A DNA stretch of 35,593 bases from Robiginitomaculum sp. Its GTDB lineage: Bacteria; Pseudomonadota; Alphaproteobacteria; Caulobacterales; Maricaulaceae. Shown here one piece after another: positions 1-35,593 of the stretch. Location of the stretch: assembly GCA_023301505.1 (NCBI GenBank), contig JALZUP010000256.1, forward strand, positions 1-35,593. Reading direction: 5' to 3'. How positions within the stretch are numbered: the first letter of the stretch is position 1; every line of letters starts with the position of its first letter. The notes below the pieces were generated by a model. That model saw nothing but the letters and a program-made list of their open reading frames with translations. It was not told where the DNA came from and made no database searches. The translations under genes and the position numbers were made by a program.

Positions 1-106
1 CAGTCAAAGTATCAACAATTCTCCTTCATTAAAGCAAAAACTAAGAACAAAATAAGCTACCCTAAATTACGAACTTATTCCATACACATTCCTAAGTAAA
101 GCTTTA

Positions 107-139
107 AGACTTGGTAAGTTTTTAAAACTTACCAAGTCT
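107..139. terminator. Perfect hairpin upstream of the first gene
   Basis: Arms AGACTTGGTAAGTT and AACTTACCAAGTCT pair around a short T/A loop. No T-run follows on either strand, so this may be a terminator of an upstream gene, a leader hairpin or a protein-binding site. Nothing else is recognisable in positions 1-176. Confidence 0.45.
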
Positions 140-176
140 CCTCTTCGATCAAAAAACAAAAACAACAAACATCAAA

Positions 177-1418
177 ATGCTAATAGCTACCCTCTTCACC
201 ATCACACTAGCAACTATTTTTATTATTAAAAAAATGAACAACGACCGACACATCAATCTAGACCACGCAGCGACAACGCCAATATTAACTGACGTAAACA
301 CAACTGTATATTTAACCGCTAATAAATATCCTGCTAACCCTAGCGCAGAACACCTAAAAGGGATAGAAGCCATGGATCAAATAGATCTAGCAAAAGACAA
401 AATAGCCGATCTACTAAAGTGTGATGCAGAGGAAATATTTTTTACTTCTGGAGCTACTGAAGCAATTAATTGGGGATTGACTCTATACCCCTACTATGAA
501 CTATTATACAGTCCGACAGAACATAAAGCGGTGCTAAATAGCATAGGCGAACGCAGCAGGAAATCCTTGCACCTAAATGAATTTGGACAAGTAGACATTG
601 CCTCTTTGTATACAGACTTACAAAAAAACACAAATACGATAGTAGTCGCAATGCACACAAATAACGAGACCGGCATACAAAATGACATTGAACGAATAGG
701 CGAATTATGTTCTGTTACTGATAGTATTTTCTTTTGCGATGCAACCCAAGCAATTGGCAAGTATTTCGTCTACCCAAAGCAGCAACATATCGGCATGATG
801 GCCTTTAGTGCCCATAAATTTGGTGGACCAAAAGGGATCGGCGCTTTATACATCGACAAAAAGCACCACGACTATATTCTCCCTTTAATCAAAGGTGGCG
901 GACAACAAGAAGGCTTGAGAGCAGGCACCTTAAATACAGCCGCCATTGCAGGTTTTGGGAAAGCAGCAGAATTTGCCAACAAAACGATCGCTGATCGGTG
1001 GGCCTTAACGAACTATCTGCAAGAAGCTTTTCTAGAGCGATTATTAGAACATCTCCCTGATACAAAAATAATAGGTGCTTCTTTTGAAGCTAAAAGCCCT
1101 TACATCGTAACCGTACTTATTCAAAATATCGAATCAGAGGCTTTGATGGCTTACGTGGGAGACAAGGTTTCTTTTAGCCGTGGTAGCGCCTGCAATACAC
1201 ATAGTAATACACATAATTGGGAGCCTTCGCATGTACTACGTGCTATGAGATTAACAGATGATCAAATTAAGGGCGCTTGTCGATTTAGTTTTGATTCTGG
1301 TACGCTTACGCCTGCGGATGTGGTGTATGCTGCGGATGTGGTAGCGGAGGCGGTTCGAGAGATACTGGCTGCGGATGCTGAGGTCAAAGAAGTAGCTAAA
1401 ATGAATCATAAATCATAA
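177..1418 (+). CDS. Cysteine desulfurase (NifS/IscS-like), possibly membrane-anchored
   Basis: A PLP-dependent class V aminotransferase-fold enzyme that takes sulfur from cysteine as an enzyme persulfide. Visible motifs are an N-terminal LDHAATTP segment, SGATEAIN (about residues 91-98), the Schiff-base lysine in SAHKFGGPKG (K214), GGGQQEGLRAGTLN (about 240-253) and the catalytic cysteine in SRGSACN (C339). Counting from the ATG at 177, residues 1-19 form a hydrophobic helix ending in KK, which the family normally lacks. Starting at the ATG at 234 (MNNDRH) would give a normal soluble enzyme, and both starts have A-rich upstream sequence. The C-terminus (MNHKS) is encoded by the first heptamers of a B repeat. 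No Dnd, Isc or Suf partner is visible, but a rhodanese lies at 26401. The enzyme call is firm; the anchor is less so. Confidence 0.92.
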   Translation: MLIATLFTITLATIFIIKKMNNDRHINLDHAATTPILTDVNTTVYLTANKYPANPSAEHLKGIEAMDQIDLAKDKIADLLKCDAEEIFFTSGATEAINWGLTLYPYYELLYSPTEHKAVLNSIGERSRKSLHLNEFGQVDIASLYTDLQKNTNTIVVAMHTNNETGIQNDIERIGELCSVTDSIFFCDATQAIGKYFVYPKQQHIGMMAFSAHKFGGPKGIGALYIDKKHHDYILPLIKGGGQQEGLRAGTLNTAAIAGFGKAAEFANKTIADRWALTNYLQEAFLERLLEHLPDTKIIGASFEAKSPYIVTVLIQNIESEALMAYVGDKVSFSRGSACNTHSNTHNWEPSHVLRAMRLTDDQIKGACRFSFDSGTLTPADVVYAADVVAEAVREILAADAEVKEVAKMNHKS

Positions 1419-1425
1419 ATCATAA
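1402..1425. repeat. Partial B repeat (AATCATA heptamers)
   Basis: Three tandem AATCATA units overlap the end of the desulfurase gene. They match one arm of the AT-rich hairpin repeats found after other genes here. No opposite arm is present. Confidence 0.6.
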
Positions 1426-1435
1426 AAGAAACAAT

Positions 1436-1546
1436 ATGTTTTACAAAGGCAATACCAACTTAGAAAGAAAAAGAAATTTCGTAATAACTATGTCTATCTA
1501 TTTTATTTTTTTAACAACATGCGTTGTTGCATGCATTGGGTGTTAA
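1436..1546 (+). CDS. Possible 36-aa membrane microprotein
   Basis: A short frame begins MFYKGNTNLERKR and continues into a hydrophobic segment (VITMSIYFIFLTTCVVACI) ending in GC. A basic N-terminus followed by one helix is the layout of a small membrane protein and fits the many small membrane proteins elsewhere in the window. It lies 17 bases after the desulfurase stop, so it could be co-transcribed. Composition alone could also produce such a frame in AT-rich DNA. Confidence 0.35.
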   Translation: MFYKGNTNLERKRNFVITMSIYFIFLTTCVVACIGC

Positions 1547-1593
1547 CACGCCCTAACCTCCTATTTTTTTTTCAAGATCAACAAACAAACATT

Positions 1594-2385
1594 ATGGTCG
1601 ACCTAAAACCCTTCGTAGATTCGTATTTAAAAATAACCGCCGAAGCAGAACAATACAACGGCTGGAGCAATTCCCCTAAAGATAAAATTAGAGAAGAAAA
1701 ATACTATCAATCATTCAGGGATTGGAGCAATAAAATGATTAAAAAGTACAAGATAGCAGAACAACTAGGAGCCGCTGCCTATGCAGATCTCGTCTTTTGC
1801 TTTAACGAACGAAGAGACTATAATCTATTCCTTTTTATCGTAGATGAATTGGAAGATGGCACTTATGAATTATTAACGAAATCGGAAACAATTAGCATAA
1901 TTGGCCCGCTTAAAAAGGCGATTGAATTCCGTAGAACCTCCTTTTATTGCTGTGTTAGCTTTAGTCTTTCTATCAAAGAATTATATTATTCAGGCGATGC
2001 TTTTGTTGGGCTACATCAAAACAACACGAAAGAAGAGGTTGATAAAATAATCTCTAAAGCATTAACAGATACATCGGATATAGATTTCTTTCCGGAGCTA
2101 CAGCAACAAATCGAATCCTTTTTACCTAAAGACCAGTTTATTGGCGACCATTGGGAATCAGGCCCGACAGATTTTAGCTTTTATTGGGACATTGCACCCG
2201 AGACCCTACCTACCTTTTTCAATAAGTTAAAAGCTTGGATTAAGTACGAAAGATTAGAAGCGTACTTCATTCACTTTTACGGAGTTGATAGAAGCAACAA
2301 AGTGCGCTTCAACATCGACCGTATAGGATTGGATTTCTTAAACAAGAATAATTTACAAATAACACCAACCGTAAAAGATGCCTAA
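1594..2385 (+). CDS. Hypothetical protein, 263 aa
   Basis: I do not recognise the family. The start is placed at the ATG of MVDLKPFVDS, after an A-rich run (ACAAACAAACATT). Extending to 1519 would add a segment that overlaps the microprotein frame. The protein is acidic and aromatic-rich, with no signal peptide or membrane helix. Its central part (LFLFIVDELEDGTYELL, then FYCCVSFSLSIKELYYSG) looks like alternating strands of an alpha/beta domain, and residues about 196-236 include HWESGPTDFSFYWDI. Its last 8 bases overlap the next gene (ATGCCTAA), so the two are probably translationally coupled. Confidence 0.7.
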   Translation: MVDLKPFVDSYLKITAEAEQYNGWSNSPKDKIREEKYYQSFRDWSNKMIKKYKIAEQLGAAAYADLVFCFNERRDYNLFLFIVDELEDGTYELLTKSETISIIGPLKKAIEFRRTSFYCCVSFSLSIKELYYSGDAFVGLHQNNTKEEVDKIISKALTDTSDIDFFPELQQQIESFLPKDQFIGDHWESGPTDFSFYWDIAPETLPTFFNKLKAWIKYERLEAYFIHFYGVDRSNKVRFNIDRIGLDFLNKNNLQITPTVKDA

Positions 2386-2821
2386 AAACAATACCATAAT
2401 TGCACAAGCAACATTTAGACTCCCTTTCCTAGAACGACTTAGATTTCTTTTTTCTGGAAAACTCACGCATCATCTTGAGATAGAAACACCTGCAGATTAT
2501 CCAATCAAGGGTATTGAATCTATGTACGGAAAATATAGCATTCATTTTGAAGAAGAGGTGGTAGTACCAGGTTATCCTCGATTTTCAAGATGTCAAAAAA
2601 AGAATCCAAGTACTATCCTTTCTTTTATTGTCACTGAACCTACCAATGAATTTGAGACTAAAGGAGAAATACTGAAGCTTAGTGGCTTCGGCGAATATTG
2701 TCCAGAAGCATCTTTGCGGGGGTATTCCTTAAGTTATCTACTTTCTTGTAGCAATCACTATGCACCGCATCAATTGATTGAGGAAGGGGTGTTAATACCT
2801 GAGGGGGATTTGAATAAGTAA
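2378..2821 (+). CDS. Hypothetical protein, 147 aa
   Basis: Not recognised. It has no membrane helix or signal peptide. The start codon overlaps the stop of the upstream gene, which indicates coupled translation. It contains beta-rich stretches (KYSIHFEEEVVVPGYPRF; STILSFIVTEPTNEF) and two cysteines near YCPEASLRGYSLSYLLSC. It belongs to an apparent operon with the 263-aa gene before it and the small membrane gene after it. Confidence 0.65.
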   Translation: MPKNNTIIAQATFRLPFLERLRFLFSGKLTHHLEIETPADYPIKGIESMYGKYSIHFEEEVVVPGYPRFSRCQKKNPSTILSFIVTEPTNEFETKGEILKLSGFGEYCPEASLRGYSLSYLLSCSNHYAPHQLIEEGVLIPEGDLNK

Positions 2822-2873
2822 CTTGCGTAGGTTATTCGATTATAGAAAGTGTGACAAAAAAAATAAGCAACAA

Positions 2874-3170
2874 ATGAAGTATATATTCATTCTTATCAAG
2901 AAAGCAGTCTTGAATTTACTCTATTTTATCCTAACGGTATTTAAGTTTTTATATGACTTTAAACCATTGTACCGTACTAGGAAAGAGTTTGTCAGTCAAA
3001 TGGATAGAAAGGATTGTAAATTTTATAAATCCAAGAGAGAGTTAGAGAAGATATTGACTTACATGGCTTATACTTGGACGAGCGACAAAATGATTGAGGA
3101 AAAAGAAAAGTATTGGAGCAAGCTAAATGACAATAAGTATTATGAAGATTTTTTTAGAAAAATATCTTAA
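2874..3170 (+). CDS. Small single-pass membrane protein, 98 aa
   Basis: Starting at the ATG of MKYIFILIKK, residues 3-28 form a long hydrophobic helix followed by a charged, Lys/Glu-rich cytoplasmic-type domain that includes YMAYTWTSDKMIEEKEKYW. A TTG at 2823, just after the previous stop, would add 17 residues. I prefer the ATG because the sequence before it (AATAAGCAACAA) resembles other starts here. Function unknown. Confidence 0.55.
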   Translation: MKYIFILIKKAVLNLLYFILTVFKFLYDFKPLYRTRKEFVSQMDRKDCKFYKSKRELEKILTYMAYTWTSDKMIEEKEKYWSKLNDNKYYEDFFRKIS

Positions 3171-3190
3171 ATTACATAATTAACGACCCA

Positions 3191-3859
3191 ATGAATTTAG
3201 AAAAAAATGTAAACTATTTTATTACTGATTTTTGCAGTAAGGTGAAAAGTGATAGTGCAGATAGCTTAAGAAAGTTATTCCTATACAATTATGATGCTGG
3301 TGCAGCGTACAATGAATTAATGTACAATGACATCATAGAATACTTCCATACTAAAGTAATGCCTCATAAGATAGAAGTTTATAATGCAGGTGTTGAATTG
3401 TTGCAAACTCAAGGATTAAGCAATTTTTTATCCAATAACGAAAAACACAAATTTGAGTTAAGGCTATTGACTCACGACTTTTCTAAGCTATCTATTAACG
3501 AGTCTATAGGTTACTCTACATTCAATTTTGAAACTGGTGAAAATAGAGATGATTTTGATTTAGCTTGGCATCATCACAAGATGAATAACGACCACCATCC
3601 AGAGCATTGGTTTAACGTTGGTAAAGATGGCGGCACAAAAGTTTTAGAAATGCCTACTATTTGCTTATTTGAAATGATTGCTGATTGGATAGGAGCAGGA
3701 AGGACTTATGGCAACACTATAGATGATTGGTTGCCTAAAAACATAGATAGGTTTACATTTCACCCAAAGACAGCTAAAAAGCTATCATTAATGTTAAAGC
3801 CAATAGGTTTCTCACCTGTTGTCAATTCCAACAAAATACAATTAAAGCCCACATCGTGA
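3191..3859 (+). CDS. DUF5662-like HD-type protein
   Basis: This 222-aa protein has a histidine/aspartate pattern like metal-binding HD-type enzymes: LLTHDFSKLSINE (about residues 92-104), then AWHHHKMNNDHHPEHW (about 125-140), then MPTICLFEMIADWIGAG. This order of HDxSK, HHPEHW and EMxxDW resembles the DUF5662 family as I remember it. The reaction is unknown; phosphohydrolase activity is only a guess from the HD-like pattern. The stop codon TGA is part of the GTGACAGG box that opens the structured 3' element at 3856-3925. Confidence 0.7.
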   Translation: MNLEKNVNYFITDFCSKVKSDSADSLRKLFLYNYDAGAAYNELMYNDIIEYFHTKVMPHKIEVYNAGVELLQTQGLSNFLSNNEKHKFELRLLTHDFSKLSINESIGYSTFNFETGENRDDFDLAWHHHKMNNDHHPEHWFNVGKDGGTKVLEMPTICLFEMIADWIGAGRTYGNTIDDWLPKNIDRFTFHPKTAKKLSLMLKPIGFSPVVNSNKIQLKPTS

Positions 3860-3925
3860 CAGGCTAATTATTTTGCAGTAGTAGAATTATTAGCCAATTT
3901 TTTTTACATAAGATATTCCACATAC
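3856..3925 (+). repeat. Structured 3' element, left copy
   Basis: The order is GTGACAGG, then a hairpin (GGCTAAT ... ATTAGCC, 3862-3895), then AATTTTTTT, then TACATAAGATATTCCACATA (3905-3924). A second copy with the same boxes but a different hairpin lies inverted at 18338-18406. The element begins at the stop codon of the preceding gene. The remaining bases to 4037 are AT-rich with no gene seen. Confidence 0.75.
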
Positions 3926-4037
3926 AATACATAAATATCTTATTAAAACAAGAAAAAAATTTATTTTATATTTAGTGTAATCCTATTTATTAGCTGTCAA
4001 TCAGAAACCATTTAAAAAACATAATCATAAAAAACAC

Positions 4038-4286
4038 ATGGCAAAAGTAACCAACGACCAGCAAGTAGACAAAATAGCTGCCGAAATAAAAAAATCAAAA
4101 ATGTGGGTAGCTATGACAGTAGACCAACAAGGATTAACCCATTTTCATTGCCCGCAGCATCCAGACCAAGGACTAGCTGTTATTGCCGCTGTTTTAATAG
4201 CGCAACCAGCAGCTAAAGAAAGATTATTAAACATGATTGATCGTGGCTCAAAAATAAAGATGTTGCGAAAATCATCAAAAGGATAA
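4038..4286 (+). CDS. Hypothetical protein, 82 aa
   Basis: A small soluble protein, not recognised. A central HFHCPQHPDQG could bind a metal through its histidines and single cysteine. The C-terminus is basic (MIDRGSKIKMLRKSSKG). It lies directly upstream of the direct-repeat array and the ParB-like gene, so a role in regulating or partnering that gene is possible but unproven. Confidence 0.6.
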   Translation: MAKVTNDQQVDKIAAEIKKSKMWVAMTVDQQGLTHFHCPQHPDQGLAVIAAVLIAQPAAKERLLNMIDRGSKIKMLRKSSKG

Positions 4287-4301
4287 ATCATTTATTCATT
4301 T

Positions 4302-4343
4302 AAGTCACTTTTTAAGTCACTTTTTAAGTCACTTTTTAAGTCA
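4302..4343. repeat. Short direct-repeat array (AAGTCACTTTTT x 3.5)
   Basis: Three full 12-bp units AAGTCACTTTTT are followed by AAGTCA, ending four bases before the ATG of the ParB-like gene. The 12-bp period puts successive AAGTCA boxes on nearly the same DNA face. This suggests an iteron or operator array, and the adjacent gene product is the obvious candidate binder. Slippage in a leader is the alternative. Confidence 0.8.
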
Positions 4344-4347
4344 AAAA

Positions 4348-5109
4348 ATGGAAAATAAATTAACACATCAAGAAGCCAATGTAAAAATATATTGGACAAA
4401 GAATTATGCCCAATTCAATACAATAAAAGGGAACAGGCAAATTGTAGATAGAAATATAAAGAAGCTCGTCCAAGAAATAAAAAAAGGCAATAATCTATTA
4501 AAGCACTATCCTATCTTAGTCAACGAAAGCATGGGCGTCGAGGATGGACAACATCGCTTAGAAGCAGCGAAAGCGACGAAGCAAAACATCTACTACACGA
4601 TCAATAGAAACGCTCATGATCTAGCAGGTATTGCGAAGCTAAACGACAATAATGAGAAGTGGAAAAAAGAAGACTACATTAATTGTTTTATAAAAAGTGG
4701 TATCGAAGATTACAGAATCTTAAGAGATTTTATGTACAAATATAATCTTAAAACTAGTATTTCCTTACCTCTTCTGCAATTTGGGAATCTAACATTAAGC
4801 AGTGGTCAAAGAAAAGAAGTTCAAAATTCCTTTAAAACAGGCAAATTCAAAGTTAACCATTTAAAACATGCTTGTGACTTTATGGACCAGTTAACGCTTT
4901 TCAATTCCTTTCCATCTTATCGTAATAGTGCCTTTGCACAAGCAATTACAAAAGTGATCAAGGCAGAAAAAATCGACATTAAATTACTGGCCTCTAAATT
5001 CAAAAAACAAGTAGATTCTTTCAAGCGAGAAGCAACTACGAAAGAATATCTGGCAGCATTAGAGGTAATATACAATCACGGACTACATAGCCGTGTTACT
5101 ATCTTTTAA
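4348..5109 (+). CDS. ParB/Srx-like domain protein, 253 aa
   Basis: The N-terminal half contains a ParB-like nucleotide-binding/nuclease fold signature: PILVNESMGVEDGQHRLEAA (residues about 55-74), with DGQHR at 66-70. The remaining two-thirds is helical and basic (for example KKEDYINCFIKSG and KKQVDSFKREATTKEYL) and probably binds DNA. Such proteins in mobile elements act in partition, regulation or nuclease functions. The gene follows a direct-repeat array and is followed by a palindrome and a hairpin terminator. Family is clear; role is inferred. Confidence 0.82.
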   Translation: MENKLTHQEANVKIYWTKNYAQFNTIKGNRQIVDRNIKKLVQEIKKGNNLLKHYPILVNESMGVEDGQHRLEAAKATKQNIYYTINRNAHDLAGIAKLNDNNEKWKKEDYINCFIKSGIEDYRILRDFMYKYNLKTSISLPLLQFGNLTLSSGQRKEVQNSFKTGKFKVNHLKHACDFMDQLTLFNSFPSYRNSAFAQAITKVIKAEKIDIKLLASKFKKQVDSFKREATTKEYLAALEVIYNHGLHSRVTIF

Positions 5110-5121
5110 TAAAAACATAAT

Positions 5122-5148
5122 TCATCGGATAATTATTTTATCCGATGA
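5122..5148. repeat. Outer-stem relative of the 29-bp palindrome
   Basis: TCATCGGAT and ATCCGATGA flank an AT loop. The nine outer bases of each arm match the palindrome found in frame in the polyvalent genes, but the GGC/GCC inner stem is missing. It lies 13 bases after the ParB-like stop. Confidence 0.6.
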
Positions 5149-5166
5149 ATTCCTAAAAACAGGATT

Positions 5167-5190
5167 AAAAAAAGCACGAATGCTTTTTTT
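5167..5190. terminator. Rho-independent-type terminator
   Basis: AAAAAAAGCA pairs with TGCTTTTTTT around CGAA, giving a U-tract on the + strand after the ParB-like gene. Downstream, TATTTTTG at 5210-5217 fits a Bacteroidota -7 box but lacks a clear -33 box. The rest of the gap to 5363 shows no gene. Confidence 0.65.
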
Positions 5191-5363
5191 TATTATTTAA
5201 TATATATATTATTTTTGAAAATAACAATATACGCTCTCACTATATTCTAAAAATATACCATACATTAGTAACAGACAAACAATAAACAAAAAAATCCTCC
5301 TACCTACTACACGAAATAAAATCCCATCTCTTTTTTTACAATAAACACAAATAAAACAGTCAA

Positions 5364-5753
5364 ATGAACAAGGCCACACCTAAAAGGATGCGATTCGCAG
5401 AAGCTTTTTTAAAGAGTCATCAAGAAACAACAACTGCCATCACCTCCTCTTATGCGCAATTACTAAAAAACACTTATCTCTTTTTAAAAAGAGAACTTTA
5501 TCAATCATTTGAATTCACCAGTAAAGACCTCAAGAAGATTGATGCGCTGTTTAATTTAATTGAAATGCAAAGTAAAAAACATTTCAGAAGGATCGAACTA
5601 CTAAAACAATTCCTAGTAGATACCAATCTATCCGACTCTAATCCCTATCACAAAATCCCCCCTGCATTCTTTAATAAATTAGTCTTACACTATGAGCTTT
5701 TGCATAGCATAATATTCAACAGCATCATATTAGCTAATTCTAAGCTCACGTAA
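5364..5753 (+). CDS. Small helical protein, 129 aa
   Basis: An all-helical, Leu/Phe-rich soluble protein of unknown function. Its pattern resembles the 144-aa protein at 20720: an N-terminal basic stretch, a helix with KSHQETTTAI (compare FFQKNEAIITAI), a central RRIELLKQFL (compare RQMELLYELI), a Pro-containing turn, and a final helix of Leu/His/Tyr character. The two are probably distant paralogues. It has its own downstream hairpin terminator. Confidence 0.65.
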   Translation: MNKATPKRMRFAEAFLKSHQETTTAITSSYAQLLKNTYLFLKRELYQSFEFTSKDLKKIDALFNLIEMQSKKHFRRIELLKQFLVDTNLSDSNPYHKIPPAFFNKLVLHYELLHSIIFNSIILANSKLT

Positions 5754-5762
5754 ATAATCTGT

Positions 5763-5797
5763 AAAAACGATGAATATCCCTTCTATTCATCGTTTTT
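5763..5797 (+). terminator. Hairpin terminator after the 129-aa gene
   Basis: AAAAACGATGAAT pairs perfectly with ATTCATCGTTTTT around a 9-base loop. The T-run is part of the stem, giving a bidirectional terminator. Confidence 0.8.
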
Positions 5798-5874
5798 ACT
5801 AAAAACTTGTATAAGCTTTTTTTTTTGATTAAATTGCAAGAAACATAATTTTAATCAAAATTATAAAACATAGT

Positions 5875-6153
5875 ATGGAAAAGAATAGAAAGCACAGAAC
5901 TAAGGCTTTAGCGGCGAAACGAATAGCCACATTAAAGAAAAAAGGGTACAAAAACGCTAGTTGGGCAAAATCAGCAACAGGTTATGCTACATATCCTGGT
6001 AAAAAGTCCCGCACTACAAGCACTTCGAGTACAACTAGAAGTAGTTCAACAGGCACTCGAAAGAAAAAGTACGCAAGCACTGGAGGAAAAAGGCGCCGAA
6101 GAACAGTCAAAAAAGGGATTTTGGGTAATCTCCTAAATAAGAAGCTTATTTAG
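5875..6153 (+). CDS. Protamine-like basic protein, 92 aa
   Basis: A very basic protein dominated by Lys, Arg, Ser, Thr and Gly. Residues 1-40 contain KHRTKALAAKRIATLKKKGY and a short SWAKSATGYATYPGKK motif. Residues about 41-62 are a Ser/Thr-rich linker, and residues 63-82 contain KKKYA and GGKRRRRTVKKG. It has no membrane helix. The composition is that of a nucleic-acid-condensing protein, such as a viral core or protamine/histone-H1-tail-like protein. It lies just before the membrane protein and the polyvalent genes, which suits a DNA-packing role (inference). Confidence 0.7.
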   Translation: MEKNRKHRTKALAAKRIATLKKKGYKNASWAKSATGYATYPGKKSRTTSTSSTTRSSSTGTRKKKYASTGGKRRRRTVKKGILGNLLNKKLI

Positions 6154-6192
6154 ATTTCTAAGATAGTTTATGAATTTTGTTTTTTTTGGGTT

Positions 6193-6230
6193 AGCGCATT
6201 AGGTTATTGATTTAATCTACTGCGCTTTTT
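6193..6230 (+). terminator. Hairpin terminator between the basic protein and the membrane protein
   Basis: AGCGCA (6193-6198) pairs with TGCGCT (6221-6226), with further TAG/CTA pairing inside, followed by TTTTT. It runs up to an in-frame ATG at 6231, which argues against that ATG as the start of the next gene. Confidence 0.6.
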
Positions 6231-6263
6231 ATGTTTCTAATCCGCTTCTTAATTTTATATAAA

Positions 6264-6500
6264 ATGTGTGCATTCAAAGATATTTTCGGCAAACCAAAGG
6301 AGGGCGTTCATGCGCCTAGGTTCTTAGGTATGGCCGCTGTAGACCTTGGCTTGACGGCCTTACTTGCCTATTGGGTTCATTATCGATATGGCTATTCTTT
6401 TTTGTTGGTATTGTTTGGATTGATGGTTTTGGCCGTGGTGGTACATAAACTTTTTTGCGTGGATACTGCGCTTAATAATTTCTTGTTTAATAAAAAATAG
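6264..6500 (+). CDS. Two-helix membrane protein, 78 aa, giant-virus-like pattern
   Basis: The start is put at the ATG of MCAFKDIFGK because the ATG at 6231 abuts a terminator. An IFGKPKEGVHAPR motif (residues 7-19) leads into two membrane helices (about 21-40 and 44-61) and then HKLFCVDTALNNFLF (61-75). This order (FGKPxxGVHxxR, helix with AxVD, helix, HxLFCVxT) matches, from memory, a short uncharacterised membrane protein found in large eukaryotic DNA viruses and marine metagenomes. A homology search is needed to confirm it. It ends 2 bases before the DdrB-like gene, so the two are co-transcribed. Confidence 0.75.
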   Translation: MCAFKDIFGKPKEGVHAPRFLGMAAVDLGLTALLAYWVHYRYGYSFLLVLFGLMVLAVVVHKLFCVDTALNNFLFNKK

Positions 6501-6502
6501 TT

Positions 6503-8479
6503 ATGGCTGATAAGACTTGTAATTTTGACTTTGAGGAAAATGCGGACAAAAGAAAAGGCTTTCCTTATGTAGCTTTGATGGTTCTAGAAGACGGCAAATT
6601 AGGGCGTTCTTTCTTTGATTTAGATCGAATTTATGGCGGCAAAAATGACGTAACCGTAGAAGGAGAATATAAGGCCAGCCAAGGAGATATTATAGAAATA
6701 CAATCAGGAGGAAGTTGGAAGAATAAATATCGCCGATTTTACGCAGTAGTGGATTGTGAATTAATTGACATAGGAGATGCTACTGGCAGTAGTAAAAAGA
6801 CGGATGTAAAAAAATACCTCAAAGGAAAATTAGAATTAGCTGATCTTTCTAATGAGGTAGCTAAAGCATTAGAAACCGCTAAAGAGAAAATAATTACGAC
6901 CTCTCCTGTAGACCTACAAAACTCCATAGTAGCCAAGATGGAAACCGCAACAGGTAACGACCCGCTCCTAGGCAAACAAATAAACCTACGCCTACCCAAT
7001 GGCGAAAAGCGAAGCGCCCAATTTGCGATCATAGAGCTATCGGCACTAATCCCAAGTCACAACCCTTTTACCTTCGCCGACCATCCCGACTTCCCACTAA
7101 ACGATAAAGGGTACAACATCAATGATCGGAACTATGGAGGCGATACACAAGCTCAGGCACTCGTCCAACAATACGCACAAGAGCTACGCCCCGAACTACT
7201 AATCACGACCTCCAAAACGCCACAAGGTAGTCCTATCGTAGATAATAGCAATATTGTCGTATCTGGTAACAATCGAACGATGTCCCTGCAACTAGCAGCA
7301 TCCAAATATCCTGAACGATATAGCGACTATGTAACAGAGCTGCGAGAAGAATACGATAGTTTTGGTTTCGAAGAACCTTTGCAATCCTTAGACAATTTTG
7401 AACATCCTGTATTAGTTCGGATTGATTACGATTTCCCTGAGTACACCACACAAGAATTAGCCAAATACAATCAGTCAGAAATAAAGGGCAAACGGCCTGT
7501 AGACAAAGCCATTGAGCTATCCAATATACTGAGCGAGAATAGCGCCTGTAGCACCTCCATTCCTAGCGTATTAGAAAAATACGAGCGCCTATCTGACTTT
7601 TACAGCAATGGCAGCGACCAAAAACGAATGATGGACCTATTGCTAGGTTGTAATTTACTGACGCCCCAAGAAACCTCCAGCTACTACGATAAACAAAGTG
7701 GCTTTACCTCTGGTGGAAAAGATTTTTTAGAGGCTACGCTATCCGCTTCGATCTTGGATCGCACGGCCATCTTAGCATCTGACAAAGCAGGCGTAAAAGC
7801 TTTACGAAAAATAGTAGTCACTACCTTGCCTACGCTGATGCTAAACAAGAGCCTTAGCGAGGATCGACTGACAGATTGCATCAATGATGCGATCATCTAT
7901 CAAATGGAAATGGTGGCGAGTGGTTTGAAGTTTGGTGACTATGTGAATCAAAAAAGTTTATTTGGAAATAAAGTATGGAACCCGAAAAGTGTGGTCCTGA
8001 ATCGCTTAATGAACCTTGGCAGGAATAAATTCAAGAAGGCTATAGAAGGATACAATAGATCGGTGGCTGGCAATCAACAAGGTGCTTCGCTTTTTGGCGA
8101 TAAGCCTGATAGTAAAGAGGCTTTTGAATTTTATGTGTTATCTGCGATTCCTGAAAAGGAAAGAGAATTGATTGAGCGGTTTGTTGGGAAAGTGAGTGCT
8201 ATTGGATGCACAGATGTTTCCTCTTCCGTAGACGTTTCATCGGACGGCTCCAAGCCATCCGATGAATCTGTTATCGAAAACACTATTATTCCTGTAGAGT
8301 CAACGGATGACTTGCAGTCGTCCGATGACAAAGCACTTAAGAAGAAACTCACAAATGCTTCTAAGCTTATCGAAATATTGGCTAAGAAGGCGGAGCGAGA
8401 GAAAGACGAGAAACTTGCTAAGAAGTTGGTGTTGGCTAGGAAGATGATTGTAGTACTAGGTAGAGGATTGAAGGCGTAG
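6503..8479 (+). CDS. Polyvalent protein with DdrB/ParB-like domain, 658 aa
   Basis: The DdrB-like ParB-superfamily domain of phage and plasmid polyvalent proteins covers about residues 165-560. Signs are the opening VAKMETATGNDPLLGKQINL, the segment LNDKGYNINDRNYGGD, PELLITTSKTPQGSPIVDNS and the ParB-like core VVSGNNRTMSLQLA (SGNNRT at 254-259). The first 160 residues look like a separate beta-rich domain. Near the end, SSDGSKPSDE (579-588) and STDDLQSSDD (600-609) are encoded by palindromic DNA repeats. They precede a Lys/Ala-rich helical tail nearly identical to that of the giant protein next door. Polyvalent proteins are typically delivered with DNA into a new host; DNA protection or replication support is inferred. 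A B repeat follows the stop. Confidence 0.85.
   Translation: MADKTCNFDFEENADKRKGFPYVALMVLEDGKLGRSFFDLDRIYGGKNDVTVEGEYKASQGDIIEIQSGGSWKNKYRRFYAVVDCELIDIGDATGSSKKTDVKKYLKGKLELADLSNEVAKALETAKEKIITTSPVDLQNSIVAKMETATGNDPLLGKQINLRLPNGEKRSAQFAIIELSALIPSHNPFTFADHPDFPLNDKGYNINDRNYGGDTQAQALVQQYAQELRPELLITTSKTPQGSPIVDNSNIVVSGNNRTMSLQLAASKYPERYSDYVTELREEYDSFGFEEPLQSLDNFEHPVLVRIDYDFPEYTTQELAKYNQSEIKGKRPVDKAIELSNILSENSACSTSIPSVLEKYERLSDFYSNGSDQKRMMDLLLGCNLLTPQETSSYYDKQSGFTSGGKDFLEATLSASILDRTAILASDKAGVKALRKIVVTTLPTLMLNKSLSEDRLTDCINDAIIYQMEMVASGLKFGDYVNQKSLFGNKVWNPKSVVLNRLMNLGRNKFKKAIEGYNRSVAGNQQGASLFGDKPDSKEAFEFYVLSAIPEKERELIERFVGKVSAIGCTDVSSSVDVSSDGSKPSDESVIENTIIPVESTDDLQSSDDKALKKKLTNASKLIEILAKKAEREKDEKLAKKLVLARKMIVVLGRGLKA
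8237..8329 (+). repeat. Two in-frame palindromic elements in the DdrB-like gene
   Basis: Copy 1 (8237-8266) encodes SSDGSKPSDE from TCATCGGACGGC-5 nt-GCCATCCGATGA. Copy 2 (8300-8329) encodes STDDLQSSDD from TCAACGGATGAC-5 nt-GTCGTCCGATGA. Both keep the reading frame and lie in a Ser/Asp-rich linker before the C-terminal tail. Confidence 0.9.
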
Positions 8480-8487
8480 CGTAGGCG

Positions 8488-8570
8488 AAATCATACATTA
8501 TATATACATCTAAGATGCAAGCTAAATGGATATATGAGGTATGATGTATGATTTATAATGTATGATTTAC
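8488..8570. repeat. B repeat after the DdrB-like gene
   Basis: An AT-rich imperfect inverted repeat: AAATCATACATTATATATACATC on the left and GGATATATGAGGTATGATGTATGATT on the right, around a loop with AAGCTAAATGG. It lies 8 bases after the stop and runs into the A repeat. Confidence 0.7.
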
Positions 8571-8628
8571 GACCAACACGAACAGGGGCAACGCCCCGAC
8601 ACCTTGTAACCCATGACGCAGTCGTGGA
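8571..8628 (+). repeat. A repeat in the leader of the giant gene
   Basis: Two stem-loops in a row: GGGGC-AAC-GCCCC, and CCCATGAC-GCA-GTCGTGG, separated by GACACCTTGTAA. The element ends 15 bases before the ATG at 8644, as other copies do before their genes. Leader-RNA regulation is possible. Confidence 0.75.
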
Positions 8629-8643
8629 TAAATAAAAAAATAA

Positions 8644-11600
8644 ATGAGAAATCTAGAATCACTTATAACTATACACAATCAGATAATAAGAGCGGAAGTA
8701 TCCGACCTAGCAACCATACAATCAGAATTCGAAGCCTACGCCCTACTAGAGCAAGAAATCAAAGAAGAGATGAGCGACACGATGACGCTTCCTGAATTGC
8801 GTCTAGCTTCTAGATCTAACTATAGGAATGAAAATAAGGAATATTATGTAGACGCTTACTTTGATAAGCTATTAAATGTATTTACGATTGGGACTAGTAA
8901 GATTTTTGAAGTTACTAACATGTCAAGCTCTAATGTGGAAATTATTAGAGAAAAATTATTAAAGCAAACGCAAGAGAGCATAGACAGAGCGAATGAAACA
9001 CGCAAACAACTACAAAGGGAACGAGAAGCAGCAGACATCAAAAGAGGCGCAACGATGAAGAAATCCCTATCGAATCCAGAAACAATAGCGGAATACGAGT
9101 TCTTTCTACGCATCAAATCTAGATCAGACTTAAGCACCGAACAAAGGGAACAATACGATGCCCTAGTTGCCGAAAAGACAATCACTCAAGAGAGGGCCGA
9201 CAAAAAAAAAGCGTCTGTATTGGCTCAGGTCCAATTGGATGGCACAGATATGACGATCATCAAAGGGTATCATTCTAAAAAGAATTTTGACCTATGGATC
9301 GTAAAGCTTTCAGATAGGGTGGATGGCCCCGTCTTCAACGATTTGAGAGCGAAGGCCAAAAGGCTGGGTGGCTGGTATAGCCGATATAGTAGAGATGGAG
9401 CGATACCTGGTTTCCAATTCAAAACCGAAGAGAGTGCAAATACCTTTGCAGGATTGAAAAATGGAGATGTAGATAACAGCAAATCTATAGACGACCAATA
9501 TGACGACAAATTACAACGAAACGCCGCCAAACTAATTGCAATGGCGGACCGATGGGAAGAAAAGGGGCAGGAGGTATTGACACGCGACAGACTAACAAAT
9601 ACTTCCCGTAGGGCGAGAATGGCTGCGAATACGGAGGCAGACGCAGAACATAAGATCTACTTCGCCAAGGTACTTCGAAAAATAGCGGAGGCCATCGAAA
9701 ATGGAGAATCAACTACACTGGAAAACATTAGTTCCGCTATACAGTTGAGCAATCTATTAAGCATTTGGAATACAGCCTATTCTGATAGAATGAGAAAAGA
9801 AAACCATCCATACGGCCAAAAACCACCAAAGGATATAACCAAGGATGCCGAGTTTATAAAGATGCCCTACCCTTCTTTCCATAAAGACAATATGCAAAGC
9901 TGGGTCAATGAATTAGAAAACAAGAAAGGGGCTATGCTAATAGCCAAACGAATAGAAAAGCAACTACGAAGGATTCCGCAAAGCGAACACCTATTCGATG
10001 CGAGAAAAGTGCCAATAACTGATTTGGAAAAAATGGCTTATAAGCTATCTAGAAGTTGGGACAAGGATAAGATATTGGATCAAACATTAAGATTCAAGCG
10101 ATTGCAGAAAATGGGCCTCAAAAACTTACCCACCCTACGATCAGCCGTCAGAGAATTAGCAAAATTTTCCGAACGGACAAGCGCGCTTACACCCGAACAG
10201 GAACAGGCGAAGAAAATAAAAGCATTAGAACGTAAATTCGTTGGCAGAAAGATACCGGGCTTTTTTCCTACACCTACCGACCTCATTAAGCAGATGCTAG
10301 AGATGGTAAACATCGAGGAGGGAGATACAATCTTCGAACCTTCCGCTGGTTTGGGCCATATAGCCGATGAAATCAAAGAACAATATCCTGATAATGAATT
10401 GGAGGTAGGCGAATATAATTCTTCTTTATCTGAGGCATTGACCGAAAAAGGGCACAAGGTGGTTTGTGATGACTTTTTAGCATGTGATAGCACTAAGTAC
10501 GATGTAATCATTATGAATCCTCCTTTCGAAAAAGATCAAGATATCGAGCACGTCCTACATGCTTATGAAATTTTAAACCCTGGTGGCAGGATAGTGGCTA
10601 TTATGGCAAATAATAAAAACAGTACCCGTGGAGAGCTTAAGCAAAAGTTTCAGGATTTCCTCACAGAAACAAATGCCTATGTAGTGGATAATCCCAGCAA
10701 CTCTTTTCGCTCTGCCTTCCGACCTACTGGTGTTAATACGATTACGGTCTCTATCGAAAAAGAAGCGGATGCAGCGGAGGTGGATGCGGTGGAAGCTTTG
10801 CAAGAAGAATTAGATGTGTTGTCGGTCACGGAGATGCCATCGAACGAAGACGGAGCTTCATCGGACGGCGCTCAGCCATCCGATGAATTTGATCAGGTGG
10901 AAGAGAATATCGAAGAAAAGTCGTCGGATGGCTTGCAGCCGTCCGATGACACGGTGGCGGAGGACAGCCGTACCGAATTCACGAAGGAGGAGCAGGAGGA
11001 CTATGAGCGTTTCCTAATCGACAAGGAGATATACGAAAAATTACTACCTACTTTGGTGGATCGGTTTGTTAGATTGGGCTGGCAAAAGACGAAAGGTAAT
11101 GTAACTAGAGCGATTAGAGAAAGCCCTATTAAAAGAAACCATATACTTAAAGGAGATAATTATTTTTGGTTTCGGGATGGAGAAAAAGAAAATGGATATG
11201 CTGTGACTATGGAAGGGAATGCTTGGGATGGATCTGATTTATTAGATGCTTTGGCATCTAGACACCACAAGCTCCAGCAAACAAATAAAGCATCTCTACT
11301 AAAAGACTATGCAAAACAAGACTTAAAGAGATGGTATTTCACATATACCTTTGCATATAATTTAAGACCAACTATCGAAGATTTAGCCAACATACATTTC
11401 CAAGATGTACTCGATAAAGAATCTATCAAGAGCTTACCAATCAAAAACTATAAGACGGGCGCTATGAAGCCAACGCTATCGGTGAAGGCAGAAAAGAATG
11501 GTCTTTGGTTTTCTCAAACACAAGCTTTTAATATTCAAGCGGCTGTAAAAATGCAGTTTGCAGATACTAAGCCTAGTAAATTTGAGACAGACAGATACAA

Positions 11601-14600
11601 TGAGTTCATGGCCGCTAGGGCAGATCGCTGGAAATATACCAATTACAAAATGGGGTCTTGGGGTGGCGTTTGGGTATTTGAAAAAGATGGCCGATTGTTG
11701 ACTAAGGAAGGGGCTAAAACTTTGTCTGATATGGCGATGGTGCCTACTTTTCTTGAAAAGGATAAAGCTTCATCGGACGGCGATCAGCCATCCGATGAAT
11801 TTGATATTGATGCTATTGCTACAGAAGAGTCAACGGAGCCTATGGAGTCTGTTATTCAAGATTTCCCGCCATTGCACGAGATAACGGAGGATATTTTCAT
11901 GAAGCAGGTGTATGACGAAGGTAGAGACGCGCCTGTAATGTTTCTGAATAAACCATATTCTGTGCAAAAGAGGTTTGCAGCAAATGATAACTGGCGGAGA
12001 AATGCGGGTGTAATAGAGGATCTTAAAAACCATTATAGATCCGTAGTGGCGGGTAAAATATTGGATGGCGTCGAGGTATCAAAAGAGGTTCTAGACCAAT
12101 ATGATTTTAAGTACCTGCTACAAGAAAGAGAAACCGAGATAGAAGTACTGAAAATCGAAACTGATTTGTTTCCTGCTCCTAAGCGAGGCGGCAAGTACAA
12201 CAAGGCAGAATGGAGTAATATTATTCAAATACTAGCTAGTACGGCTAAATATTATGAAAATCCCTCTAAAGTGATGCAAGGAATAGCGGACACGCTAAAG
12301 CCTTATGATGCGTACTGGAGGAATGTAGTATCCAAGGGCAGTAGAGACGATTACTTTACACGTAAAATGTTTGGAGTACCCAATTCTGTTGCCTTAAATT
12401 TTTTAGTACCTAGAAGCGGCCCATTAGATATTGTTAAAAAGTTTGAAGATAAAAATAATCGGACCTTAGATAAAGTCAATGAGCACTTCCAACAAGCGGT
12501 CAAGGTTATTATCAAAAGAATGAATGATTTGTTATCGGTTTTAAATGATCGAGAAATTTGGGAAACGAATGATTTTGAAACCTTTGTCAAAAAAGCGCAG
12601 CTATACTATAGGAAATCGGATGTTACTAGCGAAAATTTTCGATTTTTAATGGAAAAGAAATTTTTGCGACCAATGAACCTGCCTCGTTCTTTCTTGAAAG
12701 AGGATATGAGAAAGGAATTATACGACAAGACCGCTTATTGGGGGAACGCCCTTAAATCTAGTGAATTAGCAGATTACTTATTAATAGGAAAAATAACGAT
12801 TGATGAGTTTTTTGAAATAGTAGGCGAGGACAAACGAAACGCACGGGAGCCTGTAGAATTATCCAACGATAACCGCCCTATTACTCCAGAAGAGCCAACG
12901 GATGACTTTCGGCCGTCCAATGAGATCACAACCAACACCCCACTTTGGCAACTAACAGAAGCAGAAGCATTTAAGGCCATATTAAATGGCTACGACATGG
13001 ACTGGATGAATCGTCGAGGGGAACGAGTCTCTATTCAAGAGACTATTTCGGAAGATGCGAAACATAATGAAAAAATTGATTTAGACAATAAAAACGCTTA
13101 TACGCTTGGTCTAAAAAATGTATACGAACAGGACGTATCCGCTGCTATTTTAGCTGGAGAAGAAGTGCCCGACAAGGTCTTAAATCAATACAGGTTTAGG
13201 GACTTAGAATATTTCAGAGATGACAGGGTGAAGGAAATCGAATATACTAAAATAGATGTAGACCTCTTCCCCGCACCTAAAAGAGGAGGAGTATATAATA
13301 TTAGTGAATGGGCAGAAATAAGAAACATCATCGACAGAGTATCTAACGGAAGAAGCAATAACTCTGAATTCCCTAACAAGTCTAAAATCATGTTATTGGC
13401 TTACGAAGCATTACGGCCTTACAATGCTTATATGAGTCATGTTTTTTATTACTACCTATACAATTACTCTAAACCGAAACAATGGGAAGTGTCCAGTTCT
13501 GTGTTTGGATATCAATCCTTTAATGACGATGCTTTTTTTGGCTACCAAGATAATGTGAAGTTTGAAATGCACTTTGCCGACCGAAGCAGTAGAACACTAG
13601 ACAATGTAAAAGCCTATTATGTAGAGCGTTTTCAAATTGCTACCAAAAAAATAAATCAATTCTTAGCCTTTATGAATGATGATGCACTTTGGAAGTCCAA
13701 AGATGCACAAGAATTTGTTGATAGATGGAGACCCTATAAAAAACAATATCTAATAGAGTCTAACTTAATTAGAAATTTCATTAGAAATAAATATTTACGT
13801 CCTTCGCTAGACCTACCCAATTGGATGAACAGAGATCGAGGCGATGAAAAAATATTAAAAGAATTAAATTTCGGAAAGGGGGCTAATCCTCATTTTGATA
13901 ATGTCATTGATGGCTTAATGGATGGGACAATCAATCTATCTGAATTAAAAGAGATTGTTGATATGGAAAATGGCGTATTAGATAAGTCGGAATTTAGCCG
14001 AAATAAAATCCGCAATACTATCTCAACCGACCCCGTTATAGATGCTGTCATTTCAGAAGAGTCAACGGATGACTTTGAGTCGTCCGATGACAATCCAGAC
14101 CCAACATTCGTACCACGACCAGAAGGTGCTACTAAAAAAGTACCAGCAGATGATCCTGTTATTTCAGAAGAATCAACGGATGACTTCGAGTCGTCCGATG
14201 ATAGCGTAAAAGAGAAAGCCAGCGTCTCCGATATTATAGCCAAAGACGATGCAACGATTACTGACTTCACAGAAAAGATAGAAAAACGGCTAAGAGATGC
14301 CGAAAAGAATAAGGAATTTAAAGATTCCGAATTTCGAAAGCCTGGTGCAAGGAAAGAGCAACGAGCTTATGAACTGATCGTCTATCAAAATTTATCGGAC
14401 CTAGAGGACGACCCTGTTTTTGCATATAAGACAGTGAACAAGGATAAGGTATGGCCGAAGCTGGACATAGATCAGGAGCGAGTGAACGGCGTCAGTGCAG
14501 GTGCAGCGTATTGGAAACAGCAATTGCGAAAAGCAATGAGTAAGCGGCCTTTCAATAGTGCCGATGCACGTAAAGTGTATGTAAAAGGGATCAGCTTATT

Positions 14601-16479
14601 AAATACAGCATTGTCGGAAGCAAAAACATTAGAGGAAACGATCAAGGCAGCACAAGTTTTGATTCGTCCAAAAATAGCGAAAAGTTACATAGGAGATGAT
14701 GAAAGTCTAAAAAGCCCTAGCGGTATATATATTAGCTACAAGATCACCAGTAAGTTAAAAGGCATCTTTGGTGTCAAATTCCTAAACCTTGTAAATGTTC
14801 GTAGCGCAGCAGCCAAGAAGCATTATACAGATGCTAGCATATATGATGCTTTCACGCAAGAACAACAGGCGGTAGTGGTCGCTAAGAAGATAGCTATCGA
14901 AAACAAAAATATAGCATTCTACCAAAAACGCTTAGCGGAATTCCCTGAAGGATACAGCGCTATCCCAGGATACGAAAAAGCAATTAATCGAGTAAAAACA
15001 AATATAGCTAAACTAGAAAACCTAGAATTAGAAGGATTATTAAAGCCCTGGGAAATAGCAAGAGAAAACGATTGGTCATGGGCCGATCCTAGCAACAATA
15101 AAAGAAAGGCGCCTACTCAAAAGACGCAATTCAAAATTAACAGCAAAGAGCCTTTGTCACACATTATTCGAAAGGGAGGCATAGAGTTGCCTTATGTGAC
15201 AGCTACGAATATAGATAATGTACTAGGCAAAGAATTAGGGTTCTATTCTATTGAATATGGCAATAGCCTGCCAGATAAGGAACGGGAAAAACATGCCAAT
15301 TATTTTTATGCGGCGATGACGGATCTAGAGGAGATCACCGGATTGGACATCAAAAAGATCAATCAAGCAGGAAAACTAGGAATTGGTTTCGCTACTAGAG
15401 GTACGCCTGGTAGCGCTGCAACTTATTGGTCCTCTTATACGATCATCAACTTGAATCGACGAAATGGAGATGGTTCTTTGAATCACGAATGGGGGCACTA
15501 CATGGATGACATGTTGTCTGTGCTCAGCGGTAAGGAGGCAAAGATTAACGGCAAGTTGGGCCGCTTCGCTAGTCGCCTTGGTGCAGAAGAGCAGATAATT
15601 AACAGAGCCTTTAAAAAGATCATGAACTTCGTTTACGAAAGCGAGAACACGATCAAAATAAATGTGCCTGCGCAAAGTAAAACACGATACAACATTAAGA
15701 AAGAAAGTGTTGAGGCTACCATCAAGTATATCCAGCGGTATGAGAAATATTGGACGGGCTCAAGAAGACAAAAACTACTGTACGGGTTCGCTGCTCATTT
15801 GCATGGATTGGAATATATAGAAGTAGAAGTGCCTATTAAGGGATCTAAGTATTTAGCGGATTCCGTGGCGATGGGTAGCAATTATTGGATTATGCCCGAG
15901 GAGCTATTTGCTAGAATGTTTGAAGCCTACATTTGGAAAAAGATGGCAGACAAAGGCGTATTCAATAACTACCTACAATCTGATCCTTATAAGAAGTATT
16001 TTTCTTCCGACAAAGCGCCACCCTATCCTATGGGCGAGGAATTGGAAACGATCTATGCCTTATTCGATAATCTAATCGAGAAGGTAAAGGAAGCACTTGA
16101 CGCTACTAGTGATCGGGTGTTCTCTGGCAACCGAGTGGATATTATGGAGGCATTGCCTAAAGAAGTCGATACGGCTGCTAAAAAGAAGAAACCTGCGACT
16201 GAATTGCCTTTTGGTGTTTCCTCTTCCGTAGCCGTTTCATCGGACGACTCGAAGTCATCCGATGAATCTGTTGTCGAAATACCTATTGTTTCTGTAGAGT
16301 CAACGGATGACTTGCAGTCGTCCGATGACAAGGCGCTTAAGAAGAAGCTCAAAAATGCTTCTAAGCTCATTGAAATACTTTCTAAGAAGGCGGAGCGAGA
16401 AAAAGATGAGAAACTTGCTAAGAAATTAGTCTTGGCTAGGAAGATGATAAAGGTGCTGGCTAAGGGACTGAGGGCGTAG
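8644..16479 (+). CDS. Giant polyvalent protein, 2611 aa (N6-methylase + HEWGH domain)
   Basis: A multidomain protein of the large polyvalent type. Residues 1-200 are mostly helical. About 208-270 is a YHSKKNFDLWIVKL...LGGWYSR module seen in such proteins. About 539-720 is an N6-adenine methylase-type domain with GFFPTPTDL, motif I FEPSAGLGHIA (564 on) and catalytic NPPF (625-628). About 770-1040 is unassigned. About 1083-1405 and 1439-1790 are two copies of one domain, each containing DLFPAPKRGG. About 1850-2140 is unassigned helical. About 2150-2500 resembles the LPD1-type zincin-like domain, with HEWGH at 2281-2285 and YPMGEELETIYALFDNLI near its end. About 2525-2611 is the tail shared with the upstream gene. 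Palindrome-encoded linkers separate the domains. Methylation and proteolysis after delivery into a recipient are inferred from the family. Confidence 0.88.
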   Translation: MRNLESLITIHNQIIRAEVSDLATIQSEFEAYALLEQEIKEEMSDTMTLPELRLASRSNYRNENKEYYVDAYFDKLLNVFTIGTSKIFEVTNMSSSNVEIIREKLLKQTQESIDRANETRKQLQREREAADIKRGATMKKSLSNPETIAEYEFFLRIKSRSDLSTEQREQYDALVAEKTITQERADKKKASVLAQVQLDGTDMTIIKGYHSKKNFDLWIVKLSDRVDGPVFNDLRAKAKRLGGWYSRYSRDGAIPGFQFKTEESANTFAGLKNGDVDNSKSIDDQYDDKLQRNAAKLIAMADRWEEKGQEVLTRDRLTNTSRRARMAANTEADAEHKIYFAKVLRKIAEAIENGESTTLENISSAIQLSNLLSIWNTAYSDRMRKENHPYGQKPPKDITKDAEFIKMPYPSFHKDNMQSWVNELENKKGAMLIAKRIEKQLRRIPQSEHLFDARKVPITDLEKMAYKLSRSWDKDKILDQTLRFKRLQKMGLKNLPTLRSAVRELAKFSERTSALTPEQEQAKKIKALERKFVGRKIPGFFPTPTDLIKQMLEMVNIEEGDTIFEPSAGLGHIADEIKEQYPDNELEVGEYNSSLSEALTEKGHKVVCDDFLACDSTKYDVIIMNPPFEKDQDIEHVLHAYEILNPGGRIVAIMANNKNSTRGELKQKFQDFLTETNAYVVDNPSNSFRSAFRPTGVNTITVSIEKEADAAEVDAVEALQEELDVLSVTEMPSNEDGASSDGAQPSDEFDQVEENIEEKSSDGLQPSDDTVAEDSRTEFTKEEQEDYERFLIDKEIYEKLLPTLVDRFVRLGWQKTKGNVTRAIRESPIKRNHILKGDNYFWFRDGEKENGYAVTMEGNAWDGSDLLDALASRHHKLQQTNKASLLKDYAKQDLKRWYFTYTFAYNLRPTIEDLANIHFQDVLDKESIKSLPIKNYKTGAMKPTLSVKAEKNGLWFSQTQAFNIQAAVKMQFADTKPSKFETDRYNEFMAARADRWKYTNYKMGSWGGVWVFEKDGRLLTKEGAKTLSDMAMVPTFLEKDKASSDGDQPSDEFDIDAIATEESTEPMESVIQDFPPLHEITEDIFMKQVYDEGRDAPVMFLNKPYSVQKRFAANDNWRRNAGVIEDLKNHYRSVVAGKILDGVEVSKEVLDQYDFKYLLQERETEIEVLKIETDLFPAPKRGGKYNKAEWSNIIQILASTAKYYENPSKVMQGIADTLKPYDAYWRNVVSKGSRDDYFTRKMFGVPNSVALNFLVPRSGPLDIVKKFEDKNNRTLDKVNEHFQQAVKVIIKRMNDLLSVLNDREIWETNDFETFVKKAQLYYRKSDVTSENFRFLMEKKFLRPMNLPRSFLKEDMRKELYDKTAYWGNALKSSELADYLLIGKITIDEFFEIVGEDKRNAREPVELSNDNRPITPEEPTDDFRPSNEITTNTPLWQLTEAEAFKAILNGYDMDWMNRRGERVSIQETISEDAKHNEKIDLDNKNAYTLGLKNVYEQDVSAAILAGEEVPDKVLNQYRFRDLEYFRDDRVKEIEYTKIDVDLFPAPKRGGVYNISEWAEIRNIIDRVSNGRSNNSEFPNKSKIMLLAYEALRPYNAYMSHVFYYYLYNYSKPKQWEVSSSVFGYQSFNDDAFFGYQDNVKFEMHFADRSSRTLDNVKAYYVERFQIATKKINQFLAFMNDDALWKSKDAQEFVDRWRPYKKQYLIESNLIRNFIRNKYLRPSLDLPNWMNRDRGDEKILKELNFGKGANPHFDNVIDGLMDGTINLSELKEIVDMENGVLDKSEFSRNKIRNTISTDPVIDAVISEESTDDFESSDDNPDPTFVPRPEGATKKVPADDPVISEESTDDFESSDDSVKEKASVSDIIAKDDATITDFTEKIEKRLRDAEKNKEFKDSEFRKPGARKEQRAYELIVYQNLSDLEDDPVFAYKTVNKDKVWPKLDIDQERVNGVSAGAAYWKQQLRKAMSKRPFNSADARKVYVKGISLLNTALSEAKTLEETIKAAQVLIRPKIAKSYIGDDESLKSPSGIYISYKITSKLKGIFGVKFLNLVNVRSAAAKKHYTDASIYDAFTQEQQAVVVAKKIAIENKNIAFYQKRLAEFPEGYSAIPGYEKAINRVKTNIAKLENLELEGLLKPWEIARENDWSWADPSNNKRKAPTQKTQFKINSKEPLSHIIRKGGIELPYVTATNIDNVLGKELGFYSIEYGNSLPDKEREKHANYFYAAMTDLEEITGLDIKKINQAGKLGIGFATRGTPGSAATYWSSYTIINLNRRNGDGSLNHEWGHYMDDMLSVLSGKEAKINGKLGRFASRLGAEEQIINRAFKKIMNFVYESENTIKINVPAQSKTRYNIKKESVEATIKYIQRYEKYWTGSRRQKLLYGFAAHLHGLEYIEVEVPIKGSKYLADSVAMGSNYWIMPEELFARMFEAYIWKKMADKGVFNNYLQSDPYKKYFSSDKAPPYPMGEELETIYALFDNLIEKVKEALDATSDRVFSGNRVDIMEALPKEVDTAAKKKKPATELPFGVSSSVAVSSDDSKSSDESVVEIPIVSVESTDDLQSSDDKALKKKLKNASKLIEILSKKAEREKDEKLAKKLVLARKMIKVLAKGLRA
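10858..10950 (+). repeat. Two in-frame palindromic elements after the methylase domain
   Basis: Copy at 10858-10887 encodes SSDGAQPSDE (residues 739-748). Copy at 10921-10950 encodes SSDGLQPSDD (760-769). They mark the boundary between the methylase domain and the next domain. Confidence 0.9.
11770..11799 (+). repeat. In-frame palindromic element before the duplicated domains
   Basis: Encodes SSDGDQPSDE (residues 1043-1052), with arms TCATCGGACGGC and GCCATCCGATGA. A degenerate relative (EESTEPMES, near 11828) follows. Confidence 0.88.
11889..14000 (+). repeat. Internal domain duplication in the giant protein
   Basis: Unit 1 spans about residues 1083-1405 and unit 2 about 1439-1790. Shared markers in the same order are LDQYDFKYL versus LNQYRFRDL, ETDLFPAPKRGGKYN versus DVDLFPAPKRGGVYN, RPYNAY-like LKPYDAYW versus LRPYNAYM, RTLDKVNEHF versus RTLDNVKAYY, and FLRPMNLP versus YLRPSLDLP. 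A palindromic linker separates the units. Divergence is substantial, so the duplication is old. Confidence 0.85.
12895..12924 (+). repeat. In-frame palindromic element between the duplicated domains
   Basis: Encodes PTDDFRPSNE (residues 1418-1427). This is the most degenerate in-frame copy: the right arm reads GGCCGTCCAATGA. Confidence 0.8.
14062..14202 (+). repeat. Two in-frame palindromic elements after the duplicated domains
   Basis: Copies at 14062-14091 and 14173-14202 both encode STDDFESSDD (residues 1807 and 1844 on). Each is preceded by VISEE, so a longer segment of about 111 bp has duplicated around the palindrome. Confidence 0.9.
16237..16329 (+). repeat. Two in-frame palindromic elements before the giant protein's tail
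   Basis: Copies at 16237-16266 (SSDDSKSSDE) and 16300-16329 (STDDLQSSDD). Spacing and flanks match the pair at 8237-8329. The first copy has GAC/GTC inner stem bases where the partner has GGC/GCC. Confidence 0.9.
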
Positions 16480-16484
16480 GCGGG

Positions 16485-16586
16485 AAATCATAAATCATAA
16501 ATCTTACATCATAAATCTTATATCCATCATGGTTCGACCTGCATGGATTTATGATGTATGATGTATGATGTATGATGTATGATTTT
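16485..16586. repeat. B repeat after the giant gene
   Basis: Left arm AAATCATAAATCATAAATC with TTACATCATAAATC, right arm with four tandem ATGATGT-type heptamers. The loop contains GGTTCGACCTGC. It lies 5 bases after the stop. Confidence 0.75.
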
Positions 16587-16632
16587 CTTAAATAGTGCGT
16601 ATTGTTTTATTTGTGCTTTTTCTTAAGTACTT

Positions 16633-16654
16633 ACCCCCAACCCCCAAGGGGGAG
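16633..16654. repeat. C repeat (ACCCCCAACCCCCAAGGGGG)
   Basis: A GC-rich motif with CCCCC-AA-GGGGG pairing. It recurs at 21895-21917 and inverted at 22029-22050. The rest of the gap 16587-16832 holds a perfect hairpin GAACAAAATA...TATTTTGTTC (16731-16760) but no convincing gene. Confidence 0.65.
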
Positions 16655-16832
16655 CGATTGCTGCGTTTCTTAAGTTTTAAAAGATACTCTTTGGTGAATG
16701 AAATACAGTCAACATCTAAGCGGGAGGCTCGAACAAAATACCGGAGGGATTATTTTGTTCTAGAATTTTTGGTTCTTTTTTTTCAATGAAAAAAGAACGT
16801 ACATCCAGTCAACACCTAATACGTAAATTTTA

Positions 16833-17318
16833 ATGAAAAAAATAAGACTAGCATTCGTATTCAAAGGAAGTCCAGCTGCACCTGCGAGAACAGGCACCTA
16901 TCACGAAGTATGGAGCGACCACTACGAGCACCCGAACGTAAGCGGTGAACCAATCTCGATAAACGTACTGACAGAAACTAATAAAAACGCTTTAAATGAC
17001 TTCCTGAAAAAAGCAAATATAAAAAGTTATCCATCTATCGTATTTCTAGATGAGACAGATGGACAACAACGAATTATTACGACGATAGCAGGACGTGAAG
17101 ATGATTACGATTTTTTAACAAAAAAATACTTGTCGATACTTAATAATAATTTAGAAGGCAATGGAGCTGGCGGTTTATTTGATGATCTGTTTGAAGAAAA
17201 CACTACAGCTAGTGCAAAAGGACTTTTCGGGAACGGGTTGAGAAAATCTGCAGACTTTTCGTGGTTAATCGTTGGATTGCTGCTAGTAGCGCTTTTATGG
17301 TTTTTATTTAAAAAATAA
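16833..17318 (+). CDS. Membrane-anchored thioredoxin-fold protein, 161 aa
   Basis: Residues about 40-104 have the second half of a thioredoxin fold: a helix (NALNDFLKKANI), then KSYPSIVFLDETDGQ with the typical cis-Pro position (P67), then a final strand and helix. No CXXC is present, so redox activity is unlikely. After a Gly-rich linker, residues 144-159 form a C-terminal membrane helix (WLIVGLLLVALLWFLF) ending in KK. Nine bases separate it from the M15-like gene, suggesting an operon. The fold call is moderate; the tail anchor is clear. Confidence 0.7.
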   Translation: MKKIRLAFVFKGSPAAPARTGTYHEVWSDHYEHPNVSGEPISINVLTETNKNALNDFLKKANIKSYPSIVFLDETDGQQRIITTIAGREDDYDFLTKKYLSILNNNLEGNGAGGLFDDLFEENTTASAKGLFGNGLRKSADFSWLIVGLLLVALLWFLFKK

Positions 17319-17327
17319 GCAATAACA

Positions 17328-18257
17328 ATGGCTATAATAAGAAACAATAATACCCTAGTCGGCAGAGGCTTATTTCAAGCTAGTGATTTCTATTACAAAG
17401 GTAGGCAATCGCCTCCTATAGCGCATAATATACCCGATGGTGTTATCGCTGCCTTCGAATTCATAAACGATCTATTTGCTCCTCGATACGGTTTAGATGC
17501 GAAACCGTACTTTACGAGCACCTTGCGATTACCAAGCGATTCTAATTACGAAACTAAAAACGGTAGGCTCTCTACACATAGTCAAGAATTAGCAGCGGAT
17601 GGCAATTGGTCCAATGGACTCAGTAGCCCTACGCAGCATATCGAAGATGAGATAATTCTGATTATCGGACATGATATTTCTGTCAAAGGTTTTATTTATG
17701 ACGAGTTGCGCCAGTTAGGCGTTAATGGGATCGGCACGTATTATCGAGATGGCGGGTCTAATACTTTTCTGCATTTAGATGGTCGGCAGAAATTTACGTA
17801 CTTCAAGCAACTACGATACGAGCATCGGAAAAAAGCAGCGGCCCTGCATCGTAGCTTTATGGCGGAGCTGTCAGCATTGACTGTGGCACCTATGCCTATT
17901 ATTCCTACAGCGCCTACGAGTACGCCTATACCTGTAACGAGAGTCGATCCTGTGTCTAAGGAGGTAATCATCGTGGCGCGGATAGATACACTTACGGGCG
18001 CGCCTATCGCTGCTTCTACGGCTACACCTATTATCGAGCCTTCTTTTATAGAGTCAGTGGTGGCTTCGACTAAAGATGCGGGGAATGATGTGTTACTTGC
18101 TTTTACGGAGACGGATGGCGGGGAAGATCCTATTGCGACTGCTGTTCAGTCACAAAGACGAAACTTGAAATATGTGGTGATTGGATTGGTGGCGGTGGGC
18201 TTGTTTTTTGGCTTGTCTAGGCTGATCGTTAGTGCTGGGTTGTTGCCTGATAAATAG
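17328..18257 (+). CDS. Peptidase M15-like cell-wall hydrolase with C-terminal anchor, 309 aa
   Basis: The metal-binding pattern of M15-type peptidoglycan peptidases is visible. The first part is RLSTHSQELAADGN (H84, D91), corresponding to SxHxxGxAxD. The second is GIGTYYRDGGSNTFLHLDGR (H149, D151), corresponding to the GxGxY...xHxDxR end. The glycine of the first motif is replaced, so activity needs checking. A Pro/Thr-rich stalk (about 185-240) follows, then a C-terminal membrane helix (about 280-300). The likely role is cutting peptide bonds of peptidoglycan during particle entry, exit or DNA transfer (inference). A strong terminator follows. Confidence 0.72.
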   Translation: MAIIRNNNTLVGRGLFQASDFYYKGRQSPPIAHNIPDGVIAAFEFINDLFAPRYGLDAKPYFTSTLRLPSDSNYETKNGRLSTHSQELAADGNWSNGLSSPTQHIEDEIILIIGHDISVKGFIYDELRQLGVNGIGTYYRDGGSNTFLHLDGRQKFTYFKQLRYEHRKKAAALHRSFMAELSALTVAPMPIIPTAPTSTPIPVTRVDPVSKEVIIVARIDTLTGAPIAASTATPIIEPSFIESVVASTKDAGNDVLLAFTETDGGEDPIATAVQSQRRNLKYVVIGLVAVGLFFGLSRLIVSAGLLPDK

Positions 18258-18298
18258 TCGATTTTAATCAGTTGTAGTTTTTTTTTGGATCAAACTAT

Positions 18299-18330
18299 AA
18301 AAGCCTATGCCATTTTTGGCATAGGCTTTT
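18299..18330. terminator. Strong bidirectional terminator
   Basis: AAAAGCCTATGCC pairs perfectly with GGCATAGGCTTTT around ATTTTT. It separates the + strand M15-like gene from the converging - strand cluster. Confidence 0.92.
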
Positions 18331-18337
18331 TGCAGAG

Positions 18338-18406
18338 GTATGTGGAATATCTTATGTACAAAATTGAGCAGCAAAATACCTGTTTAGTGTTTTGCTGCCC
18401 TGTCAC
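18338..18406 (-). repeat. Structured 3' element, right copy
   Basis: Read on the - strand: GTGACAGG, then hairpin GCAGCAAAA...TTTTGCTGC, then CAATTTTG, then TACATAAGATATTCCACATA and one more shared base. It starts 3 bases after the stop of the 113-aa gene. It is the inverted partner of 3856-3925. Confidence 0.78.
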
Positions 18407-18409
18407 TGA

Positions 18410-18751
18410 TTAATATTGAGAATCTTTCCATTTCAAAAATTCGGTATTAATGCTATCCTTGATTCTTGTAGCCCATTCGTCGTCCAGTATTACAATGTAA
18501 GATAAACCATCACAATCAATACCCTCCTCTTCAAAAACCTTTAATTTTGCTTCGTGCTGTGCATCCGCTTCTGGTGTACTAGATTGGTCTTCTACGTCCC
18601 AACACTTTCCACCAAACCTTTCTTCAATATCCCACGTGATTCTTCCTTTTATGTCTTTGATTTCTACCTTTTGGCCTACTTGATTGCTTTTGTTCCATTC
18701 AGCTAAATGAATACTGTTGCCGTCTTGTTCTACGATTTCAAATAATTGCAT
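18410..18751 (-). CDS. Hypothetical acidic protein, 113 aa
   Basis: Not recognised. A soluble, acidic protein with no signal peptide or membrane helix. It contains IKGRITWDIEERFGGKCWDV and a C-terminal DDEWATRIKDSINTEFLKW. It is the last gene of the - strand cluster started by the promoter near 19857, and its stop is followed by the structured 3' element. Confidence 0.65.
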   Translation of the reverse strand: MQLFEIVEQDGNSIHLAEWNKSNQVGQKVEIKDIKGRITWDIEERFGGKCWDVEDQSSTPEADAQHEAKLKVFEEEGIDCDGLSYIVILDDEWATRIKDSINTEFLKWKDSQY

Positions 18752-18821
18752 AACTTTTTTTTAATTTTAAATGATTAATAAAATTCCGTTAGCCCGTTTA
18801 GGCTTGGTGCAATTAAGTGTA

Positions 18822-18995
18822 TTAGGCTTTAATCTCCGCTACCACCTTCCGAATCTTCTCTGCCAGTACTTCAGCTTTTTGTTTTGACATAAGAGCGCTC
18901 AACCCTTCAACGCCCACAAACGCATAATACTCACCCGTCGGTTCTCCTCCTTCATCTTTAGCCTCTGTTACTCTTACCTCCGAGTACCAATCCAT
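18822..18995 (-). CDS. Small hypothetical protein, 57 aa
   Basis: An intact frame starting MDWYSEVRVTEAKDEGGEPT and ending in an amphipathic helix (SKQKAEVLAEKIRKVVAEIK). It has a strand-turn-strand then helix layout, no odd codons and sensible spacing (31 bases after its upstream neighbour, 70 before the next). Function unknown; probably co-transcribed with the ribbon-helix-helix gene. Confidence 0.65.
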   Translation of the reverse strand: MDWYSEVRVTEAKDEGGEPTGEYYAFVGVEGLSALMSKQKAEVLAEKIRKVVAEIKA

Positions 18996-19026
18996 GAATC
19001 CTTTTCTTGAATTTTACATATTTACC

Positions 19027-19311
19027 TTATTCGAATTTTTCTGTTTCAAAATTGAAATTATTTACATGCCCTTTGCCGCATTCTACTTCGCTTACTCCCT
19101 CACCTATTGAAATGTCAGAAGCATCAAACATAGGCTCTTTACAGGTAGGGCAACAAACAAAAAGTAGTGAGGGATTCATTGAAGTTTTAAAAATCAAATC
19201 TTCAATCAGTACATTTAGCGATTTCTTATTTAGTTTCTTCGCTAGTTCCTGCCCTCGTTCTTTTAATTTAGGGCTAATTCGCATATATATTCTTGCTGAT
19301 TTATTCGGCAT
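19027..19311 (-). CDS. Ribbon-helix-helix regulator with zinc-ribbon-like C-terminus, 94 aa
   Basis: Residues 5-42 (SARIYMRISPKLKERGQELA, then KKLNKKSLNVLIEDLIF) match the beta-helix-helix layout of Arc/MetJ-type DNA-binding proteins. Residues 53-82 carry CCPTC and CGKGH, a possible zinc site. Such proteins bind short palindromes as paired dimers, and the two TGTACGTACA sites at the head of this cluster are the obvious targets, which would mean autoregulation (inference). Confidence 0.78.
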   Translation of the reverse strand: MPNKSARIYMRISPKLKERGQELAKKLNKKSLNVLIEDLIFKTSMNPSLLFVCCPTCKEPMFDASDISIGEGVSEVECGKGHVNNFNFETEKFE

Positions 19312-19342
19312 AATTATTTATCTTTGTTCTATCGTAAAAAGT

Positions 19343-19385
19343 AAGCCCCTACTTGGTTAGATTCAGTAACCTTGTAGGGGCTTTT
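19343..19385. terminator. Hairpin terminator within the - strand cluster
   Basis: AAGCCCCTAC pairs with GTAGGGGCTT, with a second inner stem GGTTA/TAACC. T-runs occur on both sides. It lies between the 139-aa gene and the ribbon-helix-helix gene and may attenuate read-through. Confidence 0.82.
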
Positions 19386-19388
19386 TGA

Positions 19389-19808
19389 TTATGCTTCAAT
19401 ACTTTGCTTAGATGTCATAAATACTTGTTCAGCAGCTTCTTTGTATTCGTCAAAATCAGAATAACCTAGTTTGATAAATTTATTAGCGTTCGGATAATTA
19501 TTTGCTAATACAAAAGTGACACCTTCTTTTAAGAAATCATAACAAGTTACTTCACCTCCATCTTCATCAAAATCCTCATAACTTAAATAAGCGTTAATGC
19601 ATATTTCAACCCAATCATTTTTACTCCCCTTGTTTGAATCTTCATCAACTTCATAATTTCCTTCTATCCATGTAGCTATTGATGCACATGTGTCATCGGA
19701 AGGGCTAGTCTTGTCAATGCCCCAACTGTTTATTGCATAATTCTCTGGGTACAATTTAAAATTTTCGGTTACAGAATGTTCGATTGATTGTTTTTTAAAA
19801 GGATTCAT
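19389..19808 (-). CDS. Hypothetical acidic protein, 139 aa
   Basis: First gene of the - strand cluster. A soluble acidic protein rich in Asp/Glu/Tyr, with DDTCASIATWIEGNYEVDED, then INAYLSYEDFDEDGGE, then a helical C-terminus (DEYKEAAEQVFM). Not recognised. Its promoter carries the twin palindromes, so it is probably tightly regulated. Confidence 0.65.
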   Translation of the reverse strand: MNPFKKQSIEHSVTENFKLYPENYAINSWGIDKTSPSDDTCASIATWIEGNYEVDEDSNKGSKNDWVEICINAYLSYEDFDEDGGEVTCYDFLKEGVTFVLANNYPNANKFIKLGYSDFDEYKEAAEQVFMTSKQSIEA

Positions 19809-19856
19809 CGTAAAAAGTTTTAAAAATTATTAAATATTGTTTCTTACTTACGATTA

Positions 19857-19901
19857 CAAATGTACGTACAAATAAGAGTTATTCCAAATTTTGTACGTAC
19901 A
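19857..19901 (-). promoter_or_regulatory. Promoter with twin TGTACGTACA operators
   Basis: Read on the - strand, a -33 TTTG (19885-19888) and a -7 TACATTTG (19857-19864) are 20 bases apart, matching the Bacteroidota consensus TTTG/TAnnTTTG. Two identical palindromes TGTACGTACA lie at 19861-19870 and 19892-19901, 31 bases apart (three helical turns). One covers the -7 box and the other lies just upstream of -33. A bound regulator would block the promoter. Confidence 0.82.
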
Positions 19902-19929
19902 TTTTATTAAACTTTAACATTTGACATTA

Positions 19930-19955
19930 AAAAAGCCTCGATAAACGAAGCTTTT
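19930..19955. terminator. Bidirectional hairpin upstream of the - strand promoter
   Basis: AAAAGC-TCG pairs with CGA-GCTTTT around ATAAA with one mismatched position. It probably insulates the regulated promoter from read-through. Confidence 0.6.
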
Positions 19956-20067
19956 CTGTCACACTATATAAGAGCAAATTTGTACACAAGTTACTTTATC
20001 ACATAACTCTTTCTTTTCTAAAACATATAATAGGGACGCATCCTAGGCGCTCCCAGAGCATAAAAAA

Positions 20068-20325
20068 TTAATTTCTCTTAAACCCATTTTGTTCCAGCCA
20101 AGATATTCCTACAGGAGTTCCTAGCCATTGAATTGTAGAAATTACAATTCTATCTTCCCAACCAGTTGCACCAATTGTATTTTCCGGCAAAATAGCTTGT
20201 GATATTATATCACCAAATTCATCTACAAAAGAATCATGCAATTGCTTTTCAATAGGATTTTCATTGTGTCGATGTGTATTAAAACCTTTTTTTTTATTTA
20301 TCCATAATAAGAACTGATTTTGACG
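20068..20325 (-). pseudogene. Remnant of a coding frame without a start
   Basis: An uninterrupted 85-codon frame reads ...FLLWINKKKGFNTHRHNENP..., PIEKQLHDSFVDEFGDIISQ..., GWEDRIVISTIQWLGTPVGI and ends SWLEQNGFKRN. Its amino-acid makeup is that of a real protein, but it has no ATG or GTG, and an in-frame TAG stands immediately upstream, next to a palindromic element. A TTG within it could start a 57-aa product. I read it as the surviving 3' end of a broken gene; family unknown. Confidence 0.6.
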
Positions 20326-20329
20326 CTAT

Positions 20330-20357
20330 TCATCGGATGGCTAGCGCCGTCCGATGA
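20330..20357. repeat. Intergenic copy of the 29-bp palindrome
   Basis: TCATCGGATGGC-4 nt-GCCGTCCGATGA. The arms match the in-frame copies of the polyvalent genes, but the loop is one base shorter. It abuts the decayed frame at 20068-20325. Confidence 0.85.
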
Positions 20358-20430
20358 AGCTATCTTAGTTTTAAAATCATAAATAATTATTAATACCCTA
20401 TTCAAATATAGTAATATTTTCTTAATATCA

Positions 20431-20460
20431 TTGCAAGATTCGTGAATTTAATTACTTTTG
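20431..20460 (+). promoter_or_regulatory. Bacteroidota-type promoter
   Basis: A -33 TTG (20431-20433) and -7 TACTTTTG (20453-20460) are 19 bases apart. Transcription would start near 20467, leaving a leader of about 250 bases before the ATG at 20720. Confidence 0.7.
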
Positions 20461-20466
20461 TAGCAG

Positions 20467-20719
20467 TTCTTTGATATTTGGGATATTTTATCAATTTTGG
20501 ATTAGATTAGGTATTTGGATATATGAAAGTTGTGTTGCATCTTTGTAGGGACAACTTTCTGTATGTTTATATTTTAATAATATTCTTTTCCAATTTGAAG
20601 GACTAAGACCTAGCCGTCCTATTTGCTGTTTCATATTTAAATTGGATTGTTAAAGTTCATGCGGATACGTTGTCAGGCAGCACTTAGGCGGCTTTTTATT
20701 TACCTATTAAAATTCGATC
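20467..20719 (+). promoter_or_regulatory. Long structured leader upstream of the 144-aa gene
   Basis: The leader has no gene but contains a hairpin GAAAGTTGT...ACAACTTTC (about 20526-20560) and a GC-rich stretch ending GGCGGCTTTTTATT (near 20690). A regulatory leader or small RNA is possible. I cannot match it to a known riboswitch. Confidence 0.4.
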
Positions 20720-21154
20720 ATGACAACGATCCGTAGGACTGCAAGAGACTTGCAACAATCAGAAGGCTATGCCCTATTAAGAGAAAGCTTCTTTCAAAAG
20801 AATGAGGCAATTATTACCGCTATTACTGAACACGTTGAATTGCTCCTAGAAAAAATCTATGACGATTCAAAAACTATGTTACTCGAAGAACAAGCACGTT
20901 ACGAACTACCGATCCCCTTAATGACTTGGATGGATAAGCAACTGACTGTTTTCTCTTTTATTGAAACAATCAGCCCTAAGCCTTATCGCCAGATGGAATT
21001 ACTGTACGAATTGATCTGTGTTTCTCCTGTAGGTCAATTACCCCCTTTCGGTCACTTATCTCCTCTCACTATGATTGCTATTGCTCAAAATTATGCGCTT
21101 GCGTATAGCCTAGTTTTCGAGCAGGTTATGGAAGACCTAGACCGAATTCAATAA
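20720..21154 (+). CDS. Small helical protein, 144 aa
   Basis: An all-helical soluble protein of unknown function, probably a distant paralogue of the protein at 5364. It shares the KNEAIITAITEHVELLLEKI-type first helix, the RQMELLYELI segment, a proline-rich turn (PPFGHLSPL) and a closing aromatic helix (NYALAYSLVFEQVM). It has its own promoter and long leader. Confidence 0.65.
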   Translation: MTTIRRTARDLQQSEGYALLRESFFQKNEAIITAITEHVELLLEKIYDDSKTMLLEEQARYELPIPLMTWMDKQLTVFSFIETISPKPYRQMELLYELICVSPVGQLPPFGHLSPLTMIAIAQNYALAYSLVFEQVMEDLDRIQ

Positions 21155-21246
21155 TCGAATATTTTAGTATTTTTTTTTTTAATAGTCTCTACCAAACTTT
21201 GTTGACTCTTTTTTTATCTTTTTTTTTACACTAAATCAAAGTCAAC

Positions 21247-21651
21247 ATGTACACAAAACCTTTATCTTTTTTATTTATTTTTAGTTTATTATTTACTTCT
21301 TGCGCTAAGGAGTCTTTATCTGATGAGGCGATCACTAACCAAAAAGTGGAAGGCACCTGGAATGTTTATAGTTTCGATGTAGATAACTCGGAATTGATGC
21401 TTGGACTTGATTTTTCTAAGGTTCGCTTTACGAATAAAGGTGATGATGAGGGGAGCTTTCAATTTTGGGGCGAAGGCTCTAATGGCGATAGTTTTAATCG
21501 AACGAATGATTATACTATTGTCGGAAATGCGGATAAGTTTATTTTAAATAATAATGACGTTTTCTTGTTGCGCTTTCCTAGCGAAAAGGAGATTTACATT
21601 GGTAGCGAGGATGGGAGTACGCTTATTAAGGCGGTGTTCGAAAGCCGATAA
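21247..21651 (+). CDS. Secreted lipoprotein, lipocalin-like, 134 aa
   Basis: Residues 1-18 are a lipoprotein signal with lipobox FTSC, so Cys19 should be lipidated. The mature part begins with acidic residues (AKESLSDE), as in Bacteroidota surface lipoproteins. It contains VEGTWNVYSFDVDN and repeated strands (DYTIVGNADKFILNNNDVFLL), typical of the small beta-barrel lipocalin-like lipoproteins of this phylum. It may be a host accessory gene or an exclusion factor; the context does not decide. A degenerate A repeat follows the stop. Confidence 0.75.
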   Translation: MYTKPLSFLFIFSLLFTSCAKESLSDEAITNQKVEGTWNVYSFDVDNSELMLGLDFSKVRFTNKGDDEGSFQFWGEGSNGDSFNRTNDYTIVGNADKFILNNNDVFLLRFPSEKEIYIGSEDGSTLIKAVFESR

Positions 21652-21653
21652 GT

Positions 21654-22050
21654 TCCCACGACTGCGTCATGGGTTGTAGGATGTTGTCCCTTCAGGACTT
21701 TTATGACGTAGACAGGAAGCCCCTTACTTTTGTGAGGGGCTTTTTTTTGTCCCATGAAATGTAAGTCAGTATAAACATTTTATATTTTTGACTTGAAGCG
21801 TGGTGGATGTATGATGTATGAATTCTGATTTATGATTTCTGATTTTTTTAGATGGTGCTGATCCTTTTGATCCTAGCTTTTGCTTTTGTTTCTTACCCCC
21901 AACCCCCAAGGGGGAGCGTGCAGCGCTTTCTTTTAAGTCGCTGCTTTTCTTTTTGATTCGATCTTTTTCTTTGGTAGCTCTCTTTTTAGCTGATCTTTTA
22001 TCCTGTGATAATCCTTTTTTGATCTGATCTCCCCCTTGGGGGTTGGGGGT
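21654..22050. repeat. Gene-free stretch with degenerate A, half B and inverted C repeats
   Basis: It contains a degraded A repeat (21654-21710), a strong terminator AAGCCCCTTAC...GTGAGGGGCTT with T-run (21717-21748), one arm of a B repeat (21803-21850), and a pair of C repeats in inverted orientation (21895-21917 and 22029-22050). I see no gene. Confidence 0.65.
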
Positions 22051-22066
22051 TGTTTATCCCGTGCGG

Positions 22067-22176
22067 TAAATCATACCTCATACCTCATACCTCATACCTC
22101 ATACCTCATATATCCATTCTGTTTTGAGCCATACAGATACAGTAGATATGAATTCAGACCTATGAGGTATGATTTT
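22067..22176. repeat. B repeat after the lysozyme gene
   Basis: Five tandem CATACCT heptamers form the left arm, and the right arm ends ACCTATGAGGTATGATT. It lies immediately 3' of the - strand lysozyme gene. The heptamer number differs from other B copies. Confidence 0.72.
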
Positions 22177-23046
22177 TCAAAGCAATCCACTACCCTTAAT
22201 CAAAACCTTAAACCCAAAAAACAAGACTAAAGCAATCCCACCTATCAACACCAATTTTACTGCTCGAAAAGAGCGGGCATTAGACATTAAAGGCGTATAA
22301 GCAATTACGCCCTGGTGCAAGGTGTAAGTTACGTCATCCAGTATAGCGTTTGCTTGTTGCGATATAGTAGTCTTCGTGTTGCTATTAAAAGAGGGCATAG
22401 CAACTGCCGCCAGTACGCCACCGCTTTCCATATCTGCCATTAAATTAAAATCTGGGAAATGATCTAGCCGATTTCTCCATCCATTCAGGTAGATACTTTG
22501 ACCAGGATCTTTCTCTACTATCTTGTCATAGAAGTTCCACCGGTATCTTTTGTAATAATTATGCAGGAGTGAGGGATCTGCTCTATTGATCGCATTTAGA
22601 GTTCTAGTACCTATGCGGCCGTCTTCCTGTAATTGTTCCCCCATCAAATTAAGGGTCATTTGTAGCATCTTGGTGGCTCTGGAGACACCATGGTTGATGG
22701 CGGCATCAAAATATATATTGGCTACTGGTTGACTATTGATATAGTCGCCTTTGATTCGTTTCCAATAATCAACTTCATATATATCTAGTACTGTTTGAGT
22801 AGTGAGCGATAGACTATCGCTTGGCGTTGGTATCCTTTTTAAGTGTTTGGCAAGTGCGGGAGCGCTGATCCCTTTATTGGTGCCTACTAGTAGCGGGGCT
22901 TCGTTGTTGGTGCAATAATAATTATTACTATTCCCTTTGACCCATGCTTGGTTTGTGCAGACCCAATTGCCTCTGTCTTGGGCTTTGTCGGTGTATCCTC
23001 CTTCTGCTGTTAGTACTTTTTGGGCTGCTTGGTTGTAGGATGCCAT
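22177..23046 (-). CDS. GH108-type lysozyme with C-terminal membrane anchor, 289 aa
   Basis: Residues 1-185 match the phage-type N-acetylmuramidase of family GH108 with its peptidoglycan-binding region. The catalytic glutamate lies in TAEGGYTDKAQDRGNW (E15). The segment NIYFDAAINHGVSRATKMLQ (about 110-129) follows, then DGRIGTRTLNAINRAD (about 142-157) and YKRYRWNFYDKIV. After a linker, residues about 264-281 are a membrane helix near the C-terminus, which is not usual for the family. It should cut the glycan strands of peptidoglycan at the membrane surface. An A repeat lies 14 bases before the start. Confidence 0.88.
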   Translation of the reverse strand: MASYNQAAQKVLTAEGGYTDKAQDRGNWVCTNQAWVKGNSNNYYCTNNEAPLLVGTNKGISAPALAKHLKRIPTPSDSLSLTTQTVLDIYEVDYWKRIKGDYINSQPVANIYFDAAINHGVSRATKMLQMTLNLMGEQLQEDGRIGTRTLNAINRADPSLLHNYYKRYRWNFYDKIVEKDPGQSIYLNGWRNRLDHFPDFNLMADMESGGVLAAVAMPSFNSNTKTTISQQANAILDDVTYTLHQGVIAYTPLMSNARSFRAVKLVLIGGIALVLFFGFKVLIKGSGLL

Positions 23047-23060
23047 GGTTTATTTTTTTT

Positions 23061-23150
23061 CCACGACTTCGTCATGGGCTACAAGGTGTCGTCCCGTTGG
23101 GACTGTTCGTGCTATTCGTGCTATTCGTGCTATTCGTGCTATTCGTATTT
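23061..23150 (-). repeat. A repeat upstream of the lysozyme gene
   Basis: Stem-loops GTCCC-AAC-GGGAC and CCCATGACGAAGTCGTGG are in the leader of the lysozyme gene, preceded by tandem ATTCGTGCT-type 9-mers (about 23105-23145). The 9-mers are a slippage-prone tract. Confidence 0.75.
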
Positions 23151-23163
23151 CCCTAAAGCAGAA

Positions 23164-23353
23164 AGTAGCAATCCTAAAAAATAGGAATGCTACTTGTTCT
23201 GATTCTATTACAAGGGGATTTCTTTTTGGAACAAAAAAATAACAACATCAGATGAAAAACACCTGACGTTGTTAGTAACATATTATTAATTAACTTTAAT
23301 CCTACTTGGTATCCTCTAGTAAATAAAAACGCCAAACACTCGAAAGTGCTTGA
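23164..23353. terminator. Gene-free stretch with three hairpins
   Basis: Hairpins AGTAGCAATCCTA...TAGGAATGCTACT (23164-23194), AACAAC-TCAG...CTGA-GTTGTT (about 23240-23273) and CAAACACT...AGTGCTTG (about 23333-23353, with flanking A/T runs). At least the last looks like a terminator for the - strand gene ending at 23400. No real gene is seen here. Confidence 0.6.
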
Positions 23354-23399
23354 CATTTTTTCTACACACTATGAGAACACCCGTTATATTTTAAGTCTA

Positions 23400-23654
23400 T
23401 CACAAGGGGATAGGCGCTCCAAAAGGAAGTCGCTTTACAGTCATTTTTACCATTTCTGGTTGACGAGAAGCAACAATTTCTTCATGCATCATTGCCTCTT
23501 TGACAGGCGTTCTAGCGACTGTTGGCATTTCTTCGGGCAATTGCTGATTAGGAGCTATATTGCTTCTACTTTTGAACCAAATTGTAGCGCCTATCATTAG
23601 TAAGATTGCCGAAATACTTAATAATATAGTATCCTTCTTTGATAGTTTTTTCAT
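23400..23654 (-). CDS. N-terminally anchored small protein, 84 aa
   Basis: Residues 9-27 (ILLSISAILLMIGATIWF) form a membrane helix after a basic start (MKKLSKKD). The rest is a Pro/Glu/Met-rich extramembrane segment ending RLPFGAPIPL. Not recognised. One base separates its start from the stop of the helix-hairpin-helix gene, so the two are co-translated. Confidence 0.65.
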   Translation of the reverse strand: MKKLSKKDTILLSISAILLMIGATIWFKSRSNIAPNQQLPEEMPTVARTPVKEAMMHEEIVASRQPEMVKMTVKRLPFGAPIPL

Positions 23655-23655
23655 G

Positions 23656-24525
23656 CTATTTTTTCACTAATTTCTTTGCCGCTTTGATCCAGTCAGTCAC
23701 CACAGCTCTTCTTATGCTATTCGTAAATAAAATATTATTAATTCTATCTACTGTTGCAGTCGACAATTGCTTGTAGTTCTTAATGCCATTAGCGGATAAT
23801 GCAGCTTCTATTTTTGCCCCAATACCTTTTATTCTGGATAAATCTTCCTCTTCTGCTTCTGGTGTCCCTTCGCCTTCTGCTTCTGGTGTCCCTTCGCCTT
23901 CTGCTTCTGGCGTTCCTTCGCCTTCTGCTTCTGGTGTTCCTTCGCCTTCTGCTTCTGGCGTTCCTTCGCCTTCTGCTTCTGGCGTTCCTTCGCCTTCTGT
24001 TTCTGGTGTTCCTTCACCTTCTGTTTCTGGTGTTCCTTCGCCTTCTGCTTCTGGCGTTCCTTCACCTTCTGCTTCTGGCGTTCCTTCGCCTTCTGCCTCT
24101 GGTGTTCCTTCGCCTTCTGCTTCTGGCGTTCCTTCGCCTTCTGCTTCTGGCGTTCCTTCGCCTTCTGCTTCTGGCGTTCCTTCGCCTTCTGTTTCTGGTG
24201 TTCCTGTTACAACTCCATTAAGGCCATCCAGCAACGCCTTTACCCTTGTGATCTCCTCTACCAATGGTTTTCTTTGAGTCGTAATTATTACTTGCAGCTC
24301 ATTTTCAGACGCCTGTGCAGCTACAGCTAAATTTTGATTAGCCTTAAGATTCCTTTGAATTTGTCCTAAGCTATCTAACTTTTCTGTTAATTTAGCTTTG
24401 GCATTCGCCTTGTTTGTCTCAAGATCAGCCTCTAGATTCGCCAAATAATTCTCTACATCTTTAATTTCTAATTCTCCACCTTCTACTTTTTCTTTAGAAA
24501 AAGCACTTTTAAATATATTAGCCAT
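23656..24525 (-). CDS. Helix-hairpin-helix protein with GTPEAEGE repeats, 289 aa
   Basis: Residues about 1-105 form a coiled coil ([20 protein letters not shown] and following). Residues about 108-228 are fifteen copies of an 8-residue acidic repeat GTPEAEGE or GTPETEGE. Residues about 230-285 ([20 protein letters not shown], then [12 protein letters not shown], then [13 protein letters not shown]) are a helix-hairpin-helix domain like those that bind DNA in polymerase- and nuclease-associated proteins. The likely use is non-specific DNA binding with a long acidic spacer. The repeat number is probably variable. Confidence 0.8.
23847..24206 (-). repeat. 24-bp minisatellite inside the helix-hairpin-helix gene
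   Basis: About fifteen tandem 24-bp units encode GTPE(A/T)EGE. Units with ACA or GCA at the variable codon form blocks (one T, six A, two T, six A), suggesting expansion by slippage or recombination. Confidence 0.93.
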
Positions 24526-24625
24526 AAGTATTTTTTGATAATTTAAATTATTTTTATGAAATATGCAATATTTTTTGTATTATTGCAATGTTAGCTTACT
24601 CTTGCTTTAAGAGTATTCCTTGTAC

Positions 24626-24663
24626 AAAAGATCAGCTCCCTTCCTTCCTTGAGCTGATCTTTT
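24626..24663. terminator. Strong bidirectional terminator
   Basis: AAAAGATCAGCTC pairs perfectly with GAGCTGATCTTTT, flanked by T-runs. It ends the 156-aa gene on the - strand and insulates the helix-hairpin-helix gene. Confidence 0.9.
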
Positions 24664-24680
24664 TTTTGTCTGATTTTTCA

Positions 24681-25151
24681 TTATTCCTTTTTAAATAATC
24701 CTGTGATTACTGTTTTATTTTTTGCGGCTATGCTTAGCCCATAAATTAATACTAGACCTACAACCACCCAAGGTAATATTTTGAAGACAATCGTGGCTGT
24801 ATCATCTATTCCGTCTGCGGCTTTCCCTATTGTACCGAAGACGGTTCCCCTTATTTTTGTACTTAGTTTGATACTGTCCCGAGCTACCTCGCTCACCAGA
24901 TTACTAGTAACACTGATCCCTTCTCGATTAAAATAATCAACAAAACTGACATCGTAGGCGCAGCTATCTGATTTATCCCATAACCAGGTATCGTTTTGTG
25001 GGTCAAACCATGCTGATTTCCATCTCCGCTGAGCATCGCCTCTGCCATATTGGTTTTTGAGTGCTTCGTACCATTCGATCCAATCATTGCAGGACCAATA
25101 TTTATCCCATCCCCAGTCATCGTAGTCTGGAGACGAATTGTAGTCTATCAT
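24681..25151 (-). CDS. Trp-rich protein with C-terminal anchor, 156 aa
   Basis: Residues about 10-80 are unusually rich in Trp, Tyr and Asp (DDWGWDKYWSCNDWIEWYEA, then KNQYGRGDAQRRWKSAWFD, then CAYDVSFVDYFNREG), with two cysteines (C21, C64) that could pair. A helical region follows, then a membrane helix (about 121-142) and a KKE tail. The motif order C-DWI-W--LK-YG---A...W...C--D--FV-YF is reminiscent of uncharacterised proteins I associate with tailless-virus or metagenome contigs, but I cannot name a family. Confidence 0.68.
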   Translation of the reverse strand: MIDYNSSPDYDDWGWDKYWSCNDWIEWYEALKNQYGRGDAQRRWKSAWFDPQNDTWLWDKSDSCAYDVSFVDYFNREGISVTSNLVSEVARDSIKLSTKIRGTVFGTIGKAADGIDDTATIVFKILPWVVVGLVLIYGLSIAAKNKTVITGLFKKE

Positions 25152-25170
25152 TTTTATCTCTTTTTTTTAG

Positions 25171-25255
25171 CAAATCATAAATCTTACATCATATATCATA
25201 CTTCATAAATCCAACAGATATATGATGTATTATTTCTGATGTAGAAGACATGATT
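25171..25255. repeat. B repeat after the 79-aa gene
   Basis: Left arm AAATCATAAATC with TTACATCATATATC; right arm GATATATGATGTATTATT. Imperfect; it lies between the 79-aa gene's stop and the 156-aa gene. Confidence 0.65.
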
Positions 25256-25274
25256 TCACTAGTTATTTCCTAGA

Positions 25275-25514
25275 CTACCGTTTATGATGTCGATGCCGAT
25301 GTCGACGCCTCACCCGACCGCCTACTTCTCCGTTTTTATAATAAGGGATGTAGTTGTTGACTACGTAATAACTTGGTTCTTCGTCCGCTTTTAGTTGGGC
25401 TACTTTTAACTCCTCTACTGCTTGGTCTTGTTGGCCGTCTTTGGCGAACATTTTCCAAAGCATAAATCCTAGTAGGGCTATTATTAATAGCATTAGGGTT
25501 TCTGTACTTTTCAT
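25275..25514 (-). CDS. N-terminally anchored Arg/His-rich protein, 79 aa
   Basis: Residues 5-22 (ETLMLLIIALLGFMLWKMFA) form a membrane helix. The end is a cluster of Arg and His (VRRRHRHRHHKR). A basic tail on a membrane protein could contact nucleic acid or bind metal; both are guesses. Two tandem A repeats lie upstream, the nearer 15 bases from the start. Confidence 0.65.
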   Translation of the reverse strand: MKSTETLMLLIIALLGFMLWKMFAKDGQQDQAVEELKVAQLKADEEPSYYVVNNYIPYYKNGEVGGRVRRRHRHRHHKR

Positions 25515-25529
25515 GATTTATTTATTAAT

Positions 25530-25687
25530 CCCATGACTGCGTCATGGGCTACAGGGTGTCGGGGCGTTGCCCCTGTTCGTGTTAGATGCTATGCTATGTT
25601 TATTTTATTTATTAATTCCATGACTGCGTCATGGGCTACAAGGTGTCGGGGCGTTGCCCCTGTTCGTGTTAGATGCTATGCTATGTT
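25530..25687 (-). repeat. Tandem pair of A repeats
   Basis: Two nearly identical copies (25530-25600 and 25618-25687), both with GGGGC-AAC-GCCCC and the perfect CCCATGAC-GCA-GTCATGG hairpins. The distal copy overlaps the 3' end of the matrixin-like gene. Confidence 0.88.
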
Positions 25688-26398
25688 TTTGACTATGTTT
25701 GTTTTACTTGCTAGGAAATAGACTATGCCTAGGATGCCTAGTATGATGAATTGGCTTCCTCCAGCGATTTTTGGCGTTGCTTTGGGACTCATTCCTGCTT
25801 CTACTTCTAGTATTTTTCGCTCTTCTGCCCATTTTTTCTTGTAAACCATAGCTCTTATATTTCCATAGAGGAAATCTACCGCTTCTACTTCATAAGGACT
25901 TAGGGCAGAATCTACTCCATTATAACTCGCATACATTAGCGCTTCGTTACTCTCACTATGGCCTATATTGAAGCTATGGCCTAACTCATGTACGAAGGCT
26001 GTAAATAGATCCGCAGTTCTGCCTGTCGTTCGCTCTCCTTTCATGATCTCTTGCCAGTCAAAATCATCATTTAGCCACACGTCTCCTAGTGCATAAGCGA
26101 ATCCTAATACGTTTTCCCCGAAAGGGCGCGGCGGTGGATTAGATCGATCACTATCACTTGAAAAATGGATAACAATATGAGCCTCTTTGATGTCGTTTGT
26201 CCCTTCGAACATGATGGGATTGAATATTCTTTCCCATAGATCGAAGCCTTTTTTGATGGCTTGTATTGTTTTTGTCTTATCTTGATCGCTGGTAAAGTTT
26301 CTAATGTGCCAACGAATTTTTCCTTGAGGAGACGGCAATATTATTTGCCTGCCTGTCATGGTGTTGACCTTTACGCCATTGTGTGTGTATGTTCCCAT
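25676..26398 (-). CDS. Matrixin-like zinc metalloprotease with C-terminal anchor, 240 aa
   Basis: The metzincin zinc motif HELGHSFNIGH (137-147) and the Met-turn ALMYASY (about 153-159) followed by LSPYEVEAVDFLYG are those of the M10 (matrixin) family. The upstream IVIHFSSD and DVWLNDD strands also fit. There is no signal peptide or inhibitory prodomain. Residues about 215-233 form a C-terminal membrane helix. It would degrade protein at a membrane, perhaps surface-layer or virion proteins (inference). It starts 2 bases after the rhodanese stop, so the two form an operon. Confidence 0.9.
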   Translation of the reverse strand: MGTYTHNGVKVNTMTGRQIILPSPQGKIRWHIRNFTSDQDKTKTIQAIKKGFDLWERIFNPIMFEGTNDIKEAHIVIHFSSDSDRSNPPPRPFGENVLGFAYALGDVWLNDDFDWQEIMKGERTTGRTADLFTAFVHELGHSFNIGHSESNEALMYASYNGVDSALSPYEVEAVDFLYGNIRAMVYKKKWAEERKILEVEAGMSPKATPKIAGGSQFIILGILGIVYFLASKTNIVKNIA

Positions 26399-26400
26399 AT

Positions 26401-26742
26401 TTAGTTTTCCATTAAGCTAGGAATTGTTTCTCTTTTATATTTGTATCGCCATCTATATATGCCTCCGTTAAGGACTTGTACATCTTTGAAATGCCTGGCG
26501 GTTAGTATACTCGCTGCTTGTTTGGCAGCTCTATTGCCTGGTGCTTTGCACATGACAATGATTGGTTTGTTTTTATAGGCTGCTAGTAGCCTTATACTTG
26601 CTACTATTGTCCCTACTGGTAGGTGGTAGCCGCCTACGTTTCGTTTGTTTCTGTCTTGGTAGTCTCTTACATCTAATAATAAGAAGTCGACTCCTTTGTC
26701 TATGTATTTTTTCTTTAGGTGTGCGGGTTCTATTCTTCTCAT
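26401..26742 (-). CDS. Single-domain rhodanese, 113 aa
   Basis: A rhodanese-fold sulfurtransferase: FLLLDVRDYQDRNKRNVGGY (about 20-39), catalytic loop CKAPGNR (C65-R71) and VQVLNGGIYRW at the end (about 88-98). The cysteine would carry sulfur as a persulfide. It has no membrane helix, which is rare in this gene block. It could receive sulfur from the desulfurase at the left end (inference). An A repeat lies 12 bases before its start. Confidence 0.9.
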   Translation of the reverse strand: MRRIEPAHLKKKYIDKGVDFLLLDVRDYQDRNKRNVGGYHLPVGTIVASIRLLAAYKNKPIIVMCKAPGNRAAKQAASILTARHFKDVQVLNGGIYRWRYKYKRETIPSLMEN

Positions 26743-26754
26743 GTTTTTTATTTT

Positions 26755-26822
26755 CCCACGACTGCGTCATGGGCTGTGAGGGTGTCGTCCCGTTGGAACT
26801 GTTCTTGCTGGACGTTTTGGGC
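26755..26822 (-). repeat. A repeat upstream of the rhodanese-protease operon
   Basis: Contains the CCCATGACGCAGTCGTGGG hairpin and a GTTCC-AAC-GGGAC stem with one changed pair. It is followed upstream by a B repeat. Confidence 0.75.
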
Positions 26823-26824
26823 GT

Positions 26825-26907
26825 AAATCATACATCATACATTTTAAATCATATATCTACTTGGTTTGAGCCGTGATGAATCTATGATGTATAATGTATA
26901 ATTTCTA
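26825..26907. repeat. B repeat after the 173-aa gene
   Basis: AAATCATACATCATACATTTTAAATCATA on the left (broken by slippage variants) pairs with TATGATGTATAATGTATAATTT on the right. It sits just 3' of the - strand gene ending at 26920. Confidence 0.68.
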
Positions 26908-26919
26908 CAAAAACAAGCC

Positions 26920-27441
26920 TTAACTATAGTGTCGATATCTTCTCAAGTTACTACTAGCTGCATCCCCTGCTGGCAAAGGAATTGGTTCACATAATCTTTC
27001 TCCTCTTCGGATATGCCAGTAATCCAAGCCTTGATTACTTAGTACCCACGCCTTTAAATCGCTTTGATATAGTTTTGCAGCGCCCGCATTAGGAAATAAA
27101 TCTATAGCTTTAAAAAAACCTGCTACTCTATTCCCGTAATCCTCTTCGATGCCTATATACATTTCTCCGAATCGCTTTACATCCCCGTGCGGGATACCAC
27201 TACCGCCACGCTCTGCGGCAATCTCTTCTGTCCTCGTCCACCTAGTAGGGAATTTTATTCTATCGGGATGTATACAAGCACCTACAGGTGCAGGTATTTC
27301 ATTTCCGCCCGTATCTGGATCAGCGGTCACTACACCGCTTTCTAGATTCGAATTTCTACGAAAAAAAGCATAGGCGGCCCCTGCTATCAATAATGGAATC
27401 ATGATCCATTTCAGAATATTCTTATTCGCTTTTGCTGCCAT
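26920..27441 (-). CDS. N-terminally anchored protein, 173 aa
   Basis: Residues about 9-26 (ILKWIMIPLLIAGAAYAF) form a membrane helix after a Lys-rich start. A linker is followed by a globular domain from about 55: HPDRIKFPTRWTRTEEIAAE, then GSGIPHGDVKRFGEMYIGIE, then AVLSNQGL-type WVLSNQGLDYWHIRRGERLC. Two cysteines (one near 53, one near 150) may pair. Not recognised. Its start overlaps the end of the 87-aa gene. Confidence 0.65.
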   Translation of the reverse strand: MAAKANKNILKWIMIPLLIAGAAYAFFRRNSNLESGVVTADPDTGGNEIPAPVGACIHPDRIKFPTRWTRTEEIAAERGGSGIPHGDVKRFGEMYIGIEEDYGNRVAGFFKAIDLFPNAGAAKLYQSDLKAWVLSNQGLDYWHIRRGERLCEPIPLPAGDAASSNLRRYRHYS

Positions 27442-27685
27442 TTGATGATATGATTACAGCGACGATGATCGCCGCTAGGATTGCTATAATGATTAGGTTT
27501 CTATTGCCAAGCTCCTCTTTATAAGAGGATAAATAGTCTTGATATTCTGGTCCTTCCTCTAATAATCTTTGTTGTCGGATTATCTTTTGATTCTGCCTCC
27601 CTTGCACAATACCGCCGATCGCATTGAATAAGCTCCCTACGCCATTCGCTATCGCTGATACTGGATCCGCTCCTGATGCTTCCAT
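27422..27685 (-). CDS. Small tail-anchored protein, 87 aa
   Basis: A hydrophobic, Gly/Ala-rich first part (DPVSAIANGVGSLFNAIGGI), a charged middle (RQNQKIIRQQRLLEEGPEYQ) and a C-terminal membrane helix (63-80, NLIIIAILAAIIVAVIIS). Unknown family; the layout resembles small virion membrane proteins. It lies 5 bases after the Cys-rich gene and overlaps the 173-aa gene by 20 bases. Confidence 0.68.
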   Translation of the reverse strand: MEASGADPVSAIANGVGSLFNAIGGIVQGRQNQKIIRQQRLLEEGPEYQDYLSSYKEELGNRNLIIIAILAAIIVAVIISSNGSKSE

Positions 27686-27690
27686 GTTGC

Positions 27691-28107
27691 TTATTTGAGG
27701 GCAAATCCTACTACTGCCAATGCAGCCACAAGGAGTACGCCAATGATGATATTATTTTCTTGCTTTGATCTTCTTTCTGTTGTGGCATTCGCTTCGTTTA
27801 GAAGCTGAATCTTTGGGTCATCTATTAATGGCCGAAATCCACATACTGTGGCGCCATTGTAGGCGTTATATATAAATGCGGGGTCGTAGTTGGCGCATAG
27901 CCACTCTTCGCCCGTTAATTGCCCTTCTAGGTCTTGGTTACATTCTTTCACGCAGGCATCATGCAAGCCTAGACTAATGCCTTGTAGATCTCCGCAACCG
28001 CACGAACATTTTCTTATTCGTTCGCAAGTTTTTCTTCTTCCTTTATTGAATGGATGATTTATGGTACATCTTGATCCACAGTCGTATTTTGCGCCGGCTA
28101 CTTCCAT
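27691..28107 (-). CDS. Cys-rich tail-anchored protein, 138 aa
   Basis: Ten cysteines lie in residues 10-89, including CERIRKCSCGCG, which could form disulfides or a metal site. Residues about 119-137 form the C-terminal membrane helix (NIIIGVLLVAALAVVGFAL). There is no signal peptide, so the cysteine domain would face outward only if the protein is inserted post-translationally. First gene of a three-gene operon headed by an A repeat. Confidence 0.68.
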   Translation of the reverse strand: MEVAGAKYDCGSRCTINHPFNKGRRKTCERIRKCSCGCGDLQGISLGLHDACVKECNQDLEGQLTGEEWLCANYDPAFIYNAYNGATVCGFRPLIDDPKIQLLNEANATTERRSKQENNIIIGVLLVAALAVVGFALK

Positions 28108-28127
28108 TTTATTTTTTTATACGAAAT

Positions 28128-28725
28128 CCCATTACTGCGTCATGGGCTACAAGGTATCGTCCCATTGGGACTGTTCGTGTTGTTCGTGAAATCATACATC
28201 TTACATCATACATCATACATCATATATCATATATCATATATCATATATCTGTGTGGTTTGTGCTATGCGGATATATGATATATGATGTATGAATTCTGAT
28301 TTATGATTTTCATTCCATTCCCACGACTGCGTCATGGGCTACAAGGTGTTTTGGCTAATGCTCTTTGTGCTTCTAAGCACAAGCCATCCCAGCACGTTGG
28401 GACTGTTCGTGTTGTTCGTGAAATCATACATCTTATATCTTACATCATCAATCATATATCTATGTGGTTTGTGCCATGCGGATATATGATGTATGATGTA
28501 TGAATTCTGATTTATGATTTTCATTCCATCCCCACGACTGCGTCATGGGCTACAAGGTGTTTTTGGCTAATGCTCTTTGTGCTTCTAAGCACAAGCCATC
28601 CCAGCACGTTGGGACTGTTCGTGTTGTTCATGAAATCATACATCATACATCTTACATCATCAATCATATATCTATGTGATTTGCGCCATACGGATCTATG
28701 ATCTATAAATTCTGATTTATGATTT
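28128..28725 (-). repeat. Array of three compound A+B repeats
   Basis: Three A copies (28128-28187, 28321-28420, 28531-28632) alternate with three B copies (28189-28311, 28420-28520, 28632-28725). The two distal A copies carry an identical extra hairpin segment containing TTGTGCTTCTAAGCACAA. This 600-base stretch has no gene. The last B copy contains the stop codon of the 71-aa gene. Confidence 0.85.
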
Positions 28726-28932
28726 ATTCTTGAGTATCCACACTACCAATGCCACAAGCGCAATCACTGCACCCGCCAAAAAAGCACTATTCTTTTTCGT
28801 AATAAAAAGTGTGGTGCCTGGTACTTGTATCTGACTACTTAAGTCAGGAACTACATCGAGACATCGTTCCTCTGTGAATAACCAATACTGGCCTTCTTTA
28901 CAACGCTTATCGTATGTGTATAAGTTGAGCAT
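28717..28932 (-). CDS. Small tail-anchored protein, 71 aa
   Basis: Residues 1-30 hold a short cysteine pair motif, DKRCKEGQYWLFTEERCLDV (C11, C24). Residues about 49-67 form the C-terminal membrane helix and the end is KNKS. Not recognised. Its start overlaps the stop of the upstream 46-aa gene (TAATG), so translation is coupled. Confidence 0.68.
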   Translation of the reverse strand: MLNLYTYDKRCKEGQYWLFTEERCLDVVPDLSSQIQVPGTTLFITKKNSAFLAGAVIALVALVVWILKNKS

Positions 28933-29072
28933 TATTTACTGAATTTTACAAGACCTTGATCCCATAGAAAAAATACTACTGCGGCAATACCTGTCGCAAT
29001 AGTAAAAAGCATAATACCATGTGCTTGTTTGCAGCGATTACAGCTACATCCTTTTTTTGATGGATGATCCAT
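28932..29072 (-). CDS. Small membrane protein with CxCxxC, 46 aa
   Basis: Starts MDHPSKKGCSCNRCKQAHGI and continues with a membrane helix (MLFTIATGIAAVVFFLW) and a short tail DQGLVKFSK. The CSCNRC cluster is a plausible metal or disulfide site. TAATG overlap with the next gene and a 1-base gap from the previous gene support it as real despite its size. Confidence 0.72.
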   Translation of the reverse strand: MDHPSKKGCSCNRCKQAHGIMLFTIATGIAAVVFFLWDQGLVKFSK

Positions 29073-29073
29073 A

Positions 29074-29448
29074 TTATTTTTTCTTCTTTAACACTACTAA
29101 TAAAATTAAGCCCACTACGCCCCCTATGATCCAAATGATTTTATTGTCTTTGGGTGGTGGAGCAAGAGGTGCTTGCTGTACTGGATAGCCTTGTGGCGGA
29201 AAGTTGTTTCTTTGGTTCTTAAAAACTCCATCCACTATATTAGGTAAAACCTTTACTAGTCCATCACCTAGATTTCTCCAGAATTTCCCTTTCTGTGGAT
29301 CGACACCTGTATTAGCTATGCCTGATCCATCATATCCACTAGTGCTGCCTGTTATACCACCAGTACCAAAAGTACCGCTACCTACTCCAGTACCAAATTG
29401 ATAGTTTGGATTAGCATAAGGCGATACATATTCTGTAGTAAAATCCAT
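29074..29448 (-). CDS. Gly/Pro-rich tail-anchored protein, 124 aa
   Basis: A low-complexity Gly/Ser/Thr/Asn-rich N-terminal half (FGTGVGSGTFGTGGITGSTS), an amphipathic middle (GKFWRNLGDGLVKVLPNIVD), a Pro/Gln-rich linker, then a C-terminal helix (104-120) and KKKK tail. Unknown family. First gene of the three-gene run 29448-28717. Confidence 0.68.
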   Translation of the reverse strand: MDFTTEYVSPYANPNYQFGTGVGSGTFGTGGITGSTSGYDGSGIANTGVDPQKGKFWRNLGDGLVKVLPNIVDGVFKNQRNNFPPQGYPVQQAPLAPPPKDNKIIWIIGGVVGLILLVVLKKKK

Positions 29449-29480
29449 ATTAATGCTTTTCGGTTTGGATGATAAATATT

Positions 29481-29513
29481 AGATATGCCAAATTTTCATA
29501 AACTTGGCATATC
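29481..29513. terminator. Hairpin terminator before the tail-anchored gene run
   Basis: AGATATGCCAA pairs perfectly with TTGGCATATCT; T-run follows on the + strand. It ends the 85-aa gene or insulates the gene run. Confidence 0.75.
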
Positions 29514-29529
29514 TTTTTTTTTGCAAACC

Positions 29530-29787
29530 CTATTCAGGTATGACTTTTTCTGCATCCTTAATGTTTATATACCTTGTTGTCCGAGAGCCAAAAAGTCCAG
29601 CCAAAAAAGTACTACTACTCGCTAAGAAGTATTTAACTATAGGAGACATCTCGGGCACTAATGTTGGCAAATCAGTCAGAAATGCTGATGTTCCTGACAA
29701 AACAGTAACAACTAATAAATAAGCAATTGGCTTAGTTAGCTTTAACTTATCAAGTAACTCTGCTATTCTTTGATTCAAAGTATTCAT
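29530..29787 (-). CDS. Two-helix membrane protein, holin-like, 85 aa
   Basis: A short amphipathic N-terminus (NQRIAELLDKLKLTKP), two membrane helices (about 19-38 and 48-66) and a charged tail (SRTTRYINIKDAEKVIPE). Size and topology fit a class II holin, which would release the lysozyme or peptidases, but sequence alone does not prove this. Only a 53-base gap separates it from the integrase. Confidence 0.6.
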   Translation of the reverse strand: MNTLNQRIAELLDKLKLTKPIAYLLVVTVLSGTSAFLTDLPTLVPEMSPIVKYFLASSSTFLAGLFGSRTTRYINIKDAEKVIPE

Positions 29788-29840
29788 ACATTTTTATTTT
29801 AAAGAGATAATTTCGATGAAATTAATGATTTATGCAATTT

Positions 29841-30869
29841 TTATAATAAAAACAAGGCCCTTTGGCTTGTATTTAGTTCCGTATCAATATCTTCAGGGAT
29901 GTATCCCTTTAGTTCTTTAACATAATTCTCGGTTGTAGAAACAGAAGAATGTCCTAGTATCTTAGATAATTTATAAATATCTCGCCCATCCCTTATCCAA
30001 TTAGAGGCAAATGTGCGCCTGGCAGTATGCGTAGCGATTACTGTATACAAAGGAACATACTTCTTACTCACCTTATCTAATGTTCCTTGAACGATAAGCA
30101 CCTCTCTCAGTAGTCCTACTCTTTTACCTATCACCTTTAGATTGTGTGTTGCGTTCCCACAAGAAGGCAATTTACAATTTTTAGACCCTTGGAATAAATA
30201 AGTTTTTCCTGATAGTTCCTCAAATGCCTTTCGATAAACTCGTAATATAGAGATCGCCAAATCGTTTAAATGTACACTTACGACCTTCCCTCTTTTTTGC
30301 GTTTCAAAATCTACGATGTACCAATTATTACCTTTTTTCTGTAAATGTCTCCTTTGAAGTCTAGCTAGATAACCCCACCTGAAACCTATTTGAGATTGAA
30401 AAACAAATAAATGTATTCCAAATTGCTGTGCTGGTGTTATCTTGATAAAAGCACCATTTTTAAGTTGATACCCTTTATATTTATATAAAGCCGCTAATTC
30501 TTCATCTTTCAAGATCGCCTTGTCATTCTTAGGCGTTTTGATGTTTTGATAATACCTAAGTATCTGATCAAAATCATTATTAATACTATAACCAAACATT
30601 TTGGCGTGCTTTAGGAATCCGCACAACAATGTTCCATATAGCTTTAATGTTTTATTGGTACACCTGCCTAGCTTTCCATTCGTCAATTCTTTCATAAAAA
30701 CAACAAACCACTCTAGGCTTATGTTCTGTAAATATAAAGTACCTTTTTTGCTTTGATACTTGTCAATTTTCGTCTGTAGTTTCAATAAGCTTGCGTAACT
30801 CCCTGGCTTTAGCTGGGGCTTTTTAAGCTCTTTGTATTTCTCAAATACTTCTGAAAAATTAGCATTCAT
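29841..30869 (-). CDS. Tyrosine recombinase / integrase, 342 aa
   Basis: The catalytic set of phage-type tyrosine recombinases is present: Arg in IGFRWGYLARL (R164), beta-hairpin Lys in TQKRGKVV (K192 or K195), HTARR (H281, R284), LGH (H307) and the nucleophile in TTENYVK (Y316). Residues about 20-110 form the helical core-binding domain. It resembles integrases of Bacteroidota phages and conjugative elements, indicating the element can integrate or invert/resolve DNA. The gene lies inside the window, not at an edge, and no tRNA or att duplication is seen beside it. Confidence 0.93.
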   Translation of the reverse strand: MNANFSEVFEKYKELKKPQLKPGSYASLLKLQTKIDKYQSKKGTLYLQNISLEWFVVFMKELTNGKLGRCTNKTLKLYGTLLCGFLKHAKMFGYSINNDFDQILRYYQNIKTPKNDKAILKDEELAALYKYKGYQLKNGAFIKITPAQQFGIHLFVFQSQIGFRWGYLARLQRRHLQKKGNNWYIVDFETQKRGKVVSVHLNDLAISILRVYRKAFEELSGKTYLFQGSKNCKLPSCGNATHNLKVIGKRVGLLREVLIVQGTLDKVSKKYVPLYTVIATHTARRTFASNWIRDGRDIYKLSKILGHSSVSTTENYVKELKGYIPEDIDTELNTSQRALFLL

Positions 30870-31116
30870 AATTTAGTGTTTTTAATCAAAATTAATAAAA
30901 ACGCCAAATTATGAATACTTTTAATATGTTTTACGAATTACGGGATATTTTTTGACAAAATATCTCCCATAACTATAGAATGTTACTTATGAGTGTTACC
31001 CAAAAAGCAACACACATAAGTAAAACTACACATAGGTTTCGCTTTCTTTCTAATTCTGTTTTCCCTTCGTATAACATTTGTATATTATTGTTTCGCATTT
31101 TTTTTGCGCAGGGCTA
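30870..31116. other. Gap upstream of the integrase
   Basis: Contains TAATTTTG on the - strand (30887-30894), a possible -7 box without a well-placed -33, and a hairpin GGGATATTTT-TTGAC-AAAATATCTCCC (about 30942-30966). No gene seen. It could hold an attachment site, but no repeat partner was found by eye. Confidence 0.35.
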
Positions 31117-32505
31117 CTATGGGCAGTCACAATCACAAATTACTTTTGCACTCATTTCTGCATCGACTTGATCCCAATTTCTATCGCCTCCTGTTACTTC
31201 AAACTTCCAATAGTCAAAATTTCCTTCTAATATAAATCCTAATTGCGAACCTCCTGTAGGAATGAAATCATAAGTTGTAGAAGATGTAGGTACAAGAGTC
31301 GCCCCTGCTTGCACGCTTATTATTATACCTGTAGTATCACTAATCGTCAATATTCCGCCTCCGTTTAATGTCCCTGGCTGAATGCTTGCTATATCTAATA
31401 TGTTTATTTTTGTGCAATTAGTAGGATTAATACATGCTGCATCCGATGCTCTACTTGTTATTTCCCCGAAATATCCCTCCATGTTTGAGTTTGCGCCAAC
31501 TGGAAAATTTGCTCTTTCCGAAACATTCAACTCATAGACATTATCAATGTATGCCTCATAATATTCTGTAGAAAATCCATATTTTTGAGTCCCATCTAAC
31601 GTATAATCATCTATACTTAGCTCACAGTCAGAGGAAGTATATACATTAGGTTGTCCTGTACTTACTATTGTAGGATTTGAAAAAGGGCAGTTATCTGTGT
31701 CGAACTTATACTTAACTATCTCCTCTAGGTCGCAGACTACTACTATATCATCACTTCCGTCTAAGGGATTTCCTCCAGCATTACATTCGTCTATATTAGA
31801 GTTTCCACCATTATCGCAATCCGCCGTTGCTAATGGACTCGTAGGGTTTGCTGTAACAAAAGCACATAATTCTGTGCTTGTGTAAGTGTTTGAACAAGGA
31901 TCGTTAGGATCAGTATTATCTGTGTTGATTTCTTCGTCATTCGTTATTCCGTCACCATCACAATCAGCCGCAAGATATGCAGGAGTAGGATTCACTAAGT
32001 CAGGGTCAACACAAGGGTCTGAATCATCTGTATCTCCTTGTCCTATAGTAGTACCGTCTCCATCACAATCGTTTGTAGAGAGTGAAGTAGGGTTAGGTAC
32101 ACAAGGATTATTGTCATCTACATCATTAACCGCTGGCGTTCCGTCACCATCACAATCTGTACAACTTTGATTTGTCCAAGTTGTGCATACTACATTATCT
32201 TGTGTATCAGAACAACCGACATCACTCGCAACAAGGCACTCTTCTAATATAGAACCTATAGCAATTTGAGAAGTGTCTATGAATACAGAAGGAGGTAACA
32301 CTGTAAGAAGTGTAGCTGCTCCAATCACACTATTTGCAGAACTAACCTCTGAAAAAGTACCTTGCAATACCCCGTCGATTTTAATTTCAATTTGATAACT
32401 CGAAACGGTTGCAGGTGAACAAGAAAAAGAATAAGTAACAGTACATTGAGCCGTAGCAAAAAAGCTAACCAGCATACACATTAAAGAAAGAATTATATTT
32501 TTCAT
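31117..32505 (-). CDS. Exported protein with calcium-binding (thrombospondin-3-like) repeats, 462 aa
   Basis: The start is placed at the ATG giving signal peptide MKNIILSLMCMLVSFFATAQ; the longer frame overlaps the upstream gene. Residues about 130-240 have DCDGDGT-type Asp-rich repeats (CTDCDGDGTPAVNDVDDNNP and similar), which bind calcium. Then comes a PCSNTYTSTELC...DCDNGGNSNI segment shared with the collagen-like protein. The C-terminal 190 residues are beta-rich and end DRNWDQVDAEMSAKVICDCD. No sorting domain is visible. A surface adhesin or fibre tip is likely (inference). Confidence 0.78.
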   Translation of the reverse strand: MKNIILSLMCMLVSFFATAQCTVTYSFSCSPATVSSYQIEIKIDGVLQGTFSEVSSANSVIGAATLLTVLPPSVFIDTSQIAIGSILEECLVASDVGCSDTQDNVVCTTWTNQSCTDCDGDGTPAVNDVDDNNPCVPNPTSLSTNDCDGDGTTIGQGDTDDSDPCVDPDLVNPTPAYLAADCDGDGITNDEEINTDNTDPNDPCSNTYTSTELCAFVTANPTSPLATADCDNGGNSNIDECNAGGNPLDGSDDIVVVCDLEEIVKYKFDTDNCPFSNPTIVSTGQPNVYTSSDCELSIDDYTLDGTQKYGFSTEYYEAYIDNVYELNVSERANFPVGANSNMEGYFGEITSRASDAACINPTNCTKINILDIASIQPGTLNGGGILTISDTTGIIISVQAGATLVPTSSTTYDFIPTGGSQLGFILEGNFDYWKFEVTGGDRNWDQVDAEMSAKVICDCDCP

Positions 32506-32536
32506 TATATCTATAATTAAGTTTTTTTTAAAAGAA

Positions 32537-34027
32537 TTAGTTACAAGAAAAGGTAGACATTGCCATGTGATTTTCTGAGCATGTGGTGCTTGATGTGGCA
32601 TTATGATTTGTAGCATCATCGTTTGAATCAAGTGGATTACCACCGTTTTGACACTCGATAATATTTGAATTTCCTCCTAAATCACAATCGGCTAATGCTA
32701 ATGGACTGTTTGGGTTCGCAATTACATAGTCACATAATTCTGATGCTGTATAAGAGTTTGAACAGGGGTTTAAAGGGTCGGTAGGTGTTCCTGCGCTACA
32801 TTCTATTAGATTTGAAAATCCATCTCCATCACAATCAGCGTTTTCATACAGTGTATTTCCTGCTGCAATTTCTGCACAAACATCTGCACCTGTTGCTGCT
32901 GCAATTGTACATATTACATCTACTGCGCAAGCAGGTTGACATATCCTTCCGAACGTGTCAACTGTAATAGTATCTCCTAGATTACCTACTATGTAATTGA
33001 CCTGATATATTGAGTCTACCGTATTTATTTGAGTAGGGCATTTTTGAGGTTCATCGTACACACAAGAAATAATATTTCCTGTAGCATCTGTAATGCAAAT
33101 AGAGTCGTTGTATATCTGATCTGTTAGGTTATATTCAATATCTTCTGCTGGATCTCCTGGCAAACCTTGTTCTCCTTGAGGGCCCGTTGCGCCCGTTGCA
33201 CCATCTGCACCTGCATCACCTTTTGGTCCATCTGCGCCCGCATCACCTGTGTCGCCTTTTGGCCCCGTTGCGCCCGTTGCTCCATCTGCCCCTGCATCAC
33301 CTGTGTCACCTTTTGGTCCATCTGCGCCCTTTGCTCCATCTGCGCCCGCATCACCTGTGTCGCCTTTTGGCCCCGTTGCGCCCGTTGCTCCATCTGCCCC
33401 TGCATCACCTGTGTCACCTTTTGGTCCATCTGCACCCGTTGCACCATCTGCCCCTGCATCACCTGTGTCGCCTTTTGGGCCCGTTGCGCCCGTTGCTCCA
33501 TCTGCCCCTGCATCACCTGTGTCGCCTTTTGGGCCATCTGCGCCCGTTGCTCCATCTGCGCCCGCATCACCTGTGTCACCTTTTGGGCCATCTGCGCCCG
33601 TTGCTCCTGTTGCACCCGTTGCTCCTGTTGCACCCACCGGACCTTGCAAATCTTGCGTTTCTTCTAATTGTCCATTAATGAATATTTGGAGCTCAGTACT
33701 CCCAGACATGAATACAAATTCTATGCAATCATTAAGCCCTGCACAAGATGCTGTACCTCCTCCTAAGGAAGTACAGAAGCCAGGTATTATTTGATTATGT
33801 ATTTCATTGCCGGATAAATCCGAGTACACAAATACGGCATCTCCGCCTTGACAGTATCCCGATGTTATCGTTGCTTCTTTGTAGCCGGCTGTTGTACTGA
33901 CGACAAAACAACCTGCCACCGTAGCTCCTTGCGCATCTTTGCAGGGAGATAGCTGCTGCACTTTTGTCTGTGCCGATAACGAGACAGAAAAGCATAACAA
34001 GGAGAGATAAATTAATATATTTTTCAT
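32537..34027 (-). CDS. Exported collagen-like fibre protein, 496 aa
   Basis: A signal peptide ([20 protein letters not shown]) is followed by an N-terminal domain shared with the 308-aa neighbour (TKVQQLSPC...VAGC). About 52 uninterrupted Gly-X-Y triplets follow (about residues 129-285), ending [16 protein letters not shown] region with an Asp-rich [13 protein letters not shown] motif and [10 protein letters not shown]...[10 protein letters not shown] segment comes next. Collagen-like stalks trimerise and are common in phage fibres and bacterial surface appendages. Confidence 0.85.
33170..33640 (-). repeat. Collagen-type DNA repeat, 54-bp units
   Basis: Seven copies of the [10 protein letters not shown] core. 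The preceding triplet mostly alternates between GAD and GAT, giving a 108-bp higher-order period. One copy has GAK in the linker. This implies expansion in units of two. Confidence 0.88.
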
Positions 34028-34075
34028 TTTATTGATAAATTTTATGTTTTATGCAATCTCAAAATCTGCAAATAA

Positions 34076-35002
34076 TTATTCACAAATCAAAGCGAAAGAT
34101 TGTATTGTTCTACGCTCCGAAATAGCACATCCTGCTGCTTCCTCCGTGTATGTTTGTAATACAATAGGTGTGTCTATAGCGACTCCTGCTCCGTCGAGGC
34201 TGTAGCTATCAGTAGCAGTTAAGGCGCCATCAAAACCGTAATTATGAAGGACAGTACCATCCGCAGAAAAAGTAGTTAGCTCTGCATCGCCTTGATTTTC
34301 GAAGCCCGTGAAGGTTACTTCGCAGGTAGTTGCATCAAAACTGATACCTGGTATACTAGCACCTGCATCTATATTATCTACTCCTGAGTCGCTTATATTG
34401 ATAGCGTATTGCATTTCAAAATAAAGGCCATTGTCGGTAGCGAATGAAATAGTCACTATATGACAGGCGTTATCTGGATAGGTATGTAGTAAGTTTGGTA
34501 TTTCAAATCCTGTACTAGTCAAACCGTCCGAAATAACCATAGGCGTTCCACTAAATTCAAAATTAATAGATACGTCTACACTAGTTGCAATGTCATTGCC
34601 TAAGTAATTGAAATTTGAAAAATCAAAAATCAATTTATTAGTCGATGCATCCACAATCATAAAATCTATAGTGCCGCCTACTGCATTATGTATTAGGCTC
34701 AAGTTTCCGTTACAGGAAGAATGGCAAGTACTAGTCGGATCCGTACACATTCCGCCTATAGTCTCGATGTGCAGGACACTGCCTGAATGATCGACGTATT
34801 CCAATTGCAAGTCTCCGTTGACGCAATTAGTTTTACTGTAAACTACTTCTACCCAATTTCCGCCTAAATCGGTCACTAGCTTACAGCCAGCGACAGCGTT
34901 CCCTTCTAGATCCAAGCAAGGCGCTAATTGTCCGACTTTCGTTTGGGAATATCCCGTTGTTATTGTAGCAAAAAACAATAATGCTATAATTTTATTTTTC
35001 AT
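34076..35002 (-). CDS. Exported protein, 308 aa, paralogue of the fibre N-terminus
   Basis: A signal peptide (MKNKIIALLFFATITTGYSQ) is followed by TKVGQLAPCLDLEGNAVAGC, which aligns with the fibre protein's [20 protein letters not shown], then a matching C...GD..L.Y.D.SG..LH pattern. This domain (about 20-100) is the likely attachment module shared by both. The rest is beta-rich with Ig-like strands. It probably assembles on the same structure (inference). Confidence 0.75.
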   Translation of the reverse strand: MKNKIIALLFFATITTGYSQTKVGQLAPCLDLEGNAVAGCKLVTDLGGNWVEVVYSKTNCVNGDLQLEYVDHSGSVLHIETIGGMCTDPTSTCHSSCNGNLSLIHNAVGGTIDFMIVDASTNKLIFDFSNFNYLGNDIATSVDVSINFEFSGTPMVISDGLTSTGFEIPNLLHTYPDNACHIVTISFATDNGLYFEMQYAINISDSGVDNIDAGASIPGISFDATTCEVTFTGFENQGDAELTTFSADGTVLHNYGFDGALTATDSYSLDGAGVAIDTPIVLQTYTEEAAGCAISERRTIQSFALICE

Positions 35003-35053
35003 TAAAATTTCTTTAAAATTTTGTAATCGGTTCGATTTTTTATCGTAAAAAAA

Positions 35054-35311
35054 TTACAATCTTTTGATCTTTTCTTTTTTATGCTCTTGGCAGCTTTGTC
35101 GTAGGTAGTCGCTTATGGTCGCTTCTATCTTACATTCATCCCAATTTCTGTTGTCGTAGGACATTTGTATGAAAATAGCGCCTGTTGCGTCAGAAGTTAC
35201 CAATATTGCTACCTCTTGCTTTTCTACTGTTTTATTAGGCGTTTCTTCGCTTATAAATGCAGTAAGAAAAAGAAGGGAGAAAAAACTGCATAAAATTAGT
35301 TTGGCTTTCAT
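35054..35311 (-). CDS. Exported small protein, 85 aa
   Basis: Signal peptide at residues 1-20 (MKAKLILCSFFSLLFLTAFI), then a short beta domain with IFIQMSYDNRNWDECKIEAT and a basic tail (HKKEKIKRL). The NRNWDE segment recalls the NWDQVDAEMSAKVIC end of the 462-aa protein. First gene of the four-gene exported operon running to 31117. Confidence 0.65.
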   Translation of the reverse strand: MKAKLILCSFFSLLFLTAFISEETPNKTVEKQEVAILVTSDATGAIFIQMSYDNRNWDECKIEATISDYLRQSCQEHKKEKIKRL

Positions 35312-35593
35312 TTTTCTTTAAGTATGGGCGTTGAAAAAAGAGGAACACAGGGACGCAGAGGCACAGACAAATTAATGCCCTGTGACTATACGCCTCTATG
35401 TTCTAATTACCTAGTGATTGAAGTCATAAGTCCTTGACAATTAAAATGGACTCTTTTTGAGTAATACTTCGTTGTTCGTCGATCAGGTAGCTATGCAGGC
35501 TGGCCGAGAATGCGCTAACGTAACCACCAAATTTATTTGGTAGGTTGTACACAAATTGATTGTCAATATATTACATAGAACCAGCCAAATAAA
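35312..35593. other. Right-end gap with two palindromic motifs
   Basis: Contains CACAGGG...CCCTGTG (35346-35384) around a GACGCAGAGGCACAGAC tract that resembles a widespread intergenic repeat, and the palindrome CCAAAT-TT-ATTTGG (35527-35540) near the window end. Both outermost genes read away from the window ends, so if the molecule is circular this region plus 1-176 would be a divergent control region or origin. No gene seen. Confidence 0.45.

Follow-up and report, generated by a model that had tools for sequence, protein, structure and literature searches.

The window, the 35,593-nucleotide stretch analyzed here, is the entire contig C256 (JALZUP010000256.1) of the 3.84 Mb, 474-contig host assembly of Robiginitomaculum sp. 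(GCA_023301505.1). Two adjacent genes on its forward strand encode the proteins of interest. The ORF at 6503..8479 (+) specifies a 658-aa protein with a DdrB-type ParB domain at residues 166–306 (PF18763, E 8.5e-19), and the ORF at 8644..16479 (+), identified from its reading frame and domain matches, specifies a 2611-aa protein. The N-terminal module of the larger protein contains a methyltransferase at residues 553–679, with an NPPF motif at residue 625. An unassigned region and then a duplicated domain, X1/X2, follow; the C-terminal module contains an HEWGH metallopeptidase motif (residue 2281; CLCA_X-like) and an LPD1 domain (residues 2410–2484) and leads into the tail described below. Polyvalent proteins of phages and conjugative elements can unite up to fifteen disparate domains. 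Several unrelated activities are predicted within this one chain, and the combination of a methyltransferase, a CLCA_X-like region with the HEWGH motif, and LPD1 makes "polyvalent" a fair name for the larger protein.

More than 100 repeat matches connect the window with contig C105, which carries genes for DnaB, UvrD, and an integrase; contigs C256, C105, and C178 are therefore probably parts of a single element or of related elements. Genes for an endolysin, a collagen-like fiber, integrases, DnaB, and UvrD were identified on the element; no capsid, portal, or terminase families were found among the ORFs scanned, and one match to the collagen-like fiber ORF is filed under "virion structural protein". 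The label "phage-type" is thus based on the homology of the two proteins together with the endolysin, fiber, integrase, DnaB, and UvrD genes.

Homology of the 2611-aa protein to other proteins falls into separate blocks. Phage relatives cover the N-terminal part to residue 706 and a PHROG match extends to residue 712, and residues 1867–2516 have relatives in records L025–L029. The L025–L029 alignments skip the stretch between residue 711 and approximately 1867–1883, which holds X1 (residues 1053–1417; 11800..12894, +) and X2 (residues 1428–1806; 12925..14061, +). X1 and X2 are 34% identical over 289 columns (E 3e-35; residues 1127–1393 aligned with 1490–1772). No homologues of either were found in phages, IMG/VR, or the 397 other genomes of the phylum, and their predicted structure (pLDDT 45) was too poor to give a fold.

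The last 87 residues of the 658-aa and 2611-aa proteins, encoded by 8216–8476 and 16216–16476, respectively, are 84% identical, which confirms the report of a sequence-only reading that two otherwise unrelated proteins end in a near-identical tail. The likeness that it described at the DNA level was also reproduced: BLASTN of the window against itself aligned 8215–8502 with 16215–16499 (86.2% over 289 columns, E 3e-84). Outside the tail, the two proteins resemble each other only in the peptides coded by palindromes and, below the significance threshold (E 0.05), in one further stretch. The DNA similarity beyond both stop codons corresponds to the edge of a repeat found at many intergenic sites of the element, and the stop codon may thus be the limit of the actual duplication.

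Distribution of the tail is narrow. The host assembly contains two copies, both in the window, and a comparison of the 28 window and 46 C105 ORFs of at least 100 aa showed that only these two proteins of the element carry it. At an E threshold of 0.01 the tail was detected in 0 of the 397 other genomes of the phylum (1 of 398 when its own genome is included), and no match was obtained in IMG/VR, which rules out a widespread module. A piece of an ordinary DdrB domain is likewise ruled out, the Pfam DdrB-ParB match stopping at residue 306. The sequence-only reading had named a location within the DdrB family domain and an occurrence on many unrelated proteins as observations that would count against a specialized tail; the tail was found to lie outside the Pfam domain (residues 166–306 of 658), and it is not spread over many unrelated proteins. 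Tail sharing among polyvalent proteins was seen in 0 of 7 related records (L202–L205, L025, L026, and L028), of which all but L203 are partial; the same method recovered the P1 tail-fiber pair.

The tail is composed of two modules with different histories. Residues 1–38 are coded by two 29-bp palindromes in inverted orientation, spaced by 63 bp, and residues 39–87 constitute a 49-aa basic two-helix hairpin (8330..8476, + in the 658-aa protein; 16330..16476, + in the 2611-aa protein). AlphaFold models of the two tail sequences predict two helices in the helical end, with pLDDT values of 92–96 over most of its length, and low-confidence coil over most of the palindrome part. The helical end is basic (about +11 to +13) and its parent proteins are acidic (pI 5.4 and 5.8); no relative of it was found.

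Divergence between the two copies differs sharply between the modules. The helical half (codons 39–87) gave dN 0.075 and dS 0.86 (0.863; dN/dS ~0.09), and the palindrome half (codons 1–38) gave dN 0.107 and dS 0.055; synonymous differences occur at 1 of ~28.5 sites in the palindrome half versus 16 of ~33 sites in the helical half (P 5e-5). From the high dS combined with low dN we conclude that the helical end is an old module, kept for its protein sequence, whose two copies have been diverging for a long time while purifying selection acted on each. The earlier suggestion of a recent copy of just the tail is therefore not borne out for this end, and a recent gene conversion of the whole tail is ruled out for the helical half by its dS of 0.86 and is possible for the palindrome half. 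The unequal synonymous divergence further indicates that a single transfer of the tail as one cassette, with no conversion or constraint afterwards, does not describe its history. The palindrome block was either converted later or constrained at the DNA level, two explanations that 38 codons cannot separate. The downstream tail palindrome is identical in both copies (8300–8328 and 16300–16328), and within the tail the REP arms contain 3 differences in 58 positions versus 7 in 55 for flank plus spacer (P 0.20, not significant).

A relaxed search of the window located ten palindromes within the two ORFs and one intergenic copy, a 28-bp form at 20330..20357 (+) that is also present on contigs C105 and C178. 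An off-pair in the stem (T.G or C.A) gives each palindrome an orientation, denoted A or B; all are given here on the + strand. In the 658-aa gene, a B copy at 8237..8265 (stem CGGACGGC...GCCATCCG) is read in frame as SSDGSKPSDE, and its inverted A partner lies 63 bp downstream at 8300..8328 (STDDLQSSDD). In the 2611-aa gene, a B copy at 10858..10886 (SSDGAQPSDE) follows the methyltransferase module, with an A partner 63 bp further on at 10921..10949 (SSDGLQPSDD). A B copy at 11770..11798 codes for SSDGDQPSDE, and the sequence ~60 bp downstream of it (GAAGAGTCAACGGA...) was judged by eye to resemble a decayed A partner. Between X1 and X2, a degenerate copy with four mismatches (12895..12923; PTDDFRPSNE) no longer forms a stable hairpin. 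Two A copies at 14062..14090 and 14173..14201 both specify STDDFESSDD, and the tail contains a B copy at 16237..16265 (SSDDSKSSDE) that forms a long REPIN-type hairpin with the A copy at 16300..16328. Three doublets are thus present (8237/8300, 10858/10921, and 16237/16300), each with its members 63 bp apart and in opposite orientation.

All ten coding palindromes are in phase 0 of the two long ORFs. When the three frames were read, two of the three palindrome phases were stop-free, and the use of a single phase throughout even though two are open suggests either that the peptide is constrained or that the sites have been copied from one another. In the coding phase, either orientation gives the same hydrophilic peptide, S-S/T-D-x-x-x-S/P-S-D-E/D. 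Pairing within the stems exceeds the level that the peptide imposes: 101 of 120 positions are paired versus 60.2 expected with synonymous codons, and the maximum in 20,000 synonymous-codon draws was 82, the ten copies being related and not ten independent tests. A compensated change is seen between the stems at 8237 and 16237, where GGC..GCC has become GAC..GTC (one G-C pair replaced by A-T); both sides of this change alter amino acids, G to D and P to S.

Strong RNA hairpins were predicted for nine of the ten coding copies (-16.6 to -25.1 kcal/mol, z -3.8 to -6.2), the exception being 12895, whose decay indicates that a joint can do without its hairpin. The segment 16216–16340 folds as a single long hairpin (z -8.1); for 8216–8340 the minimum-energy structure consists of two separate hairpins, and the long hairpin appears in the centroid only. 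GTAG occurs by eye within 15 nt upstream of four of the ten coding copies, all of them in the tail, and of none of the other six. Since the canonical unpaired GTAG/GTGG (or CGTC) foot tag of REPs is not consistently present, we name the element REP-like and do not claim a canonical REP.

The positions of the palindromes were compared with the domain structure of the 2611-aa protein. Its homology blocks (residues 1–712, the aligned parts of X1 and X2 at 1127–1393 and 1490–1772, and 1867–2516) make up 73% of its length. The eight palindromes of this protein, which form five clusters, all fall outside these blocks; random placement of five clusters would give this result with P 0.0008. The X1/X2 pair is bordered by palindromes on its two outer sides and has another between the two domains, and the in-gene palindromes mark each recognizable domain joint of the protein. 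No relative with another domain order, or with the same joints free of palindromes, was found in phages, IMG/VR, or the 397 phylum genomes, so the palindromes could have inserted into pre-existing linkers.

Within the host assembly the palindrome is restricted to C256, C105 (six strict copies, all between ORFs), and C178 (two copies). Over these three contigs, strict copies within coding sequence occur in no genes other than the two, save one in a doubtful 76-aa ORF on C178. A one-mismatch palindrome at 1626–1646 of C105 is situated within the final codons of a 196-aa ORF and is read in a phase that differs from that of the ten in the window. No palindrome was found in 40 related genomes. Elsewhere, a scan of GTDB genomes located it in 114 stretches at a minimum, almost all from Bacteroidota, Ignavibacteria, or Kapaibacterium; twelve such genomes contain 1–15 strict copies each with no control matches, among the matches listed. 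Inspection of 80 of the 114 stretches identified, in a Saprospiraceae assembly (L072, in G061), the exact 28-bp form that lies between genes in the window. The 117 copies in the 114 stretches comprise 97 between ORFs, 12 overlapping an ORF end, and eight deep within an ORF of at least 80 aa, one of these in an LptD gene (L112). In-gene location thus characterizes 9 of 10 strict copies in the window versus 8 of 117 elsewhere (Fisher 1.3e-8), a comparison limited to strict copies, with the degenerate 12895 left out, and dependent on a crude longest-ORF gene call. The corresponding figure for C105 and C178 is 0 of 8, with the copy in the doubtful 76-aa ORF counted as intergenic and the one at C105 1626 left out.

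Several palindromes outside the host lie close to genes of the PF01797 transposase family. Two of the first 40 PF01797 loci examined have palindromes within ~1 kb (L180 and L192). At L180 they are located 65 bp upstream and 234 bp downstream of the matched transposase domain. At L192, from a Chitinophagales assembly, palindromes of a sister form flank the transposase gene on both sides, and a third (1654–1683) lies in frame within the Y1 transposase, a few residues past the NHFH motif, where it codes for KSSDDFKSSDD, nearly the linker peptide of the window. In a Flavobacteriaceae assembly, a transposase gene (L120, 825–1457) has palindromes 11 and 5 bp from its ends and is a compact candidate REPtron. 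Over the 114 stretches, 7 of the 117 palindromes (five loci) are within 1.5 kb of a transposase-like ORF, a raw count that carries no base rate. The transposase profile was built from eight sequences including L180 (the same gene as in L143) and L192; L120, L070, L115, and L138 were outside it, and L138 is a weak match (E 8e-4). No PF01797 match was obtained on C256, C105, or C178.

The closest parallel is the REP/REPIN (BIME) system with its RAYT (TnpA-REP, Y1 HUH) transposase. As in that system, the window element is a short dispersed palindrome of 28–29 bp, mostly intergenic over its known range, that forms inverted doublets able to fold as one hairpin; at a minority of the transposase loci examined in other genomes, copies of it flank a PF01797 gene and in one case lie in frame inside it. 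It differs in that a GTAG/GTGG foot is not consistently present, the transposase is not on the element, and two genes of a mobile element hold nine strict copies in close succession. In the available part of PMC6006769, subclass 2.4 is characterized by in-frame REP insertions within transposase genes, and atypical repeats without a tag are given for subclass 2.6 of Bacteroidetes. Rickettsia palindromic elements (RPEs) and intragenic GTAG/CGTC REPs are, in the available text of PMC3733652, read in frame within unrelated ORFs, often as doublets coding for 20–30 residues. All ten coding palindromes of the window resemble RPEs in lying within an ORF, in frame, and coding for peptide, but the sequence family and hosts differ, the copies are located at domain joints of phage-type polyvalent proteins, and next to them are a domain and a C-terminal module that are each present twice. 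PARCELs (PMC2996958, as far as available) are coding repeats with dyad symmetry tied to mobile elements, but they are 25-residue tandem amphipathic repeats found partly in membrane proteins rather than single or paired 10-residue linkers. The two proteins themselves fit the polyvalent class of Iyer et al. (2017; PMC5512222, available part) in their DdrB-ParB domain, in the combination of a methyltransferase with a metallopeptidase motif and LPD1 within a single polypeptide, and in their adjacent genes; unlike known polyvalent proteins, including DarB-like methyltransferase proteins, they have repeat-coded linkers and a shared tail. The words "linker" and "palindrom" are absent from the main text of PMC5512222, and "phage" from that of PMC3733652, in the portions available, and the titles of literature on REPIN/RAYT in prophages or on palindromic repeats in phage domain shuffling indicate no such joints. 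In-gene REPs are already known; their dense use at the junctions of polyvalent proteins is a new variation on them.

We lean toward the interpretation that the shared tail is a compound cassette, made up of a REP-like (REPIN-like) doublet and an old basic helical module, with the palindromes serving as in-frame linkers or joints. The palindromes are read as a REP/REPIN-like element that has colonized the interdomain linkers of two polyvalent proteins, and they may have acted as recombination joints. The hairpins, mobile or copied, would have been acquired by the element from some host in which they occur, and would have been tolerated in linkers, since ten additional hydrophilic residues would do no harm there in either orientation. 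Because all copies share one phase, domains could be joined, duplicated, or exchanged through recombination or conversion between them with the reading frame intact. Such phase-locked copies would then have been used to generate the X1/X2 duplication and the two tails, which is the weakest step of the scheme; the palindrome-bounded duplication and the shared C-terminal module are likely products of palindrome recombination. The helical end would have been retained on both proteins for a role that is most likely the docking of both to a common partner, for example during loading into a particle. A bolder version, which we put forward only tentatively, holds that REP-like hairpins are the standard phase-locked joints by which the element assembles and re-assembles its polyvalent proteins, the tail and X1/X2 being two products; as the soft linker that they encode is the same whichever way a copy points, recombination between any pair of copies could duplicate, exchange, or cap domains and keep the frame.

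Other explanations account for parts of these data. The whole tail could be a C-terminal loading or transfer signal read in a particle or channel, as the sequence-only reading had suggested, with the palindromes incidental. Its C-terminal position, basic charge, and helical structure agree with such a role, as does the strong purifying selection on the last 49 residues, and the tail is conserved on proteins whose P1 counterparts, DdrB and DarB, are internal head proteins loaded after DarA and Hdf (PMC12810830, in the part available). However, only two proteins of the element carry it, the polyvalent proteins of the seven related records do not share tails, and L025, L026, and L028, the three relatives of the 2611-aa protein whose ends were read, terminate without it. 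The palindrome half, moreover, changes amino acids freely (dN 0.107, dS 0.055), so that at most the helical half can be the signal. We therefore treat a whole-tail signal as possible rather than probable, and the division of the tail into DNA-level and protein-level halves narrows the loading-signal question to 49 residues instead of 88. A comparable, still doubtful standing is given to neutral, parasitic insertion, in which REP-like copies entered long permissive linkers and spread by local duplication without any role. The palindrome in the unrelated LptD gene fits this explanation, and in-frame REPs in unrelated proteins are known and have been judged to speak against functional constraint (PMC3733652, available text); the confinement of strict coding copies on three contigs to two genes (bar the doubtful 76-aa ORF) and the maintenance of phase and stem pairing argue against it.

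Selection could also act on the acidic peptide S-S-D-x-x-x-S-S-D itself, as a spacer or a maturation cleavage site, palindromy being a relic of its origin. The peptide occurs at each recognizable joint, the 2611-aa protein has the HEWGH metallopeptidase motif, and Iyer et al. argue from pervasive metallopeptidases that polyvalent activities separate during deployment (PMC5512222, available part). We consider this unlikely in view of the G/D, P/S, and Q/K/E changes that are tolerated while base pairing is kept. Still less probable is a mechanism in which mRNA hairpins slow ribosomes between domains and thereby allow stepwise folding of a 300-kDa protein: nine of ten coding copies do form strong hairpins placed between domains, but the joint at 12895 has lost its hairpin and elsewhere the palindrome is mostly intergenic.

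If, as the preferred reading has it, REP-type hairpins are in-frame linkers at domain joints, they would provide a concrete route for building polyvalent proteins, the spread and recombination of a bacterial mini-element creating new domain orders without frameshifts. Intragenic REPs would then have a consequence beyond that of tolerated junk.

Additional repeats and gene features were observed in the window. A dispersed, mostly intergenic repeat family is present at 8522–8650, 16481–16676, 21781–22095, 23044–23120, 25508–25688, 26740–26906, and 28102–28727, with many copies on C105; it may serve the element as an origin, an iteron, or a terminator-like repeat. A 309-aa ORF (17328–18257) and the GH108-type endolysin ORF (22177–23046) have ~85 C-terminal residues in common (31% identity, E 1e-4). 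Direct repeats with a 24-bp period (23844–24205; self-matches of 88–94%) lie within a 289-aa ORF (23656–24525), and repeats with a 54-bp period (33164–33607) lie in the collagen-like fiber ORF, where other frames are open over 160–180 codons. The element also carries a class-V aminotransferase (177–1418), which we take to be cysteine-desulfurase-like and which matches the phage family phrog_12787 (function unknown).

Follow-up and report, generated by a model that had tools for sequence, protein, structure and literature searches.

Why should a muramidase, a metalloprotease and several small proteins of unrelated type, all encoded at one locus, end in the same kind of membrane helix? A first-pass annotation of the 35,593-nucleotide stretch of DNA analysed here (the window) had proposed that these proteins share a destination membrane and belong to a system unlike those described. 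We asked what the anchored proteins are, what DNA they belong to and what kind of element could use them.

A cluster of unrelated proteins with a C-terminal anchor

A Kyte-Doolittle scan identified, between positions 16833 and 29448, nine proteins of unrelated type that end in a single hydrophobic helix and a tail of 1-17 residues (2, 8, 6, 17, 11, 6, 1, 4 and 4 aa, in gene order from 16833 to 29074), Lys or Arg being present in most tails. They are listed here with neighbouring genes; TM denotes the hydrophobic helix.

16833..17318, +, tail-anchored, weakly thioredoxin-like (Thioredoxin_2, E 0.02), 161 aa, TM 141-159, tail KK
17328..18257, +, tail-anchored, M15-like motif only, 309 aa, TM 283-301
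22177..23046, -, tail-anchored GH108 muramidase with PG_binding_3 (PF05838, 8e-17; PF09374, 5e-14), 289 aa, TM 265-283
24681..25151, -, tail-anchored, Trp-rich, no family match, 156 aa, TM 121-139, basic tail
25275..25514, -, small protein anchored at the N-terminal end, tail rich in Arg/His, 79 aa, TM 6-24
25676..26398, -, tail-anchored matrixin metalloprotease (PF00413, 1e-18), 240 aa, TM 211-229
26401..26742, -, rhodanese-like (PF00581, 4e-8), no anchor
26920..27441, -, N-anchored protein, 173 aa, TM 9-27
27422..27685, -, tail-anchored small protein, 87 aa, TM 63-81
27691..28107, -, tail-anchored, Cys-rich, 138 aa, TM 119-137
28717..28932, -, tail-anchored small protein, 71 aa, TM 49-67
29074..29448, -, tail-anchored, Gly-rich, 124 aa, TM 102-120, tail KKKK

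Tail-anchored proteins thus account for 9 of the 17 genes of this region and 9 of the 35 genes of the window, as compared with 2 of 262 background genes taken from comparison loci of Alphaproteobacteria, E. coli K-12 and tailed phages (Fisher p = 7.5e-8). They were rare in the tailed-phage controls, and residue shuffling predicted 1.07 of them in the window, where nine were observed. These figures bear out the first-pass claim that unrelated domains here each carry a short C-terminal anchor. The same scan detected no N-terminal signal-peptide-like stretch in any of the nine, in line with the reported lack of signal peptides. The list of anchored proteins had to be amended for 25275-25514 and 26920-27441, which are anchored at the N-terminal end.

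The domain assignments fared unequally. Pfam confirms the matrixin and both defining parts of the GH108 muramidase, the catalytic and the peptidoglycan-binding domain; the latter protein also matches a PHROG endolysin (5e-36). The thioredoxin assignment is weak, and a single-sequence AF2 model of this protein reached a pLDDT of 52 with no significant fold match. The M15 assignment is unsupported: a motif resembling SxHxxxxAxD...HxD was seen by eye only, Pfam gave no match, nor did the PF08291 (Peptidase M15_3) HMM at E up to 10, and the fold predicted from the single sequence was of low confidence. Searches of contigs and genomes recovered no homologues of the anchored proteins beyond generic lysozyme domains.

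Origin of the window and its links to other contigs

The window is an entire contig of 35.6 kb (C256), misbinned in an alphaproteobacterial MAG. An alphaproteobacterial origin could be ruled out from its GC content (38.6% vs 49-50%) and its tetranucleotide correlation (0.37-0.44); the DNA probably comes from a Bacteroidota bacterium. As expected for a misbinned contig, the GH108 protein found only generic lysozyme matches in 200 genomes of the order to which the MAG belongs.

Exclusive repeats, common gene families and exact overlaps of contig ends tie the window to contigs C178, C102 and C105. Among 474 contigs compared, two repeats were confined to C256, C105 and, for one of them, C178. Two of the overlaps lie at the ends of the window:

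1..29, terminal overlap with the start of C102, 29 bp, exact
35541..35593, terminal overlap with the end of C178, 53 bp, exact

All the overlaps of the chain (53, 29 and 18 bp) are short; that of 18 bp is palindromic and two are bordered by inverted repeats. If the four contigs do form one chain (C178, C256, C102 and C105), it would span ~96 kb. The window is probably part of a mobile element whose size exceeds that of the usual membrane-lined bacterial viruses several times over. A small plasmid, C38, sits in the same bin.

Integrase, polyvalent proteins and a common leader hairpin

The genes in the rest of the window include:

4348..5109, +, ParB-like phage protein (phrog_12305, 1.5e-27)
5875..6153, +, candidate DNA-condensing protein, very basic in composition (32% K+R)
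6503..8479, +, polyvalent protein with ddrB-ParB domain (PF18763, 8.5e-19)
8644..16479, +, polyvalent protein of 2611 aa with methyltransferase and LPD1 domains (PF05175, 2e-8; PF18796, 7e-16)
29530..29787, -, small membrane protein, no family match, resembles a holin in appearance only
29841..30869, -, tyrosine recombinase (integrase; PF00589, 4e-12)

The ParB-like protein aligns over its full length with a protein of Flavobacterium phage lillamy (28%). Residues 1-706 of the giant polyvalent protein match the giant protein of podoviruses of 36-37 kb (36% identity, best E 7e-109), and its domains recur in viral contigs with tailed-phage-like genes. Apart from these giant-protein domains, no relative was found among viral contigs with six proteins, one alignment and the repeat pattern as queries; a GC-rich viral contig (65%) was taken for a chance match. 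Genome contigs yielded no relatives either.

Some genes on C256, C105 and C178 have a hairpin ahead of the start codon, this leader following the pattern CCCATGACGCAGTCGTGGG-N(12-26)-ATG. Rfam gave no match. In the window it occurs at the following positions:

8610..8628, +, CCCATGACGCAGTCGTGGA, 15 nt ahead of the start codon of the 8644..16479 gene
23060..23078, -, ahead of the GH108 gene (fold -8.9 kcal/mol, z -5.2)
25530..25548, -, 5' of the 25275-25514 gene
26755..26773, -, ahead of the rhodanese gene (fold -11.8 kcal/mol, z -4.7)
28128..28146, -, 5' of the gene for the Cys-rich tail-anchored protein

Replication genes and a candidate packaging block

Contig C105 encodes a Rep initiator with 25-26% identity to those of Cellulophaga ssDNA phages, a DnaB (2e-104), a GH24 lysozyme, a DUF5131 protein and an integrase. 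It also carries a P-loop ATPase (C105:32304-33071; Walker A GDKRQGKT, Walker B LLLFDE) followed by a TM protein, proteins of 120 and 247 aa and a further TM protein. This block of ATPase, 247-aa protein and membrane proteins resembles the PM2 order P9-P7-P2-P3-P4-P8, and we regard the ATPase as a candidate packaging ATPase and the 247-aa protein (C105:34492-35235) as a candidate capsid protein. In Bamfordvirae (double-jelly-roll membrane phages such as PM2, PRD1 and FLiP), an FtsK-HerA type packaging ATPase lies beside the capsid gene, except in FLiP; the candidate ATPase has Walker A and B, and the position of its gene would suit this role. By hhalign it could not be aligned significantly with P9 of PM2 or PRD1, and it has no match in any phage or plasmid, and 398 genomes of the phylum contained only its own copy. 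The 247-aa protein has no sequence match, and hhalign to PM2 and PRD1 returned nothing. Secreted adhesin-like proteins, a cysteine desulfurase and a di-haem peroxidase are encoded on the same contigs.

By the first-pass annotation's own account, a standard tailed-phage or conjugation module just outside the window would refute its reading. Pfam and PHROGs scans of most proteins of the four contigs (~96 kb) recognised no terminase, portal, HK97 capsid or tail genes, and no relaxase, coupling protein (T4CP) or VirB4.

Comparison with membrane-containing phages

Anchored proteins with similarly short tails, including lytic ones, occur in PM2, FLiP, phi12a:1 and PRD1, each of which either contains a membrane or is closely related to a phage that does. 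The counterparts are P3, P8 and gp j in PM2, g7 and g9 in FLiP, g5 in phi12a:1 and the transglycosylase P7 in PRD1. The lytic FLiP g14 has a hydrophobic C-terminal stretch (a tail-anchored layout by eye), and the phi12a:1 glucosaminidase g8 is laid out in the same way with a longer basic tail. In the window, the 29074 protein has a layout like that of the structural FLiP gp9 (phmmer to g9, E 0.033, the match being mostly anchor), and the 26920 protein is similar in layout to FLiP g11 and phi12a:1 g9, with no sequence match. The membrane phage Jorvik is reported to have two lytic enzymes, Slt and M15, both detected in a phage-enriched sample (PMC10589892).

Each of these groups resembles the present element in part. 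Corticoviridae (PM2; order Vinavirales, with Jorvik) share several small proteins that end in a helix and a tail of 3-5 aa (P3, P8, gp j) and the gene order ATPase, TM, capsid (here the candidate), TM, TM; however, PM2 has a 10-kb genome and no polyvalent proteins, and our ATPase and capsid candidates have no detectable sequence match to it. Finnlakeviridae (Flavobacterium phage FLiP) have a Bacteroidota host and an internal membrane, as proposed for the present element, and a tail-anchored structural gp9 and lytic gp14, but FLiP has a 9.2-kb ssDNA genome, no packaging ATPase and a dissimilar capsid protein. In candidatus Obscuriviridae (Cellulophaga phi18:4 and phi12a:1), Rep is related to that of C105 (25%) and the glucosaminidase ends in a helix followed by a basic tail; an internal lipid membrane was reported for phi18:4, to which phi12a:1 is related (PMC11946311). 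Their genomes are 6.5-kb ssDNA, Rep is the sole sequence likeness and the structural genes differ. The Vibrio and Thalassomonas podoviruses BA3 and FGH (36-37 kb) share the giant methyltransferase-containing protein (~2,600 aa in FGH), encoded in one block with structural genes, but are tailed, and no further common feature was noticed.

To call the system unlike described ones was therefore too strong, as its arrangement resembles that of corticovirus- and FLiP-like phages. The proposed common destination membrane gains from the likeness to PM2, FLiP, phi12a:1 and PRD1 and from the linked phage replication genes and candidate ATPase block.

A large tailless virus with an internal membrane?

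The reading that we favour, with about even confidence, is a large integrase-bearing Bacteroidota element (~96 kb if the chain is right), either a temperate tailless virus or a phage-plasmid, with an internal membrane. After synthesis in the cytoplasm, the anchored proteins would enter the inner membrane of the host by way of the C-terminal helix, the domain staying on the cytoplasmic side. A patch of this membrane could then become the lining of the virion, where the anchored domains would end on the outer face, beneath the capsid. We infer this virion location for the nine tail-anchored proteins of the window and the further TM proteins of C105, in keeping with the several single-helix membrane proteins in virions of double-jelly-roll membrane phages, and with it a role in entry: the GH108 muramidase, perhaps helped by the matrixin and the M15-like protein, would cleave the wall to let the membrane through. 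The giant polyvalent protein may be delivered alongside the DNA and shield it.

Several observations count against a virus. Genes for adhesin-like proteins, cysteine desulfurase and di-haem peroxidase suggest a plasmid more than a virus, the putative capsid protein and ATPase have no sequence match, and the chain is built on short overlaps. A large Bacteroidota plasmid or chromid that acquired a membrane-virus block, now decayed or satellite-like, with anchored proteins as remnants or used by the cell, is an unlikely alternative; the metabolic and adhesin genes, the small plasmid in the same bin and the candidate status of the capsid protein speak for it. Nevertheless, the anchored genes are intact and have their leader hairpin in common with the C105 block, and lysozyme and matrixin domains facing the cytoplasm are hard to explain without a virion. 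It seems improbable that the element is conjugative, or is a tailed phage or prophage, with its standard module on an unrecovered contig. The polyvalent and ParB-like proteins do have tailed-phage relatives and the element may be incomplete, but none of the families found among most proteins of the ~96 kb belongs to such a module, and anchored proteins were rare in the tailed-phage controls.

We consider a non-viral gene-transfer particle or a vesicle-based transfer machine quite improbable: tail-anchored enzymes, polyvalent proteins and the lack of a recognisable capsid in the window would suit it, whereas the linked contigs carry their own DnaB, Rep and phage-type lysozyme, as expected of a self-replicating element. 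That the anchored genes are unconnected neighbours by chance appears very improbable given their enrichment and common leader hairpin, even though they lie on two strands in several separate blocks.

Should the element be a membrane-containing virus, its size would be exceptional, since the known prokaryotic double-jelly-roll viruses had genomes of 7-18 kb in a 2018 survey (PMC5894146); the window alone measures 35.6 kb, and a relative of ~96 kb in Bacteroidota would break that limit. It is possible, although we rather doubt it, that it represents a new lineage of tailless membrane-containing Bacteroidota viruses with genomes of ~100 kb, a whole set of enzymes in the virion membrane and polyvalent proteins delivered along with them. 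Such a virus would illustrate how entry enzymes can be carried as a toolbox in a membrane virion. We suggest that, when the capsid is unrecognisable by sequence, viruses of this kind could be flagged by their surplus of anchored proteins with short tails.

Tail-anchored proteins encoded in the window

Nine proteins encoded at 16833-29448 end in a single hydrophobic helix followed by a tail of 1-17 residues, and none has a signal peptide. They account for 9 of the 17 genes in this interval and 9 of the 35 in the whole window, against 2 of 262 in the comparison loci, one of these two (E. coli sxy) being doubtful (Fisher p = 7e-8); residue shuffling predicts 1.07 such proteins in the window. The first-pass annotation had described unrelated domains sharing a C-terminal anchor, and the domains of the nine are truly different. 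Among those it named, the matrixin was confirmed, as was the GH108 muramidase, which also has a peptidoglycan-binding domain; the thioredoxin-like domain gave a weak match, and the M15 peptidase was not supported by its HMM. Two further proteins, 25275-25514 and 26920-27441, carry their anchor at the N end. A search for homologues of the anchored set found none beyond generic lysozyme domains.

Other genes of the window include a cysteine desulfurase of the IscS/NifS type with an extra N-terminal membrane helix (177-1418) and a protein with about 15 copies of the 8-residue repeat GTPEAEGE and a helix-hairpin-helix end (23656-24525).

Linkage to other contigs of the bin

Within the MAG, the hairpin repeat CGACTKCGTCATGGGCTRCAAGG occurs only on the window contig (C256) and on contigs C105 and C178, and a second repeat is confined to C105 and C256. 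The window also shares with C105/C178 a family of 139-144 aa proteins (48% identity), and the secreted 'TKIGQLAPC' family has members on all three contigs; the window member (32537-34027) contains 54-nt collagen-like repeats. Nine genes, spread over three contigs, have the hairpin CCCATGACGCAGTCGTGGG, perfect or nearly so, 12-26 nt 5' of their start codon.

Genes preceded by the CCCATGACGCAGTCGTGGG leader
Window, five genes: 2611-aa polyvalent protein (8644-16479); GH108 muramidase; 79-aa N-anchored protein; rhodanese; Cys-rich anchored protein
C105, three genes: including the gene preceding the 247-aa capsid candidate (34492-35235) and one small TM protein
C178: one gene

The hairpin has a folding energy of -9 to -12 kcal/mol (z about -4.4 to -5.2), and one of this type is hardly ever obtained from shuffled 60-mers. 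The leader, common to anchored genes of the window and to the block on C105, ties the two into one element or regulon. It is absent from contigs C102, C38 and C255, so that the place of C102 in the chain proposed below comes solely from end overlaps.

At its right end the window overlaps an end of C178 by 53 exact bp, and at its left end an end of C102 by 29 exact bp; the opposite end of C102 and the start of C105 have an 18-bp palindrome in common. The resulting order, C178 - C256(reversed) - C102 - C105, would total about 96 kb; it is probable, not proven, since two joins are set in inverted repeats and a palindrome forms the third. The imperfect inverted repeats around the 53-bp and 29-bp centres probably broke the assembly.

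Gene content and comparison with membrane phages

Protein scans covered all except a few small proteins of C256, C102, C105 and C178. The features of C105 (45.9 kb) are as follows.

Replication and recombination: DnaB helicase; UvrD-like helicase; O-like replication protein (weak); tyrosine recombinase; replication initiator
Other genes: GH24 phage lysozyme with signal peptide; DUF5131; cytosine methylase
Compact block: 255-aa P-loop protein, a putative ATPase (32304-33071; Walker A GDKRQGKT, Walker B LLLFDE); TM protein; 120-aa protein; 247-aa capsid candidate; tail-anchored 156-aa protein; more small TM proteins

In the phage collection, the initiator matched only the Cellulophaga ssDNA phages phi12:2, phi12a:1, phi18:4 and phi48:1 (25-26% identity, E 5e-10), and an internal lipid membrane has been reported for phi18:4 (PMC11946311). 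The block is ordered similarly to that of PM2 (ATPase P9, P7, capsid P2, P3, P4, P8). The likeness is one of layout only, since comparison of the ATPase and the 247-aa protein with PM2, PRD1, the phage and plasmid collections and PDB sequences gave no match for either. The same anchor scan, some positives of which are spurious ORFs in such small genomes, detected proteins like those of the window in PM2 (P3, P8, gp j), FLiP (g7, g9), phi12a:1 (g5) and PRD1 (transglycosylase P7). In FLiP, the lytic g14 has a C-terminal hydrophobic stretch that falls short of the threshold; in phi12a:1, the helix of the glucosaminidase g8 is followed by a 32-aa basic tail. In the membrane phage Jorvik, two lytic enzymes, Slt and M15, were both detected in a phage-enriched sample (PMC10589892).

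The best-supported reading, about as likely to be right as wrong, is that the element works like a prokaryotic double-jelly-roll virus, with the 247-aa protein as its candidate capsid. Membership in that class is not claimed, as its prokaryotic members spanned 7-18 kb in a 2018 survey (PMC5894146).

The mechanism inferred for the anchored enzymes in such a virus is as follows. Tail-anchored proteins in general keep their domain on the cytoplasmic side. If a virion took its inner lining from host membrane, these domains would come to lie on the outer face of that lining, beneath the capsid, and at entry, when the membrane crosses the wall, they would contact peptidoglycan. A shared location on the proposed lining would account for a lysozyme, a protease and other domains with one anchor and no signal peptide, a combination hard to explain if the enzymes faced the host cytoplasm and served the cell.

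Vibrio and Thalassomonas podoviruses encode a protein of about 2,600 aa that matches residues 1-706 of the 2611-aa polyvalent protein (36%). As this homologue lies in a structural gene block, the match is in line with delivery of the giant protein along with DNA. Both polyvalent proteins of the window share a 69-residue Lys-rich C-terminal domain (8215-8479 and 16215-16479; 84% identical), preceded by linkers of the S-S-D-x-x-x-x-S-D-E type. The domain might serve both proteins as a tag for packaging or targeting. A palindromic repeat of the type TCATCGGAYGGC...GCCRTCCGATGA, resembling a small mobile palindrome, is found both in intergenic DNA and within the coding sequence for linkers of the polyvalent proteins (window 8233, 10854, 11766, 16233 and about 20330; C178 about 7095).

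Origin of the window

The window is a complete contig (35,593 bp) of a MAG of 474 contigs. Its GC content is 38.6%, against 49-50% in two other MAG contigs, with which its tetranucleotide correlation is 0.37-0.44. Given these differences, C256 is very probably misbinned; the remainder of the MAG looks alphaproteobacterial, judging from the proteins of those two contigs. The type of its integrase, its A-rich leaders, which lack Shine-Dalgarno sites, SprB/TSP3-type secreted proteins on the linked contigs and the phage relatives point to Bacteroidota as the source.

Two further contigs of the bin deserve mention. C38 (L093; 4,128 bp), with a 79-bp terminal repeat, is a plasmid whose circle measures about 4.05 kb; it encodes a rolling-circle Rep_1 protein (5e-13) and shares about 155 bp (78% identity) with the start of C105. 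C257 (L026; GC 41.6%) carries phage-like genes, with helicase- and polymerase-like ORFs recognized by eye, and differs from the MAG and from the window alike, so that several mobile elements seem to be present in the bin.
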